Shown: positions 1 through 64,000 of the stretch, one piece after another
Layout: each line of letters starts with the position of its first letter
How positions within the stretch are numbered: the first letter of the stretch is position 1
NCBI RefSeq assembly: GCF_002909255.1
Contig: NZ_PIOB01000001.1
Coordinates: forward strand, 1,178,001 to 1,242,000
Origin: Arenibacter hampyeongensis
GTDB taxonomy: Bacteria; Bacteroidota; Bacteroidia; Flavobacteriales; Flavobacteriaceae
Reading direction: 5' to 3'
Length of the DNA stretch: 64,000 bases
Made by a program: the position numbers and the translations under genes
The notes under the pieces: generated by a model
What the model was told of the DNA's origin: nothing
Databases searched by the model: none
The model's input: only the letters and a program-made list of their open reading frames with translations

Positions 1-43
1 ATATCCAATAATTTTTGATATTACGGAGTATTTATGAAATTCT

Positions 44-1423
44 ATGGGAAAACTACACGTTTATATTATCTTGGTTTTTGTGATTTTGTATTTTCAATCG
101 GTTGCCGGGCAGTCCTTGGAAATAAGCGAAAATGGAAGGCACATTGTAAAGGCCGATGGCACGCCTTTTTTCTATTTGGGCGATACGGCTTGGGAGCTAT
201 TCCACAGACTGGACATTAAGGAGGCGGACTATTATCTTAAAAATCGTGCTGATAAGGGTTTTACCGTTATTCAAGCAGTTGTTTTGTCTGAACTGAACGG
301 TATAACCGACCCCAATGCCAATGGTGACCTGCCTTTATTTAACAAGGACCCTAAAAGACCCAATGAGGCTTATTTTAAACATGTGGATGCCATAGTGGAT
401 AAGGCCAGTTCGCTGGGGCTGGTCATTGGAATGCTTCCCACATGGGGTAGTTATTGGAGTTCCCTGAGTGAAAAGGATATTATTTTTAACCCTGAAAGTG
501 CCAAGGAATTTGGATTGTTTTTAGGGAAAAGATATAAGGGAAAGCCTATTATTTGGATCTTAGGTGGGGATCGGAATATTAGAACGGACAATGATAGGAA
601 AATCGTGGAAGCAATGGCAGAGGGAATTAGGCAGGGGTGTAATGGACAACAGCTTATCACCTTCCATCCCAGGGGTCCTGGAATGTCTTCGGAATATTTT
701 CATGATGCCGAATGGCTGGATTTTAATATGTATCAATCCTCACACGGTCAACATGGGCATGACAACGGACTTTATGCAGAGCATGATTATGCCCTAGAGA
801 CCACAAAACCAACCTTAGACGGGGAACCGAGATATGAAGGCATACCGGTGGGGTTTTATTTTAAAGGGACCGACCCTATGGATCGTTTTGACGATTACGA
901 TGTTAGGCAGGCTGCCTATTGGTCTGTTTTTTCCGGGGCTTGCGGACATACCTATGGGAACAATAATATTTGGCAGATGTACACACCCGATCATAGGCCA
1001 ATTATTGGGGCCACAATACCTTGGAAAGATGCCTTGGATCATCCTGGGGCATATCAAATGAAACATCTTAGAACCTTAATGGAGGCGCGTTCCTTTTCCA
1101 AATTGGCACCTAAACCGGAGATGATCATGAATAGTATGGAAAAAAATGGCGAACCCGTTAGGGCAGTATTGGCCTCTGATTCATCTTTTGCGATGATCTA
1201 TTCGCCCAGAGGAAAGGCCTTTGCTGTTGACAAAGGAATGGTTTCGGGATCAAATAAAAAGGCCATTTGGTACGACCCAAGATATGGAGTGTCATATCAT
1301 TTGAGCACCTCGGACACGGATGGTATCCAGACCTATAAGCCTCCCACTTCGGGAAGAGGTCAGGATTGGATCCTCATCTTGGAAAACGCTGACCTTAATT
1401 TATCCATGCCAGGTTTCCATTGA
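44..1423 (+). CDS. GH140-like (DUF4038) secreted glycoside hydrolase
   Basis: Predicted exported glycosidase of 459 residues. Residues 1-22 form a signal peptide ending in VAGQ. Residues 25-345 match the DUF4038/apiosidase-like TIM barrel: GDTAWELFHRL near the N-terminus, WILGGDRN near residue 176 and LDGEPRYEG near residue 260. The Asp and Glu in those last two motifs are the likely catalytic pair by analogy with GH140. Residues 370-455 look like the beta-sandwich (putative collagen-binding) domain that normally follows. The start is fixed because an in-frame TGA lies at 35-37; the ATG at 34 is in another frame. GH140 members cleave apiose in rhamnogalacturonan II, but the wider family is mixed, so the substrate is unknown. 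It probably belongs to a locus left of the window. Family call firm, substrate open. Confidence 0.85.
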   Translation: MGKLHVYIILVFVILYFQSVAGQSLEISENGRHIVKADGTPFFYLGDTAWELFHRLDIKEADYYLKNRADKGFTVIQAVVLSELNGITDPNANGDLPLFNKDPKRPNEAYFKHVDAIVDKASSLGLVIGMLPTWGSYWSSLSEKDIIFNPESAKEFGLFLGKRYKGKPIIWILGGDRNIRTDNDRKIVEAMAEGIRQGCNGQQLITFHPRGPGMSSEYFHDAEWLDFNMYQSSHGQHGHDNGLYAEHDYALETTKPTLDGEPRYEGIPVGFYFKGTDPMDRFDDYDVRQAAYWSVFSGACGHTYGNNNIWQMYTPDHRPIIGATIPWKDALDHPGAYQMKHLRTLMEARSFSKLAPKPEMIMNSMEKNGEPVRAVLASDSSFAMIYSPRGKAFAVDKGMVSGSNKKAIWYDPRYGVSYHLSTSDTDGIQTYKPPTSGRGQDWILILENADLNLSMPGFH

Positions 1424-1824
1424 TGCTTGGTGAAGTTTATTGGGAGTCCCTGGAATTTACCAAGGAGAACAGATGATGGTGTAGTTTTTTAGATTGAGAG
1501 TTAAGGGTCTTTTACCTTCCATTTATTAGTGTTGTCGGCTAGACCGTTAGCCTAGAAATGATCGTCACTTTTGATTCTGAAATAAAAAATGTACGGTTGC
1601 CACAATCTGGTGCTTAGTCATTCGCTCAGGATTTCAAAGGCACGGATAATGTAGCTATCCACTGTTTTTATTCAGATGTTGCGGTATTCTGAGATTTCGG
1701 TACAGGTAAGACCTTCCTTAACATCCACTACTGTTAGCAACCTTACTTTGTCGACTACGGCCGGCTCAGGCCTAATAAGCAGCCTAAGAAACCATGGTCA
1801 CGCTAAGTTTGAGGGTTTATTGCA
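1424..1824. other. Intergenic region with decayed sequence
   Basis: About 400 bases between convergent genes. Positions 1567-1737 hold a sigma-factor remnant, listed separately. Around 1783-1802 there is a CTAAGAAACCATGGTC segment that resembles 42139-42160 inside one of the three structured repeats. I see no intact gene. The region reads as a deletion or rearrangement scar. Confidence 0.6.
1567..1737 (-). pseudogene. Decayed C-terminus of an ECF sigma factor
   Basis: Read on the minus strand, this stretch encodes KEGLTCTEISEYRNI, then a stop, then IKTVDSYIIRAFEILSE. That is very close to KEGLTHTEISEYLNI and IKTVEGHITRAFKILTE in the sigma factor at 42734-43336, which is the sigma-70 region 4 helix-turn-helix. 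The reading frame carries an internal TGA where the intact gene has TCA (Ser). A second TGA follows at 1618-1620, after which the frame still resembles the sigma C-terminal tail down to about 1567. The N-terminal regions are missing. No FecR or SusC partner survives next to it. This is a dead paralogue of the PUL 2 regulator. Confidence 0.85.
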
Positions 1825-4800
1825 TCAATGTCCAATTTCACAAGAGCATCCCGAATGGGTTTCTCCATGCCAGTCAAAAGCAGGGGCATAGTCGTTCATT
1901 TCCCAATAAAAGGCGCTTCTAGGTTTCTCATAATTTCCAACCTCGTTCATGGTTGCCGTATCGTATAATCTACCGTTGATCATGGTATATCTTACCGAGT
2001 TGGAATTTCGAATATTTTCAAGGGGATTTTCGTCCAAAACTATCAGATCTGCCAACATTCCTACTTTTAAGGAGCCGAGCTGATCGTCCATCCCTAAATA
2101 ATCTGCCCCATTTATGGTCGCTGCTTTTAAGGCCTCCATATTTGTCATTCCGCCCTGCGCCAGCATCCAAAGCTCCCAATGCGCCCCAAGACCTTGTATT
2201 TGGCCATGTGCACCCAAATTTACCTTTATGCCTGCGTCCGACAATTTTTTGGCATTTTTGGAGACAAGGATATGACCGTTTTCATATTCTTCTAGGGGGG
2301 CCATAGTACGGTGTCTGGACCGGGAGTCTATGACACCTCTTGGTGTATATTTTAAGAGTTTTTCATCTTCCCAAACGTTGGTGGTTTGGTACCAGTAGTA
2401 TTCTCCGTTCAATCCACCGTAATTAACGATCAAGGTAGGGGTGTACCCAGTTTGGCTAGCGGCCCACAATTGTACAACGTCCTTATGCAAATTGGCGACC
2501 GAGATATTGTGCTCTATTCCGGTATGTCCGTCCAAAATCATGGACATATTATGAAAGAATGTGGAGCCCCCTTCAGGCACAACCTGAATTTCATTTTCAT
2601 GTGCGGCCTTTATAATTTGCTGCCTTTGATCTCTTCTAGGTTGGTTATAACTTTTTACTGAAAAAGCTCCGAACGCTTTGGTTCTTAAAATGGCCGAACG
2701 CGCATCCTCCAAATTGTTTACGGTAGCCTTAAAATCACCATCCGCTCCATATAAAATAGCACCAGTCGAAAAAATCCTGGGACCCACCATATTTCCTGTG
2801 CGTACCATTTCAGATTGTGAGAACACCATCTCGGTGTTTGCCGATGGATCATGTGTTGTAGTGACACCATAGGCTAGATTTGTGTAATATTGCCAGTGTT
2901 TTTGAGGGCTTAGGCCAAATCTAAAATGCCCAAGGTGTGCGTGTACATCTATTAAACCGGGCATAATGGTTTTGCCACTAACATCAATAATTTTGGCATC
3001 TGCAGGTATGCTGACAGTGTTCTTGGAACCAATGCCCGTTATTTTATTATCCTTGATGAGAATGGTACCATTTTCCAATACTTCATCATCATTCATGGTA
3101 ATGATCCTTGCTCCTGTAAAAGCAATAGTGCCCTTAGGTTTGTCCGACGCAAGGCTGAGGTTTATTTTAATGCCCAAGGTATCCATCTTAGGAATGGAAT
3201 CCGGTGCACCTTCCAAAAATAAAAACCTTTGGTTAATGGGCGTATTAAAATAGGCATCTCCAAGGGTCCAATTGAGTTTGCTGCTATTGGCGGACCAATG
3301 CAAATTAATTCCTGCATCACGTGCTACTTGGGCCACGGGGACATTGGTCGCTTTTCCGTCCAATTCAATCGTGTTCCCTGTCATTGGCAATGCTGCGATG
3401 TAGACCTTATATAAATTGGTAAACGCTATCCAATTATCATCCGGACTTGGAATCATTCTTTGCGCATATTTGGATTTTACCAATTCTCGAGCCTCCTTAC
3501 CTTCGAGGTTTACGGATTTCAGGGTTTTGGTCAGCTCTCCAAAAAGATATCCACCGGTTTGGTAATAGATCCTGCTTGCATCCTTATTGAACGCCGGAAA
3601 TTCACCTTCTTTTATGACCAATTTTTTGTTGGATTTCGAACCTGATTTTTTGAAATTACTTACTTCCAACAAATAAATTCCGGGTTCTTTTGTATTTACA
3701 TAACCCTGATGCCCGTTGCCTGCTTCTTCCCGATACACAATGAGGTTGATATCTTTAGGCGAAAAAGAAGGCTCTCTGTATATGGCTTTTTCTTCGGTTA
3801 TCTGTATAGGTTTGCTTTTGGGAGAAGTTAAATCAAGCCTTTGTATAGCTCCCATTTTTTCATCGTTCCAAGTAACATAAACCAGGTATTTGCCGTCTTT
3901 GGAAAAGGTAGGTTCAAATTCAAGGTCTGTTCCAGAAGTGAGACGCATCGCTGTGCCATTTGGAAGCGACTTTTTCCATAAGTATCCAGCGGCATTGAAA
4001 ACCAAAGTTTTACCATCGGGAGAAGTTACAGCGTTCCGAATTGCTTTTGGATTAAAGGTATCCGGGGCTGCATTGTTTTTAAATTTTAAGGCGTTTACGA
4101 TTTTATGGTTGGCGGTTGCTTCAAAAGGTATGTCGGTAACCTGAAGGGAATTAACATCAATTTTTTGGATTTTTCCTTGTGCCCAGATAATGATTGATCT
4201 ATCATCGGGGGTAAAATTGAACCCAGTGTAGGGTCCAAAGACAGCCCAGGTTTCCTGTTGGTCTTTACTCAGTTGATCGTTTATTGGCCATTCTTTTCCA
4301 GATTTAAGATCATGAAGGTAGAGTACAGTTTTCTCCCTTACCCTTTTCACAAAGGCCATTAGCTTGCCATCATGGGAAATTACGGGGCGTATTGCCCCTC
4401 CGGAGCCACCTGTTACCATTTCGGTTTCCCCATCCTCCAAGTTATATCTATTTATGACATATATCTGGCTGTTCGGGTCTTTGTTGTATTGAAAAGCACC
4501 ACCCGGATATATGTCTTCACTGTAGTATACATATTTACCATCAGGGGACGCCCAAGGTTCCCCAACATCTTGTTGGTCATTTTTCTTTTTGGTAAGTTGA
4601 ATGCCCTTGCCGCCAGATTTGTGGTACATCCAAATTTCGCCTGCTCCTAGTGAACGCGTTGAGGTAAAATGTTTTTTGCAAAAAATATAGTTTCCATCAA
4701 CGGACCATACGGCATTATTTACCAACCTAAAATCTTCCTTGGTAATTTGTTTCGCTTCAGTACCATCCGTATTCATGATCCATATATTATCTCCCCCGCC

Positions 4801-5127
4801 GGCATCACTGGTAAAGCTTATACTCTTGCCATCCGGGCTATATCTTGGTTGTACTTCAAACGCATGTCCCTCCCGTATCAAGGTAGCGGTGCCCCCGGTG
4901 ATGGGCATGGTGTAAATATCGCCCAGCATGTCAAAAACAATTTGGGTACCTTCAGGACTTACATCCAGACTCATCCAGGAACCTTCGTCCGAAGTGATGG
5001 ACACATTTTTAAATGATAGAGCGGGGTTGGACACATCCCATTTGTCTTTCTTGGTTTCTTCTTTATCCTGTGAATGGGAGGTTTGGCAAACTAGTAATAA
5101 AAGGGCGAATAGGATACTATTTTTCAT
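1825..5127 (-). CDS. TolB-like beta-propeller / amidohydrolase fusion, secreted
   Basis: Protein of 1100 residues with an N-terminal signal peptide (MKNSILFALLLLVCQTSHSQ). Residues 35-650 carry repeated PD40/TolB propeller blades, such as PRYSPDGKSISFTSDAGG and SPDGKYVYYSEDIYPGG. Residues 690-1090 are a metal-dependent amidohydrolase: MPGLIDVHAHLGHF near residue 725 supplies the HxH metal ligands, and ADLIVLDENPLENI near the C-terminus is the usual imidazolonepropionase-like closing strand. Fusions of this kind are widespread in Bacteroidota, usually annotated as amidohydrolase or peptidase-like, with unknown substrate. A periplasmic or outer-membrane location is likely. The gene stands alone, convergent with the glycosidase at 44-1423. 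The ATG at 5125-5127 is the natural start because it leads straight into the signal peptide. Confidence 0.9.
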   Translation of the reverse strand: MKNSILFALLLLVCQTSHSQDKEETKKDKWDVSNPALSFKNVSITSDEGSWMSLDVSPEGTQIVFDMLGDIYTMPITGGTATLIREGHAFEVQPRYSPDGKSISFTSDAGGGDNIWIMNTDGTEAKQITKEDFRLVNNAVWSVDGNYIFCKKHFTSTRSLGAGEIWMYHKSGGKGIQLTKKKNDQQDVGEPWASPDGKYVYYSEDIYPGGAFQYNKDPNSQIYVINRYNLEDGETEMVTGGSGGAIRPVISHDGKLMAFVKRVREKTVLYLHDLKSGKEWPINDQLSKDQQETWAVFGPYTGFNFTPDDRSIIIWAQGKIQKIDVNSLQVTDIPFEATANHKIVNALKFKNNAAPDTFNPKAIRNAVTSPDGKTLVFNAAGYLWKKSLPNGTAMRLTSGTDLEFEPTFSKDGKYLVYVTWNDEKMGAIQRLDLTSPKSKPIQITEEKAIYREPSFSPKDINLIVYREEAGNGHQGYVNTKEPGIYLLEVSNFKKSGSKSNKKLVIKEGEFPAFNKDASRIYYQTGGYLFGELTKTLKSVNLEGKEARELVKSKYAQRMIPSPDDNWIAFTNLYKVYIAALPMTGNTIELDGKATNVPVAQVARDAGINLHWSANSSKLNWTLGDAYFNTPINQRFLFLEGAPDSIPKMDTLGIKINLSLASDKPKGTIAFTGARIITMNDDEVLENGTILIKDNKITGIGSKNTVSIPADAKIIDVSGKTIMPGLIDVHAHLGHFRFGLSPQKHWQYYTNLAYGVTTTHDPSANTEMVFSQSEMVRTGNMVGPRIFSTGAILYGADGDFKATVNNLEDARSAILRTKAFGAFSVKSYNQPRRDQRQQIIKAAHENEIQVVPEGGSTFFHNMSMILDGHTGIEHNISVANLHKDVVQLWAASQTGYTPTLIVNYGGLNGEYYWYQTTNVWEDEKLLKYTPRGVIDSRSRHRTMAPLEEYENGHILVSKNAKKLSDAGIKVNLGAHGQIQGLGAHWELWMLAQGGMTNMEALKAATINGADYLGMDDQLGSLKVGMLADLIVLDENPLENIRNSNSVRYTMINGRLYDTATMNEVGNYEKPRSAFYWEMNDYAPAFDWHGETHSGCSCEIGH

Positions 5128-5679
5128 GGGAGGTAGTTCTTGTAAAATAATGTTCTGAGATTAGGTTGATAATAAAAATTTAAAGATAGCACTTTGAATT
5201 ACATTGCCATATGCCAATGCGGCTCTGATCTTGTGGAGGGGAAAGTTTGAATAGGTACTCCGAGGTTGGAGATTTAGTGAAAAATGTTCCTGAATATTGG
5301 AATCCTTTTCATTTTAGCCATAACTAAATTACAGCATCCCCTTTGGTGAAAAATTGCTCTTTTGTTTATATTGGCTGGCAAAATATATGATGGAGTGTGG
5401 CCAGTTATTGGCTTGATTCAAAATTTAACACCCCAATTATTCCAATAAGAGGTGGGTTACTATATTTGGAGTAAAACCTTATCATTGCAGTTTATGAATC
5501 AAAAATTTAAACTTCCCCCGATTTTGAATCCCATAAGGTATTTAGTTCATTCAATTACACTCATAAAACAGGATAATTATTAAATAGAAATCTGATTCTT
5601 ACAAAATGAATTTGGCATATTGGAAAGTACAAATATCAAAATTCGAAGTATCTTACCACCCAAATAAAAACAAAACCAT
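5128..5679. other. Intergenic region, no gene seen
   Basis: About 550 AT-rich bases between divergent genes. They should contain the promoters for the amidohydrolase (minus) and the small membrane protein (plus). I found no RNA gene, convincing terminator or coding remnant here. Confidence 0.5.
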
Positions 5680-5925
5680 TTGAATATATTCGAAATTATT
5701 GGGTGGACAGGTTCTGCGCTTTTTATTATTTCTTACTTCCTTTTAAGTATTAATAGGCTTAATGCAAATAGTGCTATTTACCAATTGATGAATGTGGCAG
5801 GAGGTTTATGTTTGGTTATTTGTGCATACGACACGCAGGACAGGCCTAACCTTTTTACCAACCTTATCTGGATGTTTATTGGGGTTTATGCTACCATCAA
5901 AATTATAAATAGGAAAAAGGGTTAA
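5680..5925 (+). CDS. Small CBU_0592-type membrane protein
   Basis: An 81-residue integral membrane protein with about three hydrophobic segments: residues 5-24 (IGWTGSALFIISYFLL), 33-50 and 58-76. The layout and the opening GWTGSALFIISYFLLS resemble the small CBU_0592-like family, whose function is unknown. The start is a TTG, since no ATG fits in frame. The stop lies 2 bases before the stop codon of the convergent TetR gene. The protein has no evident link to the neighbouring PUL. Confidence 0.7.
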   Translation: MNIFEIIGWTGSALFIISYFLLSINRLNANSAIYQLMNVAGGLCLVICAYDTQDRPNLFTNLIWMFIGVYATIKIINRKKG

Positions 5926-5927
5926 AA

Positions 5928-6536
5928 TTAGGATTTGATTGGGCTATTAAATTGGAGCATTTCAATGGCAGCCTCCTTGTACTTTTTCAGCTTATAATCA
6001 TACTCGTCGTTAGGTTCAAAAAGGGATAGATAGTAATAGGCCCCTTCTACCATAACAAATATTAAATCTGCCGTTTCCTTGGAACATTGGATATTGACCT
6101 CTCCATTTCTTTTGGTTTCTTCTATAACCTCCGTGAGTAATAATCTTAAATAATCATGTAATTCCTTATAGGCCAATTTTATTTTTTCATCACGAAAAAT
6201 CAATGCAAAACAGCTGTAAAACACACCGTCATCTACAAGTTCGTTCCATTCCCTGGAAAACAAATTATTTATAATGCTCACCAATCGGGATCCACTTCTT
6301 TCTTTGTTGTATTCTGAGGTGTAGAGCTTTTTATACCGTTCCAGGATAAAACTGATCAGCCCGAATAGAAGTTCGTCCTTGGATTTGAAATAATGGAGTA
6401 CCAGACTCGTGTTTACATCCATTTCAGTGGCCACCTTGGCCAAAGAAACATTCTCCAATCCTTCCTTTTGTGCCACCTTATAAAAGGCTTCGATAATTTC
6501 CGATTGCCTTTCTTTCTTTAAGCTTTTTCTTCCCAT
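5928..6536 (-). CDS. TetR/AcrR-family transcriptional regulator of PUL 1
   Basis: A 202-residue one-component repressor. The N-terminal TetR helix-turn-helix spans residues 10-56 (ENVSLAKVATEMDVNTSLVLHYFKSKDEL, split here as VSLAKVATEMDVN and LVLHYFKSK). Residues 85-185 form the ligand-binding helical domain and have the pattern of the BetI-like TetR_C_6 class (FYSCFALIFRDEK, then an AYKELHDYLRLLL helix). It is divergent from the SusC gene across a 166-base gap containing a perfect inverted repeat at 6585-6610. The inference is that it represses PUL 1 and probably itself, and is relieved by a small ligand. TetR control is unusual, since most SusCD loci use hybrid two-component, SusR-like or FecI/FecR regulators. 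Confidence 0.9.
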   Translation of the reverse strand: MGRKSLKKERQSEIIEAFYKVAQKEGLENVSLAKVATEMDVNTSLVLHYFKSKDELLFGLISFILERYKKLYTSEYNKERSGSRLVSIINNLFSREWNELVDDGVFYSCFALIFRDEKIKLAYKELHDYLRLLLTEVIEETKRNGEVNIQCSKETADLIFVMVEGAYYYLSLFEPNDEYDYKLKKYKEAAIEMLQFNSPIKS

Positions 6537-6584
6537 TAGCTGCCCAAGTTAATATAATCTTAACAATAATAATACAAAAATTTT

Positions 6585-6610
6585 AAATTGATTGGTCAAT
6601 CAATCAATTT
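6585..6610. promoter_or_regulatory. Palindromic operator, likely TetR binding site
   Basis: The arms AAATTGATTG (6585-6594) and CAATCAATTT (6601-6610) are perfect reverse complements separated by six bases (GTCAAT). The size and symmetry suit a TetR dimer. The site lies between the divergent TetR and SusC genes and overlaps a plausible -33 element for SusC. The ATTGATTG/CAATCAAT half-sites look like those reported for BetI-type repressors, which is weak support only. Confidence 0.75.
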
Positions 6611-6624
6611 ATTTTGTTACTTTG
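6592..6624 (+). promoter_or_regulatory. Candidate PUL 1 promoter
   Basis: A TTG at 6592-6594 and TTACTTTG at 6617-6624 lie 22 bases apart. This approximates the Bacteroidota -33/-7 pattern (TTG and TAnnTTTG) with one mismatch in the -7 box. The -33 falls inside the operator palindrome, which would give simple steric repression. It would leave a leader of about 75 bases before the SusC start at 6703. Confidence 0.35.
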
Positions 6625-6702
6625 GCTTTTTGTTATTCCGTATCAGGGGAATAGACGATTATTTAACCAAAACCAAATAGTTTAAATTTTTAATTCGTTT
6701 TT

Positions 6703-9700
6703 ATGAAAAAAGAAAAAAACCAACGCTTTCCCGAATGCAAGCCATTTATCAAAATCTTGATAGGTTTTGTATTTATGCTATTTATGGGACAGCACTCATT
6801 TGCCCAAAATCGGGCTATTACCGGAGTAGTATTGGACTCTGAGACCAATCAACCTTTACCTGGAGCAAGTATATTGGTGAAAGGAACAACGACAGGAGTA
6901 GTTACCGATTTTGATGGTAATTTCAGTATTGAGGTTCAGTCAGGGGAAGCCGTTCTAATTATTTCCTATGTTGGTTTTCAGCCACAGGAGGTATCGACCA
7001 GAGGCAAATCTACAGTCAATGTTTCATTGGTTCCGGATTCCCAGTCCCTGAATGAAGTAGTTGTAGTGGGGTACGGAACGCAGAAGAAAATTAATCTTTC
7101 CGGCTCAGTAGCGGTTGTGGACATGAAAAAATTGGAGGACAGGCCAATTGCAAATGTTTCACAAGGATTACAGGGCACAGTAGCCAATTTGAATATCTCC
7201 TTTGCCAATGGCGCTCCTGGAGGTACAGCTAGCATTAATATTCGGGGCTTTACCTCGATAAACGGAGGGAGCCCCTTGATCATGATTGATGGTGTGCCCT
7301 CATCGGAAGGAGATCTTACCCGTATGAATCCTAATGACATAGCCTCAATTTCGGTCTTAAAAGATGCTTCTTCTGCAGCAATTTATGGTGCTAGGGCCGC
7401 TTTTGGGGTTGTGCTCGTAACAACCAAAGAAGGAGGGCAAAGTAAGGTTACCTATTCCAATTCCTTTATATGGGGAAAACCTACCATTACGCCAGACCCG
7501 ATAACAGATCCCTACATCTTTTCTAGGTTGTTGGATACAGCAACCAATAATACGCCGTGGGATTATGTAAATTATTCAGATGAAACCTACGCATGGGCAA
7601 GAGACCGGTCCAACGATCCAACTGTACCTAATGTAAGATTGGATCCTCAAAACCCTAATAGGTGGCAATATATGGGCGATACGAATTGGAACGAGTACTT
7701 TTTTAATAGTTCTGCTTTTTCCCAAAACCACAATATTTCTATAAGCGGGAAAAAGGAAATAGTGGACCCCAATAGCGAGAAAAAGGAAGTGATAAGTTAC
7801 TATGTTTCCGGAAACCACACTCTGGAAAACGGATTAAATAGGTTGGCGGAAGATTCATGGGAGCGAAACGCCCTTAGATCAAAAGTCTCGATAACTCCTT
7901 ATAAATGGATGGATTTTGAAAACAATACCTTCTTGTCCTTTACCAATAGAAACCTACCTACCTATGGTATAACAAATATTTACAATATTCGGCCAACCGA
8001 TGTTGTGAAAAATCCGGATGGCACCTGGGCCAATTCGGATGCAGGTAGAGCCGCTGCGCGAATGATAGATGGTGGCAAAACTGCCATTACCGAAACGGGG
8101 ATTCAGACCACGAACAAATTGAATCTTTATTTATTTGACAAAGCCTTAACCCTTACTGCGGAGCATACCTTTAAAAAAGATTTTGATCGTAGACATTGGG
8201 ATGGCACTAAGTATAAAATAGGATTTGGCCCCAACGATATTAGGGAACAGGTGAGCGAGGATTATGCTTATGAGGCATTGGGAGAGAACAAATACAATGT
8301 AATTAACCTTTATGCCACGTATGCTAAAGAATTAAACAAACACAATTTTACGGCTATTGTAGGTTACAATAAGGAGGTCAATGAATTTGAATGGTTCTCG
8401 GCCAATAGGGATGATCTAATTTCATCGGATCTTCCCAACCTTGCTTTGGCTACTGGCGAGCAAACCGTTGGATGGGCCTATTCCGATTGGGCATTGAACG
8501 GTGTTTTTGGAAGGTTGAACTACATCTATAATGATCGGTATATTCTAGAGCTGAATGGTAGATATGACGGATCTTCAAGGTTCCCAAAAGAGGATAGATA
8601 TGGCTTTTTTCCATCGGTTTCGCTAGCATGGATTGCAAGCAAGGGTTTTAGTGAAGAAGTAAGCGATGTGATAAATCATTTAAAATTTAGGATATCCAGA
8701 GGCTCCTTGGGAAATCAAAATGTGGGTAATTATGGGCATATCAACACTATGTCCACAGGACAATCTGGGTATTTGATAGATGGAGAATATCCAAAAACGG
8801 TTTTCGCACCTGGATTGGGGATAAATCCAAATACCTATACTTGGGAAAAGGTGGTGACCACCAATTTCGGAGTGGACCTAGGATTCTTTGATAATTCCCT
8901 GAACCTTTCATTGGATAATTATATAAGAAATACGATAGGGATGCTCACCCCAAGCCAGGAATTACCTGGGGTGTTGGGTACAGATCCTCCTAGTGCCAAT
9001 GTTGCCGACCTTCAAACCTATGGTTGGGAATTTACCCTTGGATATAAGAACAGTCTAATTTTAGGAGGTAGCGCCTTTGATTTTGGCACTTCCTTGATTC
9101 TTTCCGACAATGAAACTACGATTACTAGATTTGACAATGACGGACAACTTTTTTCACAATGGAGAAAGGGAGCTAAAGTTGGAGAAATCTGGGGATTGGA
9201 AAATGACGGCTTCTTTAAGAACGAGGAGGAGATAGCAGCACTCGATGAATCCGCTATTGTACCCTGGGGAGCCTTATCCATTGTACCCGGATGGCCCAAA
9301 TATGTGGACCAAGACGGTGACGGCAAAATATTACGTGGTGAATCTGCGAATGACCCCAAAGACCTAAAATTAATTGGGAATTCGAGTCCAAGGTACCAAA
9401 TAGGTTTTAATATGGATATGGCCTGGAAAGGTTTTGATGTCAGCGGATTTTTACAAGGTGTTGGTAAAAGGGATTATTATCCTACCAATTACCTATTCTG
9501 GGGACCATATCAACAACCATATGCCAATATGTACGACCATCTCTTGGATTTTTACAGAGGTACTGCTGATAGCGATGCCCTAAGGGCCCAACATTCTCAA
9601 TCCTATATAGATGCCGGCTTGGCGGATGCGAATACCGATGCGGAATATCCTGTTTTACAGAGTTGGTTGGCCGATTCCAATTATGGCGCAGGGTTGGATA

Positions 9701-9948
9701 TTCCACAAACCAAATATTTAAAAAGTGCTGCGTACTTAAGGCTTAAGAATATTACTGTAGGCTATTCATTGCCAAATAATTTACTTGAGAAAATGCATAT
9801 ATCCAAATTGAGATTTTTCATAACAGGTGAAAATATATATGAATGGTCCTCTATTAAAAAACATATAGATCCAGAGGCTACCGGCAGTAGGGGATACGCT
9901 TATCCCTTTCATCGTAAGTTGTCGGTGGGTATGAATCTTACTTTTTAA
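6703..9948 (+). CDS. SusC/RagA TonB-dependent glycan transporter (PUL 1)
   Basis: A 1081-residue outer-membrane importer. A signal peptide ends near residue 35 (GQHSFAQ). Residues 38-115 are a carboxypeptidase-regulatory-like domain (ITGVVLDSETNQPLPGASI). Then comes the SusC hallmark LNEVVVVGYGTQKK, a plug with INIRGFTSINGGSPLIMIDG, and a 22-strand barrel ending in LSVGMNLTF. There is no STN domain before the regulatory-like domain. It therefore should not signal to an anti-sigma factor, which fits control by the adjacent TetR instead. It pairs with the SusD starting 25 bases downstream. It imports oligosaccharides together with SusD and TonB-ExbBD energy. Confidence 0.95.
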   Translation: MKKEKNQRFPECKPFIKILIGFVFMLFMGQHSFAQNRAITGVVLDSETNQPLPGASILVKGTTTGVVTDFDGNFSIEVQSGEAVLIISYVGFQPQEVSTRGKSTVNVSLVPDSQSLNEVVVVGYGTQKKINLSGSVAVVDMKKLEDRPIANVSQGLQGTVANLNISFANGAPGGTASINIRGFTSINGGSPLIMIDGVPSSEGDLTRMNPNDIASISVLKDASSAAIYGARAAFGVVLVTTKEGGQSKVTYSNSFIWGKPTITPDPITDPYIFSRLLDTATNNTPWDYVNYSDETYAWARDRSNDPTVPNVRLDPQNPNRWQYMGDTNWNEYFFNSSAFSQNHNISISGKKEIVDPNSEKKEVISYYVSGNHTLENGLNRLAEDSWERNALRSKVSITPYKWMDFENNTFLSFTNRNLPTYGITNIYNIRPTDVVKNPDGTWANSDAGRAAARMIDGGKTAITETGIQTTNKLNLYLFDKALTLTAEHTFKKDFDRRHWDGTKYKIGFGPNDIREQVSEDYAYEALGENKYNVINLYATYAKELNKHNFTAIVGYNKEVNEFEWFSANRDDLISSDLPNLALATGEQTVGWAYSDWALNGVFGRLNYIYNDRYILELNGRYDGSSRFPKEDRYGFFPSVSLAWIASKGFSEEVSDVINHLKFRISRGSLGNQNVGNYGHINTMSTGQSGYLIDGEYPKTVFAPGLGINPNTYTWEKVVTTNFGVDLGFFDNSLNLSLDNYIRNTIGMLTPSQELPGVLGTDPPSANVADLQTYGWEFTLGYKNSLILGGSAFDFGTSLILSDNETTITRFDNDGQLFSQWRKGAKVGEIWGLENDGFFKNEEEIAALDESAIVPWGALSIVPGWPKYVDQDGDGKILRGESANDPKDLKLIGNSSPRYQIGFNMDMAWKGFDVSGFLQGVGKRDYYPTNYLFWGPYQQPYANMYDHLLDFYRGTADSDALRAQHSQSYIDAGLADANTDAEYPVLQSWLADSNYGAGLDIPQTKYLKSAAYLRLKNITVGYSLPNNLLEKMHISKLRFFITGENIYEWSSIKKHIDPEATGSRGYAYPFHRKLSVGMNLTF

Positions 9949-9973
9949 ATGGTTGAAACAAAAAAATAATACA

Positions 9974-11746
9974 ATGAAAAATACGTACAAAATAATAGTG
10001 ATTTCTTTACTGGCACTTGTGGGTTGCAACGATGATTTTTTGGATACCAATCCAGAATCCTCATTAGCCAAAGAGAATTTCTTTAATTCGGAATCGGACC
10101 TACAATTGTATATCAATGGCTTACATTCATTACCAGGTTTTGGCATGTTTTTAAGTGACCAGGGAACAGATGACATGGCCACCACGGGTGCAGTGGAAAT
10201 AAAGAATATAACCATTGGTAGTCCCAGTTCGGAAAATATTGGATCAGGCTGGTCCTGGAGCCGTTTAAGGAGTGTCAATTTTTTTCTTGAAAATTTTGAA
10301 AAGGCCGAAATAGAGGCGGATGCGAAAATGCATTTCGAAGGACTTGGCAAATATTACCGGGCAGAATTTTACTTTGATAAAGTTAAAAGGTTTTCAGATG
10401 TTCCCTGGTATTCACAAACTTTGGACCCAGAGGATGAATCCTTGTATAAACCAAGAGACCCAAGGGCGTTGGTAGTGGATAGTATTATTAGCGATATTCA
10501 ATTTGCTTCCCAGCATATCAGGGAAGATGTTGCATATGGGAACATTGACAAGTGGTCCGCTATAATGTTGCAGGCACGGATTGCATTGTATGAGGGGACC
10601 TTTAGGAAATATCATTCTGAGCTAAATTTACAAGGTACCGCAAATGAATATCTTGAAATGGCCATGAATGCGGCAAAGGAACTAATGGATTCAGGAAATT
10701 TTGATATCTATAATACCGGAAACCCTGGACAGGATTATTCGGCTATGTTTACTTCAGATGATCTGTCGGGCATTTCCGAAGCAATCCTGGTCAACGTTTA
10801 TGATGTTGATAAAAAGAAAACCAGTGGAAATGGCAATGTCTTCGGAAATTATGAGCAAAGTGCCTCCAAGGCCCTGATGGACTCTTACTTAATGTCCGAT
10901 GGTACCCGATTTAGCGAACAAGCTGGTTCCAACAACTTTAGTTTTGTTCAGGAATTTCAAAATAGAGACCCAAGGCTTTCCCAAACTTTTGTTTATCCGG
11001 GCTGGATATCTGCTGGAAGTACAAATCCATATGTATTGGAATTGAACAAAAATTTTACGGGATATCACCAAATAAAAGGTTATAACAATACCGTGGAAAG
11101 TGCTGGGGTAGACGTTGCTGTATACAGATATGCAGAAGCACTATTAATATATGCAGAAGCAAAGGCTGAGATAGGAACTATTGAGCAGGGCGATTTGGAT
11201 ATCAGCGTTAATAAGTTGAGGGCTAGGGCAGGTCTGCCTAATGTAGATTTGGCCCTGGCCAATAACAATATAGACCCAATCCTTGAAAATATTTATCCCA
11301 ATGTTTCAGGTAGCAACAAAGGGGTTATAATGGAAATCCGACGGGAAAGACGTGTGGAATTCGCCGTAGAATCCTTCAGATTTGACGACCTTATGAGGTG
11401 GCATGCCGGGAAGGTTTTGGAAGAAATCCCGCAAGGCATGTATTTTCCAGGTCTTGGGAAATACGATATGACAGGTGATGGTGTTGTGGACATCAGTATT
11501 ATTTCCAGTAGTGAAGATATTCCTTCACCAAAAGAAACCAATTCCCTAGGTACTGATTTAATTTATTACAAAGCCGGTTTCTTCGGGGATAGTAGCGCAA
11601 GCTTATTTTTATCCAATGGAACTTCTGGGAATATGGTCACCTCGGTAGATCAACCAAGCTTTGTGGAACCCAAATACTATTACCGCCCAATACCGGCGCA
11701 CCAAGTAGCACTTAACCCACAATTGAAACAAATAATGGGATGGTAA
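9974..11746 (+). CDS. SusD/RagB surface glycan-binding lipoprotein (PUL 1)
   Basis: A lipoprotein of about 590 residues that caps the SusC channel. The start at ATG 9974 gives MKNTYKIIVISLLALVGCNDDF, a proper lipobox with Cys at residue 18. A TTG at 9953 in the same frame would add seven polar residues and spoil the signal. The SusD N-terminal motif FLDTNPESSLAKENFFNSESDLQ and the TPR-like helices are clear. The C-terminal region has the typical RRERRVEFAVESFRFDDLMRW segment. It is co-transcribed with SusC. Its ligand is presumably the PUL 1 glycan. Confidence 0.95.
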   Translation: MKNTYKIIVISLLALVGCNDDFLDTNPESSLAKENFFNSESDLQLYINGLHSLPGFGMFLSDQGTDDMATTGAVEIKNITIGSPSSENIGSGWSWSRLRSVNFFLENFEKAEIEADAKMHFEGLGKYYRAEFYFDKVKRFSDVPWYSQTLDPEDESLYKPRDPRALVVDSIISDIQFASQHIREDVAYGNIDKWSAIMLQARIALYEGTFRKYHSELNLQGTANEYLEMAMNAAKELMDSGNFDIYNTGNPGQDYSAMFTSDDLSGISEAILVNVYDVDKKKTSGNGNVFGNYEQSASKALMDSYLMSDGTRFSEQAGSNNFSFVQEFQNRDPRLSQTFVYPGWISAGSTNPYVLELNKNFTGYHQIKGYNNTVESAGVDVAVYRYAEALLIYAEAKAEIGTIEQGDLDISVNKLRARAGLPNVDLALANNNIDPILENIYPNVSGSNKGVIMEIRRERRVEFAVESFRFDDLMRWHAGKVLEEIPQGMYFPGLGKYDMTGDGVVDISIISSSEDIPSPKETNSLGTDLIYYKAGFFGDSSASLFLSNGTSGNMVTSVDQPSFVEPKYYYRPIPAHQVALNPQLKQIMGW

Positions 11747-11781
11747 ACAATGATCCAAAAATCAATATTAACAACGAACCA

Positions 11782-12627
11782 ATGAAGACTATAAAATCCA
11801 TAATATTTCTATTTTTTGTCCTTTTAAGCGTGGGGTGTGAGGAAGACGTAACCCACTATGACTTTGAAAAATACAAGTTTGTATCCTTCATAGCAACTCA
11901 GATAACCGTGCAGGAAACCTATACCACTGACAATGGAGAAGCCTATCCTATTTACCTTAGGTATGATGGAAGCGTGTTGGAGGAGGATTTCACTGTAAGC
12001 GTCAAGATCACGGAAAATAATGCCCAAAAGGACATTGATTATAATGTAGAAAGTACAACGGTCTCCTTTAAAGCCGGTGAAATAAAATCGGAGCCGCTAC
12101 TTATTAATATTGTAGACAATTTACTGAACAGTGATCAGGAAAGGAGTTTGACCATTGATATTGAAAGTGTAAGTAATCCCAAGATTGATATAGGTGTTGG
12201 GATTGTCAATCAATCCAATAAATCGGTTAGCTTAAAAATCATCGATGACGAATGTAGTGAGACGATAAGTATTTTCAATGCTCCGAATTTAATTAGTTCG
12301 GCAGGTAACAAAACTGTGACGGGTTCAGTGACGGATTCTATGGTTACTTTAACGGGCAACCTAATTGATTACGGTGCATTTCCAAATGCCAATCTTGGAA
12401 TAACCCTTACTCCAACGGTTGAAGGTGGCACGGCTGGGGCGGCGACTTTTGATAACTACCCGGCAGGGACCGATAATGACGGATATGTTTATGAATTTAG
12501 GCAAAATGGACAGGGGACATATAATATTTGCGCTGGAGAAATTACAGTATCTATTGATGTTTATTATGAATCCGGAGGTTCCTGGGTTTATTGGTATACT
12601 TCCCAAAATGTAATCTCCATTCCTTAA
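11782..12627 (+). CDS. Calx-beta-like lipoprotein in SusE/F position
   Basis: A lipoprotein of about 281 residues (lipobox LFFVLLSVGCEED). Residues 45-165 resemble a Calx-beta/DUF4843-like sandwich (LEEDFTVSVKITENN, then a DIDYNVESTTVSFKAGE strand, ending VSLKIIDDEC). The remaining residues form a second beta-rich domain with no close match that I recognise. It lies 35 bases after SusD, the usual place for SusE/SusF-type surface glycan-binding proteins, and a role in substrate capture is inferred. ATG 11782 is preferred over 11740 because only it places the hydrophobic signal at the N-terminus and avoids overlap with SusD. Confidence 0.75.
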   Translation: MKTIKSIIFLFFVLLSVGCEEDVTHYDFEKYKFVSFIATQITVQETYTTDNGEAYPIYLRYDGSVLEEDFTVSVKITENNAQKDIDYNVESTTVSFKAGEIKSEPLLINIVDNLLNSDQERSLTIDIESVSNPKIDIGVGIVNQSNKSVSLKIIDDECSETISIFNAPNLISSAGNKTVTGSVTDSMVTLTGNLIDYGAFPNANLGITLTPTVEGGTAGAATFDNYPAGTDNDGYVYEFRQNGQGTYNICAGEITVSIDVYYESGGSWVYWYTSQNVISIP

Positions 12628-12665
12628 AAAAAATTGAGTTGATTGAGTTAGTTTTTGTTTTTAGG

Positions 12666-12693
12666 AGATGTGGTTTCCCAAGAAACCACATCT
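12666..12693 (+). terminator. Hairpin between transport and enzyme genes of PUL 1
   Basis: A perfect 11-bp stem (AGATGTGGTTT paired with AAACCACATCT) closes a six-base loop 38 bases after the lipoprotein stop. Only a short T-run follows. It may act as a partial terminator or an RNA-stabilising end that raises transporter expression over the downstream enzymes. Confidence 0.55.
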
Positions 12694-12754
12694 TTACCAT
12701 TCATTAATAATTTCATAACACCAAGAAATCCCTTGATACAATAACGATCTGAAA

Positions 12755-13993
12755 ATGATAAAAACAATACAATACATTGCAATAATAACTTGTTTCAGTT
12801 TTATTGGAATTGCCCAAACCAAAAAAGCACCAAAAGTACTCTTTGTAATTGTGGATGGAATCCCCGCAGATGTTATTGAAAAGATTCCGACCGCCAATTT
12901 GGATGCCATATCGCAAGAAGGTGGCTATACCCGTGCATATGTAGGGGGCGAAAAAGACGGATATTCCCAAACACCAACTATATCCGCAGTTGGGTACAAC
13001 AGTTTGCTTACTGGTACTTGGGCGAATAAACACAATGTATGGGGAAATGGAATTAAAGATCCCAATTATAATTATTGGACTGTTTTTAGGTATGCAAAGG
13101 AATACAGCCCTGAGTTGAAAACTGCCGTGTTCTCCACTTGGGAGGACAATCGAACCAAATTGGTAGGGGAAAACCTGGTTGGGACAGGGAATATTAAACT
13201 GGACTATTATTTTGATGGTTTTGAGCTCGATACTATAAATTTTCCACATGATGAAGACCGTTCTTATATCAATAAGATAGATGAACATGTTGTGGCGGAA
13301 GCTGCCCGATATATTAAAGATAAAGCCCCAGACCTATCATGGGTATATTTGGAATATACAGATGACATGGGGCATAAATTTGGTGATAGTGATCAATTTT
13401 ATAGTGCCGTTGGAACTATGGACAATCAAATTGGTCATTTGTGGAAAGCCATGCAGTACAGGAAGGAAAATTATAAAGAAGACTGGCTAATCTATATTAC
13501 TACGGACCATGGAAGAAATAAGGAAACAGGAAAAGGACATGGTGGGCAAAGTCATAGAGAGCGCCTTACATGGATTGTTACCAACACGAAAGGTTTAAAC
13601 CTATATTTTAATAAAACTGAACCAGGTGTTGTGGATATTTTGCCTACGATGTTACGAAATCTGGACATCCATCCAAAAAAAGATCAATTATGGGAAATCG
13701 ATGGTGTGCCATTGACTGGCCCTGTCTCAATTGCGAATGCCAAAGGTGTTCTGGGTGACAATAAAATTCAGCTTACTTGGGACGCTTATGAGAAGAGGGG
13801 AAAGCTTAAAATTTGGATTTCTTTGACAAACAATTATAGCCAAGGAGGTCAGGATGAATACCTATTACTGAAAAAAGTTAAAACTAAATCACAAAAGGCT
13901 TTTATAGACCTATCTGGATATTCCTCAAATTTTTATAAAATTATTCTAGAAGGAAAAAATAATACCATAAATTCATGGGTGATTAAAAAATAA
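12755..13993 (+). CDS. Alkaline-phosphatase-superfamily (NPP-like) phosphatase/phosphodiesterase
   Basis: A 412-residue exported hydrolase with a signal peptide ending near residue 21 (FIGIAQ). The alkaline phosphatase/nucleotide pyrophosphatase fold is shown by LFVIVDGIPADV (metal Asp near residue 34), SQTPTISAVGYNSLLTG (Thr nucleophile near residues 72-75), YTDDMGHKFG (Asp and His about residues 207-212), TTDHGR (about residues 250-255) and GHGGQSHRERLTW (last His ligand). A Thr nucleophile argues against a sulfatase, which would have formylglycine from a C-x-P-x-R motif. It is the first of three consecutive phosphatases in PUL 1, only 28 bases before the next. Inferred role: removal of phosphate mono- or diesters from the imported or surface glycan. 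Confidence 0.85.
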   Translation: MIKTIQYIAIITCFSFIGIAQTKKAPKVLFVIVDGIPADVIEKIPTANLDAISQEGGYTRAYVGGEKDGYSQTPTISAVGYNSLLTGTWANKHNVWGNGIKDPNYNYWTVFRYAKEYSPELKTAVFSTWEDNRTKLVGENLVGTGNIKLDYYFDGFELDTINFPHDEDRSYINKIDEHVVAEAARYIKDKAPDLSWVYLEYTDDMGHKFGDSDQFYSAVGTMDNQIGHLWKAMQYRKENYKEDWLIYITTDHGRNKETGKGHGGQSHRERLTWIVTNTKGLNLYFNKTEPGVVDILPTMLRNLDIHPKKDQLWEIDGVPLTGPVSIANAKGVLGDNKIQLTWDAYEKRGKLKIWISLTNNYSQGGQDEYLLLKKVKTKSQKAFIDLSGYSSNFYKIILEGKNNTINSWVIKK

Positions 13994-14021
13994 CAGGGAC
14001 ATTAAAAAATTTACAGAGAAG

Positions 14022-14945
14022 ATGGGAAATAGGCACGATCCTAATAGAAGGCATCTTATTAAAAGTATGGGTCTAGCAACCGGTGCTGCTGCCTTGAGTG
14101 GTATTGCAATTGCCCAAGGGAACAAATTAGAAAGCAAACCCAAACGGGTTCTTCGAATTGCCCATATAACTGATGTTCACATTCGACCGGAACACAATGC
14201 CCCGAGGCGTTTTACAAATTGCCTTGAAGAAATAAAGAAACACAAAGTTGACTTCTTCCTAAACGGTGGGGATACCATTTACGCTGCTGATTATGACAAT
14301 ATCACTAGGGAGCGTGTTATGGCGCAATGGGAGATATGGAAAGAGTTGCGTTCAGGGTTTTTGGAATATAAACTTTATAGCTGTTTGGGCAATCATGATA
14401 TGTGGTGGGCCGCTCCGGTAAAAACGGATGCCATGTATGGCAAGAATTATGTTGTTCAGCAATTGGATATGCCTTCACGGTACTATAGTTTTGACGAAAA
14501 AGGATGGCACTTCGTTGTTTTGGACAGTAACAATGGTAACGGTGGCACTTTGGACGAGGAGCAGTTTAGTTGGTTGGAAAAAGACTTGAACGGGCTTCTT
14601 CAAGGAACGCCTATTTTGATAATGTCCCACTATCCGATTCTTGGTGTTTGTACACATATTGATGGCGGTAATCACACAGACAGTAAGTCCATTACAAAGC
14701 TATTCCACAACCACCCCGATAAAATAATAAGCTGTATAAGTGGACATGTGCATTTGCTAGACCGAGCCGTTTACAATAATGTAAACTACTTCTGCAATGG
14801 TGCGCTTAGTGGATTTTGGTGGGAAGAAGGAAATAAGGATTCTGCCGGTAAAAGTTGGTACCATGAGACACCACCAGGATATGCCATAATCGACCTATTT
14901 GACGACGGATCTTTAGACAACACGTATCATCCCCATTCTTATTAA
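14022..14945 (+). CDS. Calcineurin-like metallophosphoesterase with Tat signal
   Basis: A 307-residue periplasmic phosphoesterase. The N-terminus NRRHLIKSMGLATGAAALSG is a twin-arginine signal, implying a folded, metal-loaded export form. The dimetal motifs are in order: ITDVHIRPEHN (residues 46-56), NGGDTIY (about 85), GNHDMWW (about 125), SHYPILG (about 202) and GHVHLLD (about 243). It sits between two other phosphatases in the same direction. Family members hydrolyse phosphomonoesters or diesters, and the substrate here cannot be read from sequence. It is likely co-transcribed with 12755-13993. Confidence 0.9.
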   Translation: MGNRHDPNRRHLIKSMGLATGAAALSGIAIAQGNKLESKPKRVLRIAHITDVHIRPEHNAPRRFTNCLEEIKKHKVDFFLNGGDTIYAADYDNITRERVMAQWEIWKELRSGFLEYKLYSCLGNHDMWWAAPVKTDAMYGKNYVVQQLDMPSRYYSFDEKGWHFVVLDSNNGNGGTLDEEQFSWLEKDLNGLLQGTPILIMSHYPILGVCTHIDGGNHTDSKSITKLFHNHPDKIISCISGHVHLLDRAVYNNVNYFCNGALSGFWWEEGNKDSAGKSWYHETPPGYAIIDLFDDGSLDNTYHPHSY

Positions 14946-15038
14946 GTTCCCAATTTTTTGAATCATGGAGTATTTTTAAAATTATCCGTTGTGACATTTT
15001 GAACCCGCGAATATTCATTCAAAAACAACATCAACAAT

Positions 15039-15860
15039 ATGTTGAAAATCAATAAAACTATTAACTATAGCATCTTTTTTATTTTTATTGGACTTGCGTA
15101 TTCCTGTAAAGTGCAGCAAAAATTTGAAAAGACTGAACAGGAGGCACCAATTGTTTTACAAGGCCCTGGTTGGGCAGCGGCATGGCAGCAAAAGGCCGGC
15201 GAATATAAGGCATTGTGCTACCAAGCATATAATTTGGCCCGCTTACGATTGGATTTTTTGGTGCAACAGACATCTGAAAAACCATTGGCAATAGTAACGG
15301 ATATTGATGAAACGGTGCTGGACAATAGCCCATATCAGGTACACCAGGCATTGCGCAATGCAGAGTACAGTGATTCTTCTTGGATGGAATGGACGGCAAG
15401 GGTAGAATGTGATACAATTCCCGGGGCATTATCTTTTTTGCGCTATGCCAAGAGCAAAGGAATTGCTGTTTTTTATATAACTAACCGTCTTGAAAAAGAA
15501 AGGACTTCAACCCTAAAGGATTTGCAACGCTGGGGCTTCCCCGACGCTACCGATGATCATCTAACTATGAAAACCAATACTTCTGGAAAAGAGCTCAGAA
15601 GAAGTAAAGTTGCTGATAAATACGAAATCCTTCTTCTGCTAGGTGATAACCTTAGCGATTTTAGCGCTGTTTTTGATAAAAAACCCATGGTAGAACGCAA
15701 TAACCAAGTTCAGGATAATGCGGCTATGTTCGGGAGAAGATTTATTGTACTTCCCAATCCTATGTATGGGGATTGGGACGGTGCAATTTATAATTACCAA
15801 TACAATTTGCCGCCAAAAGAAAAAGAAAAAATTATTATAGGGTCATTGAAAAAATATTAA
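15039..15860 (+). CDS. Class C acid phosphatase, 5'-nucleotidase lipoprotein e(P4) family
   Basis: A 273-residue HAD-superfamily lipoprotein (lipobox GLAYSC, Cys near residue 23). The class C acid phosphatase signature is complete: TDIDETVLDNSPY near residue 87 holds the DxD nucleophile and acid, YITNR holds the motif II Thr, and LGDNLSDFSAVF near residue 202 holds the metal Asp residues. The length suits the e(P4)/OlpA family, which dephosphorylates nucleotides and other phosphomonoesters at the outer membrane. It is the third phosphatase in a row and the third unrelated fold, which is the main reason to suspect a phosphorylated substrate for PUL 1. Confidence 0.92.
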   Translation: MLKINKTINYSIFFIFIGLAYSCKVQQKFEKTEQEAPIVLQGPGWAAAWQQKAGEYKALCYQAYNLARLRLDFLVQQTSEKPLAIVTDIDETVLDNSPYQVHQALRNAEYSDSSWMEWTARVECDTIPGALSFLRYAKSKGIAVFYITNRLEKERTSTLKDLQRWGFPDATDDHLTMKTNTSGKELRRSKVADKYEILLLLGDNLSDFSAVFDKKPMVERNNQVQDNAAMFGRRFIVLPNPMYGDWDGAIYNYQYNLPPKEKEKIIIGSLKKY

Positions 15861-15925
15861 TAATGAAGAGGAATTTTTTTGCATTTTGGGTTTGCTAATT
15901 ATTAAACCTTTAAAGACTACTATAA

Positions 15926-17704
15926 ATGGAAATGAATAATAGGGTGCTAAGTATTGCCTTTATGATTTTTATCGGTATGGCAGGTTACAGATGTCATGAG
16001 CCTAAACAGAATTTAGAAAGAACGCTTTTTAATGTATCCGACTATGGTGCTTTCCCAGATGATGGTAAGGACGATACCGAATCTTTGAGAAATGTTGTTG
16101 CCCTTGCTCGTACCACACCTGGGTCAATATTATTCTTTCCTCCAGGGCGTTATCTTATCTCCGACCCCCTCGCTCTTAAAATTCAAGAGAACGCCATGGC
16201 TGGAAAACTAGGTAAAAACCCTCAAGATCAATTATTTGTTCCCAATGAGGAGTACGCTATTGGACTGGATTTTATGGGCGCTAAGAATTTGGAAATACAA
16301 GCAAAAGGTGTTCAACTAATTTGTGACGGTTGGATGGAGCCCTTATCCTTTAGAAATGCTCAAAATATTATACTCAATGGCATCACCCTAGACTATAAAC
16401 GTCGCCCAAACAATGAAGGAAAGGTTATAAATCTAGGACAGGATTTTGTTGATGTAAAATACACACAGGATGAGGTTTTGGCAAAAGATCAAATTGTATT
16501 ACGCATTATGATTTATGATAAGGCTAAAAAATCCTTTTCAGGGGCAGGTGTTTATCAAAAGGGAATTGAATGGATCGACTCACAGACCATAAGATTTTAT
16601 GGGGACGGAATTCGGGAACAGGCCAAAATTGGAGATATACTCATTACCTATTCCGGCTTCCATTATCGCCCTGCCATCCTGATCTACAAAACAAAAAACA
16701 TCGTACTAAACGATGTTACCATCAACTCACAAGCAGGTATGGGCATAGTTGGACATTTGAGCGAGGATATTACCATGAATCGACTGAAAATTGTGCCAAG
16801 CAAAGGAAGATATACATCTACTAACACAGATGCCACCCATTTTGCTTCAAATAGAGGCTTAATTCGCTTCAATGAATGTGAATTTGGAGGACAGGGCGAT
16901 GATTCTACCAATGTACATACCTATTATACCACCATTGCCAATAATACAATAGATGGCTATTGTGATATTTTCGTGGACAGAAAAAATTACACCCATTCCA
17001 CCTATCTGGACGAACCTCAAGAGGGGGATATTTTGGCAGTAATCGATAAAGGAAATATGGCAGAAGTTGGGTATATTAGGGTACGTAGATTTTGGAGTTT
17101 TCCATTGGAATCCAAAGTGAAAATAGAATATGATGGTCAGCTGCCCAAAGAAATTAGTAATTACAAGCTAATAAATATATCTATGACCCCTGGATTGGAG
17201 TTTGTCAACTGTACTGTTCGATCTCATCGGGCAAGATCGGTATTGGTAAAAACTAGAAAAGTACTTATCAAGGATAACTATTTTGAAAATACTACTGGCA
17301 CCGCTATCCACGTAGGCGTAGAAGGCGATTGGGGAGAAGGGCCGTCTTCAGAGGATGTGGTTATCGAAAACAATGAATTTGTAAATTGTGGTCTGGGTGG
17401 CCCAGAAGACGGCACCATGGATGGAGCGTCGGCCATTGCACTTCATGTTAAAGCGCCAAATACCAATACTCCCGGACTGCACAAACGTATTCTCATACAG
17501 GGGAACACTATTAGTGGTGGCAAGCACGCCATAGCAGTTAAAGGTTCTGAAGATGTTACGATTAGGGATAATATATTCACCAATATTTTCCAAGAACCTA
17601 TTATAATCGGTGCTTCGGAAAGAGTAAAAGCTTATGAAAATAACGGTGGTAATGCGATAAGTAAGGGTGAAAAAGATCCTATATTGCCAAATATTATGTA
17701 CTAA
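15926..17704 (+). CDS. GH110-type beta-helix alpha-galactosidase homologue A
   Basis: A 592-residue exported right-handed beta-helix protein. The start FNVSDYGAFPDDGKDDTESL is the usual pectate-lyase-like N-cap, and later repeats have the form VVIENNEFVNCG. TDATHF near residue 301 and QGDDSTNVH near residues 322-325 give an Asp followed about 23 residues later by an Asp-Asp pair, the arrangement considered catalytic in GH110 inverting alpha-1,3-galactosidases. The homologue at 19862-21703 has the same spacing. The N-terminal signal is short, with a Cys near residue 23 that may be lipidated. It is more divergent than copy B (STNVH instead of PINVHG), so its specificity may differ. Confidence 0.75.
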   Translation: MEMNNRVLSIAFMIFIGMAGYRCHEPKQNLERTLFNVSDYGAFPDDGKDDTESLRNVVALARTTPGSILFFPPGRYLISDPLALKIQENAMAGKLGKNPQDQLFVPNEEYAIGLDFMGAKNLEIQAKGVQLICDGWMEPLSFRNAQNIILNGITLDYKRRPNNEGKVINLGQDFVDVKYTQDEVLAKDQIVLRIMIYDKAKKSFSGAGVYQKGIEWIDSQTIRFYGDGIREQAKIGDILITYSGFHYRPAILIYKTKNIVLNDVTINSQAGMGIVGHLSEDITMNRLKIVPSKGRYTSTNTDATHFASNRGLIRFNECEFGGQGDDSTNVHTYYTTIANNTIDGYCDIFVDRKNYTHSTYLDEPQEGDILAVIDKGNMAEVGYIRVRRFWSFPLESKVKIEYDGQLPKEISNYKLINISMTPGLEFVNCTVRSHRARSVLVKTRKVLIKDNYFENTTGTAIHVGVEGDWGEGPSSEDVVIENNEFVNCGLGGPEDGTMDGASAIALHVKAPNTNTPGLHKRILIQGNTISGGKHAIAVKGSEDVTIRDNIFTNIFQEPIIIGASERVKAYENNGGNAISKGEKDPILPNIMY

Positions 17705-17844
17705 TTTATAATATTTAAATATGGGTTTTTACAGTGAATGGACTCCATTAAGCATTTTGCTGATTATGTCCGTCAATTCCAAGAATAATGCGTTTCAACA
17801 TAAAACCATATTTAATACACGATAGATTAATTTAAGAACTACAA

Positions 17845-19857
17845 ATGATGAAATTATTTAGGAAACCGCTGGCAATAATCTCTTTTTTAACAATTATGGT
17901 CGGTTTAACGGGTATGGCACAAGATAACAAGAACGCCAAATCAAATCAATTAAAGGACCGTTGGACCATTGTTGGCGACAAAATAATGTGGCAGGTTAAT
18001 GACGACCATACAGATAAAATAGAAATGAGTGGTCTTAAAATTTCTAACATCATATCGTATGGTTCAAAAAACAATGGAGACCTTTATTTGAGCCGCAAGA
18101 TTGTCTGGCCAATGTTAAGGACCATTCCCAATAATACTCATGCAAGTTTAACACATACCTTCGAAATGTCACCTTCATATACAATTGATGGCGAACAAAT
18201 AAGCACAGAGCATTTAGATAAGGTAGAATTGGATGGCACCTTGAATCTTTATACTACGATAAGCGAAGGAATAACTGCTCATCACTTCATATTCCCAAGT
18301 ACGGACAAGCCGATTTATATTGAAAGGATTACAATATCGAACACCTCCAAGAAGGAAAAGGAAATAACTGTAAGTTTTCCAATTTATGAGCACCGAACTG
18401 AAGCTGGTAAAGGGGTAGATGGGGTGTACTTCCTGGATGCAAAAATGGATCGCCCCGGCACATACAAGCTAAGTCCCGGGGAGTCGGTAAAAGTTGCAAT
18501 TCAGATTACCGGACGGAAAGACAAGGAGCTGTACATACAATGCAATCCTGTCAAAGAAGAGGGTATGAGACTAGATTTTACCAATGAAATGAGGGAATCG
18601 CTTGTTTTCGAATCCCCAGATCCCATATTAGATCACATGTTCTCCTTTGCAAAAATCAGGGCCACGGAGAGCATCTATGCCACCAAGGGAGGACTGATGC
18701 ACGGACCAGGTGGCGGAGCCTATTATGCGGCTATTTGGGCCAACGATCAGGCAGAATATGTAAACCCGTTTTTTCCTTTCTTGGGCAATAAAAACGGTAA
18801 CGAATCTGCCATCAATAGTTTTAGGCATTTTGCAAGGTTTATGAACGATGAATTCAAGCCCATTCCTTCTTCCATTATTGCTGAGGGGACCGATATTTGG
18901 AACGGTGCTGGAGACCGTGGGGATATGGCCATGATTGCTTATGGGGCATCTAGGTTTTCCCTGGCATATGGCAATAAAAAAGTGGCCAAAGAATTATTTC
19001 CATTAATAAAATGGTCGCTGGAATATTGTGAAAAACACAAGACAAAAGATGGGGTTATTGCTTCGGACACCGATGAACTGGAAGGCCGTTTTCCGACAGG
19101 GAAGGTCAATCTCACCACTTCAACATTAACCTATGGGGCATTAATAAGCGCCTCCCATCTTGCAGACGAGTTGAATAAGCCCGAACTCGCCCTACAATAT
19201 AGGGAGAGGGCCGTGGCCTTGCGAGAGGCCATAGATAAATATTTTGGGGATACTATGGAGGGATTTGAAACCTACCGCTATTTCGATGGAAACCAAAAAC
19301 TGCGCTCCTGGATATCCATCCCATTGACCATGGGAATCTTTGAACGTAAAGAGGGGACAATACAGGCCCTTTTGTCTCCTTATCTTTGGAGCGAAAATGG
19401 GGTTTATACGGAAGCTGGCAAGGAAACTTTCTGGGACAGAGCTACCCTATATACCTTAAGGGGTATTTTTAATGCAGGAGAGGTGAATACCGCCTATAGG
19501 GCATTGGAAAATTATTCTAGAAAAAGGTTATTGGGAGACCACGTGCCTTATGCCGTGGAGGCCTGGCCCGAAGGTGACCAGCAGCACCTTTCTGCTGAAA
19601 GTGGATTGTACTGCAGGGTTATAACAGAGGGCCTTTTCGGAATTGAGCCCATAGGATTCAACAAATTCCTATGTTCCCCAAGATTACCTGAAAACTGGGA
19701 CAAAATGGCCTTGAAGAATATCAAGGCCTTTGGGCATAGTTTCGATATCGATGTGGTAAGGGGAAAAACAGGCACGAATGTGAAAATAATGAAAAATGGA
19801 AAGCTGATCGATCAAAAAACCTGGAATGGAGAAGAACCGTTATTATTTAAATTATAA
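17845..19857 (+). CDS. Secreted six-hairpin (alpha/alpha)6 glycosidase, family unassigned
   Basis: A 670-residue protein with a signal peptide ending near residue 26 (LTGMAQD). Residues 30-240 form a beta-sandwich and residues 250-620 an (alpha/alpha)6 barrel of the GH37/63/65/78/95 superfamily type. Likely active-site stretches are GPGGGAYYAAIWANDQAEY, IAEGTDIWNGAGDRGDMAMI and YAVEAWPEGDQQHLSAESG. These acidic clusters fit an inverting glycosidase with Asp/Glu catalysis. I cannot place it in a numbered family with confidence. It sits between the two GH110 homologues, with only four bases before copy B, so it should act on the same oligosaccharide. Confidence 0.75.
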   Translation: MMKLFRKPLAIISFLTIMVGLTGMAQDNKNAKSNQLKDRWTIVGDKIMWQVNDDHTDKIEMSGLKISNIISYGSKNNGDLYLSRKIVWPMLRTIPNNTHASLTHTFEMSPSYTIDGEQISTEHLDKVELDGTLNLYTTISEGITAHHFIFPSTDKPIYIERITISNTSKKEKEITVSFPIYEHRTEAGKGVDGVYFLDAKMDRPGTYKLSPGESVKVAIQITGRKDKELYIQCNPVKEEGMRLDFTNEMRESLVFESPDPILDHMFSFAKIRATESIYATKGGLMHGPGGGAYYAAIWANDQAEYVNPFFPFLGNKNGNESAINSFRHFARFMNDEFKPIPSSIIAEGTDIWNGAGDRGDMAMIAYGASRFSLAYGNKKVAKELFPLIKWSLEYCEKHKTKDGVIASDTDELEGRFPTGKVNLTTSTLTYGALISASHLADELNKPELALQYRERAVALREAIDKYFGDTMEGFETYRYFDGNQKLRSWISIPLTMGIFERKEGTIQALLSPYLWSENGVYTEAGKETFWDRATLYTLRGIFNAGEVNTAYRALENYSRKRLLGDHVPYAVEAWPEGDQQHLSAESGLYCRVITEGLFGIEPIGFNKFLCSPRLPENWDKMALKNIKAFGHSFDIDVVRGKTGTNVKIMKNGKLIDQKTWNGEEPLLFKL

Positions 19858-19861
19858 TAAA

Positions 19862-21703
19862 ATGAGGAAAAAGAGACTCACTTTATTGCTCTGCGTTTCA
19901 CTTTTGATGATATCCAATATTCAATCAACACTGGCCCAACAAATAATCGATCTCAAAGACTACGGCGTTAGGGCCAATTCTTTTCAGGATGCAGTACCGG
20001 CAATCACCAAAGCTTTGGCAGATGCCGCAAAATATGAATCTGCTGTAGTAAGGTTTCCAAAAGGGCGCATAGACCTATGGCCTGCAGAGGCTGCCAAAAG
20101 AGAGCTCTATGTTTCCAATGCTACCGAATCCGACACCCTGAGCAAGGTTAAAAATGTGGGAATTTTATTGGAGAATATGAGTAACATTACATTGGCAGGC
20201 GATGAAACTATAATAATGAGCCATGGCAAAATGGTACATCTGGCCAATATTAATAGCAGGAATATTACGGTAAAAAATATGGGATTCGACTATGAACGGC
20301 CTTCCATGTCCGAATTCACAATATTGGAGGTGACAGATGATTTTGCTTTGGTGAAAGTACATCGAGATTCGCGTTATTCGGTTATCGATCAAAAAGTGGT
20401 ATGGTATGGCGAGGGTTGGAAATCAGGCCATTTACATACTATCAAGTTTAATCCGGAACAAGAGAGCATGTATTATTTTAGAAATCCGGCTTTTGAAAAT
20501 GCTATAGCTACTGCCCAAGGGGATAATCAAATTCTGTTTACGGGAGATTTTTCCAAGGCGGGATTGGTTAAGGAAGATGTTTTAACAATGCGGGATACGT
20601 ACCGGGATTGTTTGGGGGTACTCAATCATTTTTCAGAGAATTTGACCTTTGAGAACATAGGATTCCACTATATGCATGGCTTGGGAATGGTGAGCCAATT
20701 TTCAAAGAATATTTCCGTTGAAGGCCTTATAGCGAAACCTCGGCAGGAAACGGGAAGGATTATTGCCGGTTTTGCAGATTTTCTGCATTTTTCGGGATGC
20801 TATGGCAGGATTACCATAGAGAATAGCCTTTTTTCAGGATCTCATGACGATCCCATAAATGTACATGGGACGCATTTACGAGTGGTTGGCCATGAAGGGG
20901 ATAAGATAAAAGTGCGTTTTATGCACCATCAGACATGGAACTTAATGGCTTTTGAAGAAGGGGATTCCATTGGGTATGTGGACAATGAGAACCTTTTGGT
21001 TTACCATAATGCTGTAGTAAAAAAGGTGACAAAATTGTCGGACCGGGAGCTAGAACTGCAATTGGACCGCCCGTTACCCAGGCAATTGAAGGAGAAGCAT
21101 TGTGTAGAAAACTTGACCAAAACTCCTGAATTGGTAGTGAAGAATAATAGATTTGAACATACCAATACGCGAGGACTATTGGTGACCACAAGAAAAAAAG
21201 TGTTGATAGAGGGAAATACTTTTTTTAGAACGGGCATGCATGCCATTCTTATTGCCAACGACTGTAATTCGTGGTATGAATCGGGTGCGGTAAAGGACCT
21301 TACGATCAGGAACAATAAATTTATTGAGTGTGGGTATAATTCTTTTCCAAATACTTATCCGATTGCTATTATGCCGGAGGCCCATAATTTTGTAAAGAAT
21401 CAATATGTACATTCCAATATTAGTATTGTAGACAATGAGTTTACGCTTTTTGGTCCCCCATTATTGTTTGCCAGGGCCACAGAGAATCTTACTTTTGAAC
21501 GCAACAAGGTGCGGAAAGGGGACCAGGAAAACTTCCCTGTTAGCAATCAGCCCATGTTTTTTTTAGAACATTGTAAGGATGTAAGTATCCAGTCCAATGT
21601 AATGGATATTGAAGGAATGGAAACTAAGATTCAGATCAAGGCTATGAAAAGGTCCCAATTGGACTATGATGCCAAATATGAATTGCAACTGATTACAAAA
21701 TAG
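19862..21703 (+). CDS. GH110-type alpha-1,3-galactosidase homologue B
   Basis: A beta-helix glycosidase of about 613 residues. The ATG at 19862, four bases after the previous stop, gives a clean signal peptide (MRKKRLTLLLCVSLLMISN, ending STLAQ). An upstream ATG at 19826 overlaps the previous gene. GFADFLHFSGCYG near residue 305 and SHDDPINVHGTHL near residues 328-334 are classic GH110 motifs with the catalytic Asp and Asp-Asp set. GH110 enzymes release terminal alpha-1,3-linked galactose, from blood group B antigens in gut Bacteroides and from desulfated carrageenan-type oligosaccharides in marine bacteria. Here that points to a galactose-bearing glycan. Confidence 0.88.
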   Translation: MRKKRLTLLLCVSLLMISNIQSTLAQQIIDLKDYGVRANSFQDAVPAITKALADAAKYESAVVRFPKGRIDLWPAEAAKRELYVSNATESDTLSKVKNVGILLENMSNITLAGDETIIMSHGKMVHLANINSRNITVKNMGFDYERPSMSEFTILEVTDDFALVKVHRDSRYSVIDQKVVWYGEGWKSGHLHTIKFNPEQESMYYFRNPAFENAIATAQGDNQILFTGDFSKAGLVKEDVLTMRDTYRDCLGVLNHFSENLTFENIGFHYMHGLGMVSQFSKNISVEGLIAKPRQETGRIIAGFADFLHFSGCYGRITIENSLFSGSHDDPINVHGTHLRVVGHEGDKIKVRFMHHQTWNLMAFEEGDSIGYVDNENLLVYHNAVVKKVTKLSDRELELQLDRPLPRQLKEKHCVENLTKTPELVVKNNRFEHTNTRGLLVTTRKKVLIEGNTFFRTGMHAILIANDCNSWYESGAVKDLTIRNNKFIECGYNSFPNTYPIAIMPEAHNFVKNQYVHSNISIVDNEFTLFGPPLLFARATENLTFERNKVRKGDQENFPVSNQPMFFLEHCKDVSIQSNVMDIEGMETKIQIKAMKRSQLDYDAKYELQLITK

Positions 21704-21812
21704 ACTACTGTTTAAAAACAGGGCTTAGCGTTGGAAAAGGACAAAGAGCGGAAAGAACTGCCCAGATAAATTCAACTATATTAAACCACAATATTCAATA
21801 ACAACCCCTATT

Positions 21813-24215
21813 ATGAAGCTTACCACAGGAGTACTCAGTATTTTAGTATTGATCACATCATGTAGCACCGAAAAAAAGGAATCCAACCAGGAGCACCTCA
21901 AAATATGGTATGATCAACCGGCCTTGGCAACTGCGAAGGACGATCCAAATGGTTGGAAAGACGATGCGGAATGGCTAAAGGCACTGCCCTTGGGCAATGG
22001 ATCCTTTGGGGCAATGGTGTTTGGGGATGTTAATTTGGAGCGAATCCAATTAAATGAAGAAAGCATGTGGTCCGGTAGTCCGGATGATAATGATAACCCT
22101 GAGGCATTTGCTGCCCAGGCCGAAATTCGTGAACTATTGTTCAATGGTAAATATAAAGAAGCTACCGAACTCACCAATAGTACCCAGGTCTGCAAGGGGG
22201 AAGGCTCTGGGCATGGCAATGGGGCCGAAGTTCCCTTTGGATGCTTTCAAACCTTGGGAGACCTTTGGATAGATAATGGACAAAAAGAGCCTTATGAAAA
22301 CTACCATAGGGAGCTGGATCTTGATGAGGCGATAGTACGCATAAGTTATACCCAAAATGGAGTAAACTACAAAAGGGAAATCTTTACCAGCTATCCCGAT
22401 CAGGTTATGATAGTGCGATTTACGGCCAATAAACCAGGCCAAATTTCCTTCAGCGCCAAAATGGACCGGCCTGAGAATTATAAAACCTATTCCGAAGATG
22501 GGCAGTTGATCATGTCAGGGGCATTGCCCAATGGCAAGGGACAAGATGGCTTGCAATATATGACCCGACTAAAAGGCGCCAATAAAGGAGGTGCTTTGCA
22601 ATATGTAGGCGATAGATTAGTTGTGGAAAATGCGAATGAGGTTACCTTATATTTATCGGCCTCAACAGATTATGTTTTAGATCCCCCAAATTATATTGGC
22701 CGGGATTATATAAATATTACTGAAGCCAATATAAATAAGGCCTTGGTCAAATCTTTTGATGAGCTATTATCAGATCATACCCAGGAATATCAAAACTACT
22801 TTAAGCGAGTAAGTTTGGATATTACTCCAGACCCTATAACTCCTTTGCCGACAGGAACCAGATTGGAAAGGTACAAGGAGACCAAAAATGACCCACACTT
22901 GGAGGAACTAATGTTTCAGTACGGTAGATACCTTTTGATCTCCTCTTCCAGACCCGGTACACTACCCGCCAATTTGCAGGGAATCTGGGCCAATAAAATT
23001 CAAACTCCATGGAATGGGGACTACCATACCGATATAAATGTACAGATGAACTATTGGTTGGCAGAAACCACCAATTTATCGGAATTGCATATGCCATTGT
23101 TCAATTTACTTACCTCCTTGGTGCCTTCGGGAGAGCGGACCGCAGAAGTACAATATCACAACAAGGGTTGGGTGCTACACCCCATCACCAATGTATGGGG
23201 CTATACTTCTCCTGGGGAAAGCGCTTCCTGGGGAATGCATACCGGAGGCGGCGCATGGCTAAGTACCCATATCGCAGAGCATTATGCCTTTTCCAAGGAC
23301 AAAGATTTTTTAAAACAGATGTATCCAGTTTTAAAAGGCTCCGTTGATTTCTATATGGACTGGTTGGTAAAAGATCCCAAAACAGGGAAGTTGGTATCCG
23401 GACCAGCAGTTTCCCCTGAAAATACATTTATCGCGCCAGATGGCAGTCGAAGTCAGATCAGTATGGGGCCTGCCCATGATCAACAAGTGATCTGGCAACT
23501 TTTTACCGATTTTCTTAATTCTTCCAAAGAACTTGGAATAAGCGATTCCTATGTACAAAAGGTAAGCGAAGCCAAGAATTCCCTTTTAGGTCCAAAGATA
23601 GGCAGTGATGGACGTTTAATGGAATGGGCAGAGGAATTTGAGGAAGTAGAACCAGGGCATAGGCACATTTCACACTTGTTTGCACTTCATCCAGGAAATG
23701 AAATCAGTAGGATAGAGACTCCCGGCCTTGCAGCCGCCGCAGGTAAGTCCTTGGACCATAGAATTGGCAATGGTGGTGGAGGTACCGGATGGAGCGCAGC
23801 CTGGCTCATTAACCAATACGCGCGTTTAGGCGATGGTGATAAAGCCAAGAGTAGTTTGGAAACCGTCCTCAGCAAAAGTACCGCTGTGAATTTATTCGGA
23901 CTGCATCCGCCTTTTCAAATGGACGCTAATTTTGGAACCACCGCAGGAGTAGCTGAAATGCTTTTGCAAAGTCATGCCGGGGCCATAGAATTATTACCGG
24001 CCTTACCTAAGGCTTGGCCAACGGGTAGTGTAAATGGGCTTAAGGCAAGGGGAAATATAACGGTAGATATGAAATGGGAAAATGGACAACTGCTTTATGC
24101 CAATATCGTGGCACCCGTGGGAAAAGAAATCACTGTTTCATACGGGGCATTGAAAAAAACCGTTCAGTTAAAGGAAAATGAAATATTCAAGTTTGTTACG
24201 GACAATGCCAACTAA
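21813..24215 (+). CDS. GH95 alpha-L-fucosidase / alpha-L-galactosidase lipoprotein
   Basis: An 800-residue lipoprotein (LVLITSCSTEKK lipobox, Cys near residue 17). The N-terminal GH95 domain opens with ALPLGNGSFGAMVFGDVNLE and QLNEESMWSGSPDDND, standard for the family. The (alpha/alpha)6 barrel has DINVQMNYW near residue 406 (two catalytic-site Asn), VSPENTF near 532 (general acid Glu) and FQMDANFGTTAGVAEML near 702 (Asp). All these residues are present, so the enzyme should be active. GH95 inverting enzymes remove alpha-1,2-L-fucose or alpha-L-galactose. Last gene of PUL 1, followed by a strong terminator. Confidence 0.95.
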   Translation: MKLTTGVLSILVLITSCSTEKKESNQEHLKIWYDQPALATAKDDPNGWKDDAEWLKALPLGNGSFGAMVFGDVNLERIQLNEESMWSGSPDDNDNPEAFAAQAEIRELLFNGKYKEATELTNSTQVCKGEGSGHGNGAEVPFGCFQTLGDLWIDNGQKEPYENYHRELDLDEAIVRISYTQNGVNYKREIFTSYPDQVMIVRFTANKPGQISFSAKMDRPENYKTYSEDGQLIMSGALPNGKGQDGLQYMTRLKGANKGGALQYVGDRLVVENANEVTLYLSASTDYVLDPPNYIGRDYINITEANINKALVKSFDELLSDHTQEYQNYFKRVSLDITPDPITPLPTGTRLERYKETKNDPHLEELMFQYGRYLLISSSRPGTLPANLQGIWANKIQTPWNGDYHTDINVQMNYWLAETTNLSELHMPLFNLLTSLVPSGERTAEVQYHNKGWVLHPITNVWGYTSPGESASWGMHTGGGAWLSTHIAEHYAFSKDKDFLKQMYPVLKGSVDFYMDWLVKDPKTGKLVSGPAVSPENTFIAPDGSRSQISMGPAHDQQVIWQLFTDFLNSSKELGISDSYVQKVSEAKNSLLGPKIGSDGRLMEWAEEFEEVEPGHRHISHLFALHPGNEISRIETPGLAAAAGKSLDHRIGNGGGGTGWSAAWLINQYARLGDGDKAKSSLETVLSKSTAVNLFGLHPPFQMDANFGTTAGVAEMLLQSHAGAIELLPALPKAWPTGSVNGLKARGNITVDMKWENGQLLYANIVAPVGKEITVSYGALKKTVQLKENEIFKFVTDNAN

Positions 24216-24242
24216 TTAAGAAAGCCGATGTTAGTTGAGTTT

Positions 24243-24279
24243 AAAAGGAACAATAGTAGACTATTGTTCCTTTTTTGTT
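24243..24279 (+). terminator. Strong intrinsic terminator of PUL 1
   Basis: A perfect 14-bp stem, AAAAGGAACAATAG paired with CTATTGTTCCTTTT around a TAGA loop, is followed by further T residues. It starts 28 bases after the GH95 stop. Because A residues flank the other side, it could also terminate the convergent haemoglobin gene. The GAACAATAG core recurs at 29172 and, degenerated, at 59428. Confidence 0.9.
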
Positions 24280-24353
24280 GCTAGATTTAGCTACTTTGAT
24301 AGTATTCAAAAAACGGTAGGCCAAAAATGATGGATACTGTCCTAATTTTTAAC

Positions 24354-24737
24354 CTAAATCGCAACAATATCGCCTTTTAAGGATTCAAGAATTGCGATAA
24401 CTTCATTTTTTTCTGCCTGTCCAATTCCATTAGTGTCCAGAGCCCATACTGTGTCGTCCGTGGCACTGGCCCATTCGGTTTCATTAATGTGCATGCCTGT
24501 ATGTGAAGTACGCATATCCCTGCCGGAATATTTATGAGGCCCCCCAGTTCCCATGGAGAAGAACTCAAAAACCAATTGCTTAAGCTTATCCATATCGATA
24601 TTATTAAAATGGTGGCCTATAAGTGGATTGTTAGCATTTTTGTCCAATACATCATTGACAATTTTCCTAACACCAAGTTCTGAACCCAATCTTTCATATA
24701 GGGAAGTCTTTTGCGTGGTGATTGCAGTTTTGTCCAT
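24354..24737 (-). CDS. Group 1-like truncated haemoglobin
   Basis: A 127-residue globin. SLYERLGSELGVRKIVNDVLDK, then NNPLIGHHF, GTGGPHKYSGRDM and SHTGMHI, follow the 2-on-2 truncated haemoglobin pattern, including the glycine motifs and a His in the F-helix region that should bind haem. The usual Phe-Tyr at B9-B10 is replaced by Val-Leu, so the distal Tyr that stabilises bound oxygen is missing. That is a variant seen in some Bacteroidota members. It may handle oxygen or nitric oxide. It is convergent with GH95 and unrelated to the PUL by content. Confidence 0.88.
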   Translation of the reverse strand: MDKTAITTQKTSLYERLGSELGVRKIVNDVLDKNANNPLIGHHFNNIDMDKLKQLVFEFFSMGTGGPHKYSGRDMRTSHTGMHINETEWASATDDTVWALDTNGIGQAEKNEVIAILESLKGDIVAI

Positions 24738-25157
24738 AACTCGAATGATTTTGAAGTGAATAAAATTGGTTACAAACTCTTAAGATTTTCGATGAAATCG
24801 TTCTATTGTGAATGTTGTTGGGGGTATCACAATTTGTGCCATTGAATTGGCCAAGGCTCAATAGGGGACATGTACAGAAGTTCTTAAAGTTAGCATTTTT
24901 CTATAGATTTTCCCAATTTAAAAATACAATACCTGCTCTCTATAGTGAAAAATTATTACTATACTTTTCTTGTTGATATTGTTGGTGGCCCAATCTATTG
25001 TCGGATTAAAATAGGTGAAGGATAAAGATTTTGACTAGACCGGGTAATTGGAGTCTATGCTGGTAAAAGTTCAAGAATTCCGTGTACGGAATATGAATTA
25101 AGAAGTATATTGGGAAAAAATAGACTAATTAAGGTGATTTAAAAATAGTAATAGGTT
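24738..25157. other. Intergenic region with a duplicated leader segment
   Basis: About 420 AT-rich bases between divergent genes. They carry the segment at 24947-25004 that is repeated upstream of the gene at 29396, listed separately. I see no coding remnant. Confidence 0.5.
24947..25004 (+). repeat. Leader repeat, copy 1
   Basis: This segment, with GAAAAATTATT, TTGTTGATATTGTT and GCCCAATCTATTG, matches 29313-29368 at roughly four bases in five. Each copy precedes an exported-protein gene, and each lies a few hundred bases after a GAACAATAG terminator. It may be a shared promoter or operator, or the remains of a duplication. Confidence 0.6.
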
Positions 25158-27335
25158 ATGAGTGTAAAATTAGGACTACGGGCTGTTGTGGCTTTAAGTA
25201 TTTTAACAATGTCATGTAAGGCACTAACAGCCGATAACAATACTCCAATTGTTGATTCTTTACAAAATAACACTATAAATATTTATTGTAATGAAGATAA
25301 TAATTTGTACCAATTGCTATTATCCAGGGCATATAAGGTGAACCGTTATGAAAATATTAATAATGCTCTAGAAGGTAGCTTAAAGGGTGATAGACTATTA
25401 GTATTGGCCAAAAACTATCCGGCCGAAAAGACTGCGCTCCCAGAGGGTTTCTATAACATGGTCAAGGAAAAGGATCTGAAGGTCTATGTAGAGTTTCCTG
25501 ATCGTTTGTCCAGCGGTGTAACCGGAGAAATAAAGTCCACCGAAAAAGAAAGATTGGTGGTTACCTCGGATTTTTTTGGAGAGCGATTGGAACGATCAAT
25601 GATTTTGGATGCGGGGCTTTATAAGTATGTAAATGTTCCTGAAAGAGCCTCCCACCTAAAAGGAGCTAAGGTAGCGGGGTTTAAAAAGGCCGTTTATGGT
25701 CTTGAAAACACCCCGAATTTCCCCATTCTATTTGAGGATGGCGATGTACTGGTATCGACCACCAAGTTGAGCGATTTCAACAGAAGTCGGTATTCCCCCC
25801 ATAATGCGTGGAGGAATGCGATAGGGGGTATTCTGTCCCATATGTCCATAGACATGGACGAAGAAGCCATAAAATGGGAACCCATTGTACGGCCCACCTT
25901 CGATGCGTCGACGGCCATTTCCAAAGAAGATTATCGCACAGCTGTTGATCGTGGTGCGGAGTGGTACGATAAGGCCAAGTTTCTAATCCATCCAGAATGG
26001 AGGGATCACTGGCGCAGTATTGACACCTTAAAATTACCGGTTGGTTCACCTATGGATCTTAATCTGCCCTCTGGGGATGGTTCATTGGGCGTTATGGAAG
26101 GCCACTACTCCTATATCAACCCCGATGGGAGCCAACAATACCGATATTGGCTCCGTGCCGATTGTGTAGCCGAGACCGCCATGACTTTGGCAACCGCGAA
26201 CGGGATAAAACAAAATTCCAAATATTTGGAAACGGCCACTAATCTAATGGATTTTGTATATAATTCGGAAACCTTTAAAACTACCAATAGTATAGATCCA
26301 AAGCAATCGTCCTATGGACTGATAGGATGGGCAGATACGAATAAACATCGATATTATGGTGATGACAATGCCCGGGTAATCCTTGGTTCTGTACTGGCAT
26401 CGCAGACGATGATGAATCCCAAATGGGACAAGCAGATATTGGAACTGATCTTGGCCAATTTTCGGACCTCTGGCTATAAAGGGTTTCGAAAAGGAGCACT
26501 AAATGGTAAAGATATAGACCAAACCACTTGGCAGGTACTCATGGCAAGGGATCTGGAAAATATTGCCCCACACTACGAGTCATGGATATGGGCAACCTAT
26601 CTCTGGTTGTACGATAAGACAGGCTACAAACCCTTGTTGGACAAAGCCAAGAGAGCCATTTCCATTACCATGGAAAACTACCCTACAAATTGGTTATGGA
26701 CCAATGGGCTCCAGCAGGAACGTGCTCGGATGATTCTTCCACTTGCGTGGCTGGTGCGAGCCGAAGATACACAACAACACAGGGATTGGCTACATTTAAT
26801 ATGCGATGATCTATTGGAACATCAGGTGGACTCTGGGGCATTTAGGGAAGAATTGGGAATTGGTGATAATGGAAGATACGGTGCACCAAAGTCCAACGAA
26901 AGCTATGGGCATGCTGAAGCTCCCGTAATTCATATTAATGGAGACCCAGTGGCAGATATGCTCTATACAACAAACTTTGCATTTTTTGCCTTGAACGAAG
27001 CTGCACAGGCAACCCAGGAACCAAGATATCTGACAGCCATCGACAAACTGGCAGATTTTCTGGTTCGTATTCAAAGCACCTCCTCTGGAAGGGCCGATCT
27101 GGATGGCTGTTGGTTCCGTGCCTTCGATTTCGAAGACTGGGAATATTATGGTTCCAACGCCGACCATGGCTGGGGCGCTTGGGGAACCTTAACAGGATGG
27201 ACACAAAGCTTTATCACCACAACTTTGGCACTAAAACTTGAAAATACGAGCTATTGGGAAAAGACCAAGGAATCTACGGTAGGAACCGAAATTGAAGAAG
27301 TTTGGCAACAAATGTTGCCGGGAGTGGAACATTAA
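25158..27335 (+). CDS. Lipoprotein with six-hairpin glycosidase-like domain, unclassified
   Basis: A 725-residue lipoprotein (SILTMSCKALTAD, Cys near residue 16). Residues 30-230 read as an alpha/beta domain resembling a class I glutamine-amidotransferase-like or ThuA-like fold (DRLLVLAKNYP, then ILFEDGDVLVSTTKLSDF), without a catalytic triad that I can identify. Residues 250-715 are Trp-rich alpha-hairpins typical of (alpha/alpha)6 glycosidases, with SYGHAEAPVIHINGDPVAD and FEDWEYYGSNADHGWGAWG as conserved-looking stretches. I cannot name a family. It is followed 250 bases later by a sugar symporter, which suggests hydrolysis outside and uptake of the product. Confidence 0.6.
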   Translation: MSVKLGLRAVVALSILTMSCKALTADNNTPIVDSLQNNTINIYCNEDNNLYQLLLSRAYKVNRYENINNALEGSLKGDRLLVLAKNYPAEKTALPEGFYNMVKEKDLKVYVEFPDRLSSGVTGEIKSTEKERLVVTSDFFGERLERSMILDAGLYKYVNVPERASHLKGAKVAGFKKAVYGLENTPNFPILFEDGDVLVSTTKLSDFNRSRYSPHNAWRNAIGGILSHMSIDMDEEAIKWEPIVRPTFDASTAISKEDYRTAVDRGAEWYDKAKFLIHPEWRDHWRSIDTLKLPVGSPMDLNLPSGDGSLGVMEGHYSYINPDGSQQYRYWLRADCVAETAMTLATANGIKQNSKYLETATNLMDFVYNSETFKTTNSIDPKQSSYGLIGWADTNKHRYYGDDNARVILGSVLASQTMMNPKWDKQILELILANFRTSGYKGFRKGALNGKDIDQTTWQVLMARDLENIAPHYESWIWATYLWLYDKTGYKPLLDKAKRAISITMENYPTNWLWTNGLQQERARMILPLAWLVRAEDTQQHRDWLHLICDDLLEHQVDSGAFREELGIGDNGRYGAPKSNESYGHAEAPVIHINGDPVADMLYTTNFAFFALNEAAQATQEPRYLTAIDKLADFLVRIQSTSSGRADLDGCWFRAFDFEDWEYYGSNADHGWGAWGTLTGWTQSFITTTLALKLENTSYWEKTKESTVGTEIEEVWQQMLPGVEH

Positions 27336-27585
27336 TTGGTACACGAATTATATAAAAAAACTTAGATTTTCAATTAATGCACCTAGTCAAATTTACAAAA
27401 CAGTATACAGTGGCTTTGTTAAACGATAAGGTTTCCTTTTGGGGAAAATATTCGCCAGGCAAGGAGTCGCGATTCAGTTTTTGCTGCTTTGACCGATAAG
27501 GAAAAGATATTTTCAAACGCCCTGTTTTAGGTATCGAGCATGGAAATCATTGCAGGAAATAAACAAGTACAACTGGAATAAAACT

Positions 27586-29004
27586 ATGGATACAACGGTA
27601 ATGAACATAAATAAGGGAAATAAAAGATATCTGGCACTGATCTGTTTTGTGGCTTCATTGGGGGGTGTACTCTTTGGGTTTGACACGGCGGTCATTTCAG
27701 GAACCTTCGGGTTTGTGGAAACATTTTTCACCCTGGATAAATTAGAAGTGGGTTGGTTTGCCAGTTCCGCTTTGGTAGGGGCCATTGGGGGAGCAGCCAT
27801 TTCCGGAGTCTTAAGTGATAAATTTGGCAGAAAACCTGTGCTCATGATTGCGGCATTGTTGTTCTTTGTTTCAGCATTGGGGTCAATGGTACCCCCGAAC
27901 TTTATCTTTCTTATTGTTGCCAGGCTTATTGGGGGAGTCGGTGTCGGAATGGCATCGGTACTGGCACCGCTTTACATTTCCGAGGTTGCACCACCCAAAA
28001 TCAGGGGAAGGCTAGTAGCCTTATACCAACTCTCTATAGTCATAGGTATATTGCTGGCCTATTTTTCCAATTGGTCCCTGTTAGGGTTTTCACATGGAAA
28101 TATGGAGGCTTTCGGTGGAACAGGAATTTTCCATAGGGCTATGGTATCGGAGGTATGGCGAGGTATGTTTGGATCAGAGATGATCCCCTCGGGACTGTTC
28201 ATTTTGTTATTGTTCCTTATCCCGGAAAGTCCCCGTTGGTTGATAAAAAATGGACAAGCGGATAAGGGCTATACTATATTGTCCAAGATCAGTGGTGCAA
28301 CCGTGGCCAAGAATGAACTGGAGGAAATAAAAAAGACGGTTACGCATATTAAAGGAAAGATCAGTGAACTTTTAAAGCCAGGATTACGTCTGGCCTTGAT
28401 CGTAGGGGTCGGGCTTTCTGTCTTCGGGCAGTTCACTGGGGTTAACATTATCGTGTATTACGGGCCCACCATCCTCGAAGATGCTGGGTTCCAATTGGAC
28501 AGTGCGTTACAGTTCCAAGTGGCCATCGGAATCATCAACCTGATATTCACCATAATCGCTTTATGGAAAATAGATAGTTGGGGCCGACGCCCATTGTTGA
28601 TCTGGGGTATGTCCGCAGTCTTTATTTCCCTGATAATTATAGCGACGCTATTCATCACAGGACAGACATCGGGCATTTGGATCGTTGTCATGTTATGCGT
28701 GTATATGGCTTCTCTGGCCATTTCCATCAATGCGGTGATATGGGTGCTGATTGGAGAGATATTCCCCACCCGTATCCGGGGTCGTGCCATGTCCATTGCC
28801 ACCTTCGCCAACTGGGGCATCAATTTCCTGACGGCCTTTCTGTTTCCATGGTATGTTGAGAAGATAGGTGTGGGTGCCGGCTTTTATACCTTTGCGTTCA
28901 TGTGTCTGATAGCGACTTTTTTCTTTTACAAATATGTACCCGAGACCAAAGGAAAAAGTCTAGAGGAAATCGAGCAATATTGGAAAGAAATAAGTAATCA
29001 ATAA
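27586..29004 (+). CDS. MFS sugar porter (xylose/glucose:H+ symporter type)
   Basis: A 12-helix inner-membrane transporter of 472 residues. Sugar-porter signatures are GGVLFGFDTAVISG in helix 1, DKFGRKPVLM in loop 2-3, PESPRWLIKNG at the middle loop, GQFTGVNIIVYYGP in helix 7, and PETKGKSLEEIEQYW at the C-terminus. It resembles XylE/GalP-type proton symporters. ATG 27586 is preferred over a TTG 36 bases upstream, which adds polar residues. The neighbouring six-hairpin lipoprotein and FAD oxidoreductase suggest a small sugar-use cluster. The exact sugar is unknown. Confidence 0.93.
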   Translation: MDTTVMNINKGNKRYLALICFVASLGGVLFGFDTAVISGTFGFVETFFTLDKLEVGWFASSALVGAIGGAAISGVLSDKFGRKPVLMIAALLFFVSALGSMVPPNFIFLIVARLIGGVGVGMASVLAPLYISEVAPPKIRGRLVALYQLSIVIGILLAYFSNWSLLGFSHGNMEAFGGTGIFHRAMVSEVWRGMFGSEMIPSGLFILLLFLIPESPRWLIKNGQADKGYTILSKISGATVAKNELEEIKKTVTHIKGKISELLKPGLRLALIVGVGLSVFGQFTGVNIIVYYGPTILEDAGFQLDSALQFQVAIGIINLIFTIIALWKIDSWGRRPLLIWGMSAVFISLIIIATLFITGQTSGIWIVVMLCVYMASLAISINAVIWVLIGEIFPTRIRGRAMSIATFANWGINFLTAFLFPWYVEKIGVGAGFYTFAFMCLIATFFFYKYVPETKGKSLEEIEQYWKEISNQ

Positions 29005-29171
29005 AAACGAGTTATTTTTTGATATTTATTAATTACCACATGATTCATATTCCAAATTCGATCTATCGAACTGAAAGGCCAAAAAGAACAAGAATAATTT
29101 AAAGAAAAATCATCATGGAATTTTTGTATTATCCAACAGTTAAAAATTAGATTTGGGTTGGTTTGGTCGGC

Positions 29172-29206
29172 AAATGAACAATAGTAAACTATTGTTCATT
29201 TTTTGT
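29172..29206 (+). terminator. Intrinsic terminator after the sugar porter
   Basis: A perfect 13-bp stem, AAATGAACAATAG paired with CTATTGTTCATTT around a TAAA loop, is followed by four more T residues. It is nearly the same hairpin as at 24243 but with a matched change at one stem position (GGAAC to TGAAC, GTTCC to GTTCA). That preserves pairing and marks a conserved structure. Confidence 0.88.
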
Positions 29207-29312
29207 TTCTGAAAATGGGAATGCGACCTTAAAATATAAGCTTAAGGATTTTGCTTAAAAAGCAAACACCACATCTAGACCACAGGAATTCACAACGCCT
29301 GCATCCTAAGAT

Positions 29313-29368
29313 GAAAAATTGTTATTTTAGTTTTCTGTTGATACTGTTCCCAGCCCAATCTATGGTGG
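29313..29368 (+). repeat. Leader repeat, copy 2
   Basis: Partner of 24947-25004, with GAAAAATTGTT, CTGTTGATACTGTT and GCCCAATCTATGG. It ends 27 bases before the oxidoreductase start, so it probably forms part of its 5' leader or promoter. Confidence 0.6.
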
Positions 29369-29395
29369 GGCGTTTATTATTGTAATTTAATACCT

Positions 29396-31126
29396 ATGAA
29401 AAGAAGAAACTTTTTAGCCAATGTGGCCGCAGGAAGTGGATTGGTGGTTTTAAACCCAATTTATGCATCCAATGGAAAAAAGAATACTGAAAAGGTCAAC
29501 AGTATTAATAAAGAAGGGAAGATCTTAAATGCAGATTTAGTAATTATCGGTGGGGGAACAGGGGGGTGTGCCACTGCATTAGGGGCACTTCGCAATGGTT
29601 TGACGGTGATCATGACCGAAGAAACAGATTGGATAGGCGGACAATTAACACAACAGGGGGTACCCCCAGATGAGCATAAATGGATCAACGACTTTGGTGC
29701 TACGGCATTATATCGGGAATTTAGAAAAAAAGTCAGGACTTATTATCGCGATAACTATCCACTAAAGGCGGAGTTTGCCGAAAATGAAAGGTTTAATCCG
29801 GGTAATGCCTCTGTTTCAGAAATAAGTCATGAGCCGAAAGTTTCGTTACGGGTGTTGGAAACTATGTTCGATCCCTATATCAGTGCCGGTAAACTGGTCC
29901 TATTAAAAGAAACGGTGGCTTTGAAGGCTTCTGTTCTTGGAAACAAGGTGCAATCTGTGAGTGTTAAAACCCTTTCCTCCGGTGAGATATGGAATTTAGT
30001 AGCACCCTACTTTGCGGATGCAACGGAACTGGGCGATTTATTGCCCATGACGGGAACCGAATATGTTTGTGGGGCCGAAGCTAAATCGGATACGGGCGAA
30101 TTGCACGCCGCGGAAATAGCAGATCCCACAAATAATCAAGCCTTTACAGTCTGTTTTGCTATGGACTATAGGCCTAATGAGGATTGGACCATAAACAAAC
30201 CTGAGGAGTATATGTTTTGGCGCGACTTTACTCCAGAAATGAAAACGCCATGGGCTGGAAAATTACTAGAGCTCAACTATTCCAACCCACGTACCCTCTT
30301 GCCAAAGAATTTGGGCTTTGATCCTAGGGGAAATCATATGAAGGAGGTATTGAACCTGTGGATCTATCGCCGAATATTGGCCAAGGATAATTTTGAAGAC
30401 GGTTTTCTTAGCGGCGATATCACCTTGGTAAACTACCCCCAAAACGATTATTTTTTAGGGAATATCGTGGATGTTAGTGATAATGAGCTAAAACATCACA
30501 TTAATAGGGCAAAACAATTAAGTCTGTCCCTATTGTATTGGTTGCAAACGGAAGCCCCTAGGTCCGATGGAGGGAAAGGCTGGCCAGGAATTAGATTAAG
30601 GCATGATGTTATGGGAACCAATGATGGACTGGCAAAATATCCTTATATAAGGGAGGCTAGAAGAATTAAGCCCTTATTTAGAATCACCGAACATCATGTG
30701 GGAGCAACCCAAAGAGCAACTATTCAAGGAGTTTCGGAAGCTGAAGCCCGTGCCAAAAATTTTGAGGATAGTGTGGGGTTAGGATATTACCATATTGATC
30801 TGCATCCAAGTAGTGGTGGAGATAATTACATTGACTTTTCTTCCCTTCCCTTTCAAATACCATTGGGAGCGTTAATTCCAGAGCGGATGGAAAATATATT
30901 TCCGGTGAATAAAAATATTGGAACCACGCATCTTACCAATGGCTGTTATAGACTGCACCCTGTGGAATGGAGTATAGGTGAAGCCATAGGGATGTTTGTA
31001 CCTTTTTTAATGGGAACGGGTAGAAGCCCTCAAGAGGTTTACAAGGATGCCGCTGCAGTGCGGAAATTTCAAAGTCTCATTCGTAGTCAAGGGGTAGATA
31101 CCCATTGGCCTTACGAAAAAATGTAA
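29396..31126 (+). CDS. Tat-exported FAD-dependent oxidoreductase (FAD_oxidored type)
   Basis: A 576-residue flavoprotein. KRRNFLANVAAGSGLVVLNP is a twin-arginine signal, so it should be exported folded with cofactor. The Rossmann motif VIIGGGTGGCATALGA lies at about residues 49-64, and an acidic residue at the end of strand 2 (MTEE) follows. WIGGQLTQQGVPPDEH is the FAD-contact loop usual for the FAD_oxidored family found in PULs. The C-terminal TTHLTNGCYRLHPVEWSIGEA closes the FAD site. Such proteins are thought to oxidise sugars or their derivatives, though few are characterised. It stands after the transporter with its own leader repeat. Confidence 0.88.
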   Translation: MKRRNFLANVAAGSGLVVLNPIYASNGKKNTEKVNSINKEGKILNADLVIIGGGTGGCATALGALRNGLTVIMTEETDWIGGQLTQQGVPPDEHKWINDFGATALYREFRKKVRTYYRDNYPLKAEFAENERFNPGNASVSEISHEPKVSLRVLETMFDPYISAGKLVLLKETVALKASVLGNKVQSVSVKTLSSGEIWNLVAPYFADATELGDLLPMTGTEYVCGAEAKSDTGELHAAEIADPTNNQAFTVCFAMDYRPNEDWTINKPEEYMFWRDFTPEMKTPWAGKLLELNYSNPRTLLPKNLGFDPRGNHMKEVLNLWIYRRILAKDNFEDGFLSGDITLVNYPQNDYFLGNIVDVSDNELKHHINRAKQLSLSLLYWLQTEAPRSDGGKGWPGIRLRHDVMGTNDGLAKYPYIREARRIKPLFRITEHHVGATQRATIQGVSEAEARAKNFEDSVGLGYYHIDLHPSSGGDNYIDFSSLPFQIPLGALIPERMENIFPVNKNIGTTHLTNGCYRLHPVEWSIGEAIGMFVPFLMGTGRSPQEVYKDAAAVRKFQSLIRSQGVDTHWPYEKM

Positions 31127-31544
31127 AAGATATGGGTGTAATTTTTCATTCTATTTCTGAACATTTTGGGCCCTGGCCCTATATTTGGGGATTGTCCAAC
31201 AGTAAGAAAAATTGAGTTGATATCTCGTAGGGAACATTGTGAAACCATTCTTCCTTTTTTTATTCTAGACCCATGGGTATGTGGCTCCTAAAAGCAAAAG
31301 GTCGGTTTAACTTTATTTTTTATTACACACTAAACGGATATAAGCCTGGAGATAATGAGTTAGATCGGGTGGAGGCAAACAATATAATTTGAAAAATTCC
31401 AGATAAATGACTGCAATAAAAATTGCTTTGACTTAGCTGTAAAAGATTTTTTAACGCTATTACAAACAATTTGATGTTTAGGTTGAAAAAACATTTCTGA
31501 GCGTATCGAAAAAGAACTCTTGAAGAACATTTTATTTCGGACTT
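31127..31544. other. Intergenic region between convergent genes, no gene seen
   Basis: About 420 AT-rich bases between two 3' ends. I found no hairpin with a T-run, RNA gene or coding remnant that I could defend. Confidence 0.5.
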
Positions 31545-33131
31545 TTATTTCTCTCTCAATGTTTCAATGATTTTTCGTGTTTCGGCAATTCTTTTTTGTA
31601 GAGGGTCACGATACCACCAGGCGCGTTTATCTACCCGATCGTTGGGTTCCTCCAACTCCGCTTCCAGTTCATCCAGATACTTTTCGTTTAATGACAAATA
31701 GTCATCGCATGTTTCTGGGTTATGAAAACCGCCGTCATTTACAGTAATATAAATAGGTGTGGTATGGGCAACTTGATTTGGGCCTGCATAACAGCGTGCG
31801 GCTATCCAAGTCCCTTTTTCTACTTCTAGATCAAAGTTCAATTCCATTTTTTCCAAAGATTGATCATCGCCATCAGGCGTTATTTGTTTCAACACTTTTC
31901 CATGGGCTATTATCTCTAGCTTTGAAAGTGGAATTTGGTCTTTGTTTCCTAAAGCTTTTGCCTTAATAGAGACTTTTTGCGGGGCCGACAATTTAATTTC
32001 ATCACCTGGGAGATTATCATCGATACTAAAAACAAGCATAGGGCCGGACGAGACAAAGGTGTGTCCTTCCTTTAGATTTTTTTTCCAAGATGCATACTCA
32101 AATTTCCCATCTATCCAAGTATAAAACCTGACATTGCCAATTCGGGCATTCCAACTTGGATCATCGGTACCAAATGAAGGACCAAGGCCACACCAGGGAA
32201 AGTCAGATCCTGCCGTTGCTGTAAGTTTATAGCCCAAATCCAGAAAGTGGTAGTAATTTTGGGTAAGCAGAGGGCCCCCATTGACACAAAATTGGAGCAG
32301 TTCAAGAAAGTCCACTTTGCCACTGAGCACGTCCAACGTCATACCCCTTGAACCATTAAAGGACATACCTTGGTGGGCATATCCGGTTATCCCGTTCAAT
32401 TCATGAACCTTATCGAATATCTTATCGTATTCGTAATAGTCTTTTTGTTGCCGAACAAAATCATCGGCCACCAAAGCGATAGTATGACCAATTTGGTGAG
32501 TTCTTGGGTCCTCCTGGCCGGTAGAAAGTAAGCTTTCATTCTGTCCATATGTACCATCTTCTCCAAATGCATATTGGGAAAAATAAGTTGCCCAAAAATC
32601 TCCCATTTGAAGTAAGACTCCAACATTTAGCCCTTCGGCTTCGACCCATTTCAAGATTAGTGGGTTTTCTCTTGGAGACCGGCGAATATGAATGTGGTCA
32701 TCGGCGGAATACCAACCTAAATCTGACATTTTAACCCATCTTTTCATCTCAAAACTAAAGGAATTTCCTCCACTTTCCTTTACTTCGATAGTCTGCGTCT
32801 GATCCAGATATTCAAACCCTTTTGATAGGGTAATTTTATATTTTCCAGGACGTAGATCAAGACTAAAATGACCATCAATATAGTAGGTGCTATCTGGTTG
32901 AAAACCGTAGCGTTCCGCTTTGTCGTCCCTTCCGTACATAATGGATATTGCCTCCTTGGGGATGCCGGCAACATATCCCTCAGAATTGGTGATTTTAGCT
33001 CGTACCGCGGTTGGCTTTCCTGTATTTTGATCCGTAATCGTAACCTTGACGGAAGCTGTACTATTTTGGCAAAGACAATGGAACGAAAAAGTAAAACATA
33101 AAAAAACAAGAACAATTTTCAGTGGGTTCAT
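31545..33131 (-). CDS. CehA/McbA-type PHP-domain metallohydrolase, secreted
   Basis: A 528-residue exported protein with a signal peptide ending near residue 21 (FHCLCQN). Residues 25-130 are a carboxypeptidase-regulatory-like/prealbumin sandwich (VKVTITDQNTGKPTAVRAKI). Residues 135-440 form a PHP-like hydrolase: YSADDHIHIRRS near residue 145 gives the HxH metal ligands, YAHQG another His, and AGSDFPWCG a late Asp. The C-terminal segment is charged and helical. The CehA/McbA family includes carbaryl esterases, but most members lie in PULs with unknown hydrolase activity. The gene is isolated, convergent with the FAD oxidoreductase. Confidence 0.82.
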   Translation of the reverse strand: MNPLKIVLVFLCFTFSFHCLCQNSTASVKVTITDQNTGKPTAVRAKITNSEGYVAGIPKEAISIMYGRDDKAERYGFQPDSTYYIDGHFSLDLRPGKYKITLSKGFEYLDQTQTIEVKESGGNSFSFEMKRWVKMSDLGWYSADDHIHIRRSPRENPLILKWVEAEGLNVGVLLQMGDFWATYFSQYAFGEDGTYGQNESLLSTGQEDPRTHQIGHTIALVADDFVRQQKDYYEYDKIFDKVHELNGITGYAHQGMSFNGSRGMTLDVLSGKVDFLELLQFCVNGGPLLTQNYYHFLDLGYKLTATAGSDFPWCGLGPSFGTDDPSWNARIGNVRFYTWIDGKFEYASWKKNLKEGHTFVSSGPMLVFSIDDNLPGDEIKLSAPQKVSIKAKALGNKDQIPLSKLEIIAHGKVLKQITPDGDDQSLEKMELNFDLEVEKGTWIAARCYAGPNQVAHTTPIYITVNDGGFHNPETCDDYLSLNEKYLDELEAELEEPNDRVDKRAWWYRDPLQKRIAETRKIIETLREK

Positions 33132-33333
33132 TTTCAGTGATTTAATTATTCGCCTTTATAAAGTTAACAATTAAAACTCATCTTGAATTTTTCTAGCTTC
33201 TGATTTCTAAACAGCTATCAATTTATGCCGATTACGGGGCCGTCGATGCAGGTGTTTTATAAGAAATTAATATTAAAAAAGTTATATATCGTATTCTTAT
33301 ATAAGGAGTAACCCACCAATTATTAAAAAAACA

Positions 33334-33401
33334 GACACTATCCCCTAAACTGTGTAAGTTAAAAATAACCAGGGTTTGACTTTTATTTAAAGTCAAACCC
33401 T
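33334..33401. mobile_element. Possible IS terminal remnant with orphan hairpin
   Basis: GACACTATCCCC followed by TAAACTGTGTAAGTT resembles the terminal inverted repeats of IS256-type elements, which often contain a ...CTGTGTAA... block. Directly inside lies a perfect 13-bp hairpin (AGGGTTTGACTTT paired with AAAGTCAAACCCT, loop TATTT). Read on the minus strand this would be a transposase terminator followed by the element end. No transposase or second end is present, so this would be a solo remnant. The IS family is from memory and not verified. Confidence 0.4.
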
Positions 33402-33762
33402 TTCTTCATACCCACCTAAACGGACGTCCAGGAATCGTAGGTAACTGATTTAAAATAAGGCCCTGATGGTACCAAACAAAAAATCACCGCAAAGAGAAAA
33501 TTTTAATGGGTTCATAAATGATAATGGAAATGAAGATTAACCGAACCCTTCCATTTCAGCTAGTCTTAAATTTGTATCCCTTCATAGGCAGTAGGATGAT
33601 TTTTACAAGGTGAATACACAAGGCAGGCATCAGGGAATCGATAATGACAATTCGTAGTGAGATATTGTTCTAAACTTCAAAAAGCAGCTTAAATCAATAT
33701 GAGCCAAAACTTAATTTATCATAAAATTTGTCCCATAGAAGAAGGAAAGTCTATAGAAATTA

Positions 33763-33819
33763 CCATCTAAGCTAAAAAACAATAAAACCATTATGGACCA
33801 TGTACTAGGGTTATAGAAT
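33763..33819 (+). repeat. Att-region-like repeat, copy 1
   Basis: This segment is homologous to 42481-42538 (about 45 of 57 positions, one 1-base gap). Both keep a short palindrome in the middle. Here it is ATGG-A-CCAT at 33793-33801, there ACGG-A-CCGT. The arms therefore changed together. Copy 2 lies beside a truncated tRNA, so this copy may mark an older insertion by a related integrative element. Confidence 0.6.
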
Positions 33820-34026
33820 TGTTGCTTGTACAATTTGAATGATAGTCCAATTATTTTTTTTGGAATCACTATTAACGATATGGAATGTCCATTAAATGAT
33901 TAAACCCTAAATGGCCTATAATTTTATATCTTCATTAAATTGAACCCATAAGGGTATATTAATTAAAAAGGAATCAATACCTAGATTTGGTTCCAACTGA
34001 TACTATATTTTTTTAATAATGCATTT

Positions 34027-35223
34027 ATGAAAAAAAACAAGACTAGAAGGAATTTTTTGGGGAATTTATCGATGGTTGCGATTGGCGGAGCAACACTGCC
34101 CTTAATTTCGGCGGCTGCATTGAAGAATGATAATCTTGTGCCTTTCGGACTATTGTGCCCACCTTACCTTCAGGACCTAACAGAAAGCGCGGTGTGTATT
34201 ACTTTTATTACGGCTAATAATGCCCATAGCTGGGTGGAATATGGGGAAAAGGAGTTAGAGTCCAAAGCAGAATCAACAGAAGATGGTTTTGTACGGGCCA
34301 ACAACCGTCTAAACAAAATTGGGATTAATGGCCTAAAGCCTAATACAACTTATAAGTATAGGGTAATGAGCAGGGAAATTGTAAAGTTCGACCCCTATGA
34401 TTTGGTTTTTGGAGAAACGGTAACGGGAGATGTTCATTCTTTTAGTACCCAAAATCCGAATTCAGATTCGGTTTCTTGTTTAATACTAAATGACATTCAC
34501 GACCGTCCTTACTCTTTTTCAGATTTAATTTCTTTAAACCAAGACTTTCCATTTGATTTTGTGGCACTCAATGGGGATATGTTCGATCATCAAACCGATG
34601 AGCAACAGTTAATAGATCACTTGATTACACCCTGTACTGCCCTTTTTGCCAGTAATATGCCTTTCCTGATGATTCGAGGCAATCATGAGACTAGGGGCAA
34701 GTTTGCTAGAAATATCAAGGACTATTTTACCTTTCCAGATAATGAATATTATTTTTCCTTCCAGCAGGGACCTGTACATTGGATCGTATTGGATACTGGA
34801 GAAGATAAGGAAGATGAGACACCTGTTTATGGGGATATTGTGCGTTTTGATTCCTTCAGGGAACAACAGGCAAAATGGCTAGAGGAAGAGCTGCAAAACC
34901 CTAAGTTCAGAAATTGTAAGTTTCGTGTGGTTCTAATGCATATTCCACCTTTTCATTCCGGGGAATGGCACGGCACGATGCACTGTCGTAAACTTTTTCA
35001 CCCTATTTTTGAAAATCACGGGGTAAACATGGTCATCTCAGGCCATACCCATCGCTATGGGGTACACCCTCCTTCGGAAGACCATAGTTATCCTATCATA
35101 ATTGGAGGGGGACCCAAAACAGGAAACAGGACACTTATCCAGTTTAAGGCGGATGAAGAACAACTGAACATAACAATGATTCGAGACGACGGAGCCACGG
35201 TTGGGGAATATACCATTGAATAA
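34027..35223 (+). CDS. Tat-exported metallophosphoesterase with fibronectin-like N-domain
   Basis: A 398-residue protein. KTRRNFLGNLSMVAIGGATL is a twin-arginine signal. Residues 40-145 form a purple-acid-phosphatase-type N-terminal beta domain (VCITFITANNAHSWVEYGE, then GLKPNTTYKYRVMS). Residues 150-390 are the calcineurin-like catalytic domain: LILNDIHDRP (D-x-H), LNGDMFDH, IRGNHETRG, LMHIPPFHSG and ISGHTHRYG. All metal ligands are present. It is preceded by the 900-base scarred gap and followed by a gap of about 470 bases, so it is probably transcribed alone. Substrate unknown. Confidence 0.92.
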   Translation: MKKNKTRRNFLGNLSMVAIGGATLPLISAAALKNDNLVPFGLLCPPYLQDLTESAVCITFITANNAHSWVEYGEKELESKAESTEDGFVRANNRLNKIGINGLKPNTTYKYRVMSREIVKFDPYDLVFGETVTGDVHSFSTQNPNSDSVSCLILNDIHDRPYSFSDLISLNQDFPFDFVALNGDMFDHQTDEQQLIDHLITPCTALFASNMPFLMIRGNHETRGKFARNIKDYFTFPDNEYYFSFQQGPVHWIVLDTGEDKEDETPVYGDIVRFDSFREQQAKWLEEELQNPKFRNCKFRVVLMHIPPFHSGEWHGTMHCRKLFHPIFENHGVNMVISGHTHRYGVHPPSEDHSYPIIIGGGPKTGNRTLIQFKADEEQLNITMIRDDGATVGEYTIE

Positions 35224-35691
35224 AAAGGATTATTAATCTAAAAATTCCCCAATGGCGCTGCCTCTGCCCTGCCTGGATCAAAGACAGGGTCACAACTGCT
35301 TTTTTTGGCTATTTATGGGTTAGGTAATAAACAAAATATCGGTTTTTGACCCCTAGGGCCAAAATGATGCCGATAGCTTTAGGTAGGGCGAAACCTATAT
35401 CGAGTGTAGTCTAGGTATGCCCATATGACTTACCTCAGGGATAGTTGGTTTCAAGAAATTTTTTATTGCAACAACGTTCGACTACCCAAACTTGGAAAAG
35501 TTATGGAAGTAAGATTATACAAAATTAAACTTTGTGGATTATTCATTTTTTTAATACAAAATCCTATTTTTGGTTTAAACGCCCGTTTTTATTAGCGTTT
35601 TCACCCTTTTTAGATTTTTAGCTTAATGTACTGTTCATTTTTTCCCCTTTAAATGGATTGAAACCATTGCCAATAAAATTCTTTTTTGAAA
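35224..35691. other. Intergenic region, possible coding scrap
   Basis: About 470 bases. On the minus strand near 35245-35305 there is a short peptide frame ending DPVFDPGRAEAAPLGNF before a stop, interrupted upstream by a stop. It has a plausible protein-like composition, but I cannot assign it. Otherwise I see only AT-rich leader sequence for the next gene. Confidence 0.4.
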
Positions 35692-38600
35692 ATGATTTTT
35701 AAGAAACGGTATTATCGCTCATTTTATATCTGCTTTCTAGTTGTGGGTCTTACAGTTTTCTTATCTGGCTGCAATCCGACCGGACCCTATGATAAGCTCT
35801 CTGCCTTGGACAACAGTGGGGTATCCAGAATAGTTCCCGATATAGTAGATTTCAACTTTCATATTAAGCCAATTATTTCGGATCGCTGCTTCCCCTGCCA
35901 TGGCCCGGACCAAAATGCACTAAAGGCAAACCTCAGGCTAGACATGGAAGAAGGCGCCACTAAGAAAAAATTGAAATCGGGAGGTCACGCCTTTGTCTCA
36001 GGAAATATTGGAAAGAGTGAAGCTTTTTCTCGGATTACCTCAACGGATATAGAGCAAAAAATGCCGCCTCCGGAATCAGGGTTGGCACTATCGGAGCTAG
36101 AGGTGGCCATGATCGCCAAATGGATTGAACAAGGGGCAGAGTATAAGCCACATTGGTCATTTATTCCTCCTAAGGCCTCTCAATTACCGAAGGTTAGAAA
36201 GACTAATTGGGTCCAAAATCCTATCGATAATTTTGTCCTTCAAAAGCTAGAAAGTTTTGGTTTGGAGCCAAATTTTGCAGCCTCAAAAGAGACTTTATTG
36301 CGGAGAGTTACGCTGGACCTTACCGGTCTGCCACCGACCATTTCAGAAATTGATGCATTTATAACGGATAAATCGCCCAACGCATTTGAAAAAGTAGTTG
36401 ATCGGTTACTAAACTCTCCTCATTACGGCGAGCGTATGGCACAAGATTGGATGGATGTAGCCCGGTATGCGGACTCCAACGGGTATTCTCAGGACGGGCT
36501 ACGCGTAATGTGGCCCTGGCGGGATTGGTTGATAAACGCCTTCAACAACAATATGCCTTTTGATCAATTTATAACTTGGCAGGTAGCAGGGGACAAACTA
36601 CCTAATGCTACATCAGTCCAAAGAATGGCAACAGGCTTTTTGCGGAATAATAGACTCAACGGCGAAGGGGGTATCGTGGATGAAGAGTATAGGGTGGAAT
36701 ATGTGATGGACCGCACAGAAACCGTAGCGACTTCCATGATGGGAATTACAATGCAGTGCGCTAGATGCCATGATCATAAGTATGATCCCATTTCGCAAGA
36801 AGAGTATTTTGAGATGTCCGCTTTCTTTAATAGTGTCAACGAATCTGGCATCTCACAGAACGATGGTAATTCTGGACCGCAACTATTGCTTACTACACCA
36901 GTGGTGGAAAAGAAAATTGAGCACCTAGAAACAAGAATGGCTGCACTGGCAGACACTTTAAATGTTCTGTTGGAAAAATCCTTTTCCATTGAGAAATTGC
37001 CCAATAAAACAATTGATTTGACACCTATTATTGATATCGATTTTGATCAGGACAAATCGCGTTTTGCCAATAGTGCAAAAAATAAAATCAGTATAAATTC
37101 TGATGAGGGCATAGCCGTAGAGGTCCACGATCATGGTAATGCCCTTAAATTTACGGGTTTTGACGGGCTACATATCAAAAGTGAATTCATTGATTTTGAT
37201 AGGGCAGATCGTTTTTCATTTTCTTTTTGGTTTAAATCAGATCACCAAGGAGATCATACTACGGTGCTAGATCATTTGAGTGGTGGTGGGTCTAGCTTTA
37301 GAGGGTATGACATATCCGTTATTGACGAAATGCTAACGTTTCGGTTGGTTAGGACTTGGCCTGCCCATCTTATTTCTGTGAGTGCCCCAACACCCATAGT
37401 ACGTAACCAATGGACACATTATGTATTCACCTATGATGGTTCGAGCAAAGCACAAGGAGTACAGGTCTATAGCAATGGAAATCTTGTAGAGAAAATCATC
37501 AATCTTGATCAATTAAACCAAAATATCAGCAATGATGGGTCACGCCTTAGTATTGGTGGTAGGCCGGGATATATAACGGATGCGAAAGGGGAGGGAAGTA
37601 TAGATGACCTAAAGGTATTTGCCAAAGAGCTTAGTGAAGTGGAGGTAAATGCACTATTTAATGGGGCATCTTCGAAACCGCTAAAGTTAAGTGATGAAAC
37701 ACTAAGGAGACACTACTTGATAAATTACAACAAGGAAGTGATGAGTGTGCGGGAGAAAATCAGCCAATTAAATAAACAGAGGAATGCATTGCAGGATACG
37801 CTTATGGGCGTAATGGTGATGCAAGACCTACCCAAACCCAGGCCCACATACATTCTAGGTAGGGGAGCATATGAAAATAGGGAAAAGCAGGTGTATCCAA
37901 ATACTCCCAAGGCTATCTTGGGCTTTGCCGACAGTCTCCCCAAAAATAGACTAGGGCTCGCGCAGTGGCTGGTGGATAAAAAAAACCCATTGACAGCTAG
38001 AGTAATCGTTAATAGGTTTTGGAAAATGTATTTCGGTCAAGGTATAGTGAATACCTTGGAAGATTTTGGAAGCCAGGGATCTCTGCCATCACACCCTGAA
38101 CTTTTGGATTGGCTGGCGCTAGAATTTATAAACTCCGGTTGGGATATCAAGGCTTTCCAAAAACGGATAGTTATGTCGGCAACTTACCAGCAATCTTCAC
38201 GAGTGAAAGAAAATATAAGAAAAAATGATCCTTCGAATACACTGTTGGCACGGGGTCCAAGTATAAGGCTGCAAGCTGAGTTTATACGGGATTGCGCCCT
38301 TTCTGCCAGTGGTCTGCTGAACTTGGATATAGGTGGGGCCAGTGTTAAGCCATATCAACCCGCTGGACTATGGTCTGAAAAGGGCGAGTTTAGTGTTTTG
38401 AAAAATTACGAGCAGGATCATGGAAAAAAACTATACAGAAGAGGGCTATATACCTTTTGGCGGCGAACTTCACCATTACCTTCCATGTCACTTTTCGATG
38501 CTCCTACCAGAGATAATTGTACTGTATTACGTCAACAGACGAACACCCCTATGCAAGCTTTGGTTCTGATGAACGATCCTCAATTTGTGGAAGCTGCCAG

Positions 38601-38889
38601 GGTATTGTCGGAGCGTGTAATACGGGAAAACAGCGGCAAAAAAGATCAAATTATACATGCACATCGATTGCTTACGGGAAAAATGCCAAATGATGAGGTA
38701 TTGGCGTTACTGATTCAATTGGAGCTAGATGCCCGAGAAAATTTTTCATGCAACACTGATTTGGTGAAGGAGCTATTGGCCGTAGGGGAATACCCTGTGG
38801 ATTCGGCATTACCTTCACTGGAAGTGGCTGCAATGACCGTAGTGAACAATACATTGCTTAGTTTGGGTGAGACCATAATGAAGCGGTAG
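35692..38889 (+). CDS. PSD1 lipoprotein: planctomycete cytochrome-type, DUF1549, LamG, DUF1553
   Basis: A 1065-residue lipoprotein (FLSGCNPTG lipobox). In order: a PSCyt1 domain with ISDRCFPCHGPD near residue 65 (C-x-x-C-H haem motif), DUF1549 at about 175-385 (NPIDNFVLQKLESFGL, and MQCARCHDHKYDPIS as a second C-x-x-C-H), a LamG/concanavalin-like domain at about 465-660, and DUF1553 at about 720-1050 (NPLTARVIVNRFWKMYFGQG). ATG 35692 is preferred to the TTG two codons upstream. It is joined by 30 bases to the DUF1501 gene, the usual partner. Such pairs are abundant in Planctomycetes and Verrucomicrobia and sporadic in marine Bacteroidota. Their role, perhaps sugar oxidation coupled to haem, is not established. 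Confidence 0.93.
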   Translation: MIFKKRYYRSFYICFLVVGLTVFLSGCNPTGPYDKLSALDNSGVSRIVPDIVDFNFHIKPIISDRCFPCHGPDQNALKANLRLDMEEGATKKKLKSGGHAFVSGNIGKSEAFSRITSTDIEQKMPPPESGLALSELEVAMIAKWIEQGAEYKPHWSFIPPKASQLPKVRKTNWVQNPIDNFVLQKLESFGLEPNFAASKETLLRRVTLDLTGLPPTISEIDAFITDKSPNAFEKVVDRLLNSPHYGERMAQDWMDVARYADSNGYSQDGLRVMWPWRDWLINAFNNNMPFDQFITWQVAGDKLPNATSVQRMATGFLRNNRLNGEGGIVDEEYRVEYVMDRTETVATSMMGITMQCARCHDHKYDPISQEEYFEMSAFFNSVNESGISQNDGNSGPQLLLTTPVVEKKIEHLETRMAALADTLNVLLEKSFSIEKLPNKTIDLTPIIDIDFDQDKSRFANSAKNKISINSDEGIAVEVHDHGNALKFTGFDGLHIKSEFIDFDRADRFSFSFWFKSDHQGDHTTVLDHLSGGGSSFRGYDISVIDEMLTFRLVRTWPAHLISVSAPTPIVRNQWTHYVFTYDGSSKAQGVQVYSNGNLVEKIINLDQLNQNISNDGSRLSIGGRPGYITDAKGEGSIDDLKVFAKELSEVEVNALFNGASSKPLKLSDETLRRHYLINYNKEVMSVREKISQLNKQRNALQDTLMGVMVMQDLPKPRPTYILGRGAYENREKQVYPNTPKAILGFADSLPKNRLGLAQWLVDKKNPLTARVIVNRFWKMYFGQGIVNTLEDFGSQGSLPSHPELLDWLALEFINSGWDIKAFQKRIVMSATYQQSSRVKENIRKNDPSNTLLARGPSIRLQAEFIRDCALSASGLLNLDIGGASVKPYQPAGLWSEKGEFSVLKNYEQDHGKKLYRRGLYTFWRRTSPLPSMSLFDAPTRDNCTVLRQQTNTPMQALVLMNDPQFVEAARVLSERVIRENSGKKDQIIHAHRLLTGKMPNDEVLALLIQLELDARENFSCNTDLVKELLAVGEYPVDSALPSLEVAAMTVVNNTLLSLGETIMKR

Positions 38890-38919
38890 TAGATAGTTAT
38901 TCAACTATATAAATGATAA

Positions 38920-40428
38920 ATGGGTAAAAAAATAAATTTTTCAGATCTCGATAAAATGCACAGCCATCCCTTAATCGCCGAAAGGCTGCAAATGAACAGG
39001 CGCAATTTTCTGTCCAAGGCCGGTATTGGTATAGGCGGATTGGCACTGGCGTCAATGACCGCACCATTAAATGCATTTTCGGGGCTGGGCAATGGATTAA
39101 AAGAGCAGGAGATTCCCGAACAAATTAGGCATTTTGCGCCCAAGGCGAAAAGGGTAGTTTATTTATTTCAAAGTGGTGGGCCTTCCCAACATGACCTGTT
39201 CGATTATAAGCCTTTGCTTCAAGAAATGAATGGTAAGGAATTACCGGATTCGGTACGGAACGGACAGCGTGTAACAGGGATGACGGCCGGACAAAAATCC
39301 TTTCCATTGGCAGGTGCCCAATTTGATTTTAAGCAATATGGCAAATCTGGTATTTGGGTGAGTGAACTTCTCCCGCACACCGCCGCTATCGCAGATGAGA
39401 TTTGTGTTATTAAATCAATGCATACCGAGGCTATAAATCACGACCCCGCCTTAACTTTTTTTCAGACTGGTTCCCAGCAACATGGAAGACCCTGTATTGG
39501 CTCTTGGATGAGTTATGGGTTGGGAAGTGGAAATAAGAATTTGCCAGAGTTCTGTGTCCTACTATCCAATGGCACGGGGAAATTAAATGCGCAACCCTTA
39601 TCGGCTCGTTTGTGGGGAAGCGGATTTTTGCCTTCATTACATCAGGGGGTACAATTTCGTTCGGGTAAGGAATCCGTGCTCTATCTTTCCAATGCTCCTG
39701 GAATAGATACACAGAATAGAAGAAAAATGTTGGACTATTTTAGTAAGATTGAAGCCCAGCAATTCGAGATCGAACACGATCCCGAAATTCAGACCCGCAT
39801 TGCCCAGTATGAAATGGCATACCGCATGCAGTCATCAGTTCCTGAAATGATGGATGTTTCAGGGGAAACTAAGGCCACATATGACCTGTACGGTCCAGAA
39901 TCAAGGGTGCCCGGCACCTATGCTGCCAATTGTTTGTTGGCAAGGCGACTTATTGAAAGGGACGTAAACTTTGTTCAGTTATACCATAGAGGCTGGGACC
40001 AGCATTTTAATTTGCCCAATAACCTTGCCAACCAGTGCCGAGATACGGATCAAGCTTCGGCAGCTTTGGTAATGGATTTAAAGCAGAGAGGTTTACTTGA
40101 GGACACCCTGGTCATTTGGGGGGGCGAATTTGGTAGAACAAACTATTCACAGGGAGTTTTGGAAAAAGGAAATTATGGTCGTGACCATCACCCGCGGTGC
40201 TTTACAATGTGGATGGCTGGTGCGGGAGTTAAAAAGGGTTTTAGCTATGGGGTAACGGATGAGTTTGGATACAACATAGTTGAGTCACCGGTTCATGTCC
40301 ATGATTTTCAAGCCACATTGTTACATTTGTTAGGTTTTGACCATAAAAAATTGACGTATAAACATCAAGGTCGTCGGTTTAGACTTACGGACGTTCACGG
40401 AAACGTGGTAAAGGATGTCTTGAGTTAG
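38920..40428 (+). CDS. DUF1501 protein with internal Tat signal
   Basis: A 502-residue protein. The twin-arginine motif RRNFLSKAGIGIGGLALASM begins near residue 27, after a short cytosolic leader (MGKKINFSDLDKMHSHPLIA), the common layout of DUF1501 proteins. The fold belongs to the alkaline phosphatase/sulfatase superfamily: LFQSGGPSQHDLFDYKP near residue 80, LYHRGWDQHFN, WGGEFGRTNYSQG and GRDHHPRCFTMWMAG. There is no sulfatase C-x-P-x-R signature. It is translated 30 bases after PSD1 and probably acts with it in the periplasm. The biochemical activity of the family is not settled. Confidence 0.93.
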   Translation: MGKKINFSDLDKMHSHPLIAERLQMNRRNFLSKAGIGIGGLALASMTAPLNAFSGLGNGLKEQEIPEQIRHFAPKAKRVVYLFQSGGPSQHDLFDYKPLLQEMNGKELPDSVRNGQRVTGMTAGQKSFPLAGAQFDFKQYGKSGIWVSELLPHTAAIADEICVIKSMHTEAINHDPALTFFQTGSQQHGRPCIGSWMSYGLGSGNKNLPEFCVLLSNGTGKLNAQPLSARLWGSGFLPSLHQGVQFRSGKESVLYLSNAPGIDTQNRRKMLDYFSKIEAQQFEIEHDPEIQTRIAQYEMAYRMQSSVPEMMDVSGETKATYDLYGPESRVPGTYAANCLLARRLIERDVNFVQLYHRGWDQHFNLPNNLANQCRDTDQASAALVMDLKQRGLLEDTLVIWGGEFGRTNYSQGVLEKGNYGRDHHPRCFTMWMAGAGVKKGFSYGVTDEFGYNIVESPVHVHDFQATLLHLLGFDHKKLTYKHQGRRFRLTDVHGNVVKDVLS

Positions 40429-40940
40429 TGCCAACAATATTTTTGCCCTTGAGGCCTAGTAACAGGAACTGGATTCTTTCCTTCGTTTCACTACCGAAAG
40501 GGTCTTAGGGGGAGGCTGCGCATGAATAGCCTTCAACGCCAATGCTTTGCCATTTTTTCTTGTCCCCAACTTCCAGACCATAGTTAGTTCCATTGAAACG
40601 GGAATAGAAATCCTGGAAGTTCACCACTATTTCCTCCTAACAGGTTTGTAGAATATACCCATAATCTGTTCTTGGTCCAGATTATTATTTCTTCAGTTCA
40701 ACTTATTGGTGAAAGTGCGAAATAATACGCCAACTATACATAAACCCCTGTAAACCATACATTTGAATATTTAATTGATGCATCCTTTTCTTACATTTAT
40801 GCAGGAATTTTAACCGAAAAATACGTTTGGCTCCCAACACGGTATTTGAACTGATCGCCAGTCAATTATTCAAAAAGGTAAGAATAGTTGTCATATGAAA
40901 GCATATTATCACCCATAAAAAAAATTTAAAATTTATTATT
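40429..40940. other. Intergenic region with structured repeat copy 1
   Basis: About 510 bases. It holds the first copy of the structured repeat at 40466-40559. Just before it, CCTAGTAACAGGAACTGGATTC (40456-40477; CCTAGTA..GGAACTGGA shared) resembles the tRNA-Met 3' end at 42388-42409. No gene is seen. The last 100 bases should contain the protease promoter. Confidence 0.5.
40466..40559 (+). ncRNA. Structured repeat / candidate small RNA, copy 1
   Basis: The segment begins GAACTGGATTCTTTCC, forms a weak stem with CGAAAGGGTCTTAGGGGG, continues about 30 bases, then has a degenerate hairpin (CAACGC / GCTTTG) and ends in TTTTTT. Two related copies lie at 42091 and 42221. The pattern of hairpin, GGGGGAGG box and terminator suggests a transcript, but decay into a mobile repeat is equally possible. 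Confidence 0.35.
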
Positions 40941-41918
40941 ATGAAAGAAGACAAATCAAAACATGATGGGTCAAAGAGGTACCCAGATTTAGACCCTCCT
41001 TTTTCTTATGAACGAATTTTTAAAGAATTCAACCAATCCCCAACGGGTAAAATCCCCAAGGATTTAGAAGCCATTCTTTTGCCGGAGCCCAAACCCTATA
41101 AATTCAATGCGTTGAAGGCAGATCGAAATGAAAGACTAGAGGTAGCCTCTACGGTTCCCATGATGCCATCTTGGTTTGGCCAAAGCCCGTTACCAGAAAG
41201 GGCTATTTCCCCAATCGTACCTAAGATATCCATGAAAGGTAGGGAAGCGAACCCGCTGACCATGTTCAATCCAGAAGATCGGAGGATATACAATGACTTG
41301 AGCTATCCATGGGGCACTATTTGCCGTGTTGTTACCGCCGCCGGAGCTGGATCAGGGGTAATCGTGGGCCCACGGCATGTCGTAACCGCCAGCCACGTTG
41401 TGGATTGGTCTGGAAATTCGGGTGGCACGGTGGAGGTTCATCGTTCGGGTGCTACCGTAAGGGCATCCACGGCAATATCCAATATTTGGTACTACACTAA
41501 GGTGACAGGTACGGTAGATTGGTTTGAGCAAGATGAGGATTACGCAGTCTTGGTTACTTCCCAGCGTATTGGCGATTTATTTGGATGGATGGGTACGCGC
41601 ACTTACAATAGTGCATGGGATAACGAACCTTATTGGTGGAATATTGGGTACCCTGGAAGCATTGGATCAGGGATACGGCCGACATATCAGCGAAATGCCA
41701 AGCTAAATGAGCCATGGTATGACCTGGGTCCCGCTCGGTCAATGAGTACCCGTGCTGATCTTACCCCTGGTAATTCGGGCGGACCCATGTTTGGCTTTTG
41801 GAGCAACGGACCCTATGTCGTTGCAGTGGCCTCAAGCGAGACCTCGAGTGAAAACTGGTGCGCAGGTGGTTCATGGTTGACCAATCTGGTTCGCCATGCA
41901 ATTAATCAAAATCCTTAA
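40941..41918 (+). CDS. Trypsin-like (V8/Glu-endopeptidase type) serine protease
   Basis: A 325-residue protein. The chymotrypsin-fold triad is readable: His in VVTASHVVDW near residue 151, Asp in DEDYAVLV near residue 199, Ser in TPGNSGGPMFG near residue 278. VGPRHVVTASHVV and PGNSGGP are the standard blocks. Residues 1-125 form a Pro- and charge-rich leader (KYPDLDPPFSYERIFKEF-like, with LPEPKPYKFNA) with no hydrophobic signal peptide, which is odd for this family. It may be cytosolic, a pro-region for another export route, or dependent on an unrecognised signal. It lies alone between structured-repeat copies. Specificity unknown. Confidence 0.85.
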   Translation: MKEDKSKHDGSKRYPDLDPPFSYERIFKEFNQSPTGKIPKDLEAILLPEPKPYKFNALKADRNERLEVASTVPMMPSWFGQSPLPERAISPIVPKISMKGREANPLTMFNPEDRRIYNDLSYPWGTICRVVTAAGAGSGVIVGPRHVVTASHVVDWSGNSGGTVEVHRSGATVRASTAISNIWYYTKVTGTVDWFEQDEDYAVLVTSQRIGDLFGWMGTRTYNSAWDNEPYWWNIGYPGSIGSGIRPTYQRNAKLNEPWYDLGPARSMSTRADLTPGNSGGPMFGFWSNGPYVVAVASSETSSENWCAGGSWLTNLVRHAINQNP

Positions 41919-42090
41919 TTAAAGGCCTATTCACTAGCAAATAGACTAAAATAGCCCAGAGACCCTGACCAACTACTTCTGCCATAAGTGAGGAGATGAG
42001 AGGTGAGGGTCTCTGGGTCTTGGGGGTAACTTTAAACAGAAAACGAGGGGGCCAGATCTAATGCCGGGTAAGCCAAAAACAATTTAGGGA

Positions 42091-42179
42091 TCTGGATTCT
42101 TTCCTCCGCTATGCTCGGGAAAGGGCCTTTGAGAGTCTTAACTAAGAAAACCATGGTCGCTCTGCGCCCGATTTTTTTT
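42091..42179 (+). ncRNA. Structured repeat / candidate small RNA, copy 2
   Basis: CTGGATTCTTTCC, then a loop and GGAAAGGGCCTTT, form a stem whose loop sequence differs from the other copies (TCCGCTATGCTCG). The 3' part has CTAAGAAAACCATGGTCGC, echoed near 1783, and ends in eight T residues. It lies 42 bases upstream of copy 3. Confidence 0.35.
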
Positions 42180-42220
42180 GTTTTGCACCAAAGCCAATAT
42201 TGTACCAAGTATAAATGTGA

Positions 42221-42314
42221 GAACTGGATTCTTTCCTTCGTTTCACTTCGGAAAGGGCCTTAGGGGGAGGTTTTACTAGAAAAGTTTCCAACGCTAATGC
42301 GTTGGCTTTTTTTT
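42221..42314 (+). ncRNA. Structured repeat / candidate small RNA, copy 3
   Basis: The best-preserved copy: GAACTGGATTCTTTCC, a TTCG-containing loop, GGAAAGGGCCTTAGGGGGAG, then about 18 bases and a perfect 7-bp terminator hairpin (CCAACGC paired with GCGTTGG, loop TAAT) followed by eight T residues at 42307-42314. A self-contained transcript of about 90 bases would fit. Confidence 0.4.
42288..42314 (+). terminator. Intrinsic terminator ending repeat copy 3
   Basis: Stem CCAACGC (42288-42294) and GCGTTGG (42299-42305), loop TAAT, then C and eight T residues. A textbook rho-independent terminator on the plus strand. Confidence 0.85.
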
Positions 42315-42354
42315 ATGTCGTCTGCTTAAGCAAGTACACTTGCCAAGCATACTC

Positions 42355-42387
42355 CATAAAAAAAGCCTTTCATTTCTGAAAGGCTTT
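42355..42387 (-). terminator. Terminator of the truncated tRNA-Met
   Basis: On the minus strand, AAAGCCTTT and AAAGGCTTT pair across an eight-base loop and are followed by a T-run. The hairpin begins six bases after the tRNA 3' end. It marks the original chromosomal context downstream of the tRNA gene and argues that the chromosome side is to the left. Confidence 0.8.
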
Positions 42388-42392
42388 CCTAG

Positions 42393-42434
42393 TAGCGGGA
42401 ACTGGACTCGAACCAGTGACCTTCGGGTTATGAG
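42393..42434 (-). other. 3' half of tRNA-Met(CAT): integration-site remnant
   Basis: On the minus strand the sequence runs CTCATAA (anticodon loop with CAT), then CCCGA (3' side of the anticodon stem), the variable loop, and a perfect T-arm (ACTGG, loop TTCGAGT, CCAGT), then TCCCGCT and discriminator A. The 5' side of the anticodon stem should read TCGGG but reads unrelated sequence, and the D-arm and 5' acceptor strand are absent. Exact loss at the anticodon loop is the classic product of tyrosine-recombinase integration at a tRNA 3' half. With the tRNA on the minus strand, this fragment should be the left junction, with the inserted element to its right. Confidence 0.88.
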
Positions 42435-42442
42435 TTTGGTCT

Positions 42443-42585
42443 AAAAACCAAGAAATACTATATATAACCCAAAATATTTTCTATCTAAGTCAAAAAACTG
42501 TAAAACCCTGTACGGACCGTGTACTCTGGTTAAACAATAAATATTTTCTACAATTTAAGGTAAAATATGAACAAAAACCAAGAAA
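42443..42585 (+). repeat. Att-region repeats: core palindrome and arm-like direct repeats
   Basis: AAAAACCAAGAAA occurs at 42443-42455 and again at 42573-42585 as a direct repeat. Between them, 42481-42538 is homologous to 33763-33819 and contains the palindrome ACGG-A-CCGT. Direct arm repeats flanking a palindromic block beside a split tRNA look like integrase arm-type and core-type sites of an attachment region. Confidence 0.5.
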
Positions 42586-42598
42586 ATGTCGGAATAAC

Positions 42599-42694
42599 TT
42601 TTTGATTACCATCGAAGAATTAGAGGTAATCCAAAATTGGACTAAATGCAACTTTAGTAATAATGGTATTGGAATAGTTCAACAATCCCTTTAG
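42599..42694 (+). pseudogene. Possible tyrosine-integrase scrap
   Basis: The plus-strand frame reads FLITIEELEVIQNW, then a stretch ending FSNNGIGIVQQSL and a stop. Bacteroidota phage-type integrases often have ...LTIEELEKIxN...L..VRDLF.F at the start of the catalytic domain, and this scrap fits that block. It is only 31 codons with no start and nothing downstream. The match is from memory and modest. Confidence 0.3.
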
Positions 42695-42733
42695 ACAACT
42701 AGGCAGAATTAAATTACTTTATCTAAAGAAGGA

Positions 42734-43336
42734 CTATCCTTTTTGTTTATTAAAATTAAAAAGTAAAAAAAGTACGGCTTCCATTTTTGTGCCCAATTTT
42801 TCAGTCAGGATTTTAAAGGCCCGTGTAATATGGCCTTCCACAGTTTTTATGGAGATATTAAGATATTCGGAGATTTCGGTATGGGTAAGGCCTTCCTTTT
42901 TATTCATTAAAAATATTTCCTTGCATTTTGAAGGCAATTTCTCAATCTCGATATTCATCAATTTAATCAAATTTTCCAATTCTTCAGGTTCTATGTCAAC
43001 CACCAAATCAATAGCCTCAAAATATTTTTTCTCCAGATAAATTACAGGTTTATTTTTTCTGTATTGATCAATAAACTCATTATAGACCGATTTATATAAA
43101 TAACTCTTAATTGATAAGTCTGGATTAATTTTTTTTCTTTTATCCCACATCTTAACAAATACATTTTGAACAATATCTTCGGACAAGGCATGGTCGTGGC
43201 ATAAGGATTGGGCATAAGCGCACAAACTTTGGTAATAAAAGCCCATTAAGAAATCATAGGCTTTTGAATCGCCTGAGATTAATCTGTGGGCCAAAAATAG
43301 ATTTCTTTTACTGTCCATTAAAAACAGGTTATTCAT
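42734..43336 (-). CDS. ECF RNA polymerase sigma factor (FecI-like) of PUL 2
   Basis: A sigma factor of about 200 residues. Region 2 is FYYQSLCAYAQSLCHDHALSEDIVQNVFVKMWDKR and region 4 is LPSKCKEIFLMNKKEGLTHTEISEYLNIS (each shown in part: DIVQNVFVKMWDK and GLTHTEISEYLNI). An open frame continues upstream to 43438, but those 34 residues are hydrophobic and unlike any sigma factor, so ATG 43336 (MNNLFLMDSKRN) or ATG 43318 is the likely start. It is divergent from the FecR gene, not in the usual tandem order. Together with FecR and the STN-bearing SusC it forms a cell-surface signalling system: substrate at SusC relieves FecR, freeing sigma to transcribe PUL 2. Confidence 0.9.
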   Translation of the reverse strand: MNNLFLMDSKRNLFLAHRLISGDSKAYDFLMGFYYQSLCAYAQSLCHDHALSEDIVQNVFVKMWDKRKKINPDLSIKSYLYKSVYNEFIDQYRKNKPVIYLEKKYFEAIDLVVDIEPEELENLIKLMNIEIEKLPSKCKEIFLMNKKEGLTHTEISEYLNISIKTVEGHITRAFKILTEKLGTKMEAVLFLLFNFNKQKG

Positions 43337-43438
43337 AACATGAGCAAGCAATATTAGTAAATATCTTAAAATAATCACAAAAAAATAGAGGGGTATTAAA
43401 AATTTGAACGTAGTAGGTATACAAGTGTTGAAAATCAA

Positions 43439-44602
43439 ATGACCGAAACAGAAAAAATAATAGTTAAGTTTCTAAATCAAGAAGCAAATCATTCCGAGTT
43501 GGAAAAATTGGAAGATTTTCTTAAGAATGAGAGGGGCATACAAGTCTTCAATAGTTTTGTAAAAACACAATACCTAAGTACACTTTCCATGACAGAATAC
43601 GATGTTAATAAGGCCAAGGAGAACATTAAAACAAGGTTAAAAAAGGGCAAACAGACTAGAAGGGTAAGCCTATATAAGAAAATGGCGGTTGCGGCCTCCA
43701 TTATGCTGATGTTTGGCATGGCCTATTACATGTTATATAACAGCAGTCAAGTAAATACACCAGAAACTGACAAACAACCACATTTAATTATAGCGGGTAC
43801 TGATAAGGCCATCCTTACCCTTGAAAATGGAGATGAGGTAGCCTTGGAAAAAGGAAAAAAATTTCAAACTGGGAAAGCCAGTAGTAATGGGGAGGAATTG
43901 GTATATGAAGATAACGGGCAAAGCAAAAGTGAAGAAAAGGAGCAGTTGTACAATTACCTTACAATCCCTAGGGGAGGTCAGTTTTTTGTTAAATTATCTG
44001 ATGGTACAGAAGTTTGGTTGAATTCTGAAACTAAATTAAAATATCCGGTAGAATTTAAAGAGGGCACTAGCCGTAAGGTAGAATTAGTATATGGCGAGGC
44101 TTACTTTAAGGTTTCTCCAAGTACCGAGCACAAGGGAGCAGCATTTCATGTGCTGACGAAATCCCAGGAAATAGAAGTAATGGGAACGGAGTTTAATATT
44201 AAAGCATATATTAATGATCAGTTAATGGCCACTACCTTGGTGGAAGGAAAAATTAGAATTAAAAAAGGAGAGGTTAGTGAAACCTTGACGCCCAATCAAC
44301 AAGCGAAAATTGGTCCTGAAAGTAATAATATAAAGATTCAGGTAATAGATGTTTCTCAGGAAATTTCATGGGTGAAAGGTTTGTTTTCTTTTAACGAAAA
44401 ACCCTTGGAGGAAATATTGACGGTCTTATCAAGGTGGTATGATACTGAGGTCGTTTTTGCGAATGCCAAACACAAGAAGTTTGTTTTTACGGGAATATTG
44501 GAAAGAACCGAGGCAGTTGAGGATATTCTTAAGCTTATAGAGGCCACAAGTGAGGGGCAGATACAATTTGAAATTGACGATAAAACAATTATTATTAAAT
44601 AA
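43439..44602 (+). CDS. FecR-family anti-sigma factor
   Basis: A 387-residue membrane anti-sigma regulator. Residues 1-75 are the cytosolic sigma-binding part. Residues 80-100 (YKKMAVAASIMLMFGMAYYM) span the inner membrane. Residues 165-275 are the periplasmic FecR domain (TIPRGGQFFVKLSDGTEVW, then VELVYGEAYFKVSP and VMGTEFNIKAY). Residues 310-387 are the DUF4974 domain that contacts the STN domain of SusC. It is divergent from the sigma factor and precedes SusC by 88 bases with a hairpin between them. Confidence 0.94.
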   Translation: MTETEKIIVKFLNQEANHSELEKLEDFLKNERGIQVFNSFVKTQYLSTLSMTEYDVNKAKENIKTRLKKGKQTRRVSLYKKMAVAASIMLMFGMAYYMLYNSSQVNTPETDKQPHLIIAGTDKAILTLENGDEVALEKGKKFQTGKASSNGEELVYEDNGQSKSEEKEQLYNYLTIPRGGQFFVKLSDGTEVWLNSETKLKYPVEFKEGTSRKVELVYGEAYFKVSPSTEHKGAAFHVLTKSQEIEVMGTEFNIKAYINDQLMATTLVEGKIRIKKGEVSETLTPNQQAKIGPESNNIKIQVIDVSQEISWVKGLFSFNEKPLEEILTVLSRWYDTEVVFANAKHKKFVFTGILERTEAVEDILKLIEATSEGQIQFEIDDKTIIIK

Positions 44603-44608
44603 AAAAGG

Positions 44609-44643
44609 AAAAGGCCAGCACCTTCCACAGCAATGGCCTTTTT
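44609..44643 (+). terminator. Hairpin between FecR and SusC
   Basis: AAAAGGCCA (44609-44617) pairs with TGGCCTTTT (44634-44642) across a 16-base loop and is followed by another T. It is probably a terminator or attenuator that separates constitutive FecR expression from inducible SusC expression. Confidence 0.7.
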
Positions 44644-44690
44644 CCAAGTAGATCAATTAAAACAATGTTCAATTAAACCATTACAAATTT

Positions 44691-47600
44691 ATGAAAATTA
44701 AATTAATCAACCGACCACCTTGCCTATTTGGCAAAGTTCTATTACGCCTTTTTATGAAATCCATTATTTTCTTATTTTGTACGATTTCATTTGCGCTAAA
44801 CCCTATTAATGGGACAGGCCAAAATGCAGAGATTATTGTCGATTCAGATGTAACCCTGAACATTAAACAAGTCTTTCGGCTAATCAATAAGCAGACCGAT
44901 TATAAGTTTATCTATCGACACGACCTCCTGAAAACGGCTCCAAATATCGACCTAAAAAAGGGAGTTATCAAAGCGGGGGATCTTTTGGACAAATGCCTCT
45001 CCCCGATAAGTTTTACTTACAACTTCACAGATGGTTCTACTATTGTAGTGAAAAAAAGATCAACGGATTCCTCGGAAAGTAGTTCAAGTAGGATCTTGGA
45101 TAAGAAATTGCAATTTCAAGTGAGTGGTTCCATAACGGATGATGAAGAAATACCCTTACCGGGAGCTAACATTCTTGAAAAAGGAACTACAAATGGTACT
45201 CAAGCCGATTTTGATGGGAATTTTTCTATTAATGTGACTAATGAGAACGCTATTTTGGTGATTTCCTTTATAGGTTACGCCACCAAGGAAATTTCGGTCA
45301 GCGGGCAGTCTAATATTACTGTAAACTTGAAGGAAAGTACGGCCGGGTTAGATGAAGTGGTTGTTGTAGGGTATGGCACCATAAAAAAGAGCGACCTTAC
45401 TGGTGCTGTCAGCACCGTAAAGGCAGAAGATTTGCCACTCAGCACTAACACATCCGTAGAACAGGCTTTGACATCAAAAGCAGCTGGCTTGACCATCACA
45501 ACTGCCAGTGGTCAACCTGGTGCGGGTGTAAATATCTTGATAAGAGGTGCTGCGAATGTGGGTGCAAGTAACGCGCCTTTATATGTCATCGATGGTTTTC
45601 CAGTGGGTGGAAGTATTGAGCAGCAGAATATTGGAAGATTTGGTGATGCAGGTTTTAGAAGCCCTTTAAACGACATTAACCCTAATGATATTGCCTCAAT
45701 AGAAATATTGAAAGATGCAAGTGCCACCGCAATCTACGGTTCAAGGGCCTCAAACGGTGTAATTCTGATTACCACCAAGAGGGGAAAAGAAGGGGTCGTT
45801 AAAGTTGAGTACTCCTCTAATTATACCGCCCAATCCACTTCTAAATGGTTGGATCTTCTGGATGCCCAGGAATATATGACCGAAAGGAACGAGGTCTTAA
45901 TAGACCATGGCGATCCAGCTGCCTATACCCTTGAGGAAATCGCCAATGCCTCCCAGACTACCGATTGGTTCGATGCCATTTCGCAAAGTGGTTTTATACA
46001 TCAACAGAATATCTCCATCAATGGTGGTACTGAAAATACCAAATATTTGTCTTCTATCAATTACTTTGACCAACAAGGGGTAATCAAAAACAGTGATCTG
46101 AATAGGATTACCGGAAGACTGAATTTGGACCAAAAAATTGGAAAACATATAAATTTTGGACTTACCCTTACCGCCAGTACCATTAAGAACAGAAATGTGC
46201 CTTTAGGGAGCGGAAATAATGAGTTTGCTGCTCCTTTACGCAGTGCCATAGATTTTTCCCCGATTCCTCCTATAAAGGATGAAAATGGTAATTTTTCCAG
46301 ACATCCCATTACTAGTTTCAGTAGTACTTTGGCAAATCCAGTCTCTTTATTGGACATTCAGGATGAGACCGTTACGGAAAGACTCTTTGCAAATGCTTTT
46401 GTAGATGTAAAAATTGTGGAGGGTTTAAATGCCGGGGTAAAAGTAGGTGTTGACAAAAGGAGTGCTACAAGAAATTTTTACTCCCCTACGACCAATATTT
46501 TTGGTGCATCTGAAAATGGGACCGCTAGTAAATTTTTTAATAAGAGAAATGACCAGTTGTTCGGTTTTACCCTTACCTACAATAGGTTGTTTGGTGATGA
46601 CCACAATCTGACGGTCTTGGGTGGTTACGAGTATCAGGAGTTTAATAGGGAAGGATTCAATTCAGGGAACAATGATTTTATTACGGATGGGTTGTTGTTC
46701 AATGATTTAAATGCAGGAATAGGTAATCCTCTTGTGGGATCATTCAAAACTTTTGACGAGTTGGCATCCTATTTTGGAAGGCTGAATTATATTTTCAAGG
46801 ACAAATATTTACTTACGGCATCGATAAGAAGGGATGGTTCACCAAATTTTGGAGCTAACAACAGATGGGGAGTATTCCCTTCCACTTCTTTGGCTTGGCG
46901 AATAATCAACGAAAACTTCATGGCCAACCAAAATACGTTTTCAGACTTAAAGCTTCGTGTGGGTTATGGACAGACCGGTAATAATGCCATAACCGGTGCT
47001 ACGGCATTATATCAGACCCGGGGCAATTATATTTACGGTGCTACAAACCAATCTCCTGAATTTGGGGTACAACAAACACGTTATGAAAACCCAGACCTTA
47101 AATGGCAGACCAATACCGAGATTAATGCTGGATTGGATTTTGCTCTGTTTAAAAATAGAATCTCGGGTAGTGTGGATTATTTTGATAAGAAAGTATCTGA
47201 CTTATTGGGGACTAAACAACTTAAAACCTTTTTACCTATCAGTCAAATAGCTTTCAATGTTGGGGCGACCAAAAGTTCAGGGGTGGAAGTCACTTTGCAG
47301 ACCAAAAACTTGACGGGTAATTTCAAATGGGATACTGGTTTTAATTTAGGAACTTATAAAGACCGTTGGACCGAGCGGGATCCAGCTGCCATATTACAAC
47401 CTTACGAAACAGATAGCGATTTGTTGAACGCTGTTTGGATTTATGATTATCAAGGTATTCAGCAAATAGGCGACCCAATACCGGCTCACCAACCAAATAT
47501 TAAACCAGGGCAACCCATAGTTAAGGATATCAATGGGGTGGACGATGAGGGTAATTTAATACCAGGACCTGACGGGCAAATAACACCGGCCGATAGAATT

Positions 47601-48089
47601 TTTATAGGTACCACTTCTCCAGGATTTGCATATGGTATTTCGAACAACTTAAGTTATAAGGGATTGGATTTGAGTTTCTTTTTACAGGGTATGGGAGATC
47701 GACTTAGGTTCAATGAAACAAGGTCGTTTTATTTGCTACGGGCTAGCAGCCTAAGGGAGGGTAGAAATGTCCTAGCCGAATTTACCGATAGGTGGACACC
47801 TGCAAATACCACTTCAGAAATTCCCGCGGGAACGGTAGACAGTACGCCGGGAAGTGCAGACAGATTGTTCTGGGAAGACGCCGGTTTTTTAAGGTTAAAG
47901 AACGTGACTTTGGGCTACACCTTTCAAGATAAAGTATTCGGGAATGTGGTAAGTAAAGCAAGAATATATGTAGATGCCCAGAATGTATTCTTAATTACCG
48001 ATTATACTGGCATAGACCCAGAGTTCGACAGTATCGGGGCATATCCTAATCAAAGGTCCTTTACGATTGGCCTTAATGTTACTTTTTAA
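44691..48089 (+). CDS. SusC/RagA transporter with STN signalling domain (PUL 2)
   Basis: A 1132-residue outer-membrane transducer-transporter. A long signal region ends near residue 43 (NPINGTGQ). Residues 52-118 form the STN domain (VTLNIKQVFRLINKQTDYKF, then DLKKGVIKAGDLLDKCL). Residues 138-225 are the carboxypeptidase-regulatory-like domain, followed by LDEVVVVGYGTIKKSDLTG, a plug with ILIRGAANVGASNAPLYVID, and the barrel ending in SFTIGLNVTF. The STN domain couples ligand binding to FecR, unlike the PUL 1 SusC. It is paired with SusD 10 bases downstream. Confidence 0.95.
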   Translation: MKIKLINRPPCLFGKVLLRLFMKSIIFLFCTISFALNPINGTGQNAEIIVDSDVTLNIKQVFRLINKQTDYKFIYRHDLLKTAPNIDLKKGVIKAGDLLDKCLSPISFTYNFTDGSTIVVKKRSTDSSESSSSRILDKKLQFQVSGSITDDEEIPLPGANILEKGTTNGTQADFDGNFSINVTNENAILVISFIGYATKEISVSGQSNITVNLKESTAGLDEVVVVGYGTIKKSDLTGAVSTVKAEDLPLSTNTSVEQALTSKAAGLTITTASGQPGAGVNILIRGAANVGASNAPLYVIDGFPVGGSIEQQNIGRFGDAGFRSPLNDINPNDIASIEILKDASATAIYGSRASNGVILITTKRGKEGVVKVEYSSNYTAQSTSKWLDLLDAQEYMTERNEVLIDHGDPAAYTLEEIANASQTTDWFDAISQSGFIHQQNISINGGTENTKYLSSINYFDQQGVIKNSDLNRITGRLNLDQKIGKHINFGLTLTASTIKNRNVPLGSGNNEFAAPLRSAIDFSPIPPIKDENGNFSRHPITSFSSTLANPVSLLDIQDETVTERLFANAFVDVKIVEGLNAGVKVGVDKRSATRNFYSPTTNIFGASENGTASKFFNKRNDQLFGFTLTYNRLFGDDHNLTVLGGYEYQEFNREGFNSGNNDFITDGLLFNDLNAGIGNPLVGSFKTFDELASYFGRLNYIFKDKYLLTASIRRDGSPNFGANNRWGVFPSTSLAWRIINENFMANQNTFSDLKLRVGYGQTGNNAITGATALYQTRGNYIYGATNQSPEFGVQQTRYENPDLKWQTNTEINAGLDFALFKNRISGSVDYFDKKVSDLLGTKQLKTFLPISQIAFNVGATKSSGVEVTLQTKNLTGNFKWDTGFNLGTYKDRWTERDPAAILQPYETDSDLLNAVWIYDYQGIQQIGDPIPAHQPNIKPGQPIVKDINGVDDEGNLIPGPDGQITPADRIFIGTTSPGFAYGISNNLSYKGLDLSFFLQGMGDRLRFNETRSFYLLRASSLREGRNVLAEFTDRWTPANTTSEIPAGTVDSTPGSADRLFWEDAGFLRLKNVTLGYTFQDKVFGNVVSKARIYVDAQNVFLITDYTGIDPEFDSIGAYPNQRSFTIGLNVTF

Positions 48090-48099
48090 AAATTATACT

Positions 48100-49620
48100 A
48101 TGAAATATATATATATCAAAAAAAAGATCCGCCTAATTGTTGGAGCCATTGGCTTAGGCATTTTGTTCCTTTTCTCTGCCTGTGAAGGTGATTTGGAGCC
48201 TAAAAATTTTAATGTGATAGATCCTTCTACATTTTTTAAAACGGAAAGTGATGCTCAAGCATTAACAAATGCAGTATATGACCGTTTTAATACCGGATGG
48301 ACAGGAACCTTTCTTAATTATAAAGGGTTTTTTATTAGCGATATGGTTGGGGGCCAATTTTTTATAGTATGGACTCCACCAGAATGGGTGCGATTAAACG
48401 ACTTTACATGGTCTGCATTAACACAAAATGAATATGCGGAGACATATTTTGCCGTAGTACCCTCTGTAGCTTTTGCAACGAATGTTATAGAAGATATTAA
48501 AGGAATTGATATTCCAGACGATGTTAAGGCAGGCTATATTGCTCAGGTAAGAACAGCAAGAGCACTTATGACTCTTTTTGGTTACGATTTGTATGGACCA
48601 TTACCTCTGGTTGTTGACCCTGCAATTACCAAAAACCCATTTACCGAATTTGACCCTGTAAGATGGACAAAAGCAGAAATGGATACATTTATTGAAACGG
48701 AATTAATTGAAGCTCAAGCAGACCTTGTTAGCAAAAATGATCTGCCATCTGCCAAATATGGTGCTTTAACAAAAGGGGCCGCAATGACGGGTTTGATGAA
48801 GTTATATTTAATGCAAAAAAATTGGGCAAAAGTTAAAGCAATTACTGCTGACATAATGCTTGAAGGTTATTCATTAGAACAAACTACAGGCTCAGTATTT
48901 AGTGTTTTAAACGAAGCAAATGATGAAGTAATTTGGGCACAGCCAAGAACTTCAAACGAAAATGATGGTCCTGTAAACTTTACGGTTACTTCTTCTGTGC
49001 CTGGAGATTATGGAACCGATGCGTTTCCAGTAGGTACAGTACAAGGTTGGGGAGGTCTTCGTGTGCCATGGGAAATGTACGATGCATACGATGATCAAGA
49101 TGAACGTAAAGCATTATTTCCAATTTCCTGGTTGGACGCAAACGGAGTTGAAACCGATATGCGTGCTAATGGAACTTTGGTTTCTGGAGCGCTTTATCTG
49201 AAATATGATATAGATCCCAACAGACAAGGTACGGCTCACGGTAACGACTATGTATTTTATAGATATGCAGATGTATTACTAGCAAGAGCTGAAGCGTTAA
49301 ACGAACTAACGGCAGTAGATAGTGAAGCAATACAATTAGTGCAAGAAATTCGCGATCGTTCCAATGCAGGTCCAATTCCTGCATCTGCGACAGCAAGTCA
49401 ATCAGCTTTTAGAGATTTTATACTTTTAGAAAGAAGAAAAGAACTTTTAGGTGAAGGTTGGTCAAGACAAGATTTGATACGCCATGGCAAGTTTTTAGAT
49501 TATGCTCGTAACAGAGTATTAGAAACAGTTCCAGATGCTGCTGAAAAACATTTATTGTTTCCAATTCCACAAGATGCTATTAATGCTAATCCGAAGATAG
49601 AACAGAATCCTGGATATTAA
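48100..49620 (+). CDS. SusD/RagB surface glycan-binding lipoprotein (PUL 2)
   Basis: A 506-residue lipoprotein. ATG 48100 gives MKYIYIKKKIRLIVGAIGLG and the lipobox LFLFSACEG. An earlier frame start at 48067 lies inside SusC and is rejected. SusD features are FNVIDPSTFFKTESDAQALTN near the N-terminus, TPR-like helices, and FILLERRKELLGEGWSRQDLIRHG near the C-terminus, ending in IPQDAINANPKIEQNPGY. By eye, codon use shifts here towards AGA, GCA and TCA relative to the SusC before it, so it may have a different history. It is followed by a strong terminator. Confidence 0.94.
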   Translation: MKYIYIKKKIRLIVGAIGLGILFLFSACEGDLEPKNFNVIDPSTFFKTESDAQALTNAVYDRFNTGWTGTFLNYKGFFISDMVGGQFFIVWTPPEWVRLNDFTWSALTQNEYAETYFAVVPSVAFATNVIEDIKGIDIPDDVKAGYIAQVRTARALMTLFGYDLYGPLPLVVDPAITKNPFTEFDPVRWTKAEMDTFIETELIEAQADLVSKNDLPSAKYGALTKGAAMTGLMKLYLMQKNWAKVKAITADIMLEGYSLEQTTGSVFSVLNEANDEVIWAQPRTSNENDGPVNFTVTSSVPGDYGTDAFPVGTVQGWGGLRVPWEMYDAYDDQDERKALFPISWLDANGVETDMRANGTLVSGALYLKYDIDPNRQGTAHGNDYVFYRYADVLLARAEALNELTAVDSEAIQLVQEIRDRSNAGPIPASATASQSAFRDFILLERRKELLGEGWSRQDLIRHGKFLDYARNRVLETVPDAAEKHLLFPIPQDAINANPKIEQNPGY

Positions 49621-49658
49621 ATGTTTTGAGTTGTTTGTTGAAGTTAGTTTTAGGAGTG

Positions 49659-49688
49659 GGACAGGGCCTTTAAAAGCCCTGTCCTTTT
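49659..49688 (+). terminator. Intrinsic terminator after PUL 2 SusD
   Basis: GGACAGGGC pairs with GCCCTGTCC across an eight-base loop, followed by TTTT. It is 38 bases after the SusD stop and again separates transporter genes from the downstream lipoprotein genes. Confidence 0.85.
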
Positions 49689-49721
49689 CTGGCAAAGAAT
49701 CATTTGTTAATCAACGAAATA

Positions 49722-52700
49722 ATGAAAAAAAGCGATTATTTATACTTACTAGCACTCGGATTGTTTTTACAATTGTTGTTTACAAGTTGTAATAGTAATG
49801 AGAAGGAATTGCCATTATTTTCTTTGCTTTCTCCCACAGACACAGGAATAGCTTTTCAGAACAAGTTGGTGGAAAAATATGATGACAATATTCTCCGTAG
49901 TGAATATTTTTATAATGGAGGGGGTGTATCCGCAGGAGATATCAATAATGATGGTTTGGTAGATCTTTATTTTGTTTCGAACCAAGGAAAGAATAAACTC
50001 TACCTGAATCAAGGAAATTTTAAATTTAAAGATATTACTGAGACTGCTATGACTGGGGGTCATAATGGTTGTGCAGCTGCAAGTTCAATGGTAGATATCA
50101 ATGGTGATGGTTATTTGGATATTTATGTTAGTTATACGGGAACTTCTAAATTAACGCAAACTGCCAATCAGTTGTTCATTAATAATAAAGATCTCACTTT
50201 CACTGAAACCGCAATGGTTTTGGGAATAAACGACAGAGGACAATCAAATCAATCTGTTTTTTTTGACTATGACTTAGATGGTGACTTAGACATGCTAGTT
50301 ACCAATCATTTAATTAATTATCCGGAATTAAAGGATACCACGGCAATTATTTCTAAACAAAGTGCAAAAGCGGGAGACAGGCTTTATAGAAACGATGAAT
50401 TTTATTTTAAGGATGTAACTAATGAGGCTGGAATTTATAGTCATGCATTGGGTTTTGGACTAGGTGTTGGAATTGGTGACGTTAATCAAGATGGTTGGCC
50501 AGACATTTATATAGGAAATGATTTTATAGAGAAAGATTACCTATATATTAATAATAAGAATGGTTCATTTACCGAAAAGTCACTAGACGCCTTTGGGCAT
50601 ATCACTAATTTTTCCATGGGCAATGACATAGCCGACATCAACAATGATGGGCTACTGGACATTGTTTCTTTGGATATGGCGAATACTAACAACTTCGATA
50701 TTAAAACAGATATGGCAGGAATGAACCCTGTAGGCTTCAATAATGCTGTAAAGGCAGGATTTCACCATCAATATATGTATAATACCTTACAATTAAACAT
50801 GGGCAATGGCCTGTTTAGCGAAGTTGCCAAAATTGCGGGAATAGATGCAACCGACTGGAGTTGGGCTCCATTATTGGCAGATTTTGACAACGATGGTTAC
50901 AAAGATTTATTTGTAAGTAACGGGTTCCGTAGGAATTTTAGAAACAAGGATTTTCAAAAATATCAAGAGAAAAAGTATAACTCACAACAATGGACAAAGG
51001 AAACAATCCCGTATCTTATGAAGGACCTATTGGAGCATATACCAATAAAAACATTAACTAATAAAATATTTAAAAATTTAGATGGCTATTACTTCGAGGA
51101 CAAATCTACCAATTGGGGTATGCTGGAAACTTCATTTTCGAATGGTGCAATCTATGCCGATTTGGACAATGATGGAGATTTGGATATAGTTGTAAACAAT
51201 ATAGACCAAGAGGCATTTGTTTACAGGAACAATACCAATTTTAAATTAAGTAATAATTTTATAAAGATAAATCTAAAAGGATCTAAGCATAATGATTTTG
51301 GTTTAGGGGCTAGGGTTACAGTTTATTTACCCAATAATACAAAACAATTTGCTGAACACTATATGGTAAGGGGATATAGATCCTCGGTTCCTTCTGGGTT
51401 ACACTTTGGATTGGGACAGCAACATCAAATAGATAGTGTTTTTGTACAATGGCCAAATGGTATGGAGCAATTACTTACCCAAGTAAAATCCAATCAAGAA
51501 ATACTGGTAAAATACGAAGATGCCAAAAAGAGAAAAAATAGAGCTGCAAGTGCCTCAAAACTGTTCGAAACCGTTTCTGCTGAAGATCATGGCATAACAT
51601 TCTCCCATCGCGAAAATTATTTTGACGATTATAAAGTACAGTTACTACTTCCACATAAATATTCTCAATTTGGACCAGGTATTTCAGTAGCCGATGTAAA
51701 TTCGGATGGGTTGGACGATTTTTACGTAGGCGGGGCTAAGGAACAATCCGGCGTGCTTTATATACAGCAAAAAGAGGGCATATTCGTTGAGAAAAGTGGG
51801 CCTTGGGTTGCCCATGCCAATCAAGAGAATGTAGCTTCACTTTTCTTTGATGCTAATGATGACGGACATCAAGATTTATATATCGTGAATGGCGGTAATG
51901 AGTATGAAAATGGTAATGAAGCCTATCGAGATCGTTTATATTTAAATGATGGTAAGGGGCAATTTTCAGATAACTCAAAAAATCTTCCCGATTTAAGATT
52001 TAGTGGTTCTAAAGTAAGAGCCTCCGATTTTGATAATGATGGTGATTTGGATCTTTTTGTCGGAGGTAGGGTCGTTGCTCAGGACTATCCGTTGCCTGCT
52101 TCAGGATATTTGTTAGAGAATAAAAATGGCAAGTTTAGCCTTATTACGGAAAGTATAGCACCTGAATTGGAAAATTTAGGCTTAATTACCGATGCGCAAT
52201 GGACGGATATTGATGGAGACGGAGATGAAGATTTAATAGTCGTCGGGGAATGGATGCCCGTAACGATTTTTATGAACAACAATGGGCATTTTAAAAAATC
52301 TGATGGAGAAAAGAATGGACTTACAGATACCGAAGGGTGGTGGTATAGTATAGATACCGCAGATTTTGATGGTGATGGCGACATGGACATCGTTGCTGGA
52401 AATTTGGGAAACAACTACAAATATAAGGCCAGTATAGACCAGCCTTTTGAGGTATTTGCTTCGGATTTTGATCAAAACAAGAAATTAGATATCGTACTAG
52501 GTTTTCACGAGGAAGGAAAACTCTTTCCGTTAAGAGGTCGCCAATGTTCGTCTGATCAAATGCCTTATATAAATGAGAAATTCGGCTCTTATGAAGAATT
52601 TGCCAAAGCTACTATAGAAGACATTGTAGGAAAGAATAAAATGGGTGAAGCTCTTAATCTCAAGGCGAAGACATTTTCCAGTAGCTATTTTCAAAACAAT

Positions 52701-53045
52701 GGTGATGGTACGTTTGCAACTAATCCCTTACCCTTTTTGGCTCAAATTTCAAGTGTAAACGACCTTTTCATAAAAGATTTTAATAATAATGGGCATTTGG
52801 ACATAGTCTTAGTGGGCAATTTATATCAATCGGAAATAGAAACACCCAGGAATGATGCCAGTTATGGATTAGTGCTATTAGGTGATGGCAAAGGAAGTTT
52901 TAAACAACAGTTTCCTTATGAAAGTGGGTTCAACGTGAAAGGAGATGTCAAAGAAATAGCGGCTATTCAAATCAATGGGAGGCCACATATAATAGTGACC
53001 AAAAATGATGACCAGCTTCAATTGGTACAATTAAATAAGCAATGA
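49722..53045 (+). CDS. Giant FG-GAP/VCBS and ASPIC/UnbV (CRTAC1-like) lipoprotein
   Basis: A 1107-residue lipoprotein (LLFTSCNSNEKE). ATG 49722 is chosen over an upstream TTG for the clean signal. Residues 45-475 carry FG-GAP propeller repeats with calcium-type D-x-N-x-D-G loops (AGDINNDGLVDLYFVSN, then DYDLDGDLDMLVTN and ADLDNDGDLDIVVNN). Residues 525-605 are an ASPIC/UnbV domain (GARVTVYLPNNTKQF, then VFVQWPNGMEQLL). Residues 620-1060 are a second FG-GAP array. Such proteins are frequent in Bacteroidota PULs, with a presumed surface-binding or scaffolding role. It overlaps the next gene by four bases (ATGA), implying translational coupling. Confidence 0.92.
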   Translation: MKKSDYLYLLALGLFLQLLFTSCNSNEKELPLFSLLSPTDTGIAFQNKLVEKYDDNILRSEYFYNGGGVSAGDINNDGLVDLYFVSNQGKNKLYLNQGNFKFKDITETAMTGGHNGCAAASSMVDINGDGYLDIYVSYTGTSKLTQTANQLFINNKDLTFTETAMVLGINDRGQSNQSVFFDYDLDGDLDMLVTNHLINYPELKDTTAIISKQSAKAGDRLYRNDEFYFKDVTNEAGIYSHALGFGLGVGIGDVNQDGWPDIYIGNDFIEKDYLYINNKNGSFTEKSLDAFGHITNFSMGNDIADINNDGLLDIVSLDMANTNNFDIKTDMAGMNPVGFNNAVKAGFHHQYMYNTLQLNMGNGLFSEVAKIAGIDATDWSWAPLLADFDNDGYKDLFVSNGFRRNFRNKDFQKYQEKKYNSQQWTKETIPYLMKDLLEHIPIKTLTNKIFKNLDGYYFEDKSTNWGMLETSFSNGAIYADLDNDGDLDIVVNNIDQEAFVYRNNTNFKLSNNFIKINLKGSKHNDFGLGARVTVYLPNNTKQFAEHYMVRGYRSSVPSGLHFGLGQQHQIDSVFVQWPNGMEQLLTQVKSNQEILVKYEDAKKRKNRAASASKLFETVSAEDHGITFSHRENYFDDYKVQLLLPHKYSQFGPGISVADVNSDGLDDFYVGGAKEQSGVLYIQQKEGIFVEKSGPWVAHANQENVASLFFDANDDGHQDLYIVNGGNEYENGNEAYRDRLYLNDGKGQFSDNSKNLPDLRFSGSKVRASDFDNDGDLDLFVGGRVVAQDYPLPASGYLLENKNGKFSLITESIAPELENLGLITDAQWTDIDGDGDEDLIVVGEWMPVTIFMNNNGHFKKSDGEKNGLTDTEGWWYSIDTADFDGDGDMDIVAGNLGNNYKYKASIDQPFEVFASDFDQNKKLDIVLGFHEEGKLFPLRGRQCSSDQMPYINEKFGSYEEFAKATIEDIVGKNKMGEALNLKAKTFSSSYFQNNGDGTFATNPLPFLAQISSVNDLFIKDFNNNGHLDIVLVGNLYQSEIETPRNDASYGLVLLGDGKGSFKQQFPYESGFNVKGDVKEIAAIQINGRPHIIVTKNDDQLQLVQLNKQ

Positions 53046-56000
53046 TGATGAAAAAATGCCTCCTGATTCCTTGCTTTGTAATCCTAATCTTTAAAGGGAC
53101 TGAGAAAATATATGCACAATCTTTTAAGGAAGTTAGTGGAGATGCGGGCATTACACATCATTTTTTTAATGTAAATCAAGAGGGAGGCTCGGTCGCTTTT
53201 TTCGATTTTAATAACGATGGCTGGGATGACCTTTATGTTACTGGCGGTGGGCTACCAGATAAGCTTTTTGAGAATTTGGGCAATGGAGATTTTAAGGATG
53301 TTTCCAAAGCATTAGGAATTGATCAAGTGGCAAACATAGATACGATGGGGGCATATGCTGCCGATTTGGACAATGATGGATATTCCGATATTTTTATTTC
53401 AACCAAAATGGACGATACCTGTTATGTGCTATGGAACAATCACGGCAATTCGTTTGAAATTGCGAATACCACTTCTGGACTTTCCGATACGTTTTATGGG
53501 ACTTCAATAGCGGTAGGGGATTATGATCTTGATGGAGATTTAGATGTATATGTAGGTAATTATAGAGCTATTACACAAGATGTGTTTTACAAAAACAATG
53601 GCCACCGTACATTTTCTAATATTAGCTCCCAAATAGTGGGAGACGATGGTAAAGGAGCAACTTGGGCAGTGGCATTTTCAGATTGGGACAGAGACAATGA
53701 CCCGGACCTTTTTGTTGTTAACGATTTTGGAAATATAATTCTGCCAAACAAACTTTTTCAAAATGATTATCCTAATAATTCTTTTACCGAGATATCAGCT
53801 ACTGTTGGATATAATGAAGCAATGGACGGCATGTCGATAGGAATCGGAGATTTTGATGAGGATGGTGATATGGACTATTATAGTTCCGATACCGGCCCTA
53901 ATAATTTTTTTGTAAATGAAAATGATTCTTTTGTTGATAGAGCCATGGAATTAGGCATCACAGTAGATGATGGTACAAGTTGGGGATCTGTTTTTACCGA
54001 TTACAACAATGACACATATCTCGATTTATTGGTTATGAACGGTCCTATAGGGCTAAGTGATGGGCATGAGCATAAAAATAAACTTTTTAGGGGTAATGGG
54101 GCTGCTTTCCAAGATGTTTCTGAAGCAGAGGGGGTTGCAAGCGTATATAATAGTAGGGGCTTGACATTGTCGGATTTTGATAATGATGGTCGTGTAGATT
54201 ATGCAGCTGCGGTTTTGGATATAGAAAGGGAAACTCCAAGGCATATGCTGTTGTATAAAAATGTTAATAATAGCAATGCCAACTGGATACAAGTAGAATT
54301 ACAAGGTACCTCAAACAATAAAGATGGTTATGGTAGTTTTATAGAGATTGAAGTAAGTGGCAGAACATTTTCAAAGGAACAGTACGGAGGTGGTTCGTTT
54401 ATGTCCACACAGAGTAAGACCCAGCATTTTGGATTGGGGGACTATACTCGTGTCGATAAATTAAATGTTATTTGGCCAGGAGGTAATACTACAACGTTTA
54501 ACAATTTATCTGTTAAAAAAAGGTTTCGGGTTGTTGAAAACGGAGAGCTTTTCGTTTTGGAACCTAATAAAGTATCCTTAAAACAAGGAGAAACAGCCTT
54601 TTTAGAAGGGGAATCACAAAATGTTCCGGGAATATATAGAGATACATTGGCAACTAATCCATACCGAACCATACGCATTACGAAATTAGACTTTAATGGT
54701 GAAACTAGTGGCGGAGAAAGCACTGGAGGTGAAGCTAACGGACTGTCGGTTGCTAGAAGATGGAATGAATTGCTATTGGAATCTATACGTAACGATTACG
54801 CACGTCCAACAGTGCATGCTAGAAATCTTTTTCATACTTCAATTGCTATGTACGATGCGTTCACAGTGTTCAATAATGAAGCAAAACCTTATTTTTTAGG
54901 AAACAAAATCGGCAATTATCAAGTGGACTTCTCTGGAATAACAATCCCTGGCAATGAGGAGGCCGCGCAAAAAGAGGCAATGAGCTATGCATGTTTTCGT
55001 TTGCTTAACCATCGTTTTAAGGATGCTCCCGGTTCCATTCGCCTACTTCAAAGTTATAAGGCATTGATGCAGGAATTGGGGTACGATTTCAACTTTACTT
55101 CAACAAATTATTCGGAAGGAAGTCCTGCTGCACTTGGCAATTATTTGGGGGAACAGCTTATTGCCTTCGGATTGCAGGATGGTTCTAATGAAATCAACCA
55201 ATACGCCAATAAATATTATCAACCAAAGAACGATCCCTTAGTGGTTAATGAACCCGGTAACCCTACAATTACCTACCCCAATAACTGGCAGCCTTTGGCC
55301 TTGACTAATTTTATCGATCAAAGTGGAAATGTAATTGGCGCCAGCACACCCGAGTTTTTGAGCCCAGAGTGGGGCAGGGTTGTTCCTTATGCCCTTAAAA
55401 GAGATGAATTGACGATTAAAAACAAAGATGGACAAGAGTATTGGCTATATCACAATCCGGAAGGGCCGGCAGAAATAAAGTCAGATGGTACATTAGGAAT
55501 GGCCGACCCCTATAAATGGAATTTTTCCTTAGTGTCCGTTTGGTCTTCACATTTAAATCCATCTGATGGAACAATGATTGATATTTCACCTGCATCTATA
55601 GGTAATATAGACCTCGCCAGCTTTCCAAAAACATTCGAAGAATATAAGGAATTTTATAATTTAACCGAAGGCGGAGATGTGGGTAAGGGCCATAAAATTA
55701 ACCCGGTTACCAATGCTCCCTATGAGCCACAAATGGTTCTTAAAGGAGATTATACACGCGTCTTAGCCGAATTTTGGGCAGACGGCCCCAACTCTGAAAC
55801 TCCTCCGGGACATTGGTTTACGATTCTAAATTATGTGAGCGATCATCCAATGACGGAGAAAAAATTCAATGGTAAAGGAGAGGTGTTATCAAACCTTGAA
55901 TGGGATGTAAAAAGCTATATGGTCTTGGCTGGGGCCATGCACGATGCTGCTATCACTGCTTGGGGTTTAAAAGGGTATTATGATAATATAAGGCCTATTT

Positions 56001-56929
56001 CGGCCATTAGATATATGGCATCAAAGGGACAGAGCTCGGACAGGAGTCTTCCTAGTTACCACACTGAAGGTATACCATTGTTATCTGGATTTATTCAGGT
56101 AGTACAGAAGGACGACGTATTGGCAGGTATCAACAACGAGAATGTTGGTAAAATTAAATTGTATGCATGGAAAGGGAGTAATTTAATTGAAAACCCAGAT
56201 ACAGATATTGCCGGGGTAGGTTGGATTCTTGCGGAAAATTGGGTGCCTTACCAAAGGCCTTCTTTTGTAACACCACCATTTGGAGGATATATCTCGGGAC
56301 ATTCCACATTTTCAAGGGCTGGTGCAGAAGTATTGACCGAGCTCACTGGAAGCAAGTTCTTTCCGGGTGGAATGGGAACTTTTAGTATGGAAAAGAATAA
56401 ATTTCTTGTTTTTGAAGATGGCCCAAGTGCTGATTTAACTTTGCAATGGGCAACATATCAAGATGCATCAGATCAATGCAGTCTATCCCGTATCTGGGGA
56501 GGCATACACCCGCCCATGGATGATATCGTGGGTCGAATTGCAGGTGAAGAAATTGGTAAAGAAGCATTTTCCCAATCGAAATATTTTTTTTATGAAGATA
56601 AAGATGGTGATGGATATTTAAGTTTTGAAGATGTTGACGATACAAATAATAATATACACTCAAAGATCGATCAGTCCCAAAAATTGGTTTATAGATTATT
56701 CCCTGTTCCTGTAAAAGATGAATTGACGCTGAGCATTGATGATTTTAAAGGAAGATTAAATTTCAGTGCATTTTCAATGTATGGTACCAAAGTGCTGGAT
56801 AAGGAAATTGATGTGGCTCAAGGTGAAGTAATAATTCCATTGCAACAACTGGCATCCGGAGTATTTATTTTAGTTTTTACTAATGATAATAATGAAAAGC
56901 TAATCGCGCAAAAAATAATAAAACTGTGA
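53042..56929 (+). CDS. FG-GAP/UnbV - vanadium haloperoxidase fusion with T9SS tail
   Basis: A 1295-residue secreted protein with a signal peptide ending near residue 24 (KIYAQS). Residues 25-420 are FG-GAP repeats (FFDFNNDGWDDLYVTGGG). Residues 425-505 are ASPIC/UnbV (LNVIWPGGNTTTFNNL). Residues 570-1165 match vanadium-dependent haloperoxidases: WGLKGYYDNIRP near residue 975 has the Trp-x-x-Lys and Lys-x6-Arg-Pro pattern, PPFGGYISGHSTF near 1080 has Phe and Ser-Gly-His in the fungal chloroperoxidase spacing, and SRIWGGIHPPMDD near 1148 has Arg-x5-His. All vanadate ligands are therefore present. An EF-hand-like DKDGDGYLSFEDVDD follows at about 1185, then a T9SS sorting domain (PVPVKDELTLSI to LIAQKIIKL). 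The domain order is unusual. Activity and halide choice are untested. Confidence 0.9.
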   Translation: MMMKKCLLIPCFVILIFKGTEKIYAQSFKEVSGDAGITHHFFNVNQEGGSVAFFDFNNDGWDDLYVTGGGLPDKLFENLGNGDFKDVSKALGIDQVANIDTMGAYAADLDNDGYSDIFISTKMDDTCYVLWNNHGNSFEIANTTSGLSDTFYGTSIAVGDYDLDGDLDVYVGNYRAITQDVFYKNNGHRTFSNISSQIVGDDGKGATWAVAFSDWDRDNDPDLFVVNDFGNIILPNKLFQNDYPNNSFTEISATVGYNEAMDGMSIGIGDFDEDGDMDYYSSDTGPNNFFVNENDSFVDRAMELGITVDDGTSWGSVFTDYNNDTYLDLLVMNGPIGLSDGHEHKNKLFRGNGAAFQDVSEAEGVASVYNSRGLTLSDFDNDGRVDYAAAVLDIERETPRHMLLYKNVNNSNANWIQVELQGTSNNKDGYGSFIEIEVSGRTFSKEQYGGGSFMSTQSKTQHFGLGDYTRVDKLNVIWPGGNTTTFNNLSVKKRFRVVENGELFVLEPNKVSLKQGETAFLEGESQNVPGIYRDTLATNPYRTIRITKLDFNGETSGGESTGGEANGLSVARRWNELLLESIRNDYARPTVHARNLFHTSIAMYDAFTVFNNEAKPYFLGNKIGNYQVDFSGITIPGNEEAAQKEAMSYACFRLLNHRFKDAPGSIRLLQSYKALMQELGYDFNFTSTNYSEGSPAALGNYLGEQLIAFGLQDGSNEINQYANKYYQPKNDPLVVNEPGNPTITYPNNWQPLALTNFIDQSGNVIGASTPEFLSPEWGRVVPYALKRDELTIKNKDGQEYWLYHNPEGPAEIKSDGTLGMADPYKWNFSLVSVWSSHLNPSDGTMIDISPASIGNIDLASFPKTFEEYKEFYNLTEGGDVGKGHKINPVTNAPYEPQMVLKGDYTRVLAEFWADGPNSETPPGHWFTILNYVSDHPMTEKKFNGKGEVLSNLEWDVKSYMVLAGAMHDAAITAWGLKGYYDNIRPISAIRYMASKGQSSDRSLPSYHTEGIPLLSGFIQVVQKDDVLAGINNENVGKIKLYAWKGSNLIENPDTDIAGVGWILAENWVPYQRPSFVTPPFGGYISGHSTFSRAGAEVLTELTGSKFFPGGMGTFSMEKNKFLVFEDGPSADLTLQWATYQDASDQCSLSRIWGGIHPPMDDIVGRIAGEEIGKEAFSQSKYFFYEDKDGDGYLSFEDVDDTNNNIHSKIDQSQKLVYRLFPVPVKDELTLSIDDFKGRLNFSAFSMYGTKVLDKEIDVAQGEVIIPLQQLASGVFILVFTNDNNEKLIAQKIIKL

Positions 56930-57086
56930 AGCGCCTTCAATTTATAGATTAGAAGTGATAAAGTACCATGGTTTAATCTTATAGCCATGCTGCAAATTCA
57001 AAAATTGGAAAATATAAGTATGGAAATTCGTGTTCGAAAGTAAAATTAAGGTTCAAACAGGTCTAATAAATCAAAACGAAATAGAT

Positions 57087-59309
57087 ATGGCTCTTTCAAA
57101 AAAAGTACTCTTACAATTAATAATAATATGTATTGCATCGGGGTTTTTAAATTGCAGTAATAATGTAAAAGAAGTTAACAATAGCAAGTTTCCAGCTATT
57201 TCTGGGCTTTTGGAACGCAGATTACCAGAGCACAAAAATAGCTTCGTTTTCAAGGAAATTTTGGAAGAAGGTGATACTGATGTTTTCGAAATCTGGACAA
57301 AAGATGGCAAGGTAGAAATCTCTGGAAATAATGAGATCAGCATGGCAAGTGGCCTTAATTGGTACCTAAGATATTATTGCCATGTTCGTCCAACATGGGA
57401 TAACTTTGATATAAGTCTGCCCAAAGAACTGCCAAAGGTAAAGGAGAAAATAAGACAAGAAAGTTCTGTCGATAACTCCTATTATCTGAATTATTGTACA
57501 TTTAATTATTCCATGTCTTTTTGGAATTGGGAACGTTGGGAAAAAGAAATCGACTTTATGGCATTGAATGGGGTAGACCTGCCCTTGGCCATAACAGGGG
57601 CGGAGGCGACTTGGCAGAATACGCTAAATAGATTAGGCTATACAAAAGAAGAAATAGACGTTTTTTTGCCTGGGCCGGCATTTAATTCATGGTGGCTTAT
57701 GGGAAACCTTGAAGGATGGGGAGGGCCTTTGCCGCAAAACTGGATAGACGGTCATGTCGATTTACAGAAAAAAATATTGGAACGAATGAAAGCTTTTGGA
57801 ATGAAGCCGATTTTGCCAGCTTTTTATGGCATGGTTCCAAATTCGCTTATTGAGAAATATCCTGATGCGGACATTCGAGATCAAGGGATATGGGCTGGAG
57901 GATTCACGAGACCGGCATTCTTGGCTCCCACAGACCCTCTATTCGATAAAATAGCTTCTATATTTTATGAGGAACAGGATAAACTTTTTGGTTCTTCAGA
58001 GTATTTTTCGGGAGATCCTTTTCATGAGGGGGGATCTACCCTAGGGATTGATGTTCCAAAGGCTGGTAAGAATATTTTGAAAAATATGCATAAATCCTCT
58101 CCAAAGGCTAAATGGGTTCTTATGGCCTGGGGGCACAACCCGATGAATGAAATGTTCAATTTAATAAATGATAATGATGTGCTTATACTTGATTTGGAGG
58201 CCAATAATTATCCAAAATTTGAAATGCATAACAACTGGGGTGATAAGCCTTTTATTTGGGGCATAATCGGTAATTTTGGAGGGAATACGGGTCTTTTTGG
58301 AAGAATGGATGCGACGGTAAATGAATTTAATCGTATTTTAAATCATCCTGGACTAACAAATACAAATGGTGTCGGTGTAATACCTGAAGCTATTGAAAAT
58401 AACCCAGTGATGTACGAGCTTCAATTTGAATTAAAATGGAGAAAGAATAAAGTTGACCTGAGCAAATGGTTAAATGATTATGCCTTTAGTCGGTACGGTA
58501 AAGAAAACCAAGATATAGAAGAAGCGTGGCAAGTTTTAAGAAGCACGGTATACTCAAATAGAATGGCTCGTAACAACGAACAGCAGGGAACTACCGAATC
58601 CGTGTTTTGTGCTCGTCCTTCCTTAAAAATTGAAAAGGTATCCTCTTGGGGCACTTCAAAATTATATTATAATCCGTCAGATCTTCTACCTGCCTGGAAA
58701 GCTTTTGTTGCACAGTCCAATGAGTTTAAAGATTCGCCTTCATTTGAATATGATCTTGTAGATGTGACCAGGCAAGTTCTAGCCAACTATGGGCAATGGG
58801 TACATACTAAGATGACTGAAGCATACGCTGAAAAAAAAATCTCAAGTTTTAGAGCCTTCAGCGATTTGTTCCTCGAGCTTATTAAGGATCAAAACGAGTT
58901 ATTAAATACGAAAACGGAATTCATGTTAGGTCCGTGGATAGCGAGTGCTAGGGCATGGGGACAAACTAAGGCAGAAAAAGATTTGTATGAATTTAATGCC
59001 CGTACATTATTGACTACATGGTCATTTCAAGATTCCAATCTCCATGATTATTCCCATAGAGAGTGGGGTGGGCTCCTATCCGATTTTTATTTCCCAAGAT
59101 GGGAAATGTTTATCTCAAAACTTGCCTCTGATTTAAAAGGAGAGCCTTCGGAGGAAATTGATTATTATTCCTTTGAAGAGAATTGGAATAAAGAACACAA
59201 GTTTTATGCTACCGAGGAACAACAAGATTGTATTCTCAAAGCAGATGAAATATATAATAAATACTACGATAAAATCCAAGCATCTTATCAGCAAAATACT
59301 GATAAATAA
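57087..59309 (+). CDS. GH89 alpha-N-acetylglucosaminidase (NAGLU) lipoprotein
   Basis: A 740-residue lipoprotein. ATG 57087 gives MALSKKVLLQLIIICIASGF and a lipobox at FLNCSNN. An upstream TTG frame adds a polar leader and is rejected. The N-terminal domain (VEISGNNEISMASGLNWYL) is followed by the GH89 TIM barrel: YYLNYCTFNYSMSFWNWERW, then MALNGVDLPLAITGAEATW, DPFHEGGSTLG near residue 309 and VIPEAIENNPVMYEL near residue 430. The Glu in each of the last two motifs is the catalytic pair of the family. GH89 releases terminal alpha-GlcNAc, as in heparan-type or mucin-type glycans. It is the only recognisable glycoside hydrolase of PUL 2. Confidence 0.95.
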   Translation: MALSKKVLLQLIIICIASGFLNCSNNVKEVNNSKFPAISGLLERRLPEHKNSFVFKEILEEGDTDVFEIWTKDGKVEISGNNEISMASGLNWYLRYYCHVRPTWDNFDISLPKELPKVKEKIRQESSVDNSYYLNYCTFNYSMSFWNWERWEKEIDFMALNGVDLPLAITGAEATWQNTLNRLGYTKEEIDVFLPGPAFNSWWLMGNLEGWGGPLPQNWIDGHVDLQKKILERMKAFGMKPILPAFYGMVPNSLIEKYPDADIRDQGIWAGGFTRPAFLAPTDPLFDKIASIFYEEQDKLFGSSEYFSGDPFHEGGSTLGIDVPKAGKNILKNMHKSSPKAKWVLMAWGHNPMNEMFNLINDNDVLILDLEANNYPKFEMHNNWGDKPFIWGIIGNFGGNTGLFGRMDATVNEFNRILNHPGLTNTNGVGVIPEAIENNPVMYELQFELKWRKNKVDLSKWLNDYAFSRYGKENQDIEEAWQVLRSTVYSNRMARNNEQQGTTESVFCARPSLKIEKVSSWGTSKLYYNPSDLLPAWKAFVAQSNEFKDSPSFEYDLVDVTRQVLANYGQWVHTKMTEAYAEKKISSFRAFSDLFLELIKDQNELLNTKTEFMLGPWIASARAWGQTKAEKDLYEFNARTLLTTWSFQDSNLHDYSHREWGGLLSDFYFPRWEMFISKLASDLKGEPSEEIDYYSFEENWNKEHKFYATEEQQDCILKADEIYNKYYDKIQASYQQNTDK

Positions 59310-59618
59310 GTTCTATTTACAATATTTCAGGAGAAGCAAATGTGTTGGTGTCTAAGGTGTAATGGTTAGGGATGGTTGAGTTTGCAAATTTACATCGTGG
59401 AAATAGACCTTTTGGTAGAGAAAGGAAGGAACATTAGTAGACTGTAATCCAGAAAAGAGAAAATTAAAAAACAAGAAACCATTTGTTTTTAAAGACGTTT
59501 GTGGTCGATAATAATTAATAGCGCCAGGTCCAATAAGATAAAAACACTAGGAATGTAGAAAAAAACCTAAGAGTTCCGAGCATTGTTCGGTCATATTATA
59601 AACTTTAATTATTGATCA
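59310..59618. other. Intergenic region with degenerate GAACAATAG hairpin
   Basis: About 310 bases. GGAACATTAGTAGACTGTAATCC-like sequence at 59428-59450 (first part GGAACATTAGTAGACT) resembles the terminator at 24248-24271 with several changes that weaken pairing. There is no gene, and the leader of the dioxygenase gene follows. Confidence 0.5.
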
Positions 59619-60347
59619 ATGGAAAAAATACGATCTAAATTTAGTAAACAAGGTTATATCAAAATAGATGCTTTGCTTTCATTGGAAGAGGTAAAAGCTT
59701 TACGAACTATTTATGATGAATTGCTCCAAGACAAAATTGCAACTGCCAATTTACGTAGCGATCTTGCTGGTGCAGTAAATACCGCTGGCGAAAAGGTTGA
59801 ACGCATCACACAAATTATGAGGCCAAGTAGTGTCAATCCCGCATTGCTCAACAACAAGGCTTACGAAAAAGCCTTGCAACTAGTAAAGGATATACTAGGA
59901 GCCGATATGGCGCTTGACTTTGATATGATGATCAATAAGGCTCCCCATACCAATACTCCAACCCCTTGGCATCAAGATGCTGCCTACTGGATTGATTTGC
60001 CCGATAAAAGATCGGCAAGTTGTTGGATAGCCTTGGATGAGGTATTCGAAGAAAATGGCTGTATGTGGTTTGTCCCTAAAGAGGAAGGGATTACCATATT
60101 TCCACATAAAAATTTACCCAATGGAGGAGCTCTTTATTGTGAAACCGACACCACCCAAGCAAAATGCATTCCCCTACATCCTGGTGGATGTACTTTTCAT
60201 GATGGGTATACGCTTCACTTTAGCAAGGGCAATACTACTGATATGCAACGAAGGGCCCTAATCTTAAATTTCAGGCCACAAAAAATGATTGAGCTGGAAA
60301 GGGAGCAAGGGGTAGATCATACAGGGGCAAGAAAAAAAAGGACTTAG
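59619..60347 (+). CDS. PhyH-family Fe(II)/2-oxoglutarate dioxygenase
   Basis: A 242-residue cytosolic enzyme of the phytanoyl-CoA dioxygenase type. PWHQDAAYWIDLPDKRSAS near residue 115 supplies the H-x-D iron ligands, and GYTLHFSKGNTTDMQRRAL near residue 196 supplies the distal His and the Arg that binds 2-oxoglutarate. The length is normal and no signal peptide is present. Many PhyH proteins in PULs and natural-product loci hydroxylate small molecules. Here the substrate may be a sugar derivative from GH89 action or an unrelated metabolite. It is the last complete gene of the island cargo and is followed by a truncated isomerase-like gene. Confidence 0.92.
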   Translation: MEKIRSKFSKQGYIKIDALLSLEEVKALRTIYDELLQDKIATANLRSDLAGAVNTAGEKVERITQIMRPSSVNPALLNNKAYEKALQLVKDILGADMALDFDMMINKAPHTNTPTPWHQDAAYWIDLPDKRSASCWIALDEVFEENGCMWFVPKEEGITIFPHKNLPNGGALYCETDTTQAKCIPLHPGGCTFHDGYTLHFSKGNTTDMQRRALILNFRPQKMIELEREQGVDHTGARKKRT

Positions 60348-60457
60348 GCAGTCTATTTCTGTCATCCAATTTCAAAACTGATTTTGTCTACTAAAAACAA
60401 GATTAAATAAATCAATCTTGAATTTATATACCCCCGCTGTGGAAGCTCAGAAGTATC

Positions 60458-60568
60458 ATGCGCAGTTTTTTAAATAAAGTAAAATTGGCCGGCTATCAAG
60501 GTGTGGAAATAGACCTGCCGATGGACCTTTCCCAGAAAAATGACTGCTGCTATGTTGAAGGATTTTGA
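60458..60568 (+). pseudogene. Truncated sugar-phosphate isomerase/epimerase-like gene
   Basis: ATG 60458 opens a 36-codon frame, MRSFLNKVKLAGYQGVEIDL followed by PMDLSQKND, ending at TGA 60568. The AGYQGVEIDLP block is the first strand and loop of AP-endonuclease-2-type TIM barrels (sugar phosphate isomerases/epimerases), normally about 270 residues. The rest of the barrel is missing, and unrelated repeat-rich DNA follows. It probably lost its 3' end at the right edge of the island. Confidence 0.6.
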
Positions 60569-60628
60569 ATCTGATTATCTTGCCTAAAAAGCCGTAAAAC
60601 CGACAATAATAATAAAGAAGATCTAACC

Positions 60629-60903
60629 TTTAACCACAACCCGTTTCTTGAAATTCACCATAGGGTGCACCACACCCTCTATTAAATAACCTTATGTTTA
60701 CATAACTATCTAATAATCAAGTATTAATTGCTAGTATGGTATTTTAATATCCTAGTTTAACCATAGCCCATGCAGTGAAATTCACCACACCATCACCATA
60801 GGATGCACCCTACTTTAACCCTCTTAAGTTGTGTAGCTTTTTATTAATTATCCGGCGTTAATTTTAATTCACCCTATGGTGTTTTAGGTTTCACCCTATG
60901 GTG
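60629..60903. repeat. Cluster of CACCATAGGGTG repeats
   Basis: The 12-mer CACCATAGGGTG lies at 60656-60667, a one-mismatch copy at 60794-60805, and exact reverse complements at 60870-60881 and 60892-60903. The two forward copies sit in a larger imperfect unit starting TTTAACCA (60629 and 60756, 127 bases apart) and containing GAAATTCACCA. The three exact copies are embedded in TTCACC...GTG contexts, and two continue into GCAC. Function unknown. Candidates are protein-binding sites, a recombination region or a folded RNA. Confidence 0.75.
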
Positions 60904-61155
60904 CACGTACGGAGCTTTGGCGTGTTAAATAGTGCGACAAAGAATCCTGCTATTCTGATTAAAATATCATCTACGCTAAATAAGAAATAAATTACTCCAT
61001 ACAAGCCGGTAATTCAACACCTCAAAATCTATATTATAGATTAATAAAAAATAGAATATTAACCTTAAGGAACTGGACTAGTACTTTTCATAGGACACGT
61101 TGTGTGCCTAGTTTTTTATTCTAATTGTATAAGATTAATTATTTATTTTATTCTT

Positions 61156-62061
61156 TTACTTGGAAAATAATTCTAAAATATTTCGATAATCTTCCGTTGG
61201 CTTTCTATAAAACACATCTCTGCGTATATGTTCGTAGAATCTACCATTATAAGTTATTTCATACACCCAAATAGCAATGTGACTTTCGGAAAGATCCTGG
61301 ATTGCAGTAACTTTCATTTGCAGGCTGTTGGTTATTTCTTTTTCTAAAACAAAATGTATTTCTTCATCTTGACAGAAAAGTATATCTCCTTTATTTAAAT
61401 TATCATAATAAGTTTGAATTGGATTCTCTCCAATAATTTTAGGAATATTAGGGTTTTTAGGTTTCTTCTGAGAAATTGTATTAGATTGTACAAAATCAGG
61501 ATTTAGTTTTGTGTGTATCCACTCTCCCAATTGTCCTCCTTTAGGAATTTTACCTACTTTAGACCAATTAATTAAATTCTTTCTGGTGTTTTTAGATTCT
61601 TCTTTTGTCACCGTTCGCATCCAATCATAATTTTGTTCAAGTTCTCCGTCTATGGGTTTAGCTGGATTTGCAAGGAAATAGTCAATACTACCATACTTGA
61701 AAATTATTCTTGAAAGAGTTATTGGGTTTAGTAAGATGTTTTCCAATCTAGTAATCCACCATAAGTTTTCAGGTCTATTATTTTTCTTATTAGTGTCAAT
61801 GTGGTCTATAATATGTTTTTCTGATGGTTGCTTACCATGAAAAGCAGTTGCAACAATTCTATGAACCGTTACCGATGAAAAATTAAAATAACCATGCTGT
61901 TTATCAGGTCTTCCAAAAGTCCATTTTTCGTCTAATGGTCTATTTCTTTTACCCTTCTTTTTTAATCTAAAAATGGCCCCATTATCCCTAACCAAATACT
62001 CTTCATCACGGTATTCACATTTTATTTCACGGTTAAATGTATTTATCAAATTATCGTCCAT
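61156..62061 (-). CDS. HNH endonuclease (HNH_3 / homing-type)
   Basis: A 301-residue protein. Residues 15-60 resemble a NUMOD4-like lead (EYLVRDNGAIFRLKKKGK). Residues 68-115 are the HNH_3 core, VHRIVATAFHG and HIIDHIDTNKKNNRPENLWW, with the His and Asn residues expected for a one-metal nuclease. The C-terminal 180 residues are unfamiliar and may bind DNA or restrict cleavage. Such genes are found free-standing in phages, introns and mobile islands. The 126-base gap to the next nuclease gene on the same strand suggests a common cassette. Confidence 0.75.
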   Translation of the reverse strand: MDDNLINTFNREIKCEYRDEEYLVRDNGAIFRLKKKGKRNRPLDEKWTFGRPDKQHGYFNFSSVTVHRIVATAFHGKQPSEKHIIDHIDTNKKNNRPENLWWITRLENILLNPITLSRIIFKYGSIDYFLANPAKPIDGELEQNYDWMRTVTKEESKNTRKNLINWSKVGKIPKGGQLGEWIHTKLNPDFVQSNTISQKKPKNPNIPKIIGENPIQTYYDNLNKGDILFCQDEEIHFVLEKEITNSLQMKVTAIQDLSESHIAIWVYEITYNGRFYEHIRRDVFYRKPTEDYRNILELFSK

Positions 62062-62186
62062 GATCGAATGCTCTACACTTTTTATGGTCTCTGCAAAAAA
62101 TTGTCAGCAATGAGCCAAAAACCAGTTTATATTTTTGATTCCTGATTTAAATTCACCCCTTTTGTACTCTATTTACCTTATATAGG

Positions 62187-63158
62187 CTAGATATCTCTTT
62201 TTACTAATTTACTAAGTTCCGTTATACTGAGCGAATCAATTTCCCGATGGAGCATACGGTGACAATTGGAGCAAACTAATGCTAAGTCATTTAATTTAGT
62301 TGTAGATTCTCCATCTAAATCAGATAATGGAATACGATGGTGCGCTTCAATAAATCCTTTTCCGATTTTACCGTATATTTCATAAAAATCAAAACCGCAA
62401 ACTTCACAGTCTAACTTACCGTATTTCCTTAAATATACTTCCTTTTTCTTTTTATTGATTTTAGAATCTCGTTCTCTAAGTTTATGCAGTTTGTAGATTA
62501 CTTTCCCCTCGCGCACTTCATGAGATTCATCATCCTCTTCCTCACCAATACTATATAGTTTATTTGATAATTCTTCGTCCGAAATGGCACTTTTTATACG
62601 TTCAGCTAATTTATTTAAACCGGAAATATTGTCTTGAAACTCAAAGAAAACTTCCTTATCTAGTCTACTATATCGGTCCATTCCTTTGCCCTCATAATTG
62701 GGGTCAATGGCCTTAAAATTATTTAGTTTCATCGCAACCCCATTAGGGTTGCGAAAATTAATATGTTCCTTCCTAGATGTATGGATAGGTAATTTATTTA
62801 AGATTTCGGAAACTTCAATGATTTTCAGGTTGTTGCTGTCCATTTCTCTAGCCTCAAGGCTGTGATAAAGTTGAAGTGCTAATATTATTTCATCTCTATG
62901 CCATTTGGGAGGTCTAATTGATTTTTGATTTGTTGAAACCTTAATGAGGCTAACTGTTGTACCATTTCTTTTAAATAAATGTTCATAATTGTTAGTTCTA
63001 CCGTGTATCTGAAAAGCAGTTATATCAGAGCCATCCTTTTTTTGATACCATTTATTGATATTCAATTCGTCCGCAATTTCTGAGGTTGTCATTGGAGTTC
63101 CTTTATGCTCAATAACTTTTACTATTGCATCGTGAAGCTTCATTTTTGACATTGTCAT
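62187..63158 (-). CDS. HARE-HTH plus McrA-like HNH nuclease
   Basis: A 323-residue protein of two modules. Residues 6-75 match the HARE-HTH winged-helix domain (LHDAIVKVIEHKGTPMTTSE, then IADELN and FQIHGRTNNY), a module proposed to sense modified bases. Residues 235-320 are an HNH nuclease with zinc Cys pairs: CEVCGF near residue 255, then EAHHRIPLSDL and ALVCSNCHRMLHR, typical of McrA-type modification-dependent restriction enzymes. A charged helical linker joins them. Inference: cleavage of DNA carrying modified cytosine or other bases, a defence function. The ATG at 63158 is followed by two more in frame, so the exact start is open by a few residues. Confidence 0.82.
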   Translation of the reverse strand: MTMSKMKLHDAIVKVIEHKGTPMTTSEIADELNINKWYQKKDGSDITAFQIHGRTNNYEHLFKRNGTTVSLIKVSTNQKSIRPPKWHRDEIILALQLYHSLEAREMDSNNLKIIEVSEILNKLPIHTSRKEHINFRNPNGVAMKLNNFKAIDPNYEGKGMDRYSRLDKEVFFEFQDNISGLNKLAERIKSAISDEELSNKLYSIGEEEDDESHEVREGKVIYKLHKLRERDSKINKKKKEVYLRKYGKLDCEVCGFDFYEIYGKIGKGFIEAHHRIPLSDLDGESTTKLNDLALVCSNCHRMLHREIDSLSITELSKLVKRDI

Positions 63159-63186
63159 TATAGACGGGGGTTAATGGTTAGTATTT

Positions 63187-63213
63187 GCCGTGTTCAACGC
63201 ATTTGAACACGGC
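63187..63213 (-). other. Perfect hairpin abutting the upstream stop codon
   Basis: GCCGTGTTCAA (63187-63197) and TTGAACACGGC (63203-63213) pair perfectly around CGCAT. The stem begins one base from the stop codon of the gene at 63215, and AACG/CGTT-like bases flank it. There is no T-run, so it is a poor terminator. It resembles the folded recombination sites that follow cassette genes, or a mRNA-stabilising end. Confidence 0.6.
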
Positions 63214-63214
63214 G

Positions 63215-64000
63215 TTAGTGACCGTTAGGATTAATGAATTTAAATATTTGTGATTTCACTTCGGTTTTAATTTTATTGCTATCATAAACGTTTAATAATG
63301 CTTCTGTTTCTTCCCCTGCTTTAAAGATTGACTTGGCTTTAGACAATCTAGAGCGTTGTGAGTTGATCGTAAAACTTTTATAAGTCTGGTACTTTTTCGC
63401 TATCTCGTCATATTTTACGTCAATGTTTTTTGATAATTCTGGGAATAAAATAACTGCAAATATTTCCTTTCCGATTGCCCTTAATGATTTTTCCAAGTTG
63501 ATATCTGATGTACTTTCCGAAACGCCGCTCTCTTTTGTTGCGTTCCTAATAATTTTTTCAGTATGTTCATTCAAAGGCATTTTTGGTATTGTTTGCTTTG
63601 AATTTTTTGGCTTATCAAACCATTTTATATTGGATATTGAAGTGCTTGCCCTATCAATTTCATATTCCATAGAAATTTTATCAAAATCATTATATTCTGA
63701 GGGAAATGTGTTTTTAATATAGCATCTAACATAATTTATTAATTCGTTTTCCTCACCAATGTTGGTTCCATTGTATTCTAAGTGATTTCTTTTTGGTACT
63801 AAAAACGAATTAAAAGGATGAACTAGCCTCAAAAAATGAGCTTTTAAAATTTTTAATTGATCATTTGATAGGTTTTGGTTCGCATATCTGATTTTCCTTT
63901 CAATATGGTATTCCTCTCGTGGGGGATTGTAAAATAATTTTTTTAAATCTAGATCTTCATAACCATAGCCCGTGGGTTTAATATGAGCTTGATACCAACC
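63215..64000 (-). CDS. Unrecognised protein, 5' end outside the window
   Basis: The frame is open from the window edge (64000) to the TAA at 63215-63217, at least 261 residues. It continues upstream of the TTG at 63832, since GWYQAHIKPTGYGYEDLDL and YHIERKIRYANQNLSNDQL are encoded in the same frame with no stop, so the gene is partial. The stretch HPFNSFLVPKRNHLEYNG looks like the Asn-containing second half of an HNH-type nuclease, but I cannot see a full metal site. The C-terminal part is Lys- and Ser-rich and helical. Its place upstream of the HARE-HTH nuclease, 56 bases away on the same strand, suggests one operon or cassette. Function not assigned. Confidence 0.65.
   Translation of the reverse strand, partial: GWYQAHIKPTGYGYEDLDLKKLFYNPPREEYHIERKIRYANQNLSNDQLKILKAHFLRLVHPFNSFLVPKRNHLEYNGTNIGEENELINYVRCYIKNTFPSEYNDFDKISMEYEIDRASTSISNIKWFDKPKNSKQTIPKMPLNEHTEKIIRNATKESGVSESTSDINLEKSLRAIGKEIFAVILFPELSKNIDVKYDEIAKKYQTYKSFTINSQRSRLSKAKSIFKAGEETEALLNVYDSNKIKTEVKSQIFKFINPNGH

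Follow-up and report, generated by a model that had tools for sequence, protein, structure and literature searches.

Repeated pairing of long-form vanadium haloperoxidases with CRTAC1-type FG-GAP/UnbV propellers in Bacteroidota, viewed from a fusion protein of Arenibacter hampyeongensis

In this work, we describe a protein of Arenibacter hampyeongensis in which a CRTAC1-like FG-GAP/UnbV propeller and a long-form vanadium haloperoxidase (VHPO) share one reading frame. The gene lies in a window of 64,000 nucleotides, by which we mean the whole stretch of DNA analyzed, and its features and neighbors are collected in Table 1. We consider it fairly probable that the fusion is a surface VHPO held by its CRTAC1-type propeller, and that it exemplifies an FG-GAP/UnbV-VHPO pairing that recurs in Bacteroidota. 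In the mechanism that we infer, the protein would be an enzyme of two modules, exported by Sec, sorted by T9SS and either surface-bound or secreted; its VHPO module, at the C terminus, would, by homology, bind vanadate and, with H2O2, oxidize halide to hypohalous acid (iodide or bromide being a guess); and the N-terminal propeller, on its flexible linker, would hold the catalyst at a particular target, with a glycan, the matrix, or a SusCD/FG-GAP complex of the same operon as candidates. What is new is the propeller-fused long form; the VHPO enzyme kind itself is already known. In the literature searched (a limited collection, without the web), we found no VHPO paired with FG-GAP or CRTAC1, and haloperoxidase together with ASPIC returned off-topic co-mentions only.

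Table 1. Features of the fusion gene and its neighbors (positions in the window; residues of the fusion protein)
Feature	Residues	Position	Strand	Basis
ECF sigma factor, divergent		42734..43438	-	Pfam
FecR anti-sigma factor		43439..44602	+	Pfam
SusC/RagA TonB-linked outer membrane protein		44691..48089	+	TIGR04056
SusD family protein		48067..49620	+	Pfam
FG-GAP/UnbV protein, 1113 aa, lipoprotein-like start (by eye)		49704..53045	+	Pfam
Fusion ORF, 1295 aa, no internal stop		53042-56929	+	Single intact frame
Signal peptide ending in YAQ, cleaved before S, no lipobox	1-25	53042..53116	+	By eye; cleavage site inferred
CRTAC1-like FG-GAP beta-propeller + ASPIC/UnbV	26-494	53117..54523	+	Pfam; PDB 9etn by sequence and by fold
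Linker of low confidence	509-565	54566..54736	+	pLDDT <50
Long-form VHPO domain	567-1187	54740..56602	+	Pfam, profile search, model, fold matches
W974-x2-K977-x6-R984-P985 motif		55961..55996	+	Conserved (97% or more of 81 domains)
F1080 to S1085-G-H1087 motif		56279..56302	+	Conservation across homologous domains
R1150-x5-H1156 motif; His a vanadate ligand by homology		56489..56509	+	Conservation, profile search, profile alignment
Putative T9SS C-terminal sorting domain	1219-1292	56696..56917	+	Por_Secre_tail E 2e-5, 25.2 bits, under cut-off 27
GH89-type alpha-N-acetylglucosaminidase (NAGLU)		57030..59309	+	Pfam
PhyH-type dioxygenase		59619..60347	+	Pfam

The initial annotation had read the frame as a CRTAC1-like FG-GAP/UnbV half, a complete VHPO core and a T9SS-type tail, and this layout is borne out by Pfam and PDB matches and, for the two halves, by a predicted model. 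FG-GAP_3 matches the first half in five stretches (E 1e-32), followed by UnbV_ASPIC at residues 429-494, and the second half carries DUF6851 at 601-751 and VCPO_2nd at 1127-1156, together with a PAP2 match at 1071-1171 that, at 21.5 bits, falls under the cut-off of 27.2; an NCBIfam search of the fusion protein assigned no family. Its PDB relatives by sequence are the VHPOs 9l8x, 9ptr, NapH3 and ZgVIPO1, with CRTAC1 for the first half; a long-VHPO family profile added NapH1 and also matches the solved T9SS tails 8glk and 8glj. From the sequence, the protein is probably exported and may be sorted by T9SS; the score of its tail, under the Pfam cut-off, counts against the propeller-held reading. 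By eye, the linker resembles the segment that follows UnbV in the stand-alone FG-GAP proteins L062 and L256. It is extremely improbable that an artefact of gene model or assembly has joined two genes: nothing points to a frameshift or an assembly join between the halves, the single open frame is present whole and in one copy in its own genome, and its domain order recurs across 34 ORFs from 29 genomes and also in named isolates such as Lutibacter, Tamlana and Wenyingzhuangia.

Residues 24-1195 were modelled with AlphaFold from 96 sequences (mean pLDDT 88.1, pTM 0.66), which gave two confidently predicted domains and an unpredicted linker at about residues 509-565. In Foldseek searches, the first half matches CRTAC1 (E 1e-24) and the second matches NapH1, NapH3, XhnO11, ZgVIPO1 and the Curvularia chloroperoxidase; modelled alone (33 sequences), the VHPO domain reaches a pTM of 0.92 and gives the same VHPO fold matches as the whole model. 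The model matches NapH1, ZgVIPO1 and the fungal chloroperoxidase separately from CRTAC1, and the helical-bundle fold of VHPOs is borne out by 3w36, 4usz and 1vnc.

The residues expected at a vanadate site are all in place, and the fold matches and the profile alignment with the short family lend indirect support to their lining one putative pocket. Lys-x6-Arg-Pro, Ser-Gly-His, Arg-x5-His and the Phe seven residues before the His (F1080 to H1087), which the initial annotation had picked out, were found as described, and K977, R984, S1085-G-H1087, R1150, H1156, F1080 and W974, three residues before K977, are each conserved in 97% or more of the 81 distinct domains of the long VHPO family that were compared. 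The Trp, the Phe and R-x5-H occur together in 53/53 fused rows, 55/62 unfused long rows and 43/48 short rows, and rows that miss part of the set may include some cut or broken frames. That the domain is instead a phosphatase or another non-halogenating enzyme on the same fold seems unlikely to us: acid phosphatases do appear among the fold matches, and NapH3, a close match, is titled as catalyzing a rearrangement, which warns against reading halogenation from the fold alone; yet the phosphatase matches are weak (E about 0.4 and worse), the VHPO matches are far stronger, and the vanadate-site motifs are kept in the fused and most unfused long rows.

The Phe does not, however, point to a chloroperoxidase, as had been suggested. 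ZgVIPO1, which its PDB title calls an iodoperoxidase, also has this Phe and this Trp, and a profile search finds the same Trp in NapH1; the pair therefore does not separate chloro- from iodoperoxidases. We dropped a halide preference based on F1080 and W974, both of which occur in ZgVIPO1 and in 43/48 short forms, and take from these data the caution that the Phe/Trp pair is no predictor of halide preference. The available part of one study likewise holds that the residue three before the Lys cannot alone account for halide specificity (PMC11871015).

The fusion is far from unique. Within a sample of 199 genomes of the same family, drawn from a larger number, 127 have a VHPO match of any kind, and 29 hold 34 long VHPO matches in reading frames longer than 1240 aa, the FG-GAP half being confirmed by reading in all 34, the Arenibacter frame included. 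Named examples include fusions from Tamlana, Lutibacter, Wenyingzhuangia, an uncultured Maribacter, Seonamhaeicola and Flavobacterium. Across the phylum, 22/395 genomes have a long VHPO at E<=1e-20, and among the 25 matches listed, the fused ones are that of Arenibacter and one other (G157). Frame size is in itself no proof of fusion, as one VHPO frame of 1297 aa (L057) has no FG-GAP.

Around the Arenibacter gene, the SusC/SusD pair and the NAGLU gene make up a polysaccharide utilization locus (PUL), by the usual combination of such a pair with a glycan-active enzyme, and the stop codon of the 1113-aa FG-GAP gene overlaps the start of the fusion (ATGA). The description of this operon as an island agrees with its distribution: it looks accessory in the genus because a long VHPO is found in 0/17 congeners and because, at E<=1e-30, 7/17 have SusD matches of 27-34% identity, along with a single match of 43% over 177 residues (one third of the protein). 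All 17 do have VHPO matches that are short or distant.

The claim that the fusion is a new kind of PUL component found no support, since such fusions are widespread in the family and just 14/56 other fused loci have SusC or SusD on the same strand no more than 10 kb away, with none seen in 42/56. Glycan binding by the propeller, which the initial annotation had built into this claim, is a guess. These counts are lower bounds, as SusC and SusD were found with HMMs built from the window's own genes, which probably miss some, and stretches of up to 20 kb cut some operons; the 56 leave out the Arenibacter gene and include repeats (L090 with L218, on contigs of equal length, and the near-identical L041 and L043). 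Clustering of the neighbors of 39 fused genes (L041, L054 and L090 left out) within 6.5 kb on either strand placed SusC beside 13 and SusD beside 11, and the next cluster favoring fused loci occurs in 6. As a general trait of the fusion, PUL membership is not borne out. That most fused genes have no SusC or SusD in view nearby also counts against the propeller-held reading, in that a role tied to the operon may not be general.

The NAGLU gene that adjoins the fusion raises the possibility of an oxidative attack on amino-sugar glycans, in which hypohalous acid made at a propeller-bound polymer would N-halogenate N-acetylhexosamine and help to break the chain ahead of exo-hexosaminidases; HOCl does N-halogenate glycosaminoglycans. 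GH20 genes adjoin two loci in which the propeller and the VHPO are separate genes (L204 and L205), and GlcNAc-binding propeller lectins (2bwm, 4up4, 4tqj) are among the Foldseek matches. We nevertheless regard this as quite improbable, given that these lectins match weakly (TM about 0.2 by query, 0.47-0.49 by target), that other propellers score alike, and that a fused locus of the main clade (L279; one locus, Pfam) sits among housekeeping genes.

The two parts also occur as separate neighbors. In Pleomorphovibrio (L069), a long VHPO gene and an FG-GAP gene follow SusC-SusD on the same strand with a 4-nt overlap; at L205, an adjacent same-strand pair follows sigma-FecR-SusC-SusD; and at L291-L294, the two are again adjacent on the same strand. 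Looser arrangements are seen at L204, with a GH20 gene between them, at L303, with the FG-GAP gene about 0.7 kb upstream, and at L301 and L308, with the FG-GAP gene further away on the opposite strand. In all, 2/31 unfused long VHPO genes of the first set (L049, L052, L057, L069, L152-L169, L204-L206 and L286-L290) and 4/21 in the phylum regions, which cover 21 of the 25 matches listed, have an adjacent FG-GAP gene, and none was seen beside the 18 unfused long genes of L152-L168. The long VHPO evidently works without a propeller, because most unfused long genes have no FG-GAP gene next to them, and this counts against the propeller-held reading.

This independence fits a surface peroxide scavenger, which would mainly destroy H2O2, as from an algal oxidative burst, by halide-dependent turnover without a specific organic target. 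VHPOs do consume H2O2, and the long form without a fused propeller is found in many genomes. In the accessible part of a study on Zobellia, the iodoperoxidase vIPO3 was up with A. nodosum relative to alginate (PMC9296495). We rate a scavenging role as rather unlikely, as it leaves unexplained both the repeated attachment of a propeller and the setting of the short VHPO form, with FG-GAP and often SusCD genes.

More than one attachment is indicated by the phylogenies. On a VHPO tree of 81 rows (33 fused), the fused label changes 5 times, as gains or losses, with at least 4 changes forced by starred branches, and on an FG-GAP tree of 144 rows (47 fused), the fused halves fall in at least 4 places: the main group holding L170; the Arenibacter half with the stand-alone 665-aa proteins L062 and L173 (SH-aLRT 99) and not with other fused halves; L171 with L189 (99); and five rows with L088 (100). 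A single origin of the fusion was rejected by AU tests on both trees, with p-AU 0.0009 for the VHPO tree (18 fused of 48 rows; 0.020 with L014 dropped) and 1e-6 for the FG-GAP tree (20 fused of 56 rows; 1.5e-52 with the Arenibacter half left out), p values that are generous, as the tests used quick trees of chosen subsets and groups named after the first trees were seen. The VHPOs of Arenibacter and G050 are sisters (99), yet their FG-GAP halves fall in different groups, that of G050 being on a long branch in the main fused group; propellers have therefore been swapped or joined anew. Nine stand-alone FG-GAP rows whose genes lie beside a long or short VHPO gene, or a few genes from one, make up a single clade (100) within a group of 16 rows (92), to which the Arenibacter FG-GAP half belongs as well.

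The pairing extends to the short, ZgVIPO1-type family. The A. hampyeongensis genome itself encodes a short VHPO of 448 aa (L234), downstream of SusC-SusD and two FG-GAP genes, which aligns with ZgVIPO1 at 770 bits over 445 residues and is thus a close relative of that enzyme and probably its orthologue. It has a match at E<=1e-25 in 89/199 family genomes, including a few with a distant match only, such as G085 and G179. In 20 short-VHPO neighborhoods (L236-L255), hand-picked at intervals down the match ranking from 80% to 42% identity to L234, an FG-GAP/UnbV gene is directly adjacent on the same strand in 18, the exceptions being L240, with FG-GAP genes further off, and L254, with none; both SusC and SusD are in the stretch in 10/20. 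Among less similar members, FG-GAP is adjacent in 6/6 of L257-L259 and L266-L268, although for L257-L259 this was visible from coordinates before the neighborhoods were read, and in 0/6 of the lineage L260-L265, a point against the pairing. Other neighbors of short VHPO genes include an SSF symporter at L236 and, at L237, a sugar-isomerase-like protein and an FGGY kinase.

The recurrence of this pairing in many related bacteria, joined or as neighboring genes, suggests that the propeller and VHPO parts work together, and it is the best clue to the function of the fusion. More tentatively, we speculate that CRTAC1-type propellers and VHPOs are two halves of one Bacteroidota surface system, partly linked to SusC/SusD, to which the ZgVIPO1 family would also belong and whose halves would have been joined into one chain on several separate occasions. 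Its propeller might capture substrate or pass oxidized halogen or a halogenated ligand to SusCD, so that the system would serve to capture halogen, or organic matter marked by it, and not to bleach freely. A plausible setting for the fusion is surface chemistry on iodide or bromide, in view of iodine uptake in Arenibacter C-21 and of the rise of the Zobellia iodoperoxidase on A. nodosum, although neither account, in the text accessible, deals with the fusion itself. As far as the accessible text of the C-21 study goes, uptake needed glucose, oxygen and calcium, a haloperoxidase was proposed, and PAP2 genes resembling ZgVIPO number at least five (PMC5064120).

For bacterial vanadium iodoperoxidases more broadly, a structure has been solved, and to our knowledge no biological role is settled. 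A recurrent FG-GAP/UnbV partner, sometimes with SusC/SusD, offers a testable context for such a role, namely, where the oxidant is made, what it is aimed at and whether there is any uptake.

Compared to known systems, each half of the fusion has clear relatives. Mouse CRTAC1 (9etn) is the best fold match of the whole model (TM 0.75 by target), but its 551-residue chain covers the first half only and has no VHPO domain. The stand-alone 665-aa FG-GAP/UnbV proteins (L062 from Zobellia amurskyensis; L173/L256) are the closest relatives found for the Arenibacter FG-GAP half, at 39-41%, and are also placed after SusC-SusD; they lack a VHPO, and their C termini resemble T9SS tails of their own (by eye). 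On the VHPO side, the Curvularia inaequalis chloroperoxidase (1vnc), which we take to have the residue spacings first noted for the fusion, matches in fold (E 5e-11 and 7e-12 in two Foldseek searches) at 12-13% identity, the Phe in common not being diagnostic. NapH1 and NapH3 (3w35/3w36 and 8cxl), presumably enzymes of Streptomyces secondary metabolism, are the best fold matches of the VHPO half (TM 0.71-0.77 by target) at 16-18% identity and have no propeller. ZgVIPO1 of Zobellia galactanivorans (4cit/4usz) differs in being about 450 aa long without a fused propeller or the large inserts of the long form, with 26% identities in the profile alignment. Yet the long VHPO profile aligns over most of the short family profile (hhalign 99.8%), K-x6-RP, SGH, R-x5-H, the Trp and the Phe are common to ZgVIPO1 and the fusion and are brought together by that alignment, and members of its short family commonly adjoin FG-GAP/UnbV genes.

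The fused FG-GAP-VHPO genes of the main clade appear to occupy a core-like stretch of their genomes. At locus L279, the neighbours of such a gene are of the PorV, cytidine deaminase and pyruvate dehydrogenase E1/E2 types, and similar gene lengths suggest the same setting for other loci among L273-L284 and for L050, L058 and L060. Tandem pairs of fused genes occur in two species (see the table).

Among the unfused long VHPOs, which lack the FG-GAP half, the ~730-aa VHPO of L152 adjoins apparent kynureninase, kynurenine 3-monooxygenase, RidA, aldehyde dehydrogenase and SDR genes, named by eye from their sequences, and gene order suggests a like neighbourhood for the unfused ~730-aa VHPOs of L153, L157, L158, L160, L162, L163, L166 and L052. 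In the neighbour clustering, two clusters from the kynureninase-type gene set were each present in 10 unfused loci. A long VHPO in genome G150 is split over two frames (491 and 387 aa).

Locations of the features
Feature	Location	Coordinates
Apiosidase-like, GLAA-B-like and GH95 genes, upstream of the fusion	window	44-1423 and 19826-24215
PSCyt1/PSCyt2/PSD1 protein (1067 aa), then DUF1501 protein, upstream of the fusion	window	35686-40428
Tandem fused pair	L039, Tamlana nanhaiensis	5947-14023
Tandem fused pair	L053, Wenyingzhuangia marina	9971-18025
Split long VHPO	L285, G150	8400-11032

Upstream of the fusion, the window holds further glycan genes and a PSCyt1/PSCyt2/PSD1 protein with a planctomycetes-named domain. 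The genome that carries the window holds roughly twelve FG-GAP-like frames, each 1110-1150 aa long (C1, C2, C12, C22 and C25); one of them is upstream of the fusion and two are upstream of the ZgVIPO1-type gene, a short VHPO.
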